NCBI RefSeq assembly: GCF_033568475.1
Contig: NC_133122.1
Span: forward strand, 185,585,449 to 185,649,448
Reading direction: 5' to 3'
Length of the DNA stretch: 64,000 nt
Source of the DNA: Henckelia pumila
Lineage: Eukaryota; Streptophyta; Magnoliopsida; Lamiales; Gesneriaceae
The notes beneath the pieces are model-generated. The model was given only the letters and a program-made list of their open reading frames with translations, did not search any database and was not told where the DNA came from. Positions 1 through 64,000 of this stretch are shown piece by piece; the first letter of the stretch is position 1; the number at the start of each line of letters is the position of its first letter. Made by a program: the position numbers and the translations under genes.

Positions 1-855
1 GCTTGGATCCACAGATATTCCTTCACTAGAAATCACATGATCGAGAAACACTACCCGATCAAGCCAAAACTCACACTTGCTCAACTTTGCATACAACTGC
101 TTCTCCCGTAACGTTTGTAAAACAATTCTCAGATGTTGTGCATGCTCATCCCTATCGTGAGAATATACAAGAATATCATCAATGAAGACGATGAAAAATC
201 TATCCAGATATTCTCGAAATACTTGATTCATCAGATTCATAAAGACTTCCGGTGCATTGGTCATACCAAATGGCATCACAAGAAATTCATAATGCCTGTA
301 TCTGGTTCTGAAAGCAGTCATAGCAATATCTGAGTCTCGTACCCGCATCTGATGGTATCTTGATCTCAGATCTATCTTGGAATAAACAGAAGTATCCTGT
401 AATTTATCGAACAGACCATCAATTCGTGGAAAAGGATACTTATTCTTGATGGTGACACGATTCAACCGTCTGTAATCAATACATAATCGCATCGATCCAT
501 CCTTCTTCTTGACGAATAAAACAGGTGTTCCTCACGGAGAAACACTCGGACGTATATATCCCTTATCAAGCAAGTCCTGCAACTGCTGTTTCAATTCCCT
601 CATCTCTGACGGTGCCAGACGATAAGGTGATTGGGATATAGGTACTGTTCATGGTACTAGATCAATACCAAATTCAACCTCTCGAACCGGAGGAAAACCA
701 GGAATCTCATCAGGAAATACATCAGAAAACTCGCTGACTACTGGTAACTGATCAATACCCTGACTACTCGTGGACATATCAACTGCATATATGAGGTAGC
801 CCTCCCCACCTGACTCTAAGACATGACATGCCTTCAGAGCCGAGACAAGTGGCAT
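1..855 (-). pseudogene. reverse transcriptase N-terminal part, Tekay-type
   Basis: The minus-strand reading starts with the conserved linker FSDVFPDEIPGFPPVREV (about 735-660). It is interrupted by a stop near 650, continues with [18 protein letters not shown], meets a second stop near 536, then runs through [25 protein letters not shown] and [13 protein letters not shown] to the catalytic FIDDILVYS motif and a following KCEFWL segment at the window edge. These are the ordered RT motifs of Ty3/gypsy elements. The RNase H and integrase parts lie outside the window. Confidence 0.85.
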
Positions 856-2250
856 CGAAGGTCGTGCTCCCTTACCATAGAAGTACCGTCACCCTCATCC
901 GAATGAAATTTTACTAGACGCTGATAACAATCCACAGTAGCATGATATAAAGTCAGCAAATCTATTCTAAAAATACAATCAAAATCTTTCATCGCTAGAA
1001 TCATCAGATTAGCAGACAACACATGAACCTCAAACTCTAGAAGGCAACCCATCACTAGACGCTTAGTTATTACCTCCTGCTCCAGCGGAGTAGATACAAC
1101 TAAATTCAGGTCTAATGATACATAAGATAATCTATGTCTCTTAACAAAACGTCTAAAAATAAAAGAATGCGATGCTCTAGTATCAATTAAAACAATTGCA
1201 GGAATACCACATAACAAAAAGGTACCTTCCAACATGCGATCGCTTTCCTCTGTAGCCTGCTCGTGAGAAAGAGCAAATACTTGCCCCAGAGTACGTGGGC
1301 GAAGACTGGAAGAACTAGGTGGTGCTGGTGGCTGATGTGGATAAATAGAAGCCTGAGATCCAGCATGTGATCCCGATCCACTAGCAGCTCCCATACGAGT
1401 AGGACAATCCCTTCGCAGATGCCGTTGCTCGCCACAGATAAAACAAGCACCAGATGCCTTCCGACATGCTGCAGTAGAATGCTTCCCACCACAATGATTA
1501 CAATGGTCATTCTTCTTCTTCTTACCAAATCGGAACATGCCTCGAGAACCAGAAGAAGTAGTAGTAGAAGAAAACGTAGAACCTGATTGCACAACAGATT
1601 GAGCCCTAGGCCCAAGAGATCCACTAGGTTGTCCTGACATCATCAGTTGTGCCCGTCTATTGCTGTTCTCCACTTGACGACATCGATTAACTAGAGTTTC
1701 ATATGATGTCGGATCATCACAAACAACCTGTGAATAAATATCCTGGTTGAGGCCTTGCAGAAATATATCATACTTGGACGCATCACTCTCATTGATATGG
1801 GGACTGTAAGGCAGCAGATCAATGAATCGCTGCTGATACTCATCAATAGTCATGTATCCTTGCTTCAGTGTAAACAACTCCATAGATCGTGCCTGACGGA
1901 CAGCTAGAGGAAAATAAAGTCTCTGGAACTGCTGACAGAAATCCTCCCAAGTCACCCGTCCTCTCTCAGTATGCGCCTGAGCAGGCTTGGAGTCCCACCA
2001 TAAGCATGCTCTTCCATCGAGAACAAAATCAAGAACTTCTAGCTTCTGCTCCTCAGTACAATCGAAAGCTCGAAAATCACTTTCGATCCTGGCCATCCAG
2101 TTTCTTGCCTCCCATCAAGGGTTTCAGTCGTACTTGTAGAAATTTATTGATAGAATAGAGACGTCTACCTTCTTGGTGATGGCGATGATGATGATGATGA
2201 CCTGCTGCCTGGCCAACACTACTATGACTCTCGTCACCTCTTTCAGCCAT
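834..2250 (-). pseudogene. gag-protease of the Tekay-type element (broken)
   Basis: Gag begins at an ATG at 2250 (MAERGDES...) with a His-rich stretch, and shifts frame near 2090-2110 into the long 834-2096 reading frame. That frame holds the capsid region (CLWWDSKP, QQFQRLYFP, TIDEYQQRF), a zinc knuckle CFICGEQRHLRRDC (CX2CX4HX4C) and an aspartic protease whose motif reads IDTRASHSF where DTGA is expected, so the active-site Gly is replaced. Another frameshift near 855 separates it from the RT part. The normal role is particle assembly and polyprotein cleavage; this copy cannot produce an intact product. Confidence 0.85.
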
Positions 2251-2359
2251 ATCTGAAAAATATTTGCACATTTAAATCCCAAATGCGCAATAATTATTCA
2301 AGACTAGACTAAATCCCAAGTACTAATCCCAAAATTTATGCATGCTCTGATACCACAAA

Positions 2360-3824
2360 TGTAGTAACCCTGCATTGAATCACTTATTAACTGGGAACTA
2401 TGGCATGCATTAATCTTAATTAAAATATAATTACTTAACAGAGTAAAACACGCGGAAACATAACCCATATCAAATTTAATACAATAGTTCAAAGCTTAAA
2501 CTCAGTAGTGATACAACCATATCGAAGAGACTTATAAATAAAACTATCTAAAACATTATAAAGCTATAACAAATCCTGTTGTATAGAATGCCCACTGAAA
2601 GCTCCTGCTCATAGTCCTGCCTCAAACTACCAGCTCCGTCCATCCTGCGACCTCCCCCGTAGAATGGGGTGTCCAAGATAATAACTAGGACGTGAGAGAT
2701 TAACGCCCAATACATAAACATGAGTAAACATATGTATATGATGCATGCAATCGTGATGACGGGTAATAAGTCATCTGAAAGTCATGCTAATAACCGGCGC
2801 CAATGAGTGTTGTGACCGCTCGGATCAAACCTCTGGGTACAACCACACTCGCCTAAAACCCCCCATTATAACGGTACATCCGGTTCTAGAATATCTCCTA
2901 GAACCCCCCGCTATAACGGTACATCCGACTCTAGGCTAAATACAGGTATATCAAAGGAAAAGACTCAACGTGTATGTGCACATGACATATGAATATGAAA
3001 AGCAGTAAACCATACATCATGCCACATAATAATGCCACAGAAGTGCAACATATAAACATGCATACTCGCTGGCAATCTCAGTCAATGTGTACGTACCTCT
3101 AAGCTAGTTTGAGTCTAGTAGGACCTAAGTTCCAAGCCTATATTCAAAAGTTCATCATATCACTACACAAGTTCTATAAGCCTTAACTAAGCTAGTAAAT
3201 AATCTCAAAATTTAATAAGATTCCCGGACCATACCTTCGTCCGTAGTAAGCCCTTTGGAGTCGCATGTTCTGGAGGACTATAACAACACCTTTGTTATTC
3301 CAGAACCTCTCTATTAACCGATAGGGCCCTCAAGTGTATATCTCATACTATATAACTAAAGAAGGAAATTCGAAAATTCGTAATTCAAAATGAACTCTGA
3401 AGACCCCTATTTATAGGGAAAAATCCGGTGATGATCGGAGCTTTCGATCTCGGGATCGGAGCTTCTGATCCAGCTCGATGCATGCATGCGTGACACGTTG
3501 GGATCGAAACTTCCGATCCAAAGATCGGAGCTTCTGATCTGCTCTACGTCCAACACTTGTCAAAATTCATGGCTGAGTCATCAAGAATTGCTGGCAGTTG
3601 GAGATCGCAGCTTCCGATCCTGCCTTAGTTCCGAAGTAAACTGGCTCCATTCTGGTGTTTTCGATCTGCAGGGTTGGGAGCTTCTGATCTGGGTCCGATC
3701 CTGTCCATGCTTGGAAGTCTAATTCGTGCTCTTGAAGCCCAATTAAACCCTTGAATTGGTTAAACACTAACCCTTAATCATGTTTATTATATTATTATCT
3801 TAAAATAGAATCTGGGTTACTACA
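2360..3824 (-). repeat. 5' LTR of the Tekay-type element
   Basis: On the plus strand it begins tgtagtaaccc and ends gggttactaca, so both ends are TG/CA. It directly abuts the primer-binding site at 2344-2355. A TATA-like tctataaatagg lies on the minus strand near 3407-3416, followed by R/U5. U3 (about 3430-3720) holds an array of near-palindromes of the form GATCGGAGCTTCCGATC. The partner LTR is outside the window, so the target-site duplication cannot be checked; the five bases outside the visible end are ctacg. Confidence 0.9.
3407..3416 (-). promoter_or_regulatory. TATA box of the Tekay LTR
   Basis: The plus strand reads ccctatttatagggaa, which gives ctataaatagg on the minus strand. It occupies the same position relative to the U3 palindrome array as the TATA boxes at 28651 and 36824 in the sister element. 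Confidence 0.6.
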
Positions 3825-4814
3825 CTACGTCAATCTCTAGACTAATAAAATTTAGTTCATACTCAAAAACTGATAAAAGCAAATCATGTTTTCAATCCTA
3901 GACATCAAATCATAATTTAATAAGAAAACGAGAAAGAAGAACAAATCCGAAGTAGCTTTCGCGTCCTTCGTCTTCGCTTGATTCCGAGTTCTTCTTCAAG
4001 TGATGGCACAGATTTCTCCTCTCGAGTCTTTCTCTCGTGCGTGTTGTTATGTTTTCTGATATGTGTGGCTGCTTCCTCCTCAATTGTGTCTCAAAATCTC
4101 CTTTTATATGCGCCTCAAAATCGTCTAAGAAAAGCCCAGAAAAATCCCAAAATTTCCTTTGTCGATCAAACTCTAACTTTAGAAATTTGCAGCAGCGCGG
4201 GCGCACATGCTTCTCTGTCTCACAATTTCAACATCCTCCAGACAGCGCGGGCGCGCGGATTCTTCTGAGCGGGCGCGCATGCATCTCTGTCCTTTCTTTT
4301 CCACAGCCTCCCACCTACAGCGCTATTGCGCATGAATCAAGCGCAACTGCACTTCAACAACTCCATCCAGCGTTATTGTGCTCAAAAGTAGCACAATTGC
4401 TTTTCCAACCAGCGCAATTGCGCTTCAATTCTTCATTCCCATCCAGACCAAGCGCAATTGCTCTTGTTCTTTGCGCAGCTGCATTATAGCTCATGGTCCA
4501 GCGCGCATGCGACATTTTTCAAAAAATCATATATCACAATCTAACCGTCGGATCAAGCTGAAATTTTGAAAGCAGCTTTAAAACATCCAAAAATTCGTTA
4601 TGAACAGTGGAGATTGGATTTCGATGTCTCAAACATTCCCAGTAATTTTCTGAATTTACTGCTCCATATTTCATCTTTCTGCTTCTTCTTGTTACTTTTC
4701 CTCCAATCCTTGCATCTCACAAAAACAACAACAAATACGCATAAAATCCACTCGATACATCACAAAATCCAGGTCAAATTATATGTAAATTAAGTGCATA
4801 AAATGCACATATCA
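3825..4814 (-). repeat. Athila-type LTR remnant, U3 and part of R
   Basis: The plus-strand end reads aagtgcataaaatgcacatatca, matching the terminal LTR motif of the Athila-type elements at 43518, 55508 and 59143. Upstream it follows the same order: a TATA-like tttatatgcgcc near 4096-4105, GC-rich gcgcgggcgcgc motifs (4192-4290), then a distinct array built on agcgcaattgcgct (4318-4510). The rest of this LTR would lie on the far side of the Tekay insertion, outside the window. Confidence 0.65.
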
Positions 4815-5460
4815 CCAAGTTACAAAGACTCTTGCAGCAGTCAAGTCGAAATCATCTTGTTCAATTGAGAAAACTGTCGAGCAATTGAGTAATGACGCCA
4901 TGCCATTATTTGTGAAAAGTTTGGAAAATTTACGAGGAATAATCAAGGTGGATCTATAGAAGAAATTGCCAGAAGAACTCAACTGATGAGTCAAATGCAT
5001 GATAGACCACTTTATTGCCGACTGTACCAAGCCAAAGAAAGATGAGAAGAAGTCAGTTGAGAAGGGCAATAAGCCCTATGAGAGAAGAATGAAATCCAAA
5101 TCCAAAGAGGAAAAGAATCCATACAAAAAGAGGCACAAGGCGTTGATAGCAGAATAAAGCAAAGTAACGTGGGCAGATTCCGATGTGACTTATCTGAGTC
5201 ATAGACATCAAGCAACTACAGTGATGATGAGAAAATCAAGTGTTTGATGGTCATTGATGATCAACCATCCACAAGAAAACATGTATTCGATTTTAACTCA
5301 AGTGATTTTACACGGGAAGATCTGAAAAATGCATTGCATGAAATGGTAAATGACTACGACAAATTGTCCTTGTCATATAAGGAAGTTAAAGCAAAGCAAA
5401 AGGGTCTGCCAGACACATCAACTGAACCAAGTTGAGAACAATCGGTTGAGAAATACCCTT
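4815..5460 (+). pseudogene. Ty1/copia gag remnant
   Basis: Pieces of plus-strand frames read as a plant copia Gag C-terminal half: KTLAAVKSK..., then ISNDAMPLFVK-like text near 4890-4915, then KNPYKKRHKALIAE, and finally an open stretch at 5244-5435 with DQPSTRKHVFDFNSSDFTRE followed by LSLSYKEVKAKQK. Stops and frame changes lie between them. The Athila-type LTR ends exactly at its left margin, so that element appears to have inserted into this copia copy. No protease or polymerase follows. Confidence 0.6.
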
Positions 5461-6073
5461 CAAAAGGCAAAACAAAACAAAACAAAATAAAAATCTCTAT
5501 TTTAAACTTCATGTGACAATGTTCTTCATTTGTCGTGTCTTCATTTTAATTTAAATGTAAATATGTTAGAAATAAAAATTTAATAACAACAACAAAAATA
5601 ATAATAAATATTCATGTTTTAACAACACGCACAATGCGTGCTCGGACATTTCATAAAGATGACATATATATGATTGATATTAATTAGTCAAGATTTTGTA
5701 AAATTTGATGAGAATATAATTTTATATTTATAGCATAAACACATGAATATAAATCAAACATACAATTTTGCAAAATTCCGATCAGAAATTTTAATGTATG
5801 CTTGAATTATCCAATATTTCGGTGAAAATTTTTAAAAACTTGTTTATATTTATAAATAAGATATCGTTTTGGTATTGCCCCTAAACTTTGTTGAAAATTT
5901 TGGAACATCGGGCCAGTAAGATCAGATAAATCCTTTTATTTTGGATCTTGGAAGATCGGCGATCCATTTATATAAACATCTTTGATCGCAAATAGTTGAA
6001 ACTCAAAATTGCAAGAGATTACAACCAAATAATTGAATGGCCTTCAATAGTCAAAATTGTTGCAACAAAATTT
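5461..6073. other. AT-rich intergenic spacer
   Basis: It lies between the copia gag remnant and the 3' end of CCB1. No open frame, repeat boundary or RNA gene is visible. The last 70-100 bases are probably the CCB1 3' UTR. Confidence 0.5.
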
Positions 6074-7182
6074 TCATCTTTCAAATATACCTTTCACATA
6101 CACCATTCCCTTTTCACTAAGCTGCAGCTCTTTCCTCATTTCCTCTACCTGTTGATCGTCACCTTGTACGATAATCTCCGACAGAGATCCATCATCGGCC
6201 ACTATCATTCTCACCTTGATCTGCTCCTTTCTCGACGCTCTTGTCCAATAATACGCGCCTCTGTTGTACAAGTTTTTCGAATCAATTTTCATGTTTGAGT
6301 CGAATAATATGAGCAAGGGTGCAGTGCACTTACGCGAGGGGACTCAGAATTGTAAGCCAAAACCAATTGTTTCCTATGTCCGGGAACGTTATTGTAAGAA
6401 CCAGGGCAACACTTGCTAGACTTATACAGGTGCAGAAAGTAAGCAGAGCAGCTTGACCACGGCTTGGAGCCATCATTCCCTCGAATCTAAAAAATGACCA
6501 AAAAGAATTTGAGACACATGAAACACAACTTGGCAATACACTTCCTACAAACAAGAAAATTTTCAGATGGATGGTGGTGTGAGTGGCTTACACTATTGTT
6601 TCGCCCCGGTCCGCCACAGAAAAACTATTCCGGATAAAGAATGAAAGAATCTCCCCTGCCACCTGGTTAGGCGCCTTCTTCACCTCCCCGTCTCCAATAA
6701 ATGTCTTCTGCACAACCTGTGCTTATACCGGAGTCAAATATACGGGACCCTTGGCTAAAAAACTAAAGCTGACGTACAGTACACTACAGCAGCTCGAGTG
6801 TCACGTTTCGATTCTTCTGTTACATACGAGGGACAAGCGGAAAAGAAACAAGGAAACATGATACCTTAGATTTGACAGAACGTTTGATGAGGGACCACAG
6901 ACCGGGAACTGAGATGATGAAGAGACCGAGAGAAGTGTAGTAACTGGCCGACGAGTAACCGGAACTCTCCGCTAGCAAAAACAGAGACAGAGGGTCGTGA
7001 AGTTGCTCCACCAAAAGAGATGAAGTCGAAAGAGCATCATCGAGAGAGTAAGACATTGCCGCCACGAGGTTCTTCGGCCTCGTCGACATTCGACCATGTC
7101 CGAGCCATGATGGATGGATTAATCGGTGCTGGCCTTTGGTTGAGAAAGTGCAACGATGAGATATTGGAGAGATTAGTGCCAT
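6074..7182 (-). CDS. CCB1: Cofactor assembly of complex C subunit B, CCB1 (chloroplast)
   Basis: Four exons on the minus strand with GT-AG introns: 7182-6865, 6716-6592, 6486-6334 and 6260-6074, giving about 260 residues. CCB1 is a thylakoid membrane protein needed to attach haem ci to cytochrome b6 of the b6f complex (known for the family). The N-terminal ~60 residues, rich in Ser, Arg and His, look like a chloroplast transit peptide. Family blocks are SYYTSLGLFIISVPGLWSLI (membrane segment), then SRGQAALLTFCTCISLASVA (second membrane segment) with GNNWFW, and a C-terminal stromal-type domain with ASRKEQIKVRMIV and EEMRKELQLSEKGMVYVKG. Exon phases agree (0, 2, 2). The stop follows FER, one residue short of what I recall for Arabidopsis. 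Confidence 0.93.
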
Positions 7183-8167
7183 ATCTGATCTGATGGATCA
7201 AAAAGAAGTAATAATAGAGTCCTTCAGTTTGGTCGAAATTTCTTGGTTCCATCTCAAGGGCAGTAGTCCATTCTTGTTTCTGGAATTAGTCCTCCTTCCG
7301 ATCAGATATCTGTGGGGGAGAGCTATTTTGTGGACTGAAAATTGTGATATAGGATAGAAGGCTACGGATGGGTAAGAAAGTCTTCACAAATTCATTCTCA
7401 GGCTTTTATTTTAAAAGAGAATATATATATATTTTTTTTTTTCAAGAACCCCACCTTCAATAATGAAAATATAAGCTTCTTCTCGTTGAAAATTGAAAAT
7501 TGACAAATGGTATCTTATAAAAGATTAATATTAAGAATGCTTATTAAATTTTCACAGGACATTAACATGTATTTTCAATACTTTAAAACAAAAAAAAAAA
7601 ACTCTAAAAATGTTACTTTTGTATAATAAAAAATTTAACAATTTTTCTTACTTTATTATTTTGTGAAATATGCTAATGATCAAGTTGTTTTATTTTGTAA
7701 AATATTTTTTAATTATATGAAATTATGTATCACATATATCGCTTCGAAAAGGATATAATAATATATAAATTTTTGCATAAGGAAGTTCATACATCCCTCT
7801 TTCATTCAATAAAAGTTTTATAAGAAACCTATCTAAAAATAACTAAATGATATATTAATCATCAATAACTCCAAGATTTTTTAAAATAATTATTTACATT
7901 AAAAATACGTGCATGCAAAAAATGACAACAGAATCAAGACCTACATATTCAGAAGGACACACACGTCCAGCTTCATTTTACAGAACAAAGTTCAGACCTA
8001 AAATATCTGTTTATCAATGCATAAAAAGTGCGTAATGATTAGTAAATATGTTTACAGCACCTCAAATCAGACATTGGGTATAATTTAAAAGAAAATAAAA
8101 TGCAGCAATGCAAAGTAACATTGGATATATAATTTAAAAGGAAATAAAATGCAGACAATCCATGCGC
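7183..8167. other. Intergenic region with presumed CCB1 promoter
   Basis: AT-rich sequence between the 5' end of CCB1 and the 3' end of the SINA-like gene. It contains a run of TA repeats followed by T's (7421-7441) and an A10 run near 7591. The CCB1 promoter must lie here, but no convincing core element can be singled out. No coding sequence is seen. Confidence 0.45.
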
Positions 8168-10518
8168 TTACTTTGCAACACTCTGTATCGCAACACTCTG
8201 TATCATAAGTTCTATCTTGATCTGTCCGATTGAATCAATGAAACCCTTCGGCATCAGGAACAACTTTTTTGCCCTAGGCTGCGAAACCCATTTCCGCATG
8301 TTCTCCGCAACACTTTTTACTCTGATCGAGCTCGTTCCATCTTTTGCAGAAATGTCGTAAGAGAATGACCTCTTTGATGAAGTTGGCGCAACACAGACTA
8401 CACTGATTACACTTCCAAGATAATCAATCGTACGATCAAGGACAAAAAGTATATTTTCATTTTTTTCCTGAAGGAAAATATACTGCTGACCGGTCTCCAC
8501 TATGATGCTAAATGCTGTGTTGAATAAAAATTTCTTGGAAGCATGTGAATGCACAAGAGCGAAGTGCATATACAGGGTATTGGATAGGCTAACATGTGTA
8601 CATAAAAAATAAGGGCACTCACAAGGGACGTAAATGCATGTTTTCTCATGATCATGCTTCTTACTATAATTTATCATCTCCCCACACCCGTGCTGCGTGT
8701 TTTTACATGCAATTGTGACTGATTCAAGAACCTTTTCTATGGCCCTGCACCGGTTGTACCCAATTGGCCAGCTACAACTTCCGCATTTGTTCTTCATCTT
8801 GGTGCAGCATGATGAACACGATACATGCCCATTCTCACACTAGATTAAATCAACACAGATTATCAGTTCTGCCAACTTCAAGTATAAAGATACTCACATT
8901 TATGAATTATTAGCATACACAAGCTTTTGGAAGACTAATAAATACTCAAGTTCTGAAAGCACGATAATTGGGACAAACCTTGCTGAAACTAGAAAGTCTT
9001 GACAAAATTTCACATTGCAGAAGTTGATGCAAAAATTGGAAAACCAGAACAAATCAGAGTTTTGGACTTTCAAATGATAACAGAAGTTTCAAATCCTTCA
9101 ACAGGGAAAGAAGGTACATAACCCATATGAATCATCTGGCTGGAAGAAAGAAGACACTCCTAAATTGAGGAGACAAAAAGATAGTATTTTTACATGAATA
9201 TGCCAAGAAAATCAGTGGTCCAAATCCATCACTGGAAAACTTTAGTAAGACAGTCTAAAGATGCAATGTAACTATCCTATACAATAAGTGCATGTGGGAT
9301 GAAATTGTCCCATTAGAACTCCATGATATGCCAGTCCAACACGAAGTAAGGCACAAGACTCACTGGTGCAAGCCAAGATGGACGCCTTATTTTAAGCAAA
9401 TGGAATAGAAAGCACCATAGGGTATGAGTGCAATTTGGAACATCTCTCTTAGTTTCATGTTTTTCTCTTCTTTTGCTCATTCTTTGGTTTATAAAATATC
9501 CGTGCCTTAATGCGTGACAGCGCGTTTTTGAACAACCCTTTCAACCATCTCGAAAAACTCTTGCAATGAGTTAAATTTAGTTCTAAAGCCAATAAAGACC
9601 TCAATAAATTACTCCGCTCGTATGGCTAAATAAGACCCAACCAAGTGATACAATCAACTTCATGTTCATCACGGATAATAATCTCCCACAACACACTGGA
9701 AATAATAATTCATCACCAACCTTCACCAATTAAATCTTAGTTAGGATATTGATTCTAAATTGACTCAGATTGTTGCATATAATTTGAAAAAGCATAGAAG
9801 CCAATTCAATTGCTCCGGCTCCAAAGCACCTTCAAATATGAAAAGATTCCTGATAATCATTCACGAATACAGATGATTCAATATATTTTGGGGTAAAAAT
9901 TGAACGTTTGCAAAAAGTAGATATACGGTTTTCATGGTTTTTTTTTTAAAAAAAATAAAAATTGGCCAATCGCCCCCTTCTCAGATCTTAGCTGCATACA
10001 TCAAAGAAACTAATTTTTTGTCATCAACAAAACGGATCCAGCACATATTCAATTGACAAAGAAAGGATAAATTCTAAAAAGTAGAAAGCAAAAGAAGAAA
10101 CCTGATAAACCGGAGGGCTTAGAGGCTCGAGGCAGATGGGGCAATCCAGTACATCCGGGTCCGTTAAGGTTACGGTAACAGGTGCCGGAGCATCTCTGCT
10201 CGGTTGATTTCGCAGTTCTTGTTCTTGTTCTTCTTCTTGTTCTTGTTCTTGTTCTTCCTCTTCTTCTTCTTCCTCCTCCTCCTCCTCATAATCATCTTCC
10301 TCATCCTCTCCTTCTTCATCTTCATCTGGTTCTTCTGTCGGTGAAAGACGATCGGTATCAGAAAGCGCAGCGTCCGACTCGCTTTCCTCGGAATCTTGCG
10401 GGATCAGTGGTCGTCGAGAAGGCGGGTCAGTGGCGGGATCGGCAGTGGAGGTGCGAGGTCTCTTGGATGCGTGCCTCCGCGCTTCTTCATCGCCAAAAGC
10501 TGAAAACCTGGCCATCAC
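8168..10518 (-). CDS. SINA-like RING E3 ubiquitin ligase (SINAL10/7 type)
   Basis: Two exons on the minus strand: 10518-10102 and 8839-8168, with a 1.26-kb GT-AG intron. The intron cuts the RING finger between PPVYQ and CENGH, an arrangement that keeps the family spacing. The product is about 361-362 residues; the second Met (10515, MARFSAFG) is the likely start because family members begin MARFS. After an acidic N-terminal region with a long Glu/Gln run (residues ~66-100) come LDCPICLEPL, CENGHVSCSSCC and CGSCSWPIGYNRCRAIE (RING), then the SIAH-type zinc finger (CKNTQHGCGEMINY, HEKTCIYVPCECP, HFALVHSH) and a degenerate TRAF-like C-terminal half. Members transfer ubiquitin to substrates; this one's target is unknown. 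The C-terminus ends in an odd repeat (IQSVAIQSVAK). Confidence 0.9.
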
Positions 10519-10980
10519 TTCCTTTGCATTCCCAACAGGACAAGATTTATTCTTGGGGCTTGGGTGTTTTTGCTCTCCTAACTATGAAATGATAAAATGG
10601 ATAAAAGATGTCATACCGTCATTTCTTTTTTCCTTTAAAAAAAAAAAAAAAAAAAAAAACTGATGCATACGTATTTTTCCAAGGCAGCATAAATATGGGG
10701 ATTAAGGCATACCGATCCATGTGGAAGTTTTAATTGGTACAAAATTCTCTATGTAAAATAAATAGTCTAACATATTTATGTAAGTTCAAAACTTTTGCTG
10801 CCCCTTTTTCTATTTTAAATAAATTCGATTAGCAAATGACTTCTATACTCTCATATAAATTAATTTTACGTCGTCGTTTTCCACAAAAATCTTGCACACA
10901 TCAACAAACGCGGGGAGGGGTGATTTTCTCTCACGAACCCTAATTGTGAGCCAACGGCTTGTTGAAGAGAAATCGAAATG
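10519..10980. other. 5' flank of the SINA-like gene
   Basis: Contains a 22-base A run (10639-10660) and AT-rich sequence; the SINA-like promoter should lie here. No coding sequence is seen. Confidence 0.4.
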
Positions 10981-11682
10981 GTGATATGATTAGAAGTATG
11001 GAATAGGTGAATGTTCTTTTTCACTTCTTGCTAGTATTATGGATTTAGCAATCGATTTTGAAGTTTGGTATGGAGGCGTGCTCGAGGTAAAATTTGAAGG
11101 TAAACATCCGAAAATTTCTTATCAAGGTCGGGGGTGTTTAAAACCAATTTAAGAAAGTGAACTTTGATAAGTTTAATATGAAAGATTTACATGTTCTTTA
11201 TCGCCTCTGTGGTGGTGATAAGGTGAATGCTCGATTTTTTTATAGGATTCCTGGGTGGGTAATAGAATAAGGTCTAATAGAAATTAAAGGGATTAAGGAT
11301 GTTGGTGATATGTATGATTGGTATGAGGACTTATAATTGGTAAATATTTAGATTGAGGAGACAATGCCACTTCTTGATATGGTTTTGGACCTGTATGGAA
11401 ATGTTATTGATGCAGAGGAGTTTTTATGCTCAAAACCAATAGGTTATATTAAATATCAAGAAATATGTAGCTGCCCCTAAACATGGTGAGAATGTTAGGT
11501 TAGATCATGAATCTCCTAGTGATAATACCCAAGTCCACGAGACTTTTTCTTGCTCTGCTCCTAATTTATCTCAATGTGAACCAAATCTTATTGAAAATGT
11601 TTTTGAAAACATTGTTCCTGAATTTGATTGTTGGAGATAATGAATCTGGACATCATGAATGTGATCCCTTGTCAACAGACAA
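10981..11682 (+). pseudogene. MULE (MuDR) transposase N-terminal remnant
   Basis: Broken plus-strand frames give AIDFEVWYGGVLEVKFEG near 11050-11100, then NMKDLHVLYRLCGGD and NARFFYRIPGWV near 11180-11260, and KGIKDVGDMYDWYEDL near 11290-11330. This order (a short 'F-V-WYGG' start, 'W/F-Y-R-I-P-G', then a 'D-V-M' stretch) is the N-terminal domain of plant Mutator-like transposases as I know them. No catalytic DDE region, zinc knuckle or terminal inverted repeats are visible. An LTR fragment begins immediately after at 11683. Confidence 0.5.
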
Positions 11683-12180
11683 TGTAGTAGTCCGACTCCT
11701 AATTAAGTTAACCTACTGCCTAAACATGATTAAGATATTCTCATTTGGGTATAAGGAGTTGAAAATTGGATTTAGAACGATCAAAAATGGTTCCAAAGGC
11801 TTCAAGTGTTGGGACAGTTCGAAAGCTCCGAAGAGTAGTTCAGAAGCACCAAACTGGTTCGGAAGCCAGAGTCAATGATCGGAAGTACGAAGCACCGAAC
11901 TGGAGATCGGAAGCTCCGATCTCAGGTCAATCAGACAGGGTATGTGTTTTTATTGGGTGATTAGACTTGAGAGAGTTCAGAAGTTCCGAAATAGAGTTCA
12001 GTAGATCCGAACTATGTCGGTAGCAGAGCGTTGTCCAATCAAAGATCCGCGTTTGGTAAAGGGAGTTCGGAAGGACGATCGGTAGTTCTGAAGTGCGTTC
12101 AAAAGCCCCGAACTAGGGATCAGACGTGTCACGTTCCGAAACTAGGTCTAGTTGACATCAGGGTTATTTAACGTTTTCAC
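11683..12180 (+). repeat. Tekay-type LTR fragment (U3), plus orientation
   Basis: Begins tgtagtagtccgactcc, matching the reversed ends of the Tekay LTRs. It continues with 'taacatgattaa', 'ttgggt', 'aacgatcaaaaatggttcc' in the same order as the LTR at 29082-28900 read in reverse. It then carries several near-palindromes of the GTTCGGAAGCTCCGAAC and GATCGGAAGCTCCGATC types. It parallels the fragment at 55718-55960 most closely. The downstream part of the LTR is not recognisable. Confidence 0.65.
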
Positions 12181-12936
12181 ATTAAACAACAAGCCTTGGA
12201 GTACAGAATTTCGAAATAACCGGTCTACTCATTCATGAAACTAAAATTATATAGTCTTTCTTAAACTCAAATTTAAATTGCATTTACAATCCTTAATTGA
12301 AAACAACAAAACTTAGTAAGCAGAGGCTTATTACAACTAAATAAAAGTAGAACTAAACATAACTAAATATCAATAATTTGTTGGTCTTCTTCACCAACCC
12401 CAGAACTGGTCTTGCTCATCATCCTCGAGTTCTTCCTCGTTCTTATTTGAGTTGGGTGATTTGGGTGGGTGAGTGATATGGGTATTTTATATAATAACCG
12501 CTTTTTCTCACCTAATGTGGGGACACCAATTTTTTTGCCCATTTTACTCTCTACATCCCACCTTCCCTAAAAGTGCAATTTAGTTACTGAACCATCAACA
12601 ATTTTATTTTATTTTTTTTTATAAAAAAACTGAACCACCAACACGTTTATTCATATTTTCACACACAACGCGTCTATCCAGCTTGTAGATATAATTTAAG
12701 TGTGGGGCATTTGTGACTGAATGGCGTAAAATTATACCAACGATGTATAATTGTAAATCGAGAGACTCGTATGTATACACAAGTTAGTAGTTACTGGTTA
12801 CGGACTACTATAACAAAATATTGTAAGTTATTGACTGATTTGAAATAGTAAAAAAAATACAATGACTAAGTTGCAATATCATTCTTTGGCTATTTAATAA
12901 GGTATTACTCGTAAATTTTTCTTCTTCACAGGAGGG
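12181..12936. other. Repeat-derived spacer and 5' flank of the formyltransferase gene
   Basis: Bases 12230-12500 contain text resembling the R/U5 part of a minus-oriented Tekay LTR (cttcttcaccaaccccagaactggtc..., tcctcgagttcttcctcg). The remaining ~400 bases are AT-rich and presumably include the promoter of the downstream gene. No coding sequence is seen. Confidence 0.35.
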
Positions 12937-15900
12937 ATGCTGCTATCGTCTTCTCAAATGCTCCGGCGCTTCCGCTGCTTCAGCGCCGCCGCGTCTTCTC
13001 CCTCAACAATTACTGAGTCGTCATCATCCGCTTTTAACTCTCACAAAAAGCGTCTCGTTTTTCTGGGTTCCCCTCAGGTACACACCATCCCGGTCCTATC
13101 TTGATATTCACGCAATGCACTATCGAATTTGGTGATTCAATGCAAATTAGTGTGTTGAAAATTAACGTTTTTTGGAAAATTTAGGGATAAAGTTTGATTT
13201 TTTATGTTAGCACTTAGCAGGCGACTTCCCAGCTCGCCACTGAATGTGGACGGATAAATCTACTGATTGGTGATAAATAAATGCATTACAGGTCTCTGCT
13301 TGTGTTCTGGACGCTCTTCTCTGTGCTGCTTCTGCTCCAGATTCCTTATTTCAGGTACCAATATTCGTTTGAAAAGATGCTGTTAGATTCACTTGTTTTC
13401 TTTATTTGTTTACAAAATGGTGGTCGAGTTCTCCACTAACGGCTGTAAGTTAGTCCTGAACATAGTTTAACGAGCACAATTTTTTTGTGGGCGAATGTGC
13501 CATGTCTATGTAATTTATGATCTAGTATCTTACCCAAAATTTGGAAATGTTGCAAAGTTACGTATTATATGCATCATGTTATGTTCACGTGTCCCTATAT
13601 AGTAGCTAGTTCTGGACAAGATCTCAATATGAAGAGCATATCGTCGAGATATTGGATGTAAATACATTAACTAATTTTTTTTTTAAATTTAAAAACATTT
13701 TTAATCACTGATGAATCATGTGAACTATGCTTCAGATCTACATTAACTAATAACTACACTTTGAAATGATTCAGATAGCAGCAATTGTCACCCAGCCTCC
13801 TTCTGGAAGAGACAGGAGTAGAAAGGTGATGCCTTCTCCAGTTGCACAACATGCTCTAGACAGAAGTTTCTCATCTGATTTGATTTTCACACCTCTGAAA
13901 GCTGGTGAGGTATGTATGTTCTTTTAGTATTTATGATATGATATCATTTCTCCGTCTCCATGTTATTTCTTTTTTGTAGCTCTCAATTATAGTTGAATGC
14001 TCACGACTTATTATTTATATATAAATTGGTATTATGTAGTTACTATTGATAATTGTTTGAGAGGGCCTGTCAATGGTCTGAAAATTAGTAGCTACGATTC
14101 TTATGACCAGTGTAGGTAATTTTTTAGATTTAGAAAAACCTGAATATTCATATTTTAAGTGAATATAACTGTGGTACATCTGTGAATAAGATATTAGGAA
14201 GTCGAAGAGGTAGTTACACGCTTTTTGCAAATGGAATCCAAATCAGCGACTGCGAAAGTTCTGTATTGAGCATTTTTCATTTTGTTTCTTCTGGCACGTG
14301 AAACCTTTATATTTAATTATTTATACTTCTATGAATTAAAGGATTCATAAATTCATGGTACAACCACGCAGGAACCTTTTATTTCCAGTTTTAGAGCTCT
14401 GGAGCCTGACCTTTGCATCACTGCTGCGTACGGGAATATTTTACCAACTACATTCCTTAAGATACCATCTATGGGTTAGTGAAACAATTCAATTTAAGAA
14501 TCAAGTGTTTGGACAGGAAACTTGATACTTCCTCAATTTATGACATAATGACATTGTTTGGCATTGATTGGAAGGTATTTCAGTAATGTAATTATATTTA
14601 ATTATTTATCTCCGCCTAATTTCTTCCTTTAGTGGAATGTTTTGCTAAAGTTAATTTCGTAATGTCGAGATATGCTAGCAACCTTTAGATGTGAGAGGTA
14701 GATGATGTGACGATAAAAGCATGAGCCTAATCTACTCAAAATATATTTTGTGTACTACTGGGGGAGGGGTGGTGTCATTCAACTAATTGGACTTTGACAA
14801 GAGGCAAATGCACGTTGCATCTAATTTATTGATGGTCTTGGTACCCTTCAGATAGCATAATCTCATTGGTCAGCTCTATATCAACACAGAGGATAATTCG
14901 CATGCACAGATGCTTAACGTAATTAAATGTTTATTTTACATCTTTTAAGTTTTTTGATTTTGAAATAAAATCTTTAAGTTATTGATTATGATTAACAAAT
15001 AGTTTAGTTATTTTTCAAATTTACTAAAATAGGTTATTTATAATAACTTTTTATTGAATGAAAGAAGGGGTATTTTTGTCCATCCATTAAATGACCAAGG
15101 TGATTATTCCAAGCAGTTGATTCATTATTATATAGTATAGATTCTAATTTATTGATGGTCTTGGTACCCTACAGATGGCATAATCTCATTGGTCAGTTCT
15201 ATATTTCTTGCTATGGAAACATTACAGATTTGGTAGGATGATTTCTTGCTCAGAAGCTTACATCCAGCTGCCTCTGAGTTGTTTCAGGAACAGTGAACAT
15301 ACACCCAAGCTTGCTTCCTCTCTATCGTGGGGCAGCACCTGTTCAGAGAGCTCTGCAGGTTCATACTTCCTTTAGCTTTAGATTGTTATTTATCAAGTTG
15401 TTTATTCTCAAATACGCACTCATCAACTTCTTCAACAGGATGGTATCAGAGAAACAGGGGTGTCATTAGCATATACTGTGCGTCAACTGGATGCTGGACC
15501 TGTTATTTCCTGTGAAAAAGTGGTGGTTAATGATCAAATAAAGGTAATTACAGCATGCATTACTTTGTTAATTTATGAAAGTCATCTAAGGTTCTGCTAA
15601 AGATAGCAACTTGTGTATTTTACAGCATTTAGATAACGCTAGTTTGGAACAAGATTTGATGAAGAGACTTAAGTTTGGATCTCCTTTAATCATCTTAAAC
15701 TGCCTCAACCATTTTACTTCTGACCTAAATGAGAGGAAGAATTTCTTGATTGCTGATTCGTTTGGTAACCCAGATTCTTACTGGTGCAAAATTGCTAACA
15801 ATGAAACAAAAGCAGTCCCCTAATTTCTTTATCATCTCCCATAACTGACTTGTATTCTTTGTGTTGCTCTATGTTTATTACTAAGCTTTAGTGATCTTTG

Positions 15901-18900
15901 GGCAGGCTCCAGAATTACTTGACTTGCTGTTTACTCAAGGTTTTTATCCTCTTTCCTCCATCTTTTACTGCTTACGCACCATTTATTAAGATCTATTGTT
16001 TCAATCCAAGCTTTGCTGAACCCGATTAATAAACATATTACCGTCTTTGTGGTTATTTGCAAAATTTTTAATTATAAAACCTTATAATCTAAATCAGATC
16101 ATTTTTTATGCAAAGTTATTTTTCATGGTGCGTCGCTGGAGACATGAACATCAATAGTGCAAATAGGATACAATTTGATAAAGTTTAATTGTCCAGGATG
16201 TGCTACAGCCAATTTCATGATAATTCTCAAGAATGCAAGGTCACAGGAATAGTATATGGTTGGCATTTTCAAATATTCTTAAGGTTTAATCATTCAAAGT
16301 ACGAGCATCCTATCCTTAATGGGCAGACATTGTTGATGCTTTCAGATTTTAGCTAACCAGTTTTTTCAATGGTATCTTGTGCCTGTGATTAATCTTAGGA
16401 AAGTTAAGATCTTCAGAGACTTGTTGATATTGTATGTTTTTTTATGCTAATCGGAAAAAAAAAAACAATAATTGTTTATGCTCTATATTTGTGGGTGAAT
16501 TGTGCTTGGATAGTTAGCTCACTCTTATAAAATTTGTGATGTTAACTAAGGTAGGTTCCAAACTTCTGATCCGTGAGCTTCCCTCAATATTTGATGGTTC
16601 AGCTAAAGCTAAAGCACTTGCCCAGGACGAGTCTAAAGCTACATTGGCCCCAAAAGTAAGCACATATTTATTTGTGCAGAAAAATAATGTTATTCAAATC
16701 TCTCATATCAGCAAGCTCTTCTTGATCAATTGGAGAGGAGATATCCAAATGCTTGTCAACCATGCGATCGGAAGAAGATCGGGGCAAAGACAGCAACATT
16801 CAACAGGGTCCTTCCGACCAGCATTCTGAAGGACATCAACAGCGATGATGTCTTATCTAAAGTACCTCAAAATTTGAAGCTAGATTTTCCCCGGTGCAAT
16901 GGCCAATCAGACCTGATGAGAGATCTTAGTCATTGTGAGAAGTCTTTTCAACACCAACACGAACCGGAGAAAGACAAGGAAGGATTGGCCTCTTTCCACT
17001 TTGAGTGTGATCGTGAACCATGGTTCCTCAAATGAGAACGAGATTGACCAAAGTTGAAAACTTGAAGTGAGAAGAATTTACGAATTACCGTCATTTGCCC
17101 TTAATCTTTGAAATACTCCTACAACAACCATTGTTCTTGAAGTGGTGGCGAATTTTTCAGAATACAAGAAAACATCAACAATTTGGAAGGATAGTTTGCA
17201 AAATGACCTTGGTCAAACTTTTTGTTTGAAATCTAACCTTCTCTAGTGTATTTGAAACACTTCAAATACATTTGGAGAGGGTTAGTTTTCAAATAAACTA
17301 GTTTGACCAAGGTCATTTATTAAAATATTTCCACAATACAATAATTTGGAAGAACTTGGTACATCCTTTTTTTGTGCTTGAGGACAAGCACGATTTCCAA
17401 GGGGAGGCAGATGTAATGAGCAAGAATTAAGGACAAACTACTGATATCAAGGATGATATGGTGGAAGATGCAAACATAAGGAATTTATTAGAAGGATTTT
17501 ATTTAGTTTCTTTATTTAATATTGCATGCATTCTAGCCATGAACAGGGGGATTATGGCAAATTTCTTGCTGTGGAAATTAATCGTCTTCCTTGTATTTAA
17601 ATGGCTATTGTTGCAAGGAATAAAAAGCATCCAGAATTCTAAATCAAATAGTGAATGTGAGATCGCAAGGTTCTCTCTAAATGAGCCTCGAAACCCTATC
17701 CAAAATACATCTATCATCCCATAACATGATCCAAACGTGGGACCATAACACTCTGATTAGTAGCTCGATCACCTATGCGAAGAAAATTTGTGCAAGGTTC
17801 TACATCTTCGATGAACTATGTGCTCTCAGCTCTGCTAAGTTATCTTGTATAAATCTTCTAGCTTTTTCTGTCTGATTGATTAAAATGCTACTAGTTTCAA
17901 TACAAACTGTTGAATTAGCGAATGAAATGACCAACAGCTTGCCATTTGGTCAATGGAGTTGTTTACATGTGTCCGTGTCTATCTTGAGCGTCCTCATTTA
18001 GGCTCTGCTAACCCAATGTTTATGGCCTTGAGAAAGTGTTATGCTCTATATTACAATCTGTTTGTAGCTACTTTGTTGCCATGAACAGATTGGTCCCCCC
18101 ACCAAGATCTTGCTGTTCTTGATCTATTGCTATTTGCTATTTTCATTCAATCCAAGAGGATTAAATAATCTATTACCTATTCTTTTGCAATGTCCTAAAA
18201 TATTTGATGGTTTGACAATGACTAAGCTGATGCGCCAACAGCTAAACACCCCGTATTACTGACCAACATATGTTCTGTTACAGTAGTCCTTGTAGCAGTT
18301 TTCTGGTTTTACATGGTTCTATTGTATTTCATGCAGATAACTCAAGAAGAATCGTGGCTATCATTTGATCAAAATGCTGTAGTCCTTCACAACAAAGTAT
18401 GACTTCAATTTGATTTGATCAGAGATATAGATGTGTTACATGCAACTTTTAGGTTCGTGCATTTGCAGGTTGGCCGGGAACACGAGCTAAAGTTTTGGTG
18501 ATCGACGAGAAAAGCGGGCAGAAGAATGTTACAGAGCTTAAAATAATCACTACAAGAGTTTATACCAGGGATGACATGAAGATCACCGACGTAGATGAGG
18601 TGTTCTTTGCAAAAGGCTCATTGATATTTTCTTGTGGAGAGGGTACATCGCTGGAGGTGAGCTATATATTTTATAATAGTCTGAGTAAAACAAGTTTCTC
18701 TATGTCGGAGAAATTTACATTTTGGTACCTTCCATCTCTTTGGTCGTCGATTGTCCTTGTGCTCTCTTAATATGTTCCTATCTCTATTCAGTGGTGTGGA
18801 AGCAAATCCTTTCTGGTTTTGAGCTTTGTCGTTACTTGAAGTGAATCGATGATTTATGATCTCTTACAGGTATTGGAAGTACAGCTTCCAGGTAAAAAAG

Positions 18901-18959
18901 TTGTGAATGCGGCAGCATTTTGGAACGGTCTGAGAGGCCAAAAGTTAAAGAGGTTGTGA
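12937..18959 (+). CDS. Methionyl-tRNA formyltransferase, organellar
   Basis: Eleven exons with GT-AG introns: 12937-13077, 13292-13354, 13775-13909, 14372-14474, 15288-15358, 15439-15543, 15906-15939, 16555-16655, 18337-18396, 18453-18656, 18870-18959. All phases agree and give about 368 residues. It formylates initiator Met-tRNA for organellar translation, using 10-formyltetrahydrofolate. The Ser/Arg-rich N-terminus (MLLSSSQMLRRFRCFSAAAS) looks mitochondrial. Seen in order: KRLVFLGSPQVSACVLDALL (N-terminal fold), ITAAYGNILP, NIHPSLLPLYRGAAPVQRAL with Asn151 and His153, VRQLDAGPVIS with Asp189 (the Asn-His-Asp catalytic set of formyltransferases), and a C-terminal domain with VRAFAGWPGTRAK and a final LEVQLPGKKVVNAAAFWNGL. 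A second in-frame ATG at 12958 could also start translation. Confidence 0.93.
14821..15203. repeat. Direct 60-bp repeats in formyltransferase intron 4
   Basis: The stretch at 14821-14880 (ctaatttattgatggtcttg...) recurs at 15144-15203 with only a few mismatches. They flank a 263-bp AT-rich segment. The layout fits a local tandem duplication or an insertion that duplicated its flank. Confidence 0.8.
15625..15823 (+). other. Unidentified ORF in formyltransferase intron 6
   Basis: After a consensus acceptor (ttttacag, ending 15624) an open frame of 66 residues runs to a TAA at 15821-15823. It reads HLDNASLEQDLMKRLKFGSP and later NERKNFLIADSFGNPDSYWC. It is not part of the formyltransferase family: exons 6 and 7 join in phase without it. 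Codon use looks protein-like rather than random. It could be a captured exon from another gene or an alternative 3' exon that would truncate the enzyme. I do not recognise the family. Confidence 0.35.
16713..17035 (+). other. Unidentified ORF in formyltransferase intron 8
   Basis: An open frame after an acceptor-like atcag reads QALLDQLERRYPNACQPCDR (Met at 16730) and continues through GAKTATFNRVLPTSILKDIN to a TGA at 17033-17035. It is hydrophilic and Cys-containing, with no family I can name. Exons 8 and 9 of the host gene join correctly without it. It may be a captured gene fragment or an alternative terminal exon. Confidence 0.3.
17201..17317. repeat. Near-perfect foldback (MITE-like) in intron 8
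   Basis: Begins aaatgaccttggtcaaac and ends with its complement gtttgaccaaggtcattt. The two ~57-base arms pair almost throughout, with almost no loop. It is probably a MITE; transcribed as part of the intron it would form a long hairpin. Confidence 0.8.
17371..17880 (+). repeat. Ty3/gypsy 3' end remnant with LTR-like start
   Basis: The text tgcttgaggacaagcacg followed by aaggggaggcag (17399-17410) is the usual end of a Ty3/gypsy polyprotein region and polypurine tract. A TG-starting LTR-like sequence follows at 17412 (tgtaatgagc). Its 3' boundary is not clear. It lies within intron 8 of the formyltransferase gene. Confidence 0.5.
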
Positions 18960-20556
18960 CCACTTTCATGCACACTCGTGCAAAACTGTTTAAAAGAGTA
19001 ACGTTCCTCCTTCAGTGCTCCAGGTTCAACTCTATCTCTGTCATGCCTCTCCATCTGCATTCGAAATGCTTCTAACTTTGTTTTAAGAATTACGTCAGTA
19101 ACTCAGTACTTCCTAACTTCCATCAAAAAGTTGAAATCTGAAGAATATGTAGAAGTTTTTTCGTCCTGTTATCTGTTTAGATATGCCCTTCCAAAGTTTT
19201 TACGTAAGTTAATACACAGCATATCAAACATATTCCAACCTTAGTTTCAACTGACTTTCAGAAACTCAAGTTGACAATATTTGCATCCCGATTCAGACTC
19301 GTAACTTTTACAATTCTTCCCCCTAACACAATTTTCACGTCTCTCTCTACTCACTTCATCGTAATAGTTAATGCTAATCTGGTCGCTCAGCTTTTTCATC
19401 ACCTTTTCGAAGTCATTTAAGTTTAAGAATACTAATATTGTGCTGTCAATGATTTATAACGACATCTGATATACTCTGAAACGTTCAGTATTTCTAATTG
19501 ACAGGAAGGATACACGACGAAACAAGGCATCAACCGCTGGCGCACATACGATGATACAAGTTCAGCTGAGCATGGTCTCGCCGCCTCTCCAAAATGAAGG
19601 GACTGAATCATGCTTGCTCATAATCTTCAAACTTGTTATTTTACAGCAGATAAAGGCAACTTATTTGGGCTAACCATTTCATGAAATTCCTGAGTTTCAG
19701 TGCTTGGTGAAGATGTTGCCAATGTGCAGATGACATTAAGGTTTATGTTCCTACTTTCGGAAATGGTATTTATTTTCCTCGTACCTTGGACATCTGATGC
19801 TCTAGTTGTCCCTTTTTGGTCTACTCATGCAGTGCTACATACACCACCACCCACCCCCCCCCCCCACCACCCCCCACCTAAAACCCCATTTTAATGAAGC
19901 TTATTAGTGAATGCTACTACTGCATATTTTTATTAATAAATCGACGATACACATTACTTAAACATATTTGAAATGATCAGAAGGCATATGTAGTTCAATT
20001 AATGTTGTGATTAAATACAAGAAAGGTAAATCAAGCACAAGAATTAGTGGACACGTTACTTGTCTAACATGCTATATATGTTGAAAATATAAAGATTCAA
20101 TGTAGGTAGAATATGCACTTGCCAAAGGCGAAAAAAGAAATTCCCATGATTTTAAGCCGTCAAATGTGATATTTGAACAAATCTTGTAGTGGGCTTTCAA
20201 CTCCATATTCGAGTTTCATGTGTTTATAGCATATACTACATTTTGATATATAAAATCAAATCAAATAACTAATATGGTAAATAAGTATTACACTTCTGGT
20301 TAGAGGATCTCACGGAACGAATAAAAAAAAAATGGGGTCAATGATATGTTACAACTTGGTGGATCAACGTGACCAGGACAGTATCGAAAAATTATTCAAC
20401 TTTTTTTTTAATATACGAAGTTTTCTATTTTTAGATTTTTTTTTCCTTTTCCAAATTTATGTGAGATGGATTATTAATTTCAATATCTAATATCATGTTT
20501 TATATGAGAATTAAAATGAAAGTTGTGCAAAAAACCTTATAAGAGTAAGGATATTT
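18960..20556. other. 3' flank of the formyltransferase gene
   Basis: Presumed 3' UTR and spacer. A C/A-rich tract sits at 19840-19880 (a 12-14 base C run). No convincing gene is present; the short open frame at 19700-19894 is low complexity. Confidence 0.4.
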
Positions 20557-20684
20557 AGATAGTGTTTGGGAGTGCTTTTAAAAAGCATTTATCAGCTTTT
20601 TTTTAACAAAATTTCAGAAAATTTCAAATTTTTGGTAAGTAGAAGCTGAGAATTGCTTCTTAGAAGCTCTTCCAAACACTACCT
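20557..20684. repeat. hAT-like foldback MITE
   Basis: Left end atagtgtttgggagtgcttt and right end aagctcttccaaacactacc are imperfect complements, with internal arms (aagcattt...cagctt / aagctgagaattgctt) also pairing. The GTGTTTGG terminal motif is common among plant hAT-derived MITEs. Confidence 0.7.
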
Positions 20685-20839
20685 TAAATAACTTGTCGGC
20701 TCTAATGTATATTTGATGCTAAATGTTAATGAATCGATGTACGAACAAAACTATCACTGGATATTGTAAGTATAAATTTTTTCATAGATAATTTATCGTA
20801 GACCATTATTTTTCAACCAACATCAAGTAGTTTTGCTAT

Positions 20840-21016
20840 TAGGTAACGTTTGATTTATGGATGAGATGATGAAAGATGCATAGTACAAAGATGATACGTT
20901 AATATACTTGGATAAGAAATGATGCATGACTCTAATTTTTTTTAGAAATTTGGGCCCAATATTGAACAAATGAAAGGTGAATAATCAATCGGTGTTTCGT
21001 ACCAAGCGGTGCCTTG
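20840..21016. repeat. Probable MITE
   Basis: Left end aggtaacgtttgatttatgg resembles the reverse complement of the right end (accaagcggtgcctt) only partly. The left motif resembles a common plant MITE start (ggtaRcgtttg). Boundaries are tentative. Confidence 0.4.
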
Positions 21017-21578
21017 TTTTTTAAAAAATTTTGGGGCAAATAGTGATATATTATCTTATTTATCCTAAGAGCATTTACCTTAGAATACTACTGATCTCAT
21101 TATGGTAAGGACTCGACAACTGGCTGGGCTGAACTAAGCGAATAATAGACCATGATTTCTTGCATGTTTTAGCTGGGATGAGTTGAAAACCCCACCGGAA
21201 ATGTAGCCATTTTTACCGATAGAATCAATAAACACAGGCAATAATTGTGGTATAATTAATTGATTGAAAAAGCAACCCCACACCCACTGAACGAAAATGA
21301 AAGCAAACATTAAAGCACTTTAAGACATTTGTTGATTAAAATATCACCGTGAAATATTTAAAATCAAAGTCCAAATAATCGTGACCCACTCATCATGATT
21401 TCAAGGAACATTCACATAGTTTGTGGGCAATAATTTGTCCCAAACAATATGGCGAGATGACAAATCATTCAATCTAGGACTGCAAAAATTGCAATCCTTT
21501 TTTTAAAAAAAAAAAAAAAAACTCAATCGTATAAATTACTATTTCATGTGTTGCAACTAAACATCGAGTTAAAAAACA
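21017..21578. other. AT-rich spacer
   Basis: No gene or clear repeat boundary. An A-rich run occurs near 21505-21520. Confidence 0.4.
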
Positions 21579-21851
21579 GGAAAATTGTTTTTTTGGTTTT
21601 ATATGTTTGTCATTTTGCGATTTCGGTCATCTATATTTTTCATATTTCAGTTTTAGTCCGCTATATTTGTTTTTTAGGCAATTTTAGTTTTTTTTTCGAT
21701 GTGCCGCTGATGTGACACCGATGCAGTGTTGATGTGCAGCTGACGTGTATAATGTCATGTAAGCATTTTCGAAGAAAAATGACTAAAATTGTCAAAAATA
21801 AAAACATAGATTACCGAAATCGTAAATTGGAAAACACAGGTGTAGTTTTCC
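21579..21851. repeat. Foldback MITE
   Basis: Left arm ggaaaattgt...gcgatttcggtcatctat...caattttagtttttttt and right arm aaaaatgactaaaattgtca...atagattaccgaaatcg...gtagttttcc are inverted copies with some mismatches. The loop is relatively GC-rich (gtgccgctgatgtgacacc). Confidence 0.75.
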
Positions 21852-22023
21852 AAAAAAAAAAAAAAGAAAAAGAAAGTTGAAATAGTGACATTATTTTGCT
21901 AATTTGACTGCTCGCCGGTGAAAGAAATCAAAAAAATAAATCAAACTATTCATTTGAATTTAGCCAGGTAAAATAATATTTTCATATCGTGTATATTGGT
22001 CTTGTTTGGAGGCATAAAAAATA

Positions 22024-22372
22024 GGTCATTTGGACATATACTTTAAAACGTTTTTAATGTTTTATAAATTTTTTTTTAAAGTATGTGTTTGGTCATTTTG
22101 ACAAGATTTTTTTGTAAAATATTTTTAAAAAAACGTTCTCCAAGATAAGTTTTAAAGAACAATTAAATAAGATATATTTTTTATGTTTTTATAATTGAAT
22201 GTAATGATGAGAATCAAAACATATTACTTTCTAATCGTAAAAATATTTTTATAAAATAGTTGTTCAAGTACGTATTTATTCTTAAACAAATTTTAAAATA
22301 TTGTATATTTTTTTTTTTAAAAAAACACTTTTATAAAAATGTTTCACAAATACTTGTCCAAATGGAGTCTAG
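22024..22372. repeat. Foldback MITE
   Basis: Left end ggtcatttggacatatactt and right end aagtgtcc-like caaatacttgtccaaatgg are inverted, with 'aaaacgttttt' / 'aaaaatgttt' also pairing inside. AT-rich centre. Confidence 0.65.
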
Positions 22373-22449
22373 GAAATCTATGTTCATAAGTTACTTCATA
22401 AAAAATAAATAGATGATGGTCTTGCTGAGGTTCTATTTCTGAAAACAAA

Positions 22450-22607
22450 AAACTCTTGTGAGACCATCTTATAATAAATTCATTTTGTGAGACAGATTTC
22501 CTACTCGATCCGATCCATAAATTAATATTATTTTTTATTTCAAAAATATTACTTTTCATTTTATACATATACCTAGATTGAATCAAATGAGACCGTTTAC
22601 ACAGGAG
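22450..22607. repeat. 'GTGAGAC' foldback element, copy 1
   Basis: Begins cttgtgagaccatctta and ends gagaccgtttacacaggag, an imperfect terminal inversion, with an internal ttttgtgagacagattt and a run about forming 'aatattac' text. A second copy lies at 24190-24350. Confidence 0.55.
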
Positions 22608-22885
22608 ACTTACTTTTCTACGAAAAAACAGTGGCTATGAATAGATGCGAAACAAAAACACATACCTCCAAAATATATATATATATATAAGCATTAAAAA
22701 TTTTAAAAGAAAACGCGGCAGCTTTCCAGTGGATCCCAAAATTAATTGGATTGGTTAATGATCAAGGTAATCAATAAACTGCATTAATGAATTAAATTAG
22801 TAAGGAATTTTATATATTGTAGACTAATTGCTGCATAGACCTTTAATTTGTCCACCTAAGCCACGATCGAGGTGGTGTAGCAGTA

Positions 22886-22892
22886 GTATAAA
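22886..22892 (+). promoter_or_regulatory. TATA box of the HIPP gene
   Basis: The text gtagtataaatgtgagg lies about 60 bases upstream of the HIPP start codon, a usual distance for a plant core promoter with a short leader. Confidence 0.5.
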
Positions 22893-22951
22893 TGTGAGGA
22901 ACCCTTTCATTTCTTTAATTTGTGCGTAAAAAAGGAAATATAATAGAATCC

Positions 22952-23731
22952 ATGGGTGCTCTAGATTATCTTTCTAACTTTTGCACAGTCACCGCCACCA
23001 GAGCCAAAAGGAAACCAATGCAGGTAATTAAACCCTCATCATTAATGGTAGTACTGATTCTTTATAATAATTACCCAATACATATATATATATTCAGATC
23101 ATATATACATTAATACAATATTATATATTATGCATGCTTGTGGAATGTTAATTATCATGTCTTTGTGTTTCTTGGCAGACAGTCGAGATTAAAGTCAAAA
23201 TGGACTGCGATGGATGTGAAAGAAGAGTCAGAAACGCTGTCAGAAACATGAGAGGTCGTCATTCTTTCTATCTTAATTATATATTTATATATATATGATT
23301 TTTTTTTTTTTTTTTTTGAAAACTAGCTTGAAATCCATTATATTGGTGGCTAAAAACAAAAAAAAAAAAAAGCCAAAAGTACGTTTGTTAGATTTTGTGT
23401 GTGAACCCGTGCATGTATATAATTTTATTTAGGGGTGAAAAGTGTGGAAGTGAACAGAACGCAGAACCGGGTATGTGTTAGCGGGTTCGTGGATCCGAAT
23501 AAGGTGTTGAAAAGGGTGAAAAGCACAGGAAAAGTGGCGGAATTCTGGCCTTATATCCCATACAATCTTCTTCACTATCCTTACATATCTCACGCATATG
23601 ACAAAAAGGCTCCGGCCGGTTTCGTGAGAAACTTGGTGCAGCCATCGGCGGCCCCAAATGCGACGCATGACGAAGAAAGAATCACGTATCTCTTCAGTGA
23701 CGATAACCCAAATGCTTGCTCTATCATGTGA
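22952..23731 (+). CDS. Heavy-metal-associated isoprenylated plant protein (HIPP20-22 type)
   Basis: Three exons: 22952-23023, 23179-23254, 23433-23731, GT-AG introns, about 148 residues. An HMA metal-binding domain starts at residue 25 (TVEIKVKMDCDGCERRVRNA) with the CDGC metal site at Cys34 and Cys37. It continues with VKSVEVNRTQNRVCVSGFVD and a Lys-rich KVLKRVKSTGK. The middle block AEFWPYIPYNLLHYPYISHA and a C-terminal FSDDNPNACSIM are signatures of this clade. CSIM is a CaaX box for prenylation, so the protein is expected at membranes. Family members bind heavy metals and take part in metal tolerance. Intron positions split before the HMA domain and within it. A TATA box lies at 22886. 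Confidence 0.93.
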
Positions 23732-24579
23732 ACATGCATATATATAATCAGAGCTTGATTGATTAATTACCACTACTTAATTTGCAACTTTGTTCTCCTT
23801 TAATTTTTTGAGGAGCAAATTAAATGACCACTTTTAAGGGTACTTTTTGATGAGGCGTGAATAAGTGCATGTATATGTACTCGATCGAGACATATTTGAA
23901 ATCCAGTATCAATACCAATATCTTTTGTAGCTAGTTTGTTACTCATGATATATATTCATATATATAATCTTGTTATTTCACGAAGCTAATTGTGTTATCA
24001 AATGCATAATTAACATAGATGAACTAAATATTTAAAATTCTCTTCAAATAAATAATCTCGATATAAATTTCTGGCGTCATTAATTGTTAACATTTCCGTG
24101 GGAAAAAAGCTGCTAAAAATGATTAAGATGACAAAAAAGGAGAAACATACCAATTTAGAAGACAAATTTTATGGTCTCTCATTTTAAACACAAAAACGAC
24201 AGTCTCGTGGTCAATTTTATGAGACGGATTTTTTTTTGGATGATCCATGAAAATATATTACGTTTTTTGACAAAAATATTTTTTTTAATGTAATATAGAT
24301 AAAATTAACACATCTCACAAATAAAATATGTATAAAATCATCTAACAAAACACTTACGTCTTAATTCCATATTAAAAATGTAAGATACACAATACAATTC
24401 AAGATCTCTCAAGTTTTGTACACTCAAGTTTTCAACTAATGCTCAATAGTCGAATTATAATGGTAACCGCAACTAATTCTCGAATGGGAACTTTCATCAT
24501 TCGTCTCAAAAACAATCATTACACTCCAATATTATCTAAATATAATGTACTATATACTTTTTGAAATAGAAACATAATT

Positions 24580-24610
<31 letters not shown>

Positions 24611-25129
24611 CTGGAGGCATGCTTTTGCACGTCGGGACAAAAATTAAAACCTTAAAATGTTTACCCTTTGGATTTTTTATTTAATTCGTGTTCGGCTCTG
24701 GTTGGACTAAATAATTTCTTATAATATTATGAAGTTATTCTTTGGAAGTTGCTCTAGTTATAATTACATTTAGAATCTTGTCTATTTTTTTACTAATTAC
24801 ATCTCAAACTAACTCATAAAAAGTAAATAAAGGGTTTCTGAGATATAATCTGAGACTGGGTCGATCCAGCTTGAACTTGAAAACTGCAATTCTCTAATGA
24901 GAAATTAGATAGGGTTCGGTTCAATACAACATTCGTTGCTTGATCTAGTTTTGGTTAAGCAAATGTTCATGACCCCTAACTACAATTGTAAATGTATGTG
25001 TGCATCATGTTGTTGTTGTTGTTGTTATTATTATTATTATTATTATTCGACAGATAGTCTTATTAATCTTACTTATACTATGACATAATTCAAAAAAATT
25101 TTTAAACAGAAGTATATATGAAAACCAAA
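23732..25129. other. 3' flank of HIPP and AT-rich spacer
   Basis: No gene is seen. It contains TTA repeats at 24580-24604 and mixed TTG/TTA repeats at 25010-25046, plus the foldback copy at 24190-24350. Confidence 0.45.
24190..24350. repeat. 'GTGAGAC' foldback element, copy 2
   Basis: Shares with 22450-22607 the order 'agtctcgtg', 'gagacggattt', 'gatgatccatga', 'aatattttt' and a closing 'catctcacaaataaaat'. Boundaries are approximate. Confidence 0.45.
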
Positions 25130-25683
25130 ATTCAGTAACTATTCAAGATTTGATTCATGAGATTAATAATCTCAAAAAATTAAAGAGATAAAAATTTTAC
25201 AAAATGAAAATTTAGTTATTCATAAACGTATCAATAAGATTGATAAGGGAAAAAATAAAATGTATGATCAAGGAAATTTTCAGGATACTGAAAATGATTA
25301 TGATCAAGAAGATTATTTTAAAAAATTATTTTTCTTTGAGGACAATCAACTTTCTCTGTTAAGTATGATTATATCTCAAAAATGGTATACTAATATTACT
25401 CTTTTGATTGATAATTCTTATCAGAACAATTTTATTGCTATGATTGATAGTGGTGCAGATTTAAATGTTATACAAAAAGGTCTTATACCCAAAAGATATT
25501 TTCATAAGACTAATCATTTTTTTATCTCATGCAGGAGGAGAACCTCTTGATATAAATTATAAATTACCTAAAGCTTATATTTGCAAGGGAAAAAATTGTA
25601 TTGCTACAAGTTTTTTACTAGCTATATATATAGTTTTGATCACATGCATCGATCCTAGTGTGCAAGCTAGATTTCGTAAGTGA
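25130..25683 (+). pseudogene. Pararetrovirus-like aspartic protease fragment
   Basis: An open frame at 25260-25550 contains WYTNITLLIDNSYQNNFIAM followed by an aspartic protease motif IDSGADLNVIQKGLIP. A frameshift near 25530 leads into a second frame with the family's following block (INYKLPKAYICKGKNCIATS). This arrangement resembles the protease region of caulimovirid-like enzymatic polyproteins found as old copies in plant genomes, though a related retroelement cannot be excluded. No RT or movement-protein sequence is seen nearby; the copy is short and broken. Confidence 0.5.
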
Positions 25684-26781
25684 TCATTTTTTAAAAAAAG
25701 TTACTAAAACTCACTAATGTGTTTTAATGATAGCTCACGAAAATCCTGTACACTAGAGTGCGTGAGATCAAAGTTATAATTCTTGAGAGCTTATATCTAC
25801 AAACGTATATATTGAGGTGTTAATACATATACATATATATACATATATATATATATATTGCTTAGATAGTTAGTAGTTACCCAAATGATATATTTAATAT
25901 TGAAGTGTTAATTCTTGAGAGCTTATAATTGACACCTCAATACGTGCAGATTATGCTTCGTCAAATTACAATTCGTCAAATCTCCTAATAGTGAGTGATC
26001 TTTAGAAGTTCGAAGTCATCAATTCTTTCTTGAAAACTAATCAAAAGCATAGGTGAAGGGGAGGGCAATGGTCAGCCGTCAGATAAGCCCAAAGTTTTAA
26101 AAAAATGTGGGAAATGGAGATTCAAAATGAAGCCACGGCTTTTTCAAGTTTGTGGAAATAGAATAAGATTCTTGTGCTCCCCATGCATTTGGATGTGATT
26201 AAAGTGGATTTGCATTAGATTTACCCAAATAATTATCTTAATTTTGTATATTTCATTGATCGAAGCTGCTAAATATACTGTAATTATTTTAAAATTTTAT
26301 GTTAAGAACTTAAGAGTGAACTTCGATTATATGTACGGAATTTTTTTTTTCTCACAATAATCTGTATGAGCTCAAATCTGTTATATGTTCCGATTTTGAG
26401 TTATCAACATGTAATCATGCATGTTACAAGTATATAATGTAAGTAAAGATTGTGAAGATGCGAGTGATTATAACATGTAATTTGTTGCAAAAATATTTAG
26501 GAACGAGACAAGAATATAATGGAGATGCGACTTTGTTTCGACATAAGCCATAAGATACCCCCAATTATGCTTTTGTACCAAAGAGTACTTTTTGAGGAAA
26601 ATCTCCCATTTACCTAAAATTTTGGCTTTGATTACTTTGTACCACTATGAGAGATGTCGCCTATGAATTGGTCCTAGCTAGTAACCAGGTAAAAAACTAT
26701 TTCGAACAATCTTTTTCTTCATTTATCTTTTTCAAATTATTTTCTGTATATTAAGGCTTATATATTTTTTAAATTAAATAT
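25684..26781. other. Intergenic spacer
   Basis: AT-rich, with a TA/CA microsatellite at 25826-25859 and two similar phrases ('attcttgagagcttata' at about 25779 and 25911, linked to 'ttgaggtgttaat'/'attgaagtgttaat'), suggesting a small duplication. No gene is seen. Confidence 0.4.
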
Positions 26782-27700
26782 TGTTAGGATCGGTTCCGGG
26801 GTGTGTGAAACTGCTTTGATGCAATGTTTTTATAACCGGACCGGTGATCGAACCGGTCTACCTTAAAAAAACGGTCCAACCGGTTCGACCGTTTTAACCG
26901 GACGATCGGACCGGAAAACCGTTTATATAATATAATATAATTAATAATATCTTTTAAATTTTAAAAATCTAAATGATGTATATAAATAAACAAAAATATA
27001 TTTATCATAGTTTAAAAAATAAATAACTTTATAAATATATTCAAAATATTAATTATAGTTATATATACTATATTTTTAAAAATAAATAAATTAATTAAAA
27101 AAATATAATAATAGAAAAATAATATTTTTAACGAAGTACACATTTCAAATAATCATGTGTATATTATAATAAAATATTAAATTAATATTTTAAAATTAAA
27201 AAAAAAACAATTTTAAAAAAAAATTAAAAAAAATTCAAAAACCGGTTCAACCGGTTTTCTGGCCGGTTCTTGGGACCGGTTCGTAGCCGGTTCTTGGCCG
27301 GTTCGACCGGTTTTGACCGGTTCTGAGCGGTTGAACCGTTAAAACGGTTTTTAAGGGTATTTCGGACCGGACCAGTGACCGGTTCCCGGTCGAACCGGCC
27401 GGTCTGGTCCGGTTTTTAAAACACTGCTTTGATGTAACTTAACAGGGCATCGGTTTGGTAAGCTGATTGACACTGTAACAGTTGACCTCTTTAATCTTCA
27501 AGATTGAGTTCAGTTGATGTTGGTCAACTGAACTGCTTCCTTCTCGCGTGTCTATATTAATCAACCAACTTGGATAAGTGCGGAATAAGGCCGACTAACA
27601 GATTAGAATTTGTGATCAAATGGATTGGTGAGTGGATAAGAGTGATCGACTGAAAATAATATGCACAAGTGTTTGTTTTTGGATGTTCAGACATTTTAAT
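26782..27700 (-). repeat. First half of the copia 3' LTR
   Basis: Begins tgttaggatcggttccgg, matching the right LTR; contains the foldback at 26822-27424 and is cut by the Tekay element at 27701. Confidence 0.85.
26822..27424. mobile_element. Foldback element with ACCGGTTC-rich arms
   Basis: Terminal text caatgtttttataaccggac and ccggtttttaaaacac are inverted copies; both arms are dense in ccggttc/gaaccgg repeats around an AT-rich core. It is flanked by a 10-bp direct repeat tgctttgatg (26812-26821 and 27425-27434). The other copia LTR at 40575-40610 has a single tgctttgatg in the same context, which is the empty site. A 9-10 bp duplication suggests a Mutator-type mobiliser. Confidence 0.9.
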
Positions 27701-29082
27701 TGTAGTGATCCAACCCGAAATCACTAACTAATCAAAGCTTTAAGCATGCAATTAACTTAAAACATGATAAATCAAAGGTAACAATGGAAACTGAATGTAT
27801 ACAACCCCATCGAAAACATATTACTAAAAAAATCCAATAAAAGGCAACCTGCTCTAGAACAACCACAAAACCACTGTAGCTCACCAATCGCTACCTCCTA
27901 GTCCGTCCAATCTAAGCCCTGCCCCATAGAATAGGGTGTTCAAAATTAAACACTATGGACGTGAGCATAAAACACTCAGTACAGAAGTACGAATATAATA
28001 TATCATGCATGCACATGCAGTATGAAGGGTACCAGATAACCTATCCAAAATACTGCTCAGTCAAGGCGCCATGGTACGTAGAACGTTGGACCGTCGCATC
28101 ATGAGATGGCTTCTATACCATAATGATGTGGATATAATTGGATTCAAGTTCATTGAAATTCATCCACTAAAATACGGGGCTGAGCGACCCCTACTATAGG
28201 CTATGCAAATCAAGACATAAAGCTCAACGTGTCCATGCGTGCCGCATAATATGAATGCACAATAAATAATGCCACAGAAAATATGCAAACATAATACATG
28301 CATATTCAACCTAGTATCTCGTATTAATATGAGCAACCTGGCAAATCTTGCTTTCTACTCCAAGCCTATAAACACATAGGCACTATATCACTTATAGTGC
28401 TCTAAAAGTCTTAACTAAGATATTACATACTTCCTAATCTCTACAGGGATCCAAAGTTATACTTGCATCCGTATTCAGCCCGCTGATGGCGACTGTCTCA
28501 AAACCAAGGCACAGCTCTGCTGTTATCTCCGAAGCACTCCGCCACACCCGGCCTTCCAGTATGACACCTAGAAATCCCTAAAACCCCAAAAGACTAGATA
28601 GAAAGGAGAGGAAAGTTTGGAAGGTGCAAATGGAAATGAACTCGGCACCCCTATATATAGATAGCGATCGGAACCTCCGATCGCACGATCAGAGCTTCCG
28701 ATCCATGCTTCTGAACTATCTCCGCCAACCACATGTCCAACTTCTAGAGGCTACCTGTCGACAGTAGATCGGAGCTTTCAATCCCACTTCGGAGTTTCTG
28801 ATCACTTTGACGTCACTGCTTATGCATTATCTTCGACAACTGGCAAATCGGGACGTTCGGAGATTCCGAACCCAAACTATGGCTCCGATCACTTCGGAGC
28901 TTCCGAACTCTGTTCGGAACTTCCGATCCCTCCGAAGCTCAAAGCTCTACCAAATTATTCTTGATCGTTATGTATCCATCCCTCAACTTATATAACTCAT
29001 TTGAGGACCCTTTAATCATGTTTTAGCCAATTAAACATAATTAGACGCTGAATTAACTTAATTCAGAGGCGGGTTACTACAT
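27701..29082 (-). repeat. 3' LTR of the Tekay-type element
   Basis: Begins tgtagtgatccaaccc and ends gcgggttactaca (plus strand). TATA on the minus strand at 28651-28660. U3 palindromes at 28670-28940. A polypurine-like stretch (minus strand of 29083-29100) abuts it. Confidence 0.9.
28651..28660 (-). promoter_or_regulatory. TATA box in the 3' LTR
   Basis: Minus-strand ctatatatag, immediately downstream (in element sense) of the palindrome array. Confidence 0.6.
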
Positions 29083-29289
29083 TCTACCCTACTTAAGAGA
29101 TTTCGTCCTCGAAATCAGGACTAGGATAACAAAACAAAATAGCACTGGTCCAACTAGTAATTACAATAATGCAGTTGACAATACAACTAGAATGCTAAAA
29201 TATAATACAATAAAAATAACTCCGAATGCTCAGAACGCATACAGTTCTCCAACTCTCAGGTTGCTTCCTCAGTATCTCAATGCTGCCAC

Positions 29290-32170
29290 TGAATCATGAC
29301 CAGAGGAATGCGCTTATTCCGAAGCACATTGTATTTTCTGTCAAGAATTCTGAGCTATCTCTCTACGTATGACAAATTAGGCTCCAACTGAACCTTCGTC
29401 GGATGCAGAATGTGCAACTCATCCGCAATATATTGTCGAAGTAGCGACACGTGAAACACGTTATGAATATTGAAAAGATACGACGGTAATGCCAAATGAT
29501 AAGCCACATCCCCGAACTTCTCCAAGATCTCAAACAGACCAATGAACCTCGGTGCTAGCTTTCCCTTTAGATCAAACCTCATCACCTTCCGAAAATGTGA
29601 AACTCGCAAGAAGACATGCTCCTCTGTCTCAAAATGCAAAGGTCTGCGCTTGGTGTTGGCATAACTAGCCTCCCTATCTTGTGCATTCTTGACTCTCTTC
29701 CTGATCAGTTCAACAATATCCACCATTTGCTGAACCAACTCCGGTCCCTCAACCTGTCTTTCCCCTACTTCATCCTAGAATAAGGGTGTTCGACAATGGC
29801 GACCATAAAGAACCTCAATCGGTGTCATGCCAATGTTGCGATGGTAGTTATTGTTATATGCAAACTCTATCATCGGCAAATGATCCTGCCAGGATAATCC
29901 AAAGTCCATCACTGAAGCCTTCAGCATATCCTCTAACGTCCAAATATTCCTCTCGGACTGACCATCAGTATTTGGATGATACGCTGTGCTAAGACTCAAG
30001 GTAGTACCCAAATCTCGCTAAAAGCTACCCCAAAATCGTGTGATGAACCTCGGATCTCTATCACTGACAATGCTCAATGGCACTCCATGCAAACTTACAA
30101 TCTCCTGAATGTACAATCTCACCATGCAATTGAAACTGAACTCGCGATTGTACGGAAGAATATGAGCAGACTTGGACAATCTGTCCACCATAACCCAAAT
30201 GGCATCACACTGCCTGGAAGACATCGGCAAGTGGGTGACAAAATGCATCATCACATGCTCCCACTTCCACTCCGAAATTTCCAAACTATGTATCAGAACA
30301 CCCGATTGACGATGCTCGGCCTTAACCTACTGGCAAACAAGGCAACAAGAAACATACTGGTAAACACTGCGCTTCATCCCTTTACACCAGAATCTCGTAT
30401 GTAGATCCTTGTACATCTTAGCACTACCTGGGTGTACGATGAACCTACTACGATGAGCTTGAGATAAAATCTCTTCCCGCAAATACGAATCATCAGGCGC
30501 AACTACTCTACCATACAAACACAACAAACCATCAAACTGAAAATGAAAACCAGATGTGTTGTCACCTTGAGAAAGTCTGGATAACTTTTGCTTCTTCGGG
30601 TCAGAAAACTGGATTTTCCATATGCGAGCAAACAACACTAGCTCAGCTAACACTGAAAATACTCGAATCCCCTAATGCTCTCTCTCTCTTGTGGCAAAAA
30701 TTAAAACCAAATGAAAACCACTCATGAACAGTATTGGACACAACACTAGTAGAAGGGCACTGGCATACACCTTGCGGCTGAGCGCATACGCCTCTGGGTT
30801 AGCGGAACCCGGGTGATACTTGATCTTGCAATCATAGTCCTTGAGAAGATCCATCCAACGACGATGTCTCATGTTCAATTCACCCTGAGTGAACAAATAC
30901 TTCAAGCTTTTTTGGTCAGAATAGATCTCAAAACGCTCACCGTATAGGTAATGTTGCTAAATCTTGAGTGCAAATACGATCGCTGCAAGCTCCAAATCAT
31001 GCACTGGATAATTTCCTTCATGGGTATTCAATTGTCGGGACGCATAGGCAATCACGTGCCCATTCTGTGTCAACACATATCCCAAAGCCTGGAGAGATGC
31101 GTCTGTATAAACCATGTAACCACCAGATACAGATGGCAAGGCAAGTACAAGTGCATTGGTCAGACGTCCCCTCAACTCATCGAAACTCTGCCACACTCAA
31201 GCCGACCAGACAAAAAGAACATCCTTCCTCGTCAACTTGGTCAAAGGTCCGTGAGAAATTCTCGATGAATTACCTGTAGTATCCTTCTAGTCCCAAGAAA
31301 CTATGAATCTCCGAAGCTGTCGTCAGACGCGACCAATTCAAAATAGCTTTCGTCTTACTTGGCTCCACTGCAACACCATCCCGAGAAATGACATGACCGA
31401 GAAATACTACTCGATCAATCCAGAACTCGCACTTGCTAAAATTGGTATACAATTGCCTCTCCCAAAGAATCTGCAGTACAACTCTTAAGTGTTGAGCGTG
31501 CTCCTTAAGGCTGCAAGAATAAACCAAAATGTCGTCGATGAACACCATGACGAATCTATCCAAATAATCCCGAAAAACTCTGTTCATCATATCCATGAAC
31601 ACTGCGGGTGCGTTCGTCAAGCCAAAAGGCATCACTAAGAACTCATAGTGACCATACCTCGTACGAAACGCAGTCTTCAAAATATCCTCATCACGAACTC
31701 GCAACTGGTGATATCCTGACCTCAGGTCAATCTTAGAATACACTGAAGTACCCTGTAGCTGATCAAACAGTTCTTCAGTGCGCGGTAGAAGATACTTATT
31801 CTTGATCGTCACTCTGTTCAACTGCTTGTAATCAATACATAGACACATGAAACCATCTTTCTTCTTGACGAATAACACTGACGCTCCCTAAGGTGAAACT
31901 CTCGGACGAATGTATCTTTTATCTAACAAATCCTGCAGCTGCTGCTGTAACTCCCTCATCTCTATTGGAGCCAGACAATAAGGTGCGCAAGAAATCGATG
32001 TCGTCCCTGGCAACTCCTCAATAGCTCTAACCCTTGTGGATGCATCGATAGCATAAATGAGGTAGACTTCCCCACCAGCCTCCAAATCTTGGCGAGCTCT
32101 CAAAGTTGACACCAAAGGAATAGGGGGTCGCGCTCCCTCACCATAAAAAAACCAGTTATCGCCCTCCACC
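29290..32170 (-). pseudogene. pol of the Tekay-type element (RT-RNase H-integrase-chromodomain)
   Basis: Broken frames on the minus strand give, in order: RT (32169-31270) with [72 protein letters not shown] and catalytic FIDDILVYS; RNase H (31196-30672) with [13 protein letters not shown] and [20 protein letters not shown]; integrase zinc region (30653-30327) with HRSRFIVHPGSAKMYKDL; integrase core (30284-29775) with [22 protein letters not shown] and AYHPNTDGQSER; a C-terminal part (29738-29355) with FLRVSHFRKVMRFDLKGKLA; then a chromodomain-like tail (about 29354-29240) with RILDRKYNVLRNKRIPLV and stops. About half a dozen frame breaks. Confidence 0.9.
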
Positions 32171-33052
32171 GAACGAAATTGCCCTATCTTCTGATAGCAG
32201 TAGCTCTATATGCAGTTATAAAATCTATACCCAAGATACAATCAAAATTTTCCATCGCTAGGATCATAAGATTTGCTGCTAACTCAGAGCCCTCGAATAC
32301 TAAAGAACAACCCAAGACTAATTGCTTAGCCAGAGCAGAATGAACAGTCGGGGTAGATACAGAAACTACTACATCAAGAGACACGTACAGTAATCTATGA
32401 CGCTTAACAAACCGTGCAGAAATGAAATAATATGATGAACCGGTATCAATGAGAATGAATGCAGGAATACCGCACAAAAGAAATGTACCTGCAATAACCT
32501 CATCATTCTCCTGCTGGATCTGATCCTGACTTACCACAAAAACCTGTTTGGAAACACGAGGCCTCTGATTGGTGCTCCCTACTGACTGCCCCTGAGACCT
32601 CTGCGGAACGGAAAAATGAGAACCAGAACCCGACGCTGATCCTATGGTAGCTTGAAGACAATCTCTCTTCATATGGCCAACCTCGCCACAACGAAAACAT
32701 GCTCCTGGTGTCCTACGACACCTCTCAGTCGGATGAGGACCTCCACAAGTTTCACACTGACCCTGACCCTTCTTCTTCCCAAAGTATTGAACTCCACCTG
32801 AACCAAAACCAGAAGAAGAAGAAGACACACCCTGTTTCTTGAAAGATTGAGTCCTCTGACCCAAAGAACTAGCTGGTCTAGAAAAAGAGAAAAAAGACCT
32901 GTTATGCCGATGTTGTCCTCTGCGTGACGACATCGGCTAACTAAACCCTCGTAAGTCATGTCGTCACCAACAACTACACGATCATGGATCTCCTGACTGA
33001 GATCATGTAGAAACAAGTTATACTTCATCTCGGTACTGGCAGAGATCTCTGG

Positions 33053-35236
33053 TGTAATTCCCCAAAAATATTTAATTTAATAATTTATGGTATTTTTTAT
33101 TTAAATTTCGATTTTCATAAATTTAGGGACTGAATTGAAGTTTTGAAGTTTGACCGAGGGCTAAACTGGAAAATTGACTTTGACTAGTCAATTAGTCAAT
33201 CAATATGAGATATATTGTATGTATTGTATTATCTTCCCCCACATTTCACTTGAGAAGCCGAGAAGAGAAAGCAAGAAATCTCACGCCATTTTTGACCCTT
33301 CAAGCTTCGATCCGGCTTCATCTGACCAGTAGATTTTAAATATAACCGCATATTTGCAATCCTCGCGACGAGGGCTTCGTTTTAACTTAAGTTTGGTAAT
33401 ATTATACTAAGTTATAATTTTTGGATGATGTTAGATTCGATATTTGAGTTGATTAACATGTTCTAGAGTTGATAGAGATGGTATATCTAAGACGGTTTGA
33501 GAAAATACCATCGTTTGAGCATGTTTTAGATTTTTGGATGAATTTTTGAAATTACTAGAAAATGGGGCTATTGAATTCGACAATGAGGATGATGTTTGAT
33601 TATGATATGAGTTGAAAATTGATGAATAAATGATGTTGAGGATTATGTAAATATCGGTTTTGGGGTCGTTATGCTGTCGGTTTGAGTTTTGACGAATTAT
33701 TGGGTATTTATGTTGAGCTAAGCATTTAGAAATGAAATGATGAATTTATACTATCCATTTCGGTGTTGAATTGGAGGTTATCGAATTTGAGTTGTTAAGA
33801 ATTCGATCAAGGTTTGATTCGATTACTATCTTGAGATATCGATATTTGATCATATGAGTTTGATATGAGCTTTGTTGTTATATTGTAGCTTTGCAAGAAT
33901 CGAGCCATTCCGGAATTGAGATTGAGGTATGAGCAGACAATGAAAGGATTTGAGATTGCATCCTCGAGACAAAGATGAGATTTATCGAGCCCTTAAACCA
34001 CACACTAGAATGCCTATATATAATTTGATTATGTGATTTGTTATGATAGCATGAATTATGTTTTTTTGCTTTTAGCTCGATGATTATCGATATTTACATT
34101 CATGCTATTTATATTGCTTGAATAAGATGATTTTTGAGATTCCGATGATCAGATTGATCAGAGATTTATATGATTATATTGAGCAGATACTTGATATATT
34201 TGAATTTCACCATCTCATTCATATTGAGCCAGATTTCTTTGAGCTTTGCTGGCAGATTTGCCTTTGTTGCAGCGGACTCTTTGGGTCTATATTTGAGTGG
34301 CATAAGATGCAGAGTTGCTTCTATGACCAGAATACTCTATATAGTAGCACCAAAGTTCGGAGTTGATAATCCCAACACCTACCCCGATTGGGAGAGTATG
34401 TGGTGTTGTTGTGTTTTCTTTTCCCATGGGATCCCTATAACCGAGGTTCAGATGGAACCAGTTTTTCCTATAGCCGAGATTCAGATTGAATCCGAGATTT
34501 GATATCCCTCATTTTATTGAGCATGCATTTCATTTGAGCATTAATCATTTTAGATTATTTATGATAGATTATTGATTGGTGTAAAATGCTTAAATGTTTA
34601 TTTATGCTCTTTTCGTTCATACTGAGTTTATTCTCACCGATTTTTCGGTTGTCGCTTTGTCTTGTGTGTGTACATTGCGACAGGTGGTTCAGGGTTGACC
34701 TTTAGAGGGCCTTGAGGGATATGGATCGAGAGTAGAAGTGGAGCACGGTTTTTGCAGTCGAGTTGTTTTTGAACTCGTTTTGAAATATTTCGAATATGTG
34801 TATTTATCGAACATGTTGTATTTCTACTTGTTTAATTGTCGTTCAAACTTTGTTTTATTGTAAGATTTGATTATCGTGTCGAGACGGAACCATTCCGAGC
34901 TTTGAAGCAATATTTTGAAAAAAATATAGGGGAAGGCCGAAGGGGCTGCGCGCCGACGCCGAACAGGTGCGCAAGGGCAGCTCGCCCACGCCGCACGAGG
35001 GGCGCGCCCGCACCACCCCATGAGAGGCGGCAGCACGCCCATGACACCCGATGGGCGCGCCTGCGCTGCTCTGTTTATATAAAAAAAATTTGGTTCCCGG
35101 TCCGCGCCACCCCATGAGAGGCGACAGCACGCCCGCGCCGCCCGATGGGCGCGCCTGCGCTGCCGTGTTTATAAAAAAAATTTGGTTCCCGATTTGGTTG
35201 GTTGTCATGTTGTGGTTCGAACCCGGAGTCTCCACA
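33053..35236 (+). mobile_element. 2.2-kb solo LTR inserted in Tekay gag
   Basis: Begins tgtaattccccaaaa and ends ggagtctccaca (TG...CA), flanked by the 5-bp duplication tctgg (33048-33052 and 35237-35241). Removing it plus one duplication copy restores the gag frame. No primer site, polypurine tract or internal coding sequence is present, so it is a solo LTR left by recombination. Its last 300 bases are strongly GC-rich and contain a tandem duplication (about 35004-35191). Orientation is set from the plant LTR start tgtaattcc and is tentative. Confidence 0.85.
35004..35191. repeat. GC-rich tandem duplication inside the solo LTR
   Basis: Two ~90-base units, each starting accccatgagaggcg and ending aaatttggttcccg, with gatgggcgcgcctgcgctgc in the middle. 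They differ by a few substitutions. Confidence 0.85.
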
Positions 35237-35801
35237 TCTGGGAAATACAAAAATAGCTCGAAAAACTTTTGCTGATAATCTTCAATAGTCATCGTGCCCT
35301 GACGCAAACTTAGCAACTCATTGTCCTTCGTCTGTCAGAGTCCAGGAGGAAAATACAGCTTCTGGAAAGCTGTGCGAAACTCTGTCCAGGTAGCAATGCC
35401 TCGCGCGGCCACAAAAGGAGCAGACGTAAACTTCCACCAATTCCGCAGACGACCCTCTACAAGAAAGTCAATAGTCTCCATCTTCTGTTCCTCCGTGCAC
35501 CGAAATTGATGGAAGAAATTCTCCATGCGCTCCAGCCAATTCTCCGCATCCTCCGGTGATTCTCCTCCAACCAATGGATTAGGACCCATATGCATAAAAC
35601 GATGCATACTAAAACGCTTGCGATCATCATGACGATGATGATGGTGATCCCAAAGATTCCCGTGATCGTCCTCATCACCTCAGCATCCCCTTACGCTTCC
35701 GTGGCTCTCATAAAAATCAGCCATCTGCTCAAAGGTAACATATGTTATCCCAAAATGATTTACTAGATCCCAAATTCAATGCATGCTCTGATACAAATAA
35801 A

Positions 35802-37213
35802 TTTAGTGACCCAACCTGGAATAACTAACTAATCAAAGCTTTAAGCACGCAACTAACTTAAAACACGATAACTCAAAGATAACAACGGAAACTGAATGTA
35901 TACAAATTAAATGCTACCGGCAGAACAACCGGTTTTCCCAAATAATAACAATGTATAGAACCCCATCGAAAAAATATTACTAAAAAATCCAATAAAAGGT
36001 AACCTGCTCTAGAACAACCACGAAACCACTGCAGCTCACCGACCGCTACCATCTGGTCCATCCAATCTAAGCCCAGCACCATAGAATAGGGTGTCCAATA
36101 CAAAACACGATGGACGTGAGCATAAAATGCTCAGTACAAAAGTACGAATATACATATACCATGCATTCACATGCAACATGAAGGGTACCGGATAACCTAT
36201 CCAAAAGACTGCTCAGTCAAGGCGCCATGATATGTAGCACGTTGGGCCGTCGCATCAGGAGGTGGCTCCCATACCATAAGATGTTGATATAATTGGATCC
36301 AATTCCATGGAAATTCATCCATTAAAATAAAAGGTTGAGCGACCCCTACTACAAGCTATGCAAATCAAGGCATAAAGCTCAACGTGTCCATGCATGCCGC
36401 ATAATATGAATGCACAATAAATAATGCCATAGAAAACATGCAAACATAATACATGAATATTCAACCTAGTATCTCGCATAATACGTCTGTATCTTAATCT
36501 CAGTAATATGAGGAACCCGAAAAATCTTGCTCTTTAGTCCAAGCCTATAAACACATAGACACTATATCACTTATAGTGCTCTAAAAGCCTTAACTAATAT
36601 ATTACATACTCCCTAATCTCTATAGGTTATACTTGCATTCGTAGTCACCCCGCAGATGGCGACTGCCTCAAAACCTAGGCACAGCTCCGCTGTTATCCCT
36701 GAAGAGCTCCGCCACTCCCGGCCTTCCAGTATGACGCCTAGAAACCCCTAAAAGACCAAAAAGACTAGCTAAAAATGAGTGAGGAAAGTTTGGAATGTGT
36801 AAATGGAAATGAACTCGGCACCCCTATATATAGACAGCGATCGGAACCTCCGATCGCATCCCACTTTTCCAAATTCTAGAGGCTGCCTACCAAAAGTAGA
36901 TCGGAGCTTCCGATCTCTTTGACGTCGCTACTTATGCATTATCTCCGACAACTGGAAAATTGGGATGTTTGGAGCTTGCGATCTCACTTCGGAGCTTCCT
37001 AACCCAAACTCTGGCTCCGATCACTTCGGAGCTTCTGAACTCTATTCGGAACTTCCGATCCGTCCGAAGCTCAAAGCCCTACCTGATCATTCTTGATCAT
37101 TCTGTATCCATCCCTCAACTCATATAACCCATTTAAGGACCCTTTAATCATGTTTTAGCCAATTAAACATAATTAGGCGCTTGATTAACTAAATTCAGAA
37201 ACAGGTTACTACA
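35802..37213 (-). repeat. 5' LTR of the Tekay-type element
   Basis: Starts tttagtgacccaacc (the expected TG has become TT) and ends aggttactaca. Compared with the 3' LTR it has an extra ~55 bases near 35903-35960 and lacks part of the palindrome array. A decayed Met-tRNA primer site (gctctgatacaaa) lies at 35785-35797. Confidence 0.88.
36824..36833 (-). promoter_or_regulatory. TATA box in the 5' LTR
   Basis: Minus-strand ctatatatag in the same context as the 3' LTR copy; this LTR would drive the element's transcript. Confidence 0.6.
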
Positions 37214-38147
37214 TTAATACTCCTATGTCACCCTTTATTCCTCCTCGAAAGGATTCAGTATAAAATACTTTGACTATTACAACACTTGAAACTGCCTACT
37301 CCAAGACTAGGACTTACACACAATCGCATATCCCAAAACTCTTAGACTCAAGAACTTAGCCCTCGACTCATTCTTGTTACAACAAAGTTTGCAGTACCTC
37401 AACTGATGAATACAGCTACAACGCTTGTATTGCAACTCAACACTTAAGCACAATTTGATCCTACTGATCTGATATATTGATATGACTGCTTGTGTTCTTC
37501 GGCTCTTGATTTCTTCTTAGAAGCTGAACTTTGAGTTCCTCGATTTGAATGTCTGTGGGAAAACTGAAAGTATTCTGTTTACCTTTGATAACTTGAATAT
37601 ATGCGCGAGTATTTCTCTAAGGATCCAGATGATCTTCAAGAGCCCCTGAATGTGTATTTATAATTGGAGGGCAATGGCTCTTTCAAATTCAAATTGAAGC
37701 CATTAACTTGTCTTTTCCTCGTACATTCTTTGATGTGATAGTACACGGTGGGTGCTCTACTTTTGCGGCGCCAGGTCTGTACTGTTGATCTTATCCACAG
37801 GATTTAAACTAAAGTAGCATTTGTTGTTTGTGATTAGGCAATCTCTTGGACAGTTTCAATCGAGCATTTGCTTAGCTTTTATATTTCAGTTTGGCTTGAC
37901 TGAAGCATTTTAGTTTGTTGGAGAAGTTTAGCTTAAGGGAAACTGATTCAGTTTAGCTCACTAAACTGAATGCAGTTTACTTCATATCTTCGGTTGAGCT
38001 TTTTGGTCAACGGTCAACTCAATTGATGTCTTCAGTTTAGCTCGCCCAGTCTATGTCTTTGCTTCGCTTTACTTTGATGCTAGGAAAGATCAGTTGATCT
38101 ATGAATTTAGCTTAGTTTTGCCAATTTTCAAAACATCATATGTTCCA
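37214..38147 (-). repeat. Second half of the copia 3' LTR
   Basis: Resumes the copia LTR after the Tekay insertion (ttaatactcctatgtcaccc..., matching 40848 onward) and ends tgttcca, next to a purine-rich tract on the minus strand. Confidence 0.85.
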
Positions 38148-38593
38148 AAAATCTCCCTCTTTTTGGTATTGACAAAACTCTTTGGCAGTTTCTCTTTCTG
38201 ATATCAAGAATCTTCAGTGCTCGACTGCTCTTTTGTCTGTGCCTTTAGCTACTTTATTTTGATTATGGAATTCCCCCTTAATTAATTATATCCTTCAGTT
38301 GAGATATCCGAATTTGATGAGATCAGTTGATCTCTTCGACTGACATTGCTTGTTGGGATATGATCTACTCAATATGCTTTATCAGTTGACAACTGCAACA
38401 CTTCATCATTCCCTTTTAAGTAATGATTTCGCAGCAGGACTAGTGTTGGGAATCGTGTTGTATTTTCATATTCTCATGAGTACCTGAAATGTTTATGGGA
38501 AAATGTGAGCGCGTGAGTGACTCTTTGTATTCTCAACTATGTCTATAAAAAAGAATCTCAAATATTCTTGGTTCAACTACAATATTAGCAACA

Positions 38594-38743
38594 ATGGAGA
38601 CTATCATAGTGATACAAAAGAATTATGAAAGTGAGGTCTCTGTGAAGATGGAATCTGTGAAAACTAAGGTGAAAATGCTGCAATCGGTTCGTGCTCCTCT
38701 TCCGCAAGTTGAAGACTGGCGCCTGGAAAAATACAAACAATGA
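38594..38743 (+). other. Short plus-strand ORF antisense to the copia element
   Basis: A 49-residue frame (METIIVIQKNYESEVSVKME...VRAPLPQVEDWRLEKYKQ) lies on the strand opposite to the copia element. A TATA-like tctataaaaaag sits about 50 bases upstream (38541-38552) and an aataaaat lies about 200 bases downstream (38944-38951). This has the outline of a tiny gene or captured gene fragment. I do not recognise the peptide, and it may be chance. Confidence 0.3.
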
Positions 38744-39335
38744 CTTGGTACTTCCTAGTCAGAAGATGTCTTCAACTCTGAAGGTGTATTCCTCCTGATG
38801 CTCCTAAAAGAGCTTCATATGCTGAACAAGATTACTGCCACTCCAGAATTTTAGAGGGCCTCTGTTGGTGAGCTGGGCACCTGGATGAGTTTCTGGATGA
38901 TGGCGGTGGAATGGGAAATATGTATTGTAAAACATCATCTATGAATAAAATCTTATTTTCTACTAGCTCTGTTCATTTTATTTCTTTTTATGCAAAAGTT
39001 TAATTACAAACAATCGAATCTAATATTGTATAATCATATCAACAGTTGCAAAACAACTGAATTAATAAGGCTAACTAATGCTTAAAATTTAAAATATAAG
39101 GATGATAAGGTTAGTCTTGAATCAAGATAATTGATTCAGATATTGTCTTCAAGATTTAAACGATCTTCTGCAAAGATTTGCAAAACTGATGTTCTCCCTC
39201 ACTTTAGTTTTCCTCTTAAACTGATTCTCTCTCAATTAGTCAACTTCTGTTAAACTGACTTCTTGAGTTCTTTGCTTCTTGTCACCTGCAAACACAAAAC
39301 AAACTAGACTATGGTACCCAAATCTATGTGGGTCC

Positions 39336-39974
39336 TCAATGGATTAGTCCTTTAGGTATCCGAACTTTGATCAACCGAACTGTTCTATAATTGATTGTAT
39401 CCCATAAAGTTTGTGCTTTGTGTCTCGTGTGCTTGCGAGGTAAATAATGTGAACTGAGTTGTGAGCAATGTATATAATGATCATTGTGTTTTGGTTGATG
39501 TGTTTGTGAATATTCTCGTGATGCAGTGTGTGATTTCATATTTTCTCCATCATGAATCTTTATGTATCCTTTTGGATCAAGCTTTTTGTAGGGTCTATGG
39601 TTGTGTTTCTCCGTCGTCGAGATGTGTTTAGCTTGACTGAAACTCCAGTCTTGCTTTGCACAAGAGCTCTCCGGCACATATCCAGTTCCAAACTTCCAGA
39701 CATTGTTAAAAGAACCAACAGTTTCATCATTCTGTGAAGCTAAACTACTCTGTTCACGCACAAAACTGGGTTTGACAAAGTGAATATACTTTTCTTTGCA
39801 CATATTCAGTTTTGGTAGAGTACTTGTCTCAGTTGGTCTGCAGTCCTTGTCACTAAACTCGAGACCAGCTCTGTCTCCTATTGGTTTTTGTGACTCTTGC
39901 AATTCTGTCAACAAAACTGAGGACTTATTCCAAGTTTGAATCAGCTCAGTCATCCTCAGATTTTTTGATTTCAA
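39336..39974 (-). pseudogene. Ty1/copia gag C-terminal fragment
   Basis: A 212-residue minus-strand frame with text typical of the region between copia Gag and protease: MIQTW-like ELIQTWNKSSVLLTELQES, QKPIGDRAGLEFSDKD, NMCKEKYIHFVKPSF, and an ending RTVRLIKVRIPKGLIH just before a GPT-IWVP-like stretch. No zinc knuckle or protease follows. It identifies the internal region of the 26782-41781 element. Confidence 0.6.
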
Positions 39975-40546
39975 CTGATGAATCTAACTCGTATCTTATC
40001 GTTCTCAGTCTTGAGCTTGGCAATATCTGCCTCTAGACTGATCTTCTCAAACAACATCTCCCAGTCAGGTCAGTTGAACAGTCTGGAAAGTCATTTTTCT
40101 TTGCTTTGACTTCTTCAAATGCTAAGCACAGTCTCTAGTACTCCCATGTCATGCAATGCTTCTATTAAATCCTCTAGTGTAAAGTTATTGGAGTTAAAAT
40201 CAAATACCTGTCGACTCGTGGAAGGTTGTTCTGAGACTTGTTCTCTGATGGATGGTTGATCATCATGAGTCATGAAACATTTTCTTCATTTATACTTGTG
40301 GCTTTTTCTTAGCAGCAGGGTTCTTCAATGAGCTCGATTAATGGACTCTTGCTTTCTTTAGTATTTATCTCTTCATCTCATAGTTAGATCAACTGCTGCT
40401 AGAGATTCTTGGCTGTAGAATATGCCTCAACAGTTTTGGCAGTGCAGTTGTCAACAGTTGTGTACTGGAAGCTCTTAGAAATTTCTCCTAATGTGTCTAT
40501 TTGAGATAAGTTTAGAGATGAGAAGGGACATCGCTCTGATACCACT

Positions 40547-41781
40547 TGTTAGGATCGGTTTCGGGGTGTGTGGAACTGCTTTGATGTCATTTAACAAGGA
40601 ATTGGTTGGGTAAGCTGATTGGCACTGTAGCAGTTGACCCCTTTAATCTTCAAGATTGAGTTTAGTTGAGGTTGGTCAACTGAAATGCTTCTTTCTCGTG
40701 TGTCTAAGTTAATCAACCAACTTGGGTAAGTGCGGAATGAGGCCGACTAACAGATTAGAACTTGTGATCAAATGGATTGGTGAGTGGGTGAGAGATCGAC
40801 TTAAAGTAATATGTGAAAGTGTTTGTTTCTGGGTGTTTGGATATTTTAATACTCTTACGTCACCCTTTCTTCCTCCTCAAAAGGATTTACTCTAGAAGAT
40901 TTTGACTATTGCAACACTTGCAATAGCTCACTCCAATACTAGGACTTACACACAATCGCCTATCTCAGAACTCTTAGACTCAAAAACTCAGCCCTCGACT
41001 GATTCTTGTTACAACGAGGTTTGTAGTACCTCAACTGATCAGTACAACTACAACGCTTGTATTACAACTCAACACTTAAGCGGAATTTGATCCTACTGAT
41101 CTGATATGTTGATATGCTCGCTTGTGTTCTTTGGCTCTTGATTTCTTCTTAGAAGTTGAACTTTGAGTTCCTCGATTTGAATGTCTGTTGGTAAATTGAA
41201 AGTATTCAGTACCTCTGATAACTTGAATATATGCGCGAGTATTTCTCTAAGGAGCCGAATGATCTTCAAGAGCCCCTGAATGTGTATTTATACGTGGCGG
41301 GCAACAACTCTTTCAAATTCAAATTTAAGTCTTTAGCTTGTCTTTTTTTCGTACATTCTCTGACGTGATAGTACACTGTGGGTGCTATACTTTTGCGGCA
41401 TCGGGTATGTACTATCGATCTTATCCATTGGAGTTAAACTGAAGTAGCATTTGCTATTTGTGATTAGGCAATCTCCTGGGCAGTTTCAGTCGAGCATTCG
41501 CTTAGCTTTGATATTTCAGTTTGGCTTGACTGAATCAGTTTAGTTTGCTGGAGCAGTTTAGCTTAAGGGAAACTGATTTAGTTTAGCTCCCTAAACTGAA
41601 TGCAGTTTAATTCATTTCTTCGATTGAGTTTTTTGGTCAATCGAACAGTCAACTCAGTTGATGTCTTCAGTTTAACTGTCCAATCTATGTCTTTGCTTCG
41701 CTTTACTTTGATGTTGGGAAAGATCAGTTGACCTATGAATTTAGCTTAGTTTTGACAATATCCAAAACCGCGTATGTTCCA
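40547..41781 (-). repeat. 5' LTR of the copia-type element
   Basis: Begins tgttaggatcggtttcgg next to the Met-tRNA primer site (40533-40544) and ends cgtatgttcca. Aligns over its length with 26782-27700 plus 37214-38147. Confidence 0.88.
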
Positions 41782-42183
41782 AAAATTATTCCATCGAATT
41801 CATAATACTTTGTACACACATAGGGATGTAATCGAGTCGAATCGGGCTGAGCTCTTGAATGTTTGGACTTGACTCGTTTATAATCGAGCCGAGATCGAGT
41901 TTTAGTTAACGAATATATTCATGGCTCACGAGCTTATTCGAGTTTTTATTGAGCCTAAAAGAACTTAATAAATACAAATATAAATTTAAATATTTATTAA
42001 ATTTATTAAAAATTAAATGTTATATTTAGAAAAAAATATAATATTTTTTAAAATTTGTAATTTTATTCTAATTATATATTTTATATATTTTCCACAAGTA
42101 AAAATGTAAAATCTATAAATCAAATATCAAAACTATTATTTTTTCATCTAAGAGCTGACTTACGAGTTTACTAACGGACCTAT

Positions 42184-43518
42184 TGTTGCGTAATTTTGTT
42201 CCCGCAAGTGCACGGTGTCAAGTTTTATATGATGAATCAAGTATCGTTCGAGAAGTAATATGAAAATATTCAGTCCTTGTAATTAAAATAGTACTAATTT
42301 TATTTAGAAAATCAAAGTTTGAAAAGGTTTGCAAAAAATTTAAATAAGCTGAGGATTTTAAATCACGCACACAAAATTCAGAGATTAATCAATCAGAGAA
42401 AAAATGGTCTAGACGTTTAGATTTCACCTGGTTTCGACAACAATCACTCCTAAATAATTCATTTTCATGAATTGCTTTCAATTAATAACCAAGAACACTC
42501 AAGTTTATTATTCCCTCTCCCGAGTGCCGAATAAAATATATCAACTACAGTTCAATTCTAATATCCCTATTAAGAATCTACTTGCAGTGATCTATGTAAA
42601 ACAATGTTCTTTTCTAAGTTCCGTTAAAATTATATACTTTCTCGAGCTATATAAATAATTAACAGTGTAATTTCTATTGGTCCTATTCAAAATCCCCTCT
42701 GTCGAGTGCCAGATTTCAAATAAATATTACAATTCAATTAGTGATCAAGTAATTGAAGAGACATTCAATTCTAGAAACACAATTAATCTAGAGAAACTCA
42801 ATTCAATAAAATCACAAATTCATGAAAGTGTCTACACCAGGTTCCATCCGACCTCTAGACTCTAAAAGTTTAGTTCATAATCGAATTTAAATAAACACAA
42901 ACATGTTTATAAATCTCAACATCAATTCAATAAATATAAAATTCAAAGTAAGAAAACAAATCCGTGTCGGTCTTCTGTGTCCAGTTGATCGACATCCGTC
43001 TTTGTTGATTGATGTTCTTCTCTTCAAAATTACTTTCAAGCTCTCCAAATTATGTTCTGATGTGTGTGGCGGCTGATGATAATTTTTTCTATCAGACAAA
43101 TTCCTTTTATATGGCCTCAAAGTCGTCCAAAAAAAATTCCACGAAAATACCCAAGTTTCCTTCCATAATAAAATTCTCGACTTCAGATTTTTCGTCGCGC
43201 GGGAGCGCAGTCAAGGTAGCGCGGGCGCGCGCAGCATGATCGCATAATCAACCTTCACAAAATCCTTCGCAGCGCGGGTGCGATACTTGACAGGCGTGGG
43301 CGCGCGGCCTATTCGCATAATTAGAATTTTTCTCACTTCTTCAAGTCTTGAGTTCCTTTCTTTTTTCATCATTTTTGGCTTATTTTCACCGGAACTAATC
43401 AAATTCCATTATTTTCTGCAAACACAAAAACAACAACAAATCATGCAATATCTCCCAAATAATTCACAAAAGTCAAGTAATATCATAAACAAATTAAGTG
43501 CACGAAATGCACTTATCA
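42184..43518 (-). repeat. 3' LTR of element A1
   Basis: Begins tgttgcgtaattttgt and ends aagtgcacgaaatgcacttatca. TATA-like tttatatggcc near 43105; GC-rich motif array at 43196-43312 on its U3 side. It lacks a few bases of the 'tcccacgtgg' stretch present in the 5' LTR. Confidence 0.9.
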
Positions 43519-45241
43519 AATACCCCCAAACTTGAACTTTTGTTCGTCCCAAACAAAACTAACACAAAACAAACTCCAAAACAATGCAAGCAACAAGAAT
43601 CATCAAAAAGTACTATAGATCAATGGCCTCAGCGTTGATTTCACAAATTCAACAACAATCATGACACACCCACCAACATTTTGAAAACAAGTTTTTAATC
43701 CAAACTAGCTCAACCGTCTAAACTCATAAACTCCGCAACCCACGTTTCAAAATACTCTTGCCCACATTCAATTCAAATATCCATAGTTCATGAGGACTTT
43801 TCAAGGCATCACAGGTTCAAACTTGAAATTGAATCAAAAATTTCATAACATTTTCATGCAAAGAATAACAGTGTGTGCCTGTTTTGATCAAAAATTCATA
43901 CTCATTAAATGCATCAATCAACAGTCCATATGTTAGACTCTCGCAACCCCTCTCCACTAGTATATTGGGCGACTGTGACACGGTCAATATGACTTAATCG
44001 GCTTGTAATGTAAGGCCTGACTCATGGCTACAAACAAAGGAATAAAAATTCAAAAGTGGGAGTAAATGATGCTCTATGTTTAATTTTCTCTCCTTTTCAT
44101 TCACACTTCTCACTTTTTCTTCACCTCATTGACTTTTTCATTCTTTCTTTTTCCACAACATTTTTTTTTATTTTCTCAACTTTTTCAATCCCTTTTTCAT
44201 CATTTTTTTTTCTTTTCACTACTACCTTTTATTTCTTTTCAGCTCTTCCATCACACCATTCCATATTCACAAATATAAACTAGGAGCATAAAAAAATAAT
44301 CTAACATTCAAATTACTCTCTTAAAGATAGGAAATAGTGTTTAGGCTATTCATAGATAGTAAATATATGACCTTGAAACAATGCCGAATGAGATTTTATC
44401 ACACGTTTACACGTATGCCATTCGATTTTTCACTAAGGCTCAAACAAGGTACTAGGAACAACATGCATCAATAGGTAGCTCGAAAGGCACAAACGATTTT
44501 TCAAAAAAATTGCCTAAATCATTCCTAATCACAGTTATGCCCGTATTTTGACTCAAGAGGTGTTCGAACTAGTTCTAGACTAATATCAATCCACAATTAA
44601 ATCATAAAAATTTTCATCAGTGCAGAAATAACAATCATCAGCAGTAAACGATGATTTTCCAACAAATTTCAGATTTTTGTACCTCATGTAATCATATAAG
44701 TGTAGGCTCAAATAGGCTACTAAGGATAAAATTCAAAGAAAATTAGGCCCAAAGAACAAGAATGCCTCAATCATTTCTATGTCTGTATGTTTCTAGCTCA
44801 GGCTCAAGCATTCATCACAGAGTATATATGAATCCATTCATCCAATTGGTTTCACTAGTTCAAAAATTTGTCAGACAAATGGACATCATGGATTTCAGTT
44901 TTAGCACAAAAAATTTACCATCATTGGCCATTTTTTTCACTTCCTTCATGATTTCTTGAGACTTAGCAAACACCAGCATTTCTCATTCACACAAGTTTCA
45001 TTTTCAGATAAAATATAAGCCAACCACAACACCAATCTTTTTCAAAAACAACAAAACTTCCTAAAAGCCCAAAAAATCACAAAACTAAAAACAAGCAAAA
45101 TAAAAACAGAAAAAATTTCACCAATTTTCACCAAATATTGGACACCCCCCCCCCCCCCAAAAAAAAAAAAACTTGGTACAATCATTGTCCTCAATGATAT
45201 AACAAGACAGAGTAAAGGACATGTACCGCACACGATGACCG
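43519..45241 (-). other. 3' non-coding region of element A1
   Basis: Contains the polypurine tract beside the LTR, a conserved block (43939-44040, tcgcaacccctctccactag...) shared with 59560-59660, a long pyrimidine-rich stretch (44088-44250), and a C15-A13 homopolymer pair (45146-45172). No coding sequence is seen. Confidence 0.55.
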
Positions 45242-45647
45242 TTAGTGGTCGCCACCATCCTCATCATCAAAAGGAAGGGGCTGCTCAGTAGGACCATGTG
45301 TGGGCTGCCACTGTGGTGGTGGAGGGAATGGATATGAAGAACTCGCAGCTCCCAAAAACTGATGAGCCAGTGCCGATGTAAAATCCATCATGTAGTGCAT
45401 AATGGCTCTGGACTCCTGCTGAAATGTTAGTTGCTGACGCATTGCCTCCTCTAAAGAAGTAACTAGAACAGTCAATGTAGGAGGAACAGCAGGACGGGGT
45501 GCTGCTTCTTGTCGAGCAGCTGCTCGAGCATTGAAATCGGTGCTTTTCATATGTAGGTGCAGCCTTTTCATCCCAAAATCGGTGCTCATCATATGTAGGT
45601 GCAGAAGAAGATGAAGCTCCAAGCTTTTGTTTCCTCATTGGCGCCAT
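45242..45647 (-). pseudogene. Internally deleted 'putative plant transposon protein' ORF, element A1
   Basis: Starts MAPMRKQKLGASSSSAPTYD at 45647 and soon shifts into the C-terminal part seen at 45622-45242: AAARQEAAPRPAVPPTLTVL, SLEEAMRQQLTFQQESRAIM, DFTSALAHQFLGAASSSYPF, ending PFDDEDGGDH. The large middle domain present in element A3 is missing. Two imperfect copies of a ~50-base segment (APTYDEHRFWDEKA / APTYEKHRF) lie at the junction. In Athila elements this is the position of the extra ORF sometimes called env-like. Confidence 0.65.
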
Positions 45648-46189
45648 TTCTCAAACACTTTGCAAGAACAATTGCAAAAGAAAAATTTCTCAACACCACC
45701 TCCACACAAACTCCCCCCAAACTTCAAATTCAATCACAACAACGATAATCCACAAATGCCAAGTACAAGCCACACTCCACAATTTGCAATCAAAATAAAA
45801 CCTCAACCATAACTCACGTTCAACCCCAACAATTACAACTTCCGTTCAATCAAAACCAACCAAGAATTGGAAACGCGCCACAAAGAGAACATACACGGGA
45901 TATGAGATTAACCACGCAAGCACTTCACTCTTGTAGTTAACAAAAATCTGAGCGCCCCTGTTAACTTGAGAAATCGGTCGGGAGTAAATTGGAAAAAAAG
46001 AAGAGAATAGGTAGTGTTGAGAGGGATATGGGAGGGAAGAAGTGTAGATATAGGAGAAAGTAAGAAACTTGAGGGAGAAGTAGACGATGATCGTAAGGTT
46101 TAAGAATGGAGGATTAGAGATTTAGAAATTTAGGGAAAAGATTTTGAGCAAAATTGGGAAGGGCCGATCTATTTCAAACGTTTAAATCA

Positions 46190-46381
46190 CGTCGCGCGGG
46201 CGCATTAGGTGGCAGGGGCAGGCGCGCAACATGATCGCATTCCCGATTTATTTTGTAACAGACATCGCGCGGGCGGGCTAGATGGGTAGGGCGGGCGCGC
46301 GTCAGGTTCGCATATAATATTAAACACACTCCAGGAGTCGCGTGGGCGCGCATATAAGACGGGGCGGGCGCGCTGCAGTAT
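46190..46381 (-). repeat. GC-motif array in the spacer of element A1
   Basis: Pairs such as gtcgcgcgggcgc ... ggcaggggcaggcgcgc, atcgcgcgggcgggc ... agggcgggcgcgc and gtcgcgtgggcgcgc ... ggggcgggcgcgc, spaced about 70 bases and each followed by a 'ttcgca/tcgcat' word. Confidence 0.75.
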
Positions 46382-47744
46382 TGACCGGCTAAATCGGTTT
46401 GATAAAAATCTACTAGCAAGCGCACCAGGTCAAGTAATAGTAAAATGGACAGAGAGTCCAAGTATCGATCCCACAGGGACTGCAGTCAATTCTCAAGAAT
46501 TAATTATTTAGCTTAATCTAGACAAAATCATAAAAAGCAATTTGATTTAAATAAAATAAGAATTTATAAATAAAAATTGCTTAAGAAATAAGAATTAAAA
46601 TAACTGAAGATAAAAATAATTAAAACGAGACAACCAAGACACACGTAGGTACCAAACAAATCATGTAACATGTAGTTGATTCAGGACTCAGATTTAATCT
46701 TAGATCACGGGAATTCTCCTATCTTGTTCAAAGGTCTATTTCTAGAACAATCAAACCTATTCAAATATTGACGGATTAATCTTTCGTAATTATAATCAAA
46801 TTTGAATGCATTAAATATTTGTGAAAATTCAGTTTACACCCAAACCGCACACTGAAACCAAATTCTATTTCTAGTCGGTTTTACAATATGTTAATTATCA
46901 GAGTGATCAAAATCAATATATCCTCTGTCGACTTGGAATCGATTAACATGCAAGCAAACAGTTGATCAGACTATTCACAAGACAAATATAAATCTGACAA
47001 TCAATAAAATAAAATCAACTTTGAAAAATCCCAAACAAACATCCAAGTTTTCTACATGAATTTGTTCGGCCCAATCACGCAGTCTTGGTTGAAAATAAAC
47101 TACTCAATAATTGAAAACAATAATTCAAAAATAAAAAGAAGAAGAAAATAAAATAAAATAGAAATCTTCTCTCCCAAGCCTTGTAGCCGCCTCCTCTGTG
47201 TTGTTTGCGTTCTGGAACTTCCGAACCCTCAAAAATATGTTATATCTTATATATATATGGTCCGGAACGCCTACTAATTAATATCCTTTCAAAACAAGAA
47301 CTTTTCGGAACAAATCTGACGCCGGAACACGCGCGCGCGCCTGGAGAAGCCTCGCGCGCGCGCAGAACAAAAAAACAGAGTCTGAACAAGCAACTCGCGC
47401 GCGCAGTACAAAATTTCTGCAGCAAGCGACGATTTTGAAAAATTCATATCTCAAGATCTAGCCATCGGATCAAGCTAAAATTTGGACAGCAGCTTCAAAA
47501 CATCTTGAACTTTATTCTGAATGGTGGAGTTTGTATTTGGATCTTTCTAAAATTAAATTTGATTTTTTGAACAAAGCTGCTCCGTAATTCACTCTTCAAC
47601 AATTTATTTTCCTACAAAATTAACCCGAGGAGTGAAATACACACACATGCACTAAAACACATAAAAATACATAAAAACAATATGAATGCACACAAAATAG
47701 ATAAAAATCTATCACAAAATAATGCACACAAAATGCACTTATCA
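46382..47744 (-). repeat. 3' LTR of element A2
   Basis: Begins tgaccggctaaatcgg and ends aaaatgcacttatca. TATA-like tatatatatgg near 47247-47261; alternating CG runs (47329-47362 and 47395-47405) lie upstream of it in element sense. Confidence 0.92.
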
Positions 47745-48969
47745 ACACCCCCATACGTAACTCTTGTTCGCCCTCGAGCAAGACATGCAAAAACAACATG
47801 CAAACAAAAACATAAGTGAGGACGAGTCATGAATGTGCACAGCCTCCAAGAATTTCAATCACAAAACAAAATCACACACGCTCTCAACTTTTCATAATAC
47901 ACCTTCGGTTTAACGTGAACGTGTGTGTGTGTGAACTATCATTCCAGTTTCATACAACTTAGACCGAATTCGTTTCAAAACTGCTTAGAGACCTATGACA
48001 AATTAGTGCAAGTTTCACTCTTTAAGTGCCCATTCCTTCCAACGACTTCTAGACTAAACTCACCTCCCTTGAGATAATGAATTACACACCTTTGGATTTT
48101 GCACCCGGTATTGATTTAGCCCCAATAATTACCCGCTGACTTAGCTATAACTGGATAGGATACGAAAAATCTTTTTATTTTTTTTAATCCCTTCGTCTAT
48201 AGCCCGGATGGAGCATCAACCCCATTTTACCCGCAAACTTAGCTATGGAGCAATGATTAGGATTTCAATCATTGTCCAAGCCCGAATGGAGTTGTAAAAA
48301 AAAAAAAAATTCTAGGTGCGCCCAAGATCATAAGTGTAAACTAGATCCTCATCAAAATTCATTGAACACAATCAAGATCCACAAACCACCTATTGTCGTG
48401 CAATGGTCAAACAGACAGAAACTTCATCAAATCTATCGTTACACTCCACTGGTCTAACACAAGTGCTTATAAATATTCACGGTTCAACCTACAGTTTCTC
48501 ATGTCAAGTCAAGAGCAAAATTTTTCAAAAATCCAATTTTTTCAAATAAAATTCATCATCATTGGCTATTATGACTCATTCTACTAATGCAAGACAAAAC
48601 AAACAACAACAAAAACAGACTAGATGCAAACAAACACAAAACATGACAGATGCAACATAAACATAACAAACAATACAATAAACTAGTCTACCCCCCCATA
48701 CTTATCCAAAGCCTTGCCCTCAATGCTTCAGAACAATGAACAGAATGCATAACAAACACACAAATGCAAAGACGAACAAAAAACACAATGAGAACAAAAA
48801 TAACACTCCTCTGGTTTTTGATTCATCCTCTTCCTTCTTGACAGTATCTTCTGGGACAGCAGCAGCAGACTGTGTATATCAGTAGGCTCGGCAAACTGGA
48901 ATGAGAAAAAAGTAAAAATTAAATAAAAAATCCAAAACCAAAAATAAAATAAAAAACAAGGGAAAGAAC
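47745..48969 (-). other. 3' non-coding region of element A2
   Basis: Starts with cacccccatacgtaactc (polypurine side on the minus strand) and holds no coding frame. A run of A's occurs at 48297-48308. Confidence 0.5.
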
Positions 48970-48987
48970 ACTGGGTTGCCTCCCAGT
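48970..48987 (-). other. Conserved hairpin after the ORF stop, element A2
   Basis: ACTGGG-TTGCCT-CCCAGT: same loop and position as in A1 and A3, with two stem pairs changed on both sides, so pairing is kept. Confidence 0.72.
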
Positions 48988-49005
48988 CAGCGCTAAATTT
49001 ATAGT

Positions 49006-49917
49006 CTAATGCCCGACTATGCAGAAGCAACCATCAAAGAGCGGCTGCCGTACATAGTAAGAATCATACAACTCTACGTATGGGTCTTGATTTCCTTCAC
49101 CCTCAAGCTTGGTGCGATATTGACATGGTAAGCCCGTCGGTCTAGCAATACTCGGCATTAATTTTTTCTTTTTTAAGGAGACTCCGAATCTATGCTGAAG
49201 GTCATAGAGGATGGAATATGCTGGAGGTGGCGTCAATGACAAGAAAGAATCTTCTAACGGTGTACATGGAACGACCATTGACGAGGTAAAATCTGTAGCC
49301 TTGTATGTGTCTTCCTCCTCCACTGTCACTTCTGGCTCTTCTTCGCATGAAGATTCTTCAAAAAATATCTCTTCTTGCTCTGGCTCAATTATTTCATTCT
49401 CTTGGCAGATCTCAAAAATTGGTTCTCTAAGAAGCGCAATCTGTTCATCCAAAAGACTCAAAAATTTGATGCGACTTTCGAAGAACTGGTTTGTCTCTTC
49501 CTTCTTTTTCACAAAATTCTCCAACTGAGCCACATGATCCTCAAAATACCCTACGCACTCTTCTTGATGCTTCAGTGGTTGGTTCGCAAAATTTGTGGAG
49601 TTGAATTCTGGAGGATATTTGTGACTCCAACCTTGTAATGAAGGATCACAATGCCAATGGTAGTCGAAATCCGCCATATTATTCAACAAGTGCATAGCAC
49701 CGTCTTCATCTCTTCTGAACAGGTGACTGCTAGTGGCCAAAGCTCCATAATCCACCCAACTTCTTGTAGTCTCATCCAAACCACCATAAAAAATCTGAGT
49801 GAGCGTGTAGTTCGAAAATTGATGACATGGAAATCTGTTCGCCAATTCATTGAATCTCCCCCAAGCAGCATAGAAAGGCTCTGAGTATTGTTGGCCAAAT
49901 CTTGTGAATACCCGTCA
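49006..49917 (-). CDS. Shortened gag-like ORF of element A2
   Basis: The frame 49845-49006 (279 residues from MANRFPCHQF) is open further upstream to about 49915 (FGQQYSEPFYAAWGRFNELA), which is the capsid region of an Athila Gag. It continues SNYTLTQIFYGGLDETTRSW, then an acidic middle (EEEPEVTVEEEDTY) and ends GCFCIVGH. The N-terminal gag third is missing: only ~135 bases separate it from the primer site. The stop lies 18 bases before the conserved hairpin. It has no knuckle or protease. It may still encode a Gag-like protein, but no upstream ATG in a good position is seen. Confidence 0.6.
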
Positions 49918-50052
49918 ATGATCCATCTCCAAGCACCTCACAAGCAAAAGAGAAAAATAAATTAAAATTTAAAAATAATCAAAGAAACGAAAAAATAGGA
50001 AAAAAAATGTCTAGTCTCAAGCAAATAATCTATCCTAATATTAACTAAACAG

Positions 50053-50070
50053 TCCCCGGCAACGGCGCCA
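50053..50070 (-). other. Primer-binding site (Asp-tRNA type), element A2
   Basis: Minus-strand TGGCGCCGTTGCCGGGGA, as in element A1. Confidence 0.85.
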
Positions 50071-50076
50071 AAAACT

Positions 50077-51439
50077 TGACCGGCTAAATCGGTTTGATAA
50101 AAATCTACTAGCAAGCGCACCAGGTCAAGTAATAGTAAAATGGACAGAGAGTCCAAGTATCGATCCCACAGGGACTGCAGTCAATTCTCAAAAATTAATT
50201 ATTTAGCTTAATATAGACAAAATCATAAAAAGCAATTTGATTTAAATAAAATAAGAATTTATAAATAAAAATTGCTTAAGAAATAAGAATTAAAATAACT
50301 GAAGATAAAATTAAAACGAGACAACCAAGACACACGTAGGTACCAAACAAATCATGTAACATGTAGTTGATTTAGGACTCAGATTTAATCTTAGATCATG
50401 GGAATTCTCCTATCTTGTTCAAATGTCTATTTCTAGAACAATCAAACCTATTCAAATATTGATGGATTAATCTTTCATAATTCTAATCAAATTTGAATGC
50501 ATTAAATATTTGTGAAAATTCAGTTTACACCCAAACCGCACACTGAAACCAAATTCTATTTTTAGTCGGTTTTACAATATGTTAATTATCAGAGTGATCA
50601 AAATCAATACCTCCTCTGTCGACTTGGAATCGATTAACATGCAAGCAGATAGTTGATCAGACTATTCACAAGACAAATATAAATCTGACAATCAATAAAA
50701 TAAAATCAACTTTGAAAAATCCCTAACAAACATCCAAGTTTTCTACATGAATTTGTTCGGCCCAATCACGCAGTCTTGGTTGAAAATAAACTACTCAATA
50801 ATTAAAAACAATAATTCGAAAATAAAAAGAAGAAGAAAATAAAATAAAATAGAAATCTTCTCTCCCAAGCCTTGTAGGCGCCTCCTCTGTGTTGTCTGCG
50901 TTCTGGAACTTCCGAACCCTCAAAAATATGTTATATCTTCTATATATATGGTCCGGAATGCCTACCAATTAATATCCTTTCAAAACAAGGATTTTTCGGA
51001 AAAAATCTGACGCCGAAACACACGCACGCGCCTGGAGAAGCCTCGCGCGTGCGCAGAACAATAAAACAGAGTCCGAACAAGCAACTCGCACGCGCGCGCA
51101 ATACAAAATTTCTGCAGCGAGCGACGATTTTGAAAAATTCATATCTCAAGATCTAGCCATCGGATCAAGCTAAAATTTGGACAGCAGCTTCAAAACATCT
51201 TGAAATTTATTCTGAATGGTGGAGTTTGGATTTAGATCTTTTTAAAATTAAATTTGATTTTTTGAACAAAGCTGCTCCGTAATTCACTCTTCAACAATTC
51301 ATTTTCCTACAAAATAAACCCGATGAGTGAAATATACACACATGCACTAAAACACATAAAAATACATAAAAACAATATGAATGCACACAAAATAGATAAA
51401 AACCTATCACAAAATAATGCACACAAAATGCACTTATCA
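50077..51439 (-). repeat. 5' LTR of element A2
   Basis: Same ends as the 3' LTR, beside the primer site. It differs from the 3' LTR by scattered substitutions and small indels, including in the CG-run segment (51012-51105). Confidence 0.92.
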
Positions 51440-51444
51440 AGTAT

Positions 51445-51670
51445 CGCACTTCAAATTAATTTCTGAGCAGATATAGCGTGGGTGCGCATAGGAGATAGGG
51501 CGAGCGCGCTGCAGGTTCGAATATCATGTTCCAAAGCCTGAAAAATTTTAGAAAATTTATTAAAAAAAAATAGGCTTCAAAAATTGGCCATAATGCACTG
51601 AAAATAATTAATTAACAAAAATTTAAATAAAATAAAAACAAAAGAAAATAAATTAAACTAAAGGAAAAAG
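51445..51670 (-). other. Spacer of element A1, distal part
   Basis: Non-coding, containing one GC-motif pair (51475-51515, tagcgtgggtgcgc / gggcgagcgcgc). Continues across element A2 at 46381-46190. Confidence 0.5.
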
Positions 51671-51688
51671 CTTGGGTTGCCTCCCAAG
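51671..51688 (-). other. Conserved hairpin after the gag-protease stop, element A1
   Basis: CTTGGG-TTGCCT-CCCAAG, a 6-bp stem and 6-base loop, 41 bases past the stop codon in element sense. The flank agtcgggctgaagactataaacca is shared with the other two Athila-type elements. Confidence 0.7.
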
Positions 51689-51729
51689 TAGCGTTTGGTT
51701 TATAGTCTTCAGCCCGACTTTCACCGGCC

Positions 51730-53931
51730 TTATGCGGTCTTTCCCTTCTCTTTCACATGCCAAATATATTCCATGAAACGCTTTGTAAATTTTGATTTCT
51801 TTTTCGTGGTTTTCTTCTTTGGTAAACTTGGCACTTTCTTCTTTGATGATTCAACCACAATCTCAGCTTTTTGGCGGTCCTCCATCTTCACAACTCGCTC
51901 AACCAAACATAATTCCTCGATAAGTGAATTTAGTTCCTTCATGAATATGTTGAAAATAACTCTTTCGTCTTCCACACCCATCGATAATTCACCATTTTTG
52001 ACATTTATTTTGGCATCAGTAGTAGCCAAAAACGGTCTTTCAAAAATCAACGGAGCAACATGATCTGCTTCCATGTCTAAGATCACAAAATCGGCTGGAA
52101 ATAAAAATTTATCCACCTTGACTAGCACATCCTCAACTATACCCCATGGATATGTGATGCTTCTATCCGCCAAGTGCAATGTGATCATGGTTGATTTCAT
52201 CTCTCCCAACTCCAAGGCCCTGTAAATAGACAGTTCCATTAAATTAATACTGGCCCCTAAATCACATAATGCAGTAGTAAAATGAGATCCACCAATTGAA
52301 CAAAGAATAGTAAAACTCTCTGGATCCTTAAGCTTTTGTGGAATCTTCTTTTGTAGCACGGAACTGCATTCTTCAGTTAGGTTCACCACCTCGTTTTCAA
52401 GCAGTCTCCTTTTATTGGACATCACCTCCTTGATGAATTTCGCATAGTTTGGCATTTGCTCCAAGGCATCAGCAAAGGAGATGTTGATATGAATTTTCTT
52501 GAAAATCTCCAAGAATTTGGAGAACTGCTCATCCAAGGCTTTCTTCTTGAACCTTTGGAGATTTGGAATTGGAGGCTTGTACATCGGTTTCTGCTCAGGT
52601 TCAATCTCCTTCACCTCAACTTTGTCCTCAACTGCAGCTTTTTCAGGCATCTTTCTCTCAGGTTGACACTCTGCATTATCCACTTGCTTCCCACTTCTCA
52701 ACGTGATAGCATTACACTGCTCCTTGGGATTTACCTCTGTGTTGCTAGGGAACTGACCTCTGTTATTATCTTTCAAGGCATTCGCCAGCTGCCCAATGAT
52801 AGTATCCATGGATTGAAGCACAACACCCATGTTGGCCACGTGCGTCTCTAAGTTGTCCAGGCGAGTCTCAGTCCTTTCCATCCTCTTGCTCGATTCCTGC
52901 ACAAAATTACTAACAACGTCTTCCAAAGATGGCTTACCCTCACCCTTATTTGCATTGTACCCCGGAGGAGGATTCAACACATTTTTATTGTTAGCGTAAG
53001 AAAAATTTTCATGATTTCTCAAACCTGGGTGATAAGTTTTGGGAGCAGAATTACCTCTATAGCCTCCATATCCTCGGTAGCCATTAAGATTGAGATAATT
53101 CACTTCCTCTGGGGGATGGGATCCTTCAATGACAACTGAAACTCCAGCTGAATCTGCAACGTTCACCTTATTCAGCGCGGCCACTTGTGTAGTTAATGCA
53201 TATAACTGGGCAATAATAGATGTGAGAGGATCCACTGCATATATTCCTACAGGCTTCTTGACACCTATATGCTCAGATGACCATTGAAAGCTATTGATCG
53301 TAATTTTCTCCAACATATCATAGGCCTGTACAGGGTCCTTAACAAAAATAGTGCCTCCAGTAGCAGAGTCCACCGACAATCGAGTAGGCGCGTTCAGCCC
53401 ATTATAGAACAACTCGATTTTCTTCCAGTCTACAAATTTATGGTTAGGACAACGTCTAAGTAAATCCTTATACCTTTCCCACGCCTCGTAGAGCTGTTCA
53501 TGGTCATGCTGATGAAAGGTGCTGATCTCTATCTTCAGCTGTGTGGACTTGGCAGGTGGAAAATATTTCGCTAAAAACTTGACCGCCATATCCTCCCAAG
53601 TAGTGATGATTCCTAGCAATAGTGATTGGAGCCAGCTCCGTGCTTGATCCCTGAGAGAAAAAAAAAACAAGCGTAAACGTATAATATCCTCAGACACACC
53701 ATTAATTTTTACTGTATCGGTTATCTCCAAGAAAGTCCAGAAGTGTAGATGAGGATCAGCAGTTGCACTCCCATTAAATTGGTTCTGCTGAACCATGTTG
53801 ATCAACGCCGGCTTCAGTTCAAAATTGTTGGCGCTAATGGTCCCTCGAGCGATTCCAGAATAGTGAGCCTGGATCGTCGGCCGGAAGTGATCTCTGATTG
53901 GCACCAGGTGAGCTTGATTCTCTTCAGCCAT
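51730..53931 (-). CDS. Gag-protease of element A1 with lysine-rich tail
   Basis: An open frame of about 733 codons from the first in-frame ATG (53931, MAEENQAHLVPIRDHF). The ancestral start is probably at 54030 (MRRSQSAN), but a TAA follows as codon 9 (54006-54004) before FDPEIKRTARALRRARRE. Seen in order: N-terminal segment, capsid (FWTFLEITDTVKINGV, RLRLFFFSLRDQARSWL, KFLAKYFPPAKS, LYEAWERYKDLLRRCP), Gly/Tyr-rich linker (YRGYGGYRGN), ITLRSGKQVD, and an Athila-style aspartic protease with CDLGASINLM (~residue 556) and ADFVILDMEADHVAPLIFER. It ends in a basic tail (PKKKTTKKKSKFTKRF, VKEKGKTA) instead of RT. Element A3 has the same tail. Confidence 0.88.
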   Translation of the reverse strand: MAEENQAHLVPIRDHFRPTIQAHYSGIARGTISANNFELKPALINMVQQNQFNGSATADPHLHFWTFLEITDTVKINGVSEDIIRLRLFFFSLRDQARSWLQSLLLGIITTWEDMAVKFLAKYFPPAKSTQLKIEISTFHQHDHEQLYEAWERYKDLLRRCPNHKFVDWKKIELFYNGLNAPTRLSVDSATGGTIFVKDPVQAYDMLEKITINSFQWSSEHIGVKKPVGIYAVDPLTSIIAQLYALTTQVAALNKVNVADSAGVSVVIEGSHPPEEVNYLNLNGYRGYGGYRGNSAPKTYHPGLRNHENFSYANNKNVLNPPPGYNANKGEGKPSLEDVVSNFVQESSKRMERTETRLDNLETHVANMGVVLQSMDTIIGQLANALKDNNRGQFPSNTEVNPKEQCNAITLRSGKQVDNAECQPERKMPEKAAVEDKVEVKEIEPEQKPMYKPPIPNLQRFKKKALDEQFSKFLEIFKKIHINISFADALEQMPNYAKFIKEVMSNKRRLLENEVVNLTEECSSVLQKKIPQKLKDPESFTILCSIGGSHFTTALCDLGASINLMELSIYRALELGEMKSTMITLHLADRSITYPWGIVEDVLVKVDKFLFPADFVILDMEADHVAPLIFERPFLATTDAKINVKNGELSMGVEDERVIFNIFMKELNSLIEELCLVERVVKMEDRQKAEIVVESSKKKVPSLPKKKTTKKKSKFTKRFMEYIWHVKEKGKTA

Positions 53932-54144
53932 TCTATCAACTTCTTCTCTTCTCGCTCTCCTCAAAGCACGTGCAGTTCTCTTGATCTCCGGATCAAAAAG
54001 TAATTAATTTGCACTTTGAGATCTTCGCATGAACTGCAATAGAGAACAAAAAGAACTCAATTAACAATTAAAAATAAAATAAAAAAACTCTAAATTAAAA
54101 CGTAGACTAATTGGTAACAAGACTAAAAAAAATTCAAAAATTAA

Positions 54145-54162
54145 TCCCCGGCAACGGCGCCA
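54145..54162 (-). other. Primer-binding site (Asp-tRNA type), element A1
   Basis: The minus strand reads TGGCGCCGTTGCCGGGGA, the usual Athila primer site, five bases inside the LTR. Confidence 0.85.
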
Positions 54163-54167
54163 AAACT

Positions 54168-55508
54168 TGTTGCATAATTTTGTGCCCGCAAGTGCATGGT
54201 GTCAAGTTTTAATATATGATGAATCAAGTATCGTTCCCACGTGGAGTAATATGAAAATATTCAGTCCTTGTAATTAAAATAGTCCTAATTTTATTTAGAA
54301 AATCAAAGTTTGAAAAGGTTTGCAGAAAATTTAAATAAGCTGAGGATTTTAAAGCACGCACACAAAATTAAGAGATTAATCAATCAGAGGAAAAATGGTC
54401 TAGAGGTTTAGATTTCACCTGGTTTCGACAACAATCACTCCTAAATAATTCATTTTCATGAATTCCTTTCAATTAATAACCAAGAATACTTAAGTGTATT
54501 ATTCCCTCTCCCGAGTTTCGAATAAAATATATCAACTACAGTTCAATTACAATATCCCTATTAAGAATCTACTTGCAGTGATCTATGTAAAACAATGTTC
54601 TTTTCTAAGTTCCGTTAAAATTATATACTCTCTTGAGCTATATAAATAATTAACAGTGTAATTTCTATTGGTCCTATTCAAAATCCCCTCTATCGAGTGC
54701 CAGATTTCAAATAAATATTACAATTCAATTAGTGATCAAGTAATTGAAGAGACATTCAATTCTAGAAACACAATTAATCTAGAGAAACTCAATTCAATAA
54801 AATCACAAATTCATGAAAGTGTCTACACCAGGTTTCATCCGACCTCTAGACTCTAAAAGTTTAGTTCATAATCGAATTTAAATAAACACAAAACATGTTT
54901 ATAAATCCCAACATCAATTCAATAAATATAAAATTCAAAGTAAGAAAACAAATCCGTAGTCGGTCTTCCGTGTCCAGTTGATCGACGTCCGTCTTTGTTG
55001 ATTGATGTTCTTCTCTCCAAAATCACGTTCAAGCTCTCCAAATTATGTTCTGATGTGTGTGGCAGCTGATGATCCTTTTTCTATTAGACAAATACCTTTT
55101 ATATAGCCTCAAAGTCGTCCAAGAAAAAGCCTATGAAAATACCCAAGTTTTCTTCCATAATAAAATTCTCGACTTCAGATGTTTCGTCGCGCGGGCGCGC
55201 AGTCAAGGTAGCGCGGGCGTGCAGCATGATCGCATAATCAACCTTTACAAAATCCTTCGCAGCGTGGGCGCGATACTTGACAGGCACGGGCGCGCGGCAT
55301 GTTCGCATAATCAGCATTTTTCTCACTTCTTCAAGTCTTGAGTTCCTCTCTTTTTCCATCCTTTTTTACTTATTTTCACTAGAACTCATCAAATTCCATT
55401 ATTTTCTGCAAACACAAAAACAACAACAAATCACGCAATATCTCCCAAATAATTCACAAAAGTCAAGTAATATCATAAACAAATTAAGTGCACGAAATGC
55501 ACTTATCA
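54168..55508 (-). repeat. 5' LTR of element A1
   Basis: Begins tgttgcataattttgtgccc directly beside the Asp-tRNA primer site and ends with the same 23-base terminal motif as the 3' LTR. TATA-like tttatatagcc at about 55097; GC motif array at 55186-55304 upstream of it in element sense. Confidence 0.9.
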
Positions 55509-55650
55509 CCTATTCACGAGCTAACGAGCCGAATATCATAAACCTCGAGCTTGGTTCATTTATATTAACGAGCCTCCTTAAAAGGAGCTTTTATCAAATC
55601 GTGCTTCGAATAGCTCATGAGCAGCTTGGTTCATTTACATCCCTACACAC

Positions 55651-55716
<66 letters not shown>
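55651..55716. repeat. (ATA)22 microsatellite
   Basis: Sixty-six bases of uninterrupted ATA repeats, starting within the duplicated target site of the foldback element. Confidence 0.95.
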
Positions 55717-55717
55717 G

Positions 55718-55960
55718 GATCCCGACTACTAATCAAGCTAATCTACTACCTAATCATGATTAAAGGATTCTCATTTGGGTTTAAGGAGTTAAAAATCGGA
55801 TTAAGAACGATCAAAAATGGTTCCGTGGACTTCAAGTGTTGGGACAGTTCGGAACTTTGAAAAGTAGTTCGGAAGCACCGAACTGGTTCATAAGCCAGAG
55901 TTGATGATCAGAAGTACCGAGCAGTTTGGAAGCACCGAACTGGAGAGAGACATGGAAATA
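55718..55960 (+). repeat. Tekay-type LTR fragment (U3)
   Basis: Starts near ccgactactaatcaagc and follows the text of 11687-11880 closely (catgattaa..., tttgggttta..., aacgatcaaaaatggttcc, cttcaagtgttgggacag), with near-palindromes gttcggaagcaccgaac. The first ~6 bases of the LTR are absent. Confidence 0.65.
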
Positions 55961-56690
55961 CGTGAAGAATAGGATAAAAGATATAGAAATGGCTATACGG
56001 AACATCCCAAGGATAAAGGGACTTCAAACACAAGCAAAAGGAGGCCGAGAAAGGGGGATGAGCGAAAAAAGGGCGGGGACCTCCCTGGGCCCGGTTTGGA
56101 TGAAGGGGTCAAGGACCCCCGCCCCCCAACAAGTCGAGGTAGTGATCAACGCAAGGAGGAGAGGGAACCAGAGCTTCGATCCGATCCCCCGACCAGAGGG
56201 GTTATTGATATGATCTCAGGAGGTTCAACTAATGGGGATTACAACAGGGCTCTAAAGGCATGGAGTAGGAAGGAGAACTATGGTGTGATGAACTCGGCTT
56301 GATAAGACATGACTTAATAATCTCTTGTAATCCCCATTATTTTAACCTCCCGAGATCATATCAATTCTAAAGTCGTGGAGTAGTAAGGAGAACTATGGTG
56401 TGATTAACTCGGCTTGATAAGACAGGACCGTAATAATCTTTGGAACCCAAGATATGAAAGGGGTTAGTATACTTCACAATGACGCATTAGTAACCCGGGC
56501 AATGGTGGCTACCTACGACCTAGCTTGGGTATTTGTCGATTTAGGGAGCTCGGATTGTTATCTTCAAGACTCTTTCTCCCAGATGGAGCTGAGCAGGGCA
56601 TAAGTTAGAGCCAATAGAGACAACTCTTTTGGACTCTCGGCTCCGAGGGCCAGATCTAGTGTGCTAGCAAATTCAATATTCTATAGAGTC
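55961..56690 (+). pseudogene. Tat/Retand-type Ty3/gypsy gag-protease remnant
   Basis: Plus-strand frames read GVIDMISGGSTNGDYNRALK then WSRKENYGVMNSA (56196-56302), followed after a repeat scramble by GVSILHNDALVTRAMVATYD, LAWVFVDLGSSDCYL (56470-56570). These are the linker and aspartic protease start of Tat-lineage gag-pro proteins; the active site reads DLG where DSG is expected. Stops follow. No polymerase follows. Confidence 0.6.
56208..56442. repeat. Interleaved inverted and direct repeats
   Basis: Inverted arms of ~38 bases (tgatatgatctcaggaggtt... at 56209-56246 versus 56325-56362) enclose a 75-base unit (56250-56325) that recurs directly after the second arm (56367-56442). Confidence 0.8.
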
Positions 56691-57972
56691 GAGAAAGCTT
56701 GAATTGAAGATCAAGGGCCCTCAATCTGTTCTTGGAATTACAGCAAACCCACAAATCGATTGGAATTTTGAAGATTTGATTTCAGAAGTGGATCACATCG
56801 ACAGAGCCTTACTCATCCCACTGAAGATTTATATAGGCTTTACTATTACAATTACAAACAATGAAAAATTGAAATTATTAAACGTGATGTATATATGAGA
56901 TTGAGACAATTTTTCAAATAAGGTAGCGCTTGTCACATCTTACAAGATGTTCATGTGTTTTAACCGTGATTTCAAGTTATGTACATAAAAAATCCATTTC
57001 GGGTACGAGCTGGAAAAAAAGGATGTAAATTAAGGGTTCGAGGGCGAACCGGGCTGACTTATCGAGGTGATGCGATGCTCAGACACTGAATATCCTTCAG
57101 AGGCTTTGGATTTGAGAGCGGGGGCGGCATCCCGAGGACACGACTTGCATAGGACATCCTTGTGAAGGAGCTTGGCCGCATCGTACCCACGACCACCGAG
57201 CCCTTCTCAACTGTTGTGGAGGTAGAACTCAGATTGCTTGTAGCAGCCAGGTCGTGGGATAGTTAGGGAGTGCGGGAAGGAGAAGAAAAATTAATTTTCC
57301 TTCAAGTGTTTTTGGGAGGTGGGGATATTACCGATGAGAGTGGAGTTAGGACGGAAGCCTATTATGAAGACCCCATCCTTGTATCGGCAGGAGTTGTATA
57401 AGTAAAGATGATGGGATTAATGGTCAGGTCCGAAGATCTGAAAATGACAAAGGTCGTGGCCATGTGGCAGACGGAATTGGGCTGGAGCTAGCCTAGGGGA
57501 ACCCAAAAATTCTGGGTTATGTCATGGTAGAAAGTGAGGATTTGGAAACGGAGCCCACTCTGGATTTGGGCTCAGAAAAAGGTCAGATAATCGAGGGAGG
57601 ACGATGGGCCCCATGCTCAGGGCCAGGGATGAGAATCCCCCATGTGTCGGGGATGGTCCCTAGTTTTTGAAGGGCGGCCTCATCCCCAGGTTTAAGTCTG
57701 GATACCTTGGAATGGTACCATTAGCCCGGGGTATTCGTCAATTCGAGGAGCTCAGTGGCTAACTACGACCTATCTTTGGTATTCTTCGATTCAGGGAGGT
57801 CGGTGAATGTTATCTTCAAGACGTTTACTTTCATATTGAGTTGAGCAGGGCATAAGTTAGAGCCCATAGAGACACCTCTTTCGGACTCTCGGCTCCGAGG
57901 GCCACCTCTTGTGTGCTAGAAAATACGATTCTCTATAGGTCGAGAAATCTTGAATTGAAGATAAAGGGTCCT
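56691..57972 (+). repeat. Tat/Retand-derived sequence with second protease copy
   Basis: The stretch 57745-57972 repeats 56490-56722 with changes (VANYDLSLVFFDSGRSVNVI, then KLEPIETPL), so the protease region occurs twice. The ~1 kb between them is moderately GC-rich (57000-57730) and carries no open frame. It may be LTR or leader sequence of the same lineage. Element A3 inserted at 57973 inside the second copy. Confidence 0.5.
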
Positions 57973-59143
57973 TGTTATGAAAAATGATCGCAAGCGTACG
58001 AGTGTCAAGTTTTAATATAGTGATAAATCAAGTATCGTTCCCACAGAGAGTAAAATGAAAATATTTAGTTCTTGTAATTAAAATAATCTTAATTTTATCT
58101 AGAAAATCAATTATCAAGAGGTTTGCAGAAAATGTAAATAAACAGAGAATTTGATAGCGCACACAAAAAATTCAAAGATTTATCAATCAAAGCAAAAATG
58201 GTCTAGAGGTATAAATTTCACCTGGTTTCAACAACAATCATTCCTAAATAATTTATTTTCATGAATTCCTTTCAATTAATAACCAAGAACACTTAAGTGT
58301 ATTATTCCCTCTCTCGAGTTCCGAATAAAATATATCAACCACAATCAATTCCAATATCTCTATTAATAATCTACTTGTAGTGATCTATGTAAAACCAATG
58401 TTCTTTTCTAAGTTCCGTTAAAATTATATACTCTCTCGAGCTATACAAATAATTAACAGTATAATTTCTATTAGTCATATTCAAAATCCCCTCTGCCGAG
58501 TGCCAGATTTCAAATAAATATTACAATTCAATTATTGATCAGGTAATTGAAAAGACAATAAATTCTAGAAACACAATTAATCTAGAGGAACTCAATTCAA
58601 TAAAATCACAAATTCATGAAAATGTCTACACCAGGTTCCATCTGACCTCTAGACTCTAAAAGTTTATTTCATAATCGAATTTAAATAAACACAAAACATG
58701 TTTATAAATCCCAACATCAATTCAATAAACATAGAATTCAAAGCAAGAAAACAAATCCGTAGTCGGTCTTCTGTGTCCAGTCGATCGACGTCCGTCTTTG
58801 TTGATTGATGTTCTTCTCTTCCAAATCACGTTTTTCTGATTCCACAACAGCACTTGACCTTCGAATTTTATTTTTTTTTCTGATTCCACAATAGCGCGGG
58901 CGCGCTACTAAGGCTGCGCGGCCGCCCTACTGATTCGAATTTCAACCTTTTCTGCTCCTTTTATCTCATCTTTCTTCTTAGACTCTTTCCACGCTCTTTT
59001 TCCTTCACATCAACACAAAAGTCATCTTTTATTTCTTTCACTGCACACAACAAAAACAACACAAATACCACATAATTCCGCTCGAAACAAAACAATTAAC
59101 AAGAAACTCAAATACAAATTAAGTGCACAAAATGCACTTATCA
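57973..59143 (-). repeat. 3' LTR of element A3
   Basis: Begins tgttatgaaaaatgatcgc and ends aagtgcacaaaatgcacttatca. Much of it parallels the LTRs of A1 (e.g. 58061-58820 versus 42260-43020). GC motif at 58892-58926. The outside pentamer is gtcct; its partner is not in the window. Confidence 0.88.
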
Positions 59144-60649
59144 AATTTCCCCAAACTTGAATGGTTGCTAGTCCCGAGCAAAATTGCACAATAAACTCAT
59201 AACACATATGCAAGAAACAAGAATCATCAAGAAATAATACGGATCAATGGCTTCCATGTTGATTTCAAAAACAATTCAAATCCAATCATATCCAACCTAC
59301 TAACACTTGAAAAATTATTTATCAAAAAAAACAGCTCAACCTTATAAATTCATAAACTCCGCAACTCACGTTTCAAAGTACCTTTCTCTGAACTCAATTC
59401 AAACATTCACAGATCATGAGTACTTTTAAAGGTTACACAGGATCAAAGTAAGGAAATTAAATCAAAAACATTCACAATAGGGTTAATTCAAATAAAAGCA
59501 GTGTGTGCATGTTGCGATCAAAAAATCATACTCATTAAACGTGTCAATCGACAGTCCATAGACTAGACTCTCGCAACCCCTCTCCACTAGTATATTGGGC
59601 GACTGTGACTCGGTCAATAGGACTTAATTGGCTTATAGCGTAAGGTCTGGCTCATGGCTACAAACGAAGGATTAAGAATTCAAAAGAAGGAATAATTTAT
59701 GCTCAATATCAAATTTTCACTCTTTTTTTTCATTTACACTTTCATTTTTTCTTCACCTCACTGATTTTTTTTTTTTCATTATTTTTCTTTTTTTTTCACA
59801 AGAAGTTTTACTTTTCTTCACAACTTTTTCAACTCTTTTTCATCCCTTTGTTTTTCTTTTCACTTCTACCTTCTTCTTTTTTAATTCTTTTTCACACACC
59901 ATTCCATATTCACAAATATAAATTAGGAGCACATAAAATTCCAACATTCAAATTACTCCCTTAAAAATAGGAAATAGTGTTTAAGCTATTTATAAGTAGT
60001 TAATGTAGGACTTTGAAACAATAGCGAATGGGGGTTTATCACACGTTTACACACATACCATTCGATTTTCAATAAGGCTCAAACAAGGTACTAGGGATAC
60101 ATGAATTACTGTGTAGCTTGAAAGGCTCAAACGATTTCAGAAAAATTGCCTAAATCATTCCTAATCACAGTTATGCTCATATTTCGTCTCGAGGGGTGTC
60201 CGAACTAGTTTTAGACAAGTCTCAATCCACAATCAAATCATACAAATTTCAATCAGTGCAGAAGCAGTAAATGATGATTTTTCAACAATTTTCAGATTTT
60301 TGTACCTCATGTACTCATATAAGTATAAGCTCAAATGGGCAACTAGGGATAAAAATTGTCAATAAAATCAGGTCCAAAAATCCAAACAATGTCTCAATCA
60401 TCTCTATGTCTGTATGATTCAAAATTCAAATGCAAGCACAAATCACAGTGTATAGGAGTTCAATCGTTCACTTGGTTCCATAAATTCAAAATTTTGGTCA
60501 GATAGGTGAACAATCATGGATTTCAAATATTCTAACATCATTGGCCTTCTTTCCATTTCATTCTTGCTTTCTCAAAGTATTCACACTCAGTTCACATTCA
60601 CATAAATGGAAGCCAACCACAGCACATATCACCTTCAGAAACACAAAAA
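59144..60649 (-). other. 3' non-coding region of element A3
   Basis: Parallels 43519-45241 of A1 block by block, including the 'ctctccactagtatattgggcgactgtgac' stretch near 59580-59611 and a pyrimidine-rich stretch (59720-59900). No coding sequence is seen. Confidence 0.55.
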
Positions 60650-61959
60650 TCATAAAACAAAACAAAAGCAAACTAAACTAAAAACAAGCAAAACAAGCAA
60701 AAATTTCAGACAAATTTTTTTAGAATTTGAAAACCCCTCCAAACTTGGTACATTCATTGTCCTCAATGAAATGACAGTAAAAATAAAGGACATGTACCTC
60801 AGGTAGCGACCGTCAGTGGTCGCCACCAACCTCATCATCCAAAGGAGGGGCGGCTCAGTAGTATCAGGAGTGGGCTGCCACTGTGGTGGTGTAGGGGACG
60901 GATATGAAGAACTCACAGCACCCGGAAATTGATGAGCTAGGGCCGATGTAAAGTCCATTATGTAATGCATAAAGGCCCTAGACTCCTGCTGAAATTTCAA
61001 TTGCTGCTGCATCGCCTCCTCAAGAGAAGTAACTCTATCAGTCAATGTAGGAGGAGCAGCATGACGAGGCGCTGCTTCCTGGCGAGTAGCCGCTTCAGCA
61101 GTAAAAGCCCTTCGTGCTTGGCGAGCACGTCTCTCAGTCTGGGAGACAAAGGGTGCGGGAGGTTCACAAGGAATAGAATGACGACATTTCAGCTGCTCTT
61201 CACTATCAGGCCATGTCACTCCGACAGCAACACATAGATAATTAATCAGAGAAGCCAAGGCAAGACCACCTGTGGTTTTTCCTGCCACCACTTTAAAAAT
61301 TGTCGCTTGACATATTTGGCCTAAATCAATGATTTTTCCCGTCAAAATGCAATAAACAAGAATTGCACTATCGCGCGTCACATCATGATCATGATCGGTT
61401 GGTTTCAGTCTCGAACAAAAAAAGGTGTACCAAATCTTAGCATTATCCAACAATTCAATTTTCTTCAGCATAGCCGGTTGATTTTCTGGACCCAGTCTCC
61501 ACTCATCCCCAGGTTTGCAAATACGGCGCAAGATCGCGTCATAATCAACTTCTCTCGCTGAGTACTCGACATATTCATCATGCATAAGGGTCGGCATCTC
61601 ATAGATATTATTAATCGTATGTGAATCAAAAGGCAACAACTTGCCTCTCACCAGAACCCTCATCCCATCATTCCGGACTTTCAAATTAGCATAAAACTCT
61701 CTGAAAAGAGACATAACTGCATCCATAGGCTGTTAAGCAAACTTCAACCAATGCCTAGCAAAAACAATTTGGGCAACCGCACACACCGGATGATCCGGAT
61801 CAAAACCACTTGTCATATCAAATCCACGCTCCGCCAACATAATCTTAGATAAGAGTTTTTGATAATTCTCGGCAGCCTTTTCATTCCAAAATCGATGTCA
61901 TTATATGCCAAAGCGGATGAAGACGATGCCCCATATTTTTGTTTTTTCTTTGGGACCAT
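60650..61959 (-). pseudogene. 'Putative plant transposon protein' (Transposase_32-like) ORF of element A3
   Basis: The start is at 61959 (MVPKKKQKYGASSSSALAYN). A frameshift near 61885 and a stop near 61733 precede the long frame 61726-60650, which reads MDAVMSLFREFYANLKVRND, VRGKLLPFDSHTINNIYEMP, EVDYDAILRRICKPGDEWRL, AKIWYTFFCSRLKPTDHDHD and ILVYCILTGKIIDLGQI. This is the plant domain catalogued as a putative plant transposon protein, common in Athila-type elements; its function is unknown. A Pro/Gln-rich C-terminal part follows (SLEEAMQQQLKFQQESRAFM). Compared with A1 the end has lost frame near 60845. Confidence 0.7.
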
Positions 61960-62509
61960 TTATCAAATACTTTCCAAGCACTAGTTGAAAAGAAAAATTT
62001 CTCAACACCACCTCCTCACAAACTCCCACCAAACTTCAAAGTCAATCACAACAACAATAATCCACAAATACCAACCACAAACCACACTCCACAATCAAAA
62101 AGAAAAACTCAACCAAAACTCACGTTCAACTTCACAATCACAACCACCGATCAATAATTACCCGCTAAGAATTTGAAGCCATGACAACAAAGAGAACTTA
62201 CACAGGAAATTAGTTTGGACCACACAACAATTTCAACCTTGTAGTTTCACAAAAATCCGAGCGCCCCTGCCAAGTAACTCCAAGCCAACCCTTGAAGAAT
62301 TTTGTTTTTTAGAAAAGAGTAGAGAATATGTAGTTGAGAGAGATATGGGAAGGAAGAAGTGTAGATATGGGAGAAAGGAAGAATCTTTAATGGAGAAGTA
62401 GAAGATGATCGTGAGGTTTAAGGATGGTGAATTAGGAATTTAGAAATTTTAGGGAAGAGAGGTTGAGCAAAAGTGAGAAGGGCCGATCTGGTTCTCACTT
62501 TTAAAACCC

Positions 62510-62772
62510 GTTGTGCGGGCGCACGAGTATGGTAGGGCAAGCGCATTGATAGTTCGAATAATCAGTTTTTGTGTTGGCAGACGTAGCGCGGGCGCGCTAG
62601 GAATGTAGAGCGGCCGCACTAAAGCATCGAATTAGTATCCACTTCATTGCCCAGACCAGCGCGGGCGCGCAAGCAAGGTGGAGCGGGCGCACTGCGTCTT
62701 CAAATATTCTTAATGAAGGCTACACATACATAGCGCGGGCGCGCGGGTTTTGTAGAGCGGGTGCACATCTGC
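62510..62772 (-). repeat. GC-motif array in the spacer of element A3
   Basis: Four units spaced about 72 bases, each with agcgcgggcgcgc, then 12-18 bases, then agagcgggcgcac (variants), then a 'ttcgaat' word. Confidence 0.8.
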
Positions 62773-62915
62773 TTCGAATTAGAAATTTTCAAACCTAAAA
62801 AATTTTGAAAAATTGATGAAATTAGGGTCTAAAAATTGATAATAATAACTAGAAAAAAATTACATAACAAAACTGAAATAAAATGAAAACAAAACTAAAT
62901 AAAATAAAGGAAAAG

Positions 62916-62933
62916 CTTGGGTTGCCTCCCAAG
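62916..62933 (-). other. Conserved hairpin after the gag-protease stop, element A3
   Basis: CTTGGG-TTGCCT-CCCAAG, identical to A1 and at the same distance (41 bases) from the stop. Confidence 0.7.
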
Positions 62934-62974
62934 TAGCGCTTGGTTTATAGTCTTTAGCCCGACTTTTACCGGTC

Positions 62975-64000
62975 TTATGCTGTCTTTCCCTTCTCTTTCA
63001 CACGCCAAATATATTCCACGAACCGCCTTTTAAATTTTGATTTCTTTTTCGTGGTCTTCTTCTTTGGTGAACTTGGCGCTTTCTTCTTTGATTCAACCGC
63101 AATATCAGCTCCTTGTCGACCCTTTAGCTTCACAACAGGATCAACCATACATAGTTCTTCGATGGGTGGATTGGGTGCCTTCATGAAAATATTAAAAATT
63201 ACTCGTCTGCCTTCTACACCCATTGACAATTCACCCTTCTTCACTTCAATTTTTTCATCCGTCGTAGCCAAAAATGATCTCCCAAAAATCAATGGCGTGG
63301 TATGCTCTTCTTGTATATCCAGAATCACAAAATCCGCCGAAAAAATGAATTTATCCACCTTGATGAGTACATCTTCTATGACACCTCGTGGATACTTTAT
63401 GCTTCTATCTGCTAACTGCAGAGTGATCGATGTCGGCTTCATCTCCCCAAGATCCAACGCCCTGTAAACAAAAAATGACATTAAATTAATACTGATCCCT
63501 AAATCACATAACGCAGTAGTAATATGAGATCCACCAATGGAACAAGAAATAATAAAACTCCCTGGATCCTTAAGCTTTTGTGGCATCTTATTTTGTAGCA
63601 CGGCACTGCATTCTTCAGTGAGATTGACCACTTCATTCTCATGCAGCTTCCTCTTCTTGGACATCACCTCCTTGATGAACGTTGCATAATTCGGCATTTG
63701 TTCCAAAGCATCAGCAAAGGGGATATTGATATGAATCTTCTTGAAAATCTCCAAGAACTTGGAGAACTGCTCATCCAAAGCCTTCTTCTTGAACCTTTGG
63801 GGACATGGAAGAGGAGGCTTGTACATCGGTTTCTGTTCAGGTTCAGGCTCCTTCTCCTCGAATTTCTTCTCTTCAACTGCAACTTTTTCAGACGTCTTGC
63901 TCTCAGGTCTGCCTTCTTCATTATCCACCTGCTTCCCACTCCGCAACGTGATAGCATTACACTGCTCCTTGGGATTTACCTCTATGTTTCTAGGGAACTG
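62975..64000 (-). CDS. Gag-protease of element A3, C-terminal part
   Basis: Open from the window edge (reading QFPRNIEVNPKEQCNAITLR) to a stop at 62975-62977. It contains SGKQVDNEEGRPESKTSEKV, FADALEQMPNYATFIKEVMS, an Athila-type protease with CDLGISINLM (A1 has CDLGASINLM, so Ala is Ile here) and ADFVILDIQEEHTTPLIFGR. It ends in the same lysine-rich tail as A1 (PKKKTTKKKSKFKRRF, VKEKGKTA). Confidence 0.85.
   Translation of the reverse strand, partial: QFPRNIEVNPKEQCNAITLRSGKQVDNEEGRPESKTSEKVAVEEKKFEEKEPEPEQKPMYKPPLPCPQRFKKKALDEQFSKFLEIFKKIHINIPFADALEQMPNYATFIKEVMSKKRKLHENEVVNLTEECSAVLQNKMPQKLKDPGSFIISCSIGGSHITTALCDLGISINLMSFFVYRALDLGEMKPTSITLQLADRSIKYPRGVIEDVLIKVDKFIFSADFVILDIQEEHTTPLIFGRSFLATTDEKIEVKKGELSMGVEGRRVIFNIFMKAPNPPIEELCMVDPVVKLKGRQGADIAVESKKKAPSSPKKKTTKKKSKFKRRFVEYIWRVKEKGKTA

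Follow-up and report, generated by a model that had tools for sequence, protein, structure and literature searches.

A polymerase-less Athila-type retrotransposon family of Henckelia pumila that probably supplies its own Gag and protease

Introduction

Polymerase-less families of plant retrotransposons with genes under selection are already known, including Athila families of Arabidopsis and the cereal families Sabrina and WHAM. In Arabidopsis, whole Athila families without pol are described, consisting of LTRs and Gag, or of Gag and an Env-like ORF; both genes were reported to be under purifying selection, with gag omega values of 0.19–0.38, and recombination between families was observed (Marco and Marin 2008, PMC2410132). 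The word 'protease' is absent from the main text of that article, and the presence of a protease in those families is thus not stated. In Triticeae, RLG_Sabrina, RLG_WHAM and RLG_Derami are described as polymerase-less members of the Athila clade, some of them with an intact gag, whose DNA resembles that of BAGY2, the putative autonomous partner, only in the 3' end of the LTR and the primer site (PMC5738225). RLG_Quinta of einkorn wheat is reported to have lost RT and integrase, to keep GAG together with an extra domain of unknown function, and to have primer site and LTR ends in common with its autonomous partner RLG_Cereba (PMC11302176). In wheat Fatima, some subfamilies were described as having no ORFs but those for gag and protease, and a split of labour was proposed, with RT and integrase in one subfamily (PMC6097303). 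TR-GAGs are presented as non-autonomous LTR elements with GAG, one Copia copy of which was seen transposing in Arabidopsis ddm1 (PMC8704663).

Here, a stretch of 64,000 nucleotides from contig NC_133122.1 of Henckelia pumila (Gesneriaceae), hereafter the window, was analyzed. Two of its elements, A1 and A3, very probably belong to an Athila-type family of Ty3/Gypsy LTR retrotransposons that is old, diversified and without polymerase, and that would be mobilised in trans while supplying its own Gag and protease.

Results

A1 is a complete insertion on the minus strand (42184–55508). Between its LTRs lie a primer site, a gag-protease that ends in a lysine-rich tail, a hairpin, a spacer and the remnant of an extra ORF (Table 1). 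It has the ends of a complete LTR retrotransposon, TGATAAG...GCAACA, with the 5-bp repeat ATAGG on both sides, and its LTRs are 95.35% identical (K2P 0.048). The 5' end of A3 lies just past the window and was completed from the adjoining 4 kb, which contain the 5' LTR and, with two mismatches, the primer site; both outer ends are flanked by AGGAC, again as in a complete LTR retrotransposon. The common plan proposed in a sequence-only reading of this DNA was located part by part in A1, and A3 follows it. The two elements of that reading stand, and a third polymerase-less element, A2, is inserted in the spacer of A1. No protease model was found in a profile scan of the gag-like frame of A2.

Table 1. 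Coordinates of features of A1, A2 and A3 in the window
Feature	Position	Strand	Remarks
A1 5' LTR, 1341 bp	54168..55508	-	TG...CA ends
A1 3' LTR, 1335 bp	42184..43518	-	
A1 target-site duplication ATAGG, upstream copy	55509..55513	-	
A1 target-site duplication ATAGG, downstream copy	42179..42183	-	
A1 primer binding site, 18 nt	54145..54162	-	
A1 gag-protease, stop-to-stop frame of 757 aa	51730..54003	-	PF03732, E 1.1e-19
A1 lysine-rich tail, residues 687–757	51733..51945	-	20 K+R of 71
A1 post-stop module	51668..51720	-	small stem and hairpin, AGGCAA loop
A1 hairpin	51668..51688	-	
A1 spacer with GC-rich motifs	45640..46376	-	downstream of A2 insertion; 75% identical to A3
A1 extra-ORF remnant	45240..45647	-	
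A1 3' non-coding region	43519..45240	-	polypurine tract at its end
A2 nested element	46382..51439	-	LTRs 50077–51439 and 46382–47744; target repeat ATACT
A2 primer binding site	50053..50070	-	sequence identical to that of A1
A2 small gag-like frame, 302 aa	49006..49914	-	weak PF03732 match, E 0.075
A2 hairpin directly after gag stop	48969..48986	-	small first stem overlaps final gag codons
A3 3' LTR	57973..59143	-	
A3 extra ORF, stop-to-stop frame of 360 aa	60650..61732	-	PF20167, E 1.2e-30; 5' part out of frame
A3 hairpin	62913..62933	-	
A3 gag-protease, last 341 aa including tail	62975..64000	-	runs past window edge

The extra ORF attributed to both elements was confirmed in A3, where it contains PF20167; A1 has only a remnant lacking ca. 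765 bp that match A3 61107–61871 and include the sole recognised domain, and PF20167 was not found in the two A1 frames scanned. The gag-protease of A1, described as almost intact, does present a frame of 757 amino acids, but a stop lies 8 codons after the ATG where the frames of other copies start, just upstream of the 757-aa frame, which is thereby cut off from that ATG. In A3 the defect is a frame change near A1 residue 230.

Two traits agree with a place of the family in Athila. Its gag and protease are homologous to those of polymerase-bearing elements, and an accessory ORF lies downstream, with PF20167 present in A3 and in locus L129; this domain is presumably that of the Athila second ORF. 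The LTRs of A1 are long, as in Athila, and slightly under the literature examples (1.5–2.5 kb in Athila1-1, Cyclops-1 and Diaspora). Use of a tRNA-Asp primer is stated for Diaspora and Calypso. The 18-nt primer site, exact in A1 and A2, is one that we take to be of the Asp-tRNA type.

In a tblastn search with nine polymerase-bearing relatives (E 1e-3), no similarity to RT, RNase H or integrase was detected in A1, A2 or A3; A1 and A3 were matched in gag-protease only, bearing out the initial claim that they have no polymerase. Other matches in the window were to the A2 gag-like ORF and to a gag at 1746–2045, and those to pol domains fell in other Gypsy elements, at ca. 1–640 and 29.8–31.8 kb. 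The survey was extended to 25 genome loci, selected for the length of their frames among the best 150 gag matches of 33,570 candidates; another two loci in that list, whose frames measure 708 and 739 aa, lie outside the sample. Polymerase similarity was absent in 24 of the 25, the exception (L150) being another family, and the primer site carried one or two mismatches in 11. Among the 150 scored matches, frames of 740–767 aa were present at 21 loci, all with the gag-protease core followed by the tail and none with a polymerase match; at 18 of them the frame reached the conserved end of the tail or ran at most 8 residues past it. A1, A3 and 24 other loci have the junction and a homologous tail in common, and no differing deletion breakpoints were found between A1 and A3, contrary to what the sequence-only reading had named as grounds against itself. 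A gag-protease search of viral contigs found no relative.

In an unrooted tree built from columns outside the tail, 29 rows formed one clade (100/93), within which A1 and A3 joined each other (97/91). Two of the rows, P0058 and P0028, end before the end of the tail and have no bearing on polymerase status. Adjoining the group (98/96) is P0097, a gene-model record with RT and RNase H domains. Because the 29 rows form one clade outside the tail and adjoin a polymerase-bearing protein, loss of the polymerase looks single in the A1/A3 lineage.

RT, RNase H and integrase are all present at locus L154, whose gag is broken by a frame change. This locus has the same primer site as the family and an LTR end that is similar, not identical. 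Nucleotide similarity between L154 and the family breaks off in the protease and is regained at the post-stop module, so that ca. 3.2 kb of pol in L154 correspond to ca. 0.25 kb of tail-encoding DNA in the family.

Neutral evolution of the gag-protease, the other observation that had been named as telling against the first interpretation, was not found. Between A1 and A3 its dN/dS was 0.196 (bootstrap 0.137–0.284), and across 24 rows the median was 0.166, with none of 272 pairs above 1; these values are pairwise and mix lineage history with post-insertion decay. The tail gave a median of 0.307 (3 of 232 pairs above 1), with weaker constraint on its last 38 codons (0.362; 11 of 222 pairs above 1), and the extra ORF gave 0.287, with no value above 1 among pairs with dS > 0.02. 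Constraint holds over dS up to 1.06 within the group. By these pairwise values, well below 1, gag-protease, tail and extra ORF are under purifying selection.

No CCHC knuckle pattern was found in the A1 frame. Of the 120 relatives listed (566 in all), the only ones to match the tail by itself at E 0.05 were P0043 and P0116 from H. pumila and, weakly, P0111 of Cannabis. In a database search with A1 residues 655–757, none of 88 candidates matched at E 0.01. In the comparison with 120 proteins, P0043 matches this region at E 7.7e-30, yet it was missed by the tail-only search, and a null result of that search is therefore no evidence that the tail is absent elsewhere. P0116 bears an A1-like tail on a different protease background, its protease being close to that of L154.

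Exact copies of the hairpin core number three in the window, one close to each of the three gag stops. If up to two mismatches are allowed, there are five matches, against a mean of 1.37 in shuffles, and five was reached by 1 of 100. The hairpin is kept after the stop in the gag-protease family, in the small-gag element A2 and in the polymerase-bearing L154, where it follows the pol stop. Folding-energy z-scores of the region were near zero (0.10, 0.22 and −0.27). Paired changes were weak with three sequences (equalled by 59 of 500 shuffles) and stronger with 26 rows. The case for the hairpin thus lies in conservation and paired changes, not in stability. Rfam gave no family at the gathering threshold for 42000–64000. 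In the literature, the hairpin letters were matched only for an E. coli prophage, and among the matches listed no title or abstract opening concerned such a hairpin in Athila. The 14-base core was present in at least 120 stretches of viral contigs, taken as chance given so short a word and left unused.

Discussion

We read the A1/A3 family as semi-autonomous. The RT–RNase H–integrase part is absent from the lineage and its place is taken by the short stretch that adds the lysine-rich tail to Gag-protease, with LTR ends, primer site and post-stop hairpin retained, along with the PF20167 ORF in some copies. Family copies would be reverse transcribed and integrated with the enzymes of relatives that bear a polymerase, have similar LTR ends and use the same primer site, and the particles that carry them would contain the family's own Gag and protease. 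The family thus probably makes the trip with the enzymes of related elements, another element's reverse transcriptase included, and brings its own shell protein. The term 'parasite', applied earlier, claims more than the data show: capsid and protease seem to be provided by the family, as the selection on gag-protease suggests.

A family moving wholly on foreign Gag and Pol, its low dN/dS being a relic of autonomous ancestry, appears quite unlikely. Past and present selection are inseparable by pairwise dN/dS, a caution also voiced in PMC2410132, but dS within the group reaches values that postdate the inferred loss, and the tail, seen in no form with a polymerase match, is itself constrained. 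Still less probable is separate loss of the polymerase, after insertion, from two ordinary autonomous copies, A1 and A3, that resemble each other by coincidence. Both are indeed broken in other ways; against this stand their grouping in the tree, the long span of constraint and, decisively, the junction and homologous tail common to so many loci, on which account independent decay was rejected.

The LTR R-U5 divergence (0.088–0.099) is far below gag dS (0.60), which makes the elements mosaic, and a shared LTR alone is therefore no proof of common descent. Moreover, since P0116 has a similar tail on another protease background, the polymerase was replaced more than once in the H. pumila genome, or the replacement was copied by recombination. 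A tail–hairpin cassette repeatedly copied to various Athila-type backbones by template switching, instead of one founding deletion, would account for P0116, for the conflict between LTR and gag divergences, and for the A3 extra ORF, whose divergence from other copies is far above that of gag, and recombination is reported in Arabidopsis Athila (PMC2410132). As the 29 rows form one group outside the tail, a single event is enough for A1 and A3, and repeated transfer seems on the unlikely side. Slightly more speculative is the notion that the polymerase was replaced by a mobile functional module, the tail, which would form a nucleic-acid-binding end of the capsid protein; tail and hairpin might then be a packaging pair recruiting family RNA into mixed particles, moved by recombination onto the P0116 backbone.

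These elements add a Gesneriaceae case to the picture of plant retrotransposon populations in which polymerase-free families hold some genes under selection. The family shows what stays (capsid, protease, primer site, LTR ends and hairpin) when a basic tail replaces the polymerase, and the minimum that an element must retain to be carried by others becomes testable by comparison. Conservation of the tail and retention of the hairpin are the details most worth following.

Among described systems, RLG_Quinta and RLG_Cereba differ in being centromere-specific and of another lineage, and Quinta, as presented, consists of GAG and DUF1 only, without protease (PMC11302176). A1 and A3 exceed the TR-GAG kind as defined in PMC8704663 by protease and tail, and A3 also by the extra ORF. 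Their membership in TR-GAG was rejected, the protease region being kept and A3 having the PF20167 ORF; A2 is nearer to that kind and fits it better. Wheat Fatima resembles A1 and A3 in the reported retention of gag and protease, and is a different retrotransposon family (PMC6097303). RLG_Sabrina, RLG_WHAM and RLG_Derami share with A1/A3 the Athila clade and the absence of polymerase, in different hosts; the protease-plus-tail ORF, which the passages on these three in PMC5738225 do not mention, is a feature of the A1/A3 family. The Arabidopsis Athila families, as described in PMC2410132, are alike in lacking pol and in keeping their retained ORFs under purifying selection; unlike that description, the A1/A3 ORF takes in the protease region and has a lysine-rich tail that is conserved, and the second ORF is PF20167.

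Organization of the elements

Feature coordinates are listed in the table. A1, an Athila-type element, consists of a 1341-bp LTR, a primer site, a 757-aa gag-protease frame, a hairpin, a spacer, an extra-ORF remnant, a 1.7-kb non-coding region, a polypurine tract and a 1335-bp LTR; ATAGG lies on both flanks, and its LTRs are 95.35% identical (K2P 0.048). The nested A2 has the same primer site and LTRs of 1363 bp each, 96.98% identical (K2P 0.031), in agreement with its being younger than A1. The 4 kb adjoining the window contain the 5′ LTR of A3, a second A1-type element, and its primer site with 2 mismatches, and both outer ends of A3 are flanked by AGGAC. About 270 bp of this 5′ LTR (2253–2523 of the adjoining stretch) are absent from the 3′ LTR within the window. 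A1 and A3 share 84% identity over one stretch of the 3′ non-coding region, which overall is a little lower (79%).

Features in the window (coordinates of the whole stretch)
Feature	Position	Strand	Remarks
A1	55508 to 42184	minus	Complete element, LTR to LTR
A2	46382–51439		Inserted in A1 spacer; target repeat ATACT
A3	from 57973 to beyond 64000		Continues outside the window
Hairpin module	51668–51720 (A1), 62913–62965 (A3), 48969–49020 (A2)		At main stop codon of unlike elements
3′ non-coding stretch	43853–44097 (A1), 59483–59727 (A3)
Gag match	1746–2045
Polymerase domains of other Gypsy elements	~1–640 and 29.8–31.8 kb
Short matches to A1 and A2 LTRs, side by side	3835–4816		Possible degraded or mosaic solo LTR
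Sina-matching ORFs	8171–8839, 10027–10581		Possibly exons of a SINA-type plant gene

In A2, a 302-aa gag-like ORF was present and no protease or polymerase was found. Its 11 relatives (249–490 aa) comprised one from Primulina (49% over 99%), nine from Cannabis, mostly of 315–331 aa, and one other; this small-gag family may be old and widespread. In the Sina-matching ORFs the zinc finger match was clear (E 1.8e-10) and the RING match weak (E 0.056).

A probable single loss of polymerase

The sequence-only reading had claimed that A1 and A3 lack a polymerase, and this was borne out: when nine polymerase-bearing relatives were searched against the whole window by tblastn, matches in both elements were confined to the gag-protease. 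Most of these stopped near A1 residue 687, P0071 reaching about residue 709; the remaining ones fell in the A2 gag-like ORF, the gag match and the other Gypsy elements. From 33,570 candidates, 150 gag hits were scored, and 21 of them had open frames of 740–767 aa. All 21 loci were fetched, together with four of six with 705–739-aa frames; having been picked by frame length, they yield counts that carry no information on the share of broken copies. At 24 of the 25, a gag-protease core 70–80% identical to A1 was followed by the lysine-rich tail with no polymerase match; the exception, L150, belongs to another family with polymerase matches. The frame reached the conserved tail end in 18 of 21 loci, L136 and L148 extending 8 residues past it, and this end was altered in L142, L145 and L146. 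A downstream ORF of at least 150 aa related to the A3 extra ORF was present at 13 of the 25 loci (PF20167 in L129, E 3.3e-44), and L139 showed a short match. The H. pumila proteins P0028, P0043, P0053, P0058, P0097 and P0116 are very probably relatives from the same genome.

In a midpoint-rooted tree of A1 residues 417–686, which exclude the tail, one branch (support 100/93) separated 29 rows (the 24 loci, A1, A3, P0043, P0058 and P0028) from 22 others. For P0058 and P0028, whose gene models stop short of the tail end, the grouping reflects similarity in the core and after the protease only. The next row (98/96) was P0097, which is recorded with RT and RNase H domains. An earlier 101-row tree was concordant for A1, A3, P0043, P0058 and P0028 (96/92; with P0097, 96/87). 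The polymerase was probably lost once, as had been proposed; both the observation and the core of the sequence-only reading were upheld.

A tail in place of polymerase

In the polymerase-bearing relative L154, one frame of 1681 aa encodes gag, RT, RNase H and integrase, except for the gag start, which lies in a different frame. Nucleotide similarity of L154 to A3 ended in the protease (L154 ~2356) and resumed at 5567, about ten bases beyond the pol stop, so that ~3.2 kb corresponds to ~0.25 kb of tail-coding sequence. Of the 71 residues of the tail, 20 are K+R; the last 37 include 15 K+R and 2 D+E. The tail matched P0043 (57% over 70 aa) and P0116 (39–50% over 36–41 aa), exceeding all 2000 shuffles in four of four tests. 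The P0116 protease region grouped with L154 (100/83). Judged by eye, the resemblance of P0116 to L154 extends past the point at which that of A1 ends, and the tail sequence begins only after it. On this evidence the P0116 tail appears to be a second event, through recombination or independently; P0116 could possibly be a second polymerase-less lineage, or the product of a cassette transfer joining an A1-like tail to an L154-like protease. Separately, ten gag-protease proteins of 683–875 aa matched the integrase C-terminal end, without polymerase domains among the listed Pfam hits: Cannabis P0096, P0098, P0099, P0101, P0106, P0108 and P0111, Morus P0019, Ulmus P0056 and Centaurea P0114. They may represent further polymerase deletions, of a different construction, in other plants.

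Selection and mosaicism

That the gag-protease is under selection, also suggested as a possibility, was supported by pairwise ratios. Between A1 and A3, dN/dS was 0.196 (bootstrap 0.137–0.284; 340 codons, dS 0.604, dN 0.118). Among 23 loci and A1 (276 pairs; L150, L151 and the partial A3 excluded), the median was 0.166 over 272 pairs with dS >0.03, none above 1 and dS reaching 1.06; the choice of open frames filters out nonsense and frameshift copies, missense copies staying in. In the same set the ratio was 0.149 for the core, 0.307 for the tail (3 of 232 pairs above 1) and 0.362 for the last 38 codons (11 of 222). For the extra ORF, compared in 11 of the 13 matching loci (the C-terminal pieces L135 and L153 excluded; 55 pairs), the median was 0.287, with none above 1 where dS >0.02.

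A1–A3 K2P was 0.088–0.099 in the LTR R-U5, 0.63 in U3, 0.20 in gag-protease, 0.30 in the spacer and 0.24 in the 3′ region. Compared with 11 loci, the A3 extra ORF was at or close to saturation (dS 2.2–3.1, not computable in 4), versus a dS to the loci of 0.71–1.06 for the A1 gag-protease. These unequal distances show that elements have exchanged parts.

A hairpin after the stop codon

An AGGCAA-loop hairpin lies 3′ of the stop in A1, A3 and A2 and of the L154 polymerase frame. Its exact 12-base core occurred in 18 of the 25 loci, and five more (L133, L140, L143, L144, L147) had an altered core in the corresponding position. Across 26 rows (22 loci, without L146, L150 and L151, plus A1, A3, A2 and L154), 93.8% of cells were paired, with two-sided changes in 3 pairs (12 cells); the covariation score was reached by none of 500 shuffles, and kinship of rows can inflate such counts. 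Sliding the partners gave paired shares of at most 54.9%. Further pair types showed no excess over shuffles (306/500), one pair of the small stem failed in 11 of 25 rows, and folding energies of the region were not unusual. No description of the module was found in the literature searched.

Mechanism and precedents

L154 has the same primer site as the family and a similar LTR end; the site occurred with 1–2 mismatches in 11 of the 25 loci. The family would be transcribed and form particles with the Gag and protease that it encodes, and relatives would supply RT and integrase. This is the simplest reading because of known precedents, as far as the excerpts of these sources go: Arabidopsis Athila (PMC2410132), cereal Sabrina/WHAM/Derami (PMC5738225), Quinta/Cereba (PMC11302176), Fatima (PMC6097303) and TR-GAG movement in ddm1 (PMC8704663); the structure of Diaspora is treated in PMC1142308. 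The tail and the hairpin are the details that deserve follow-up in a family that belongs to an already known kind of element.
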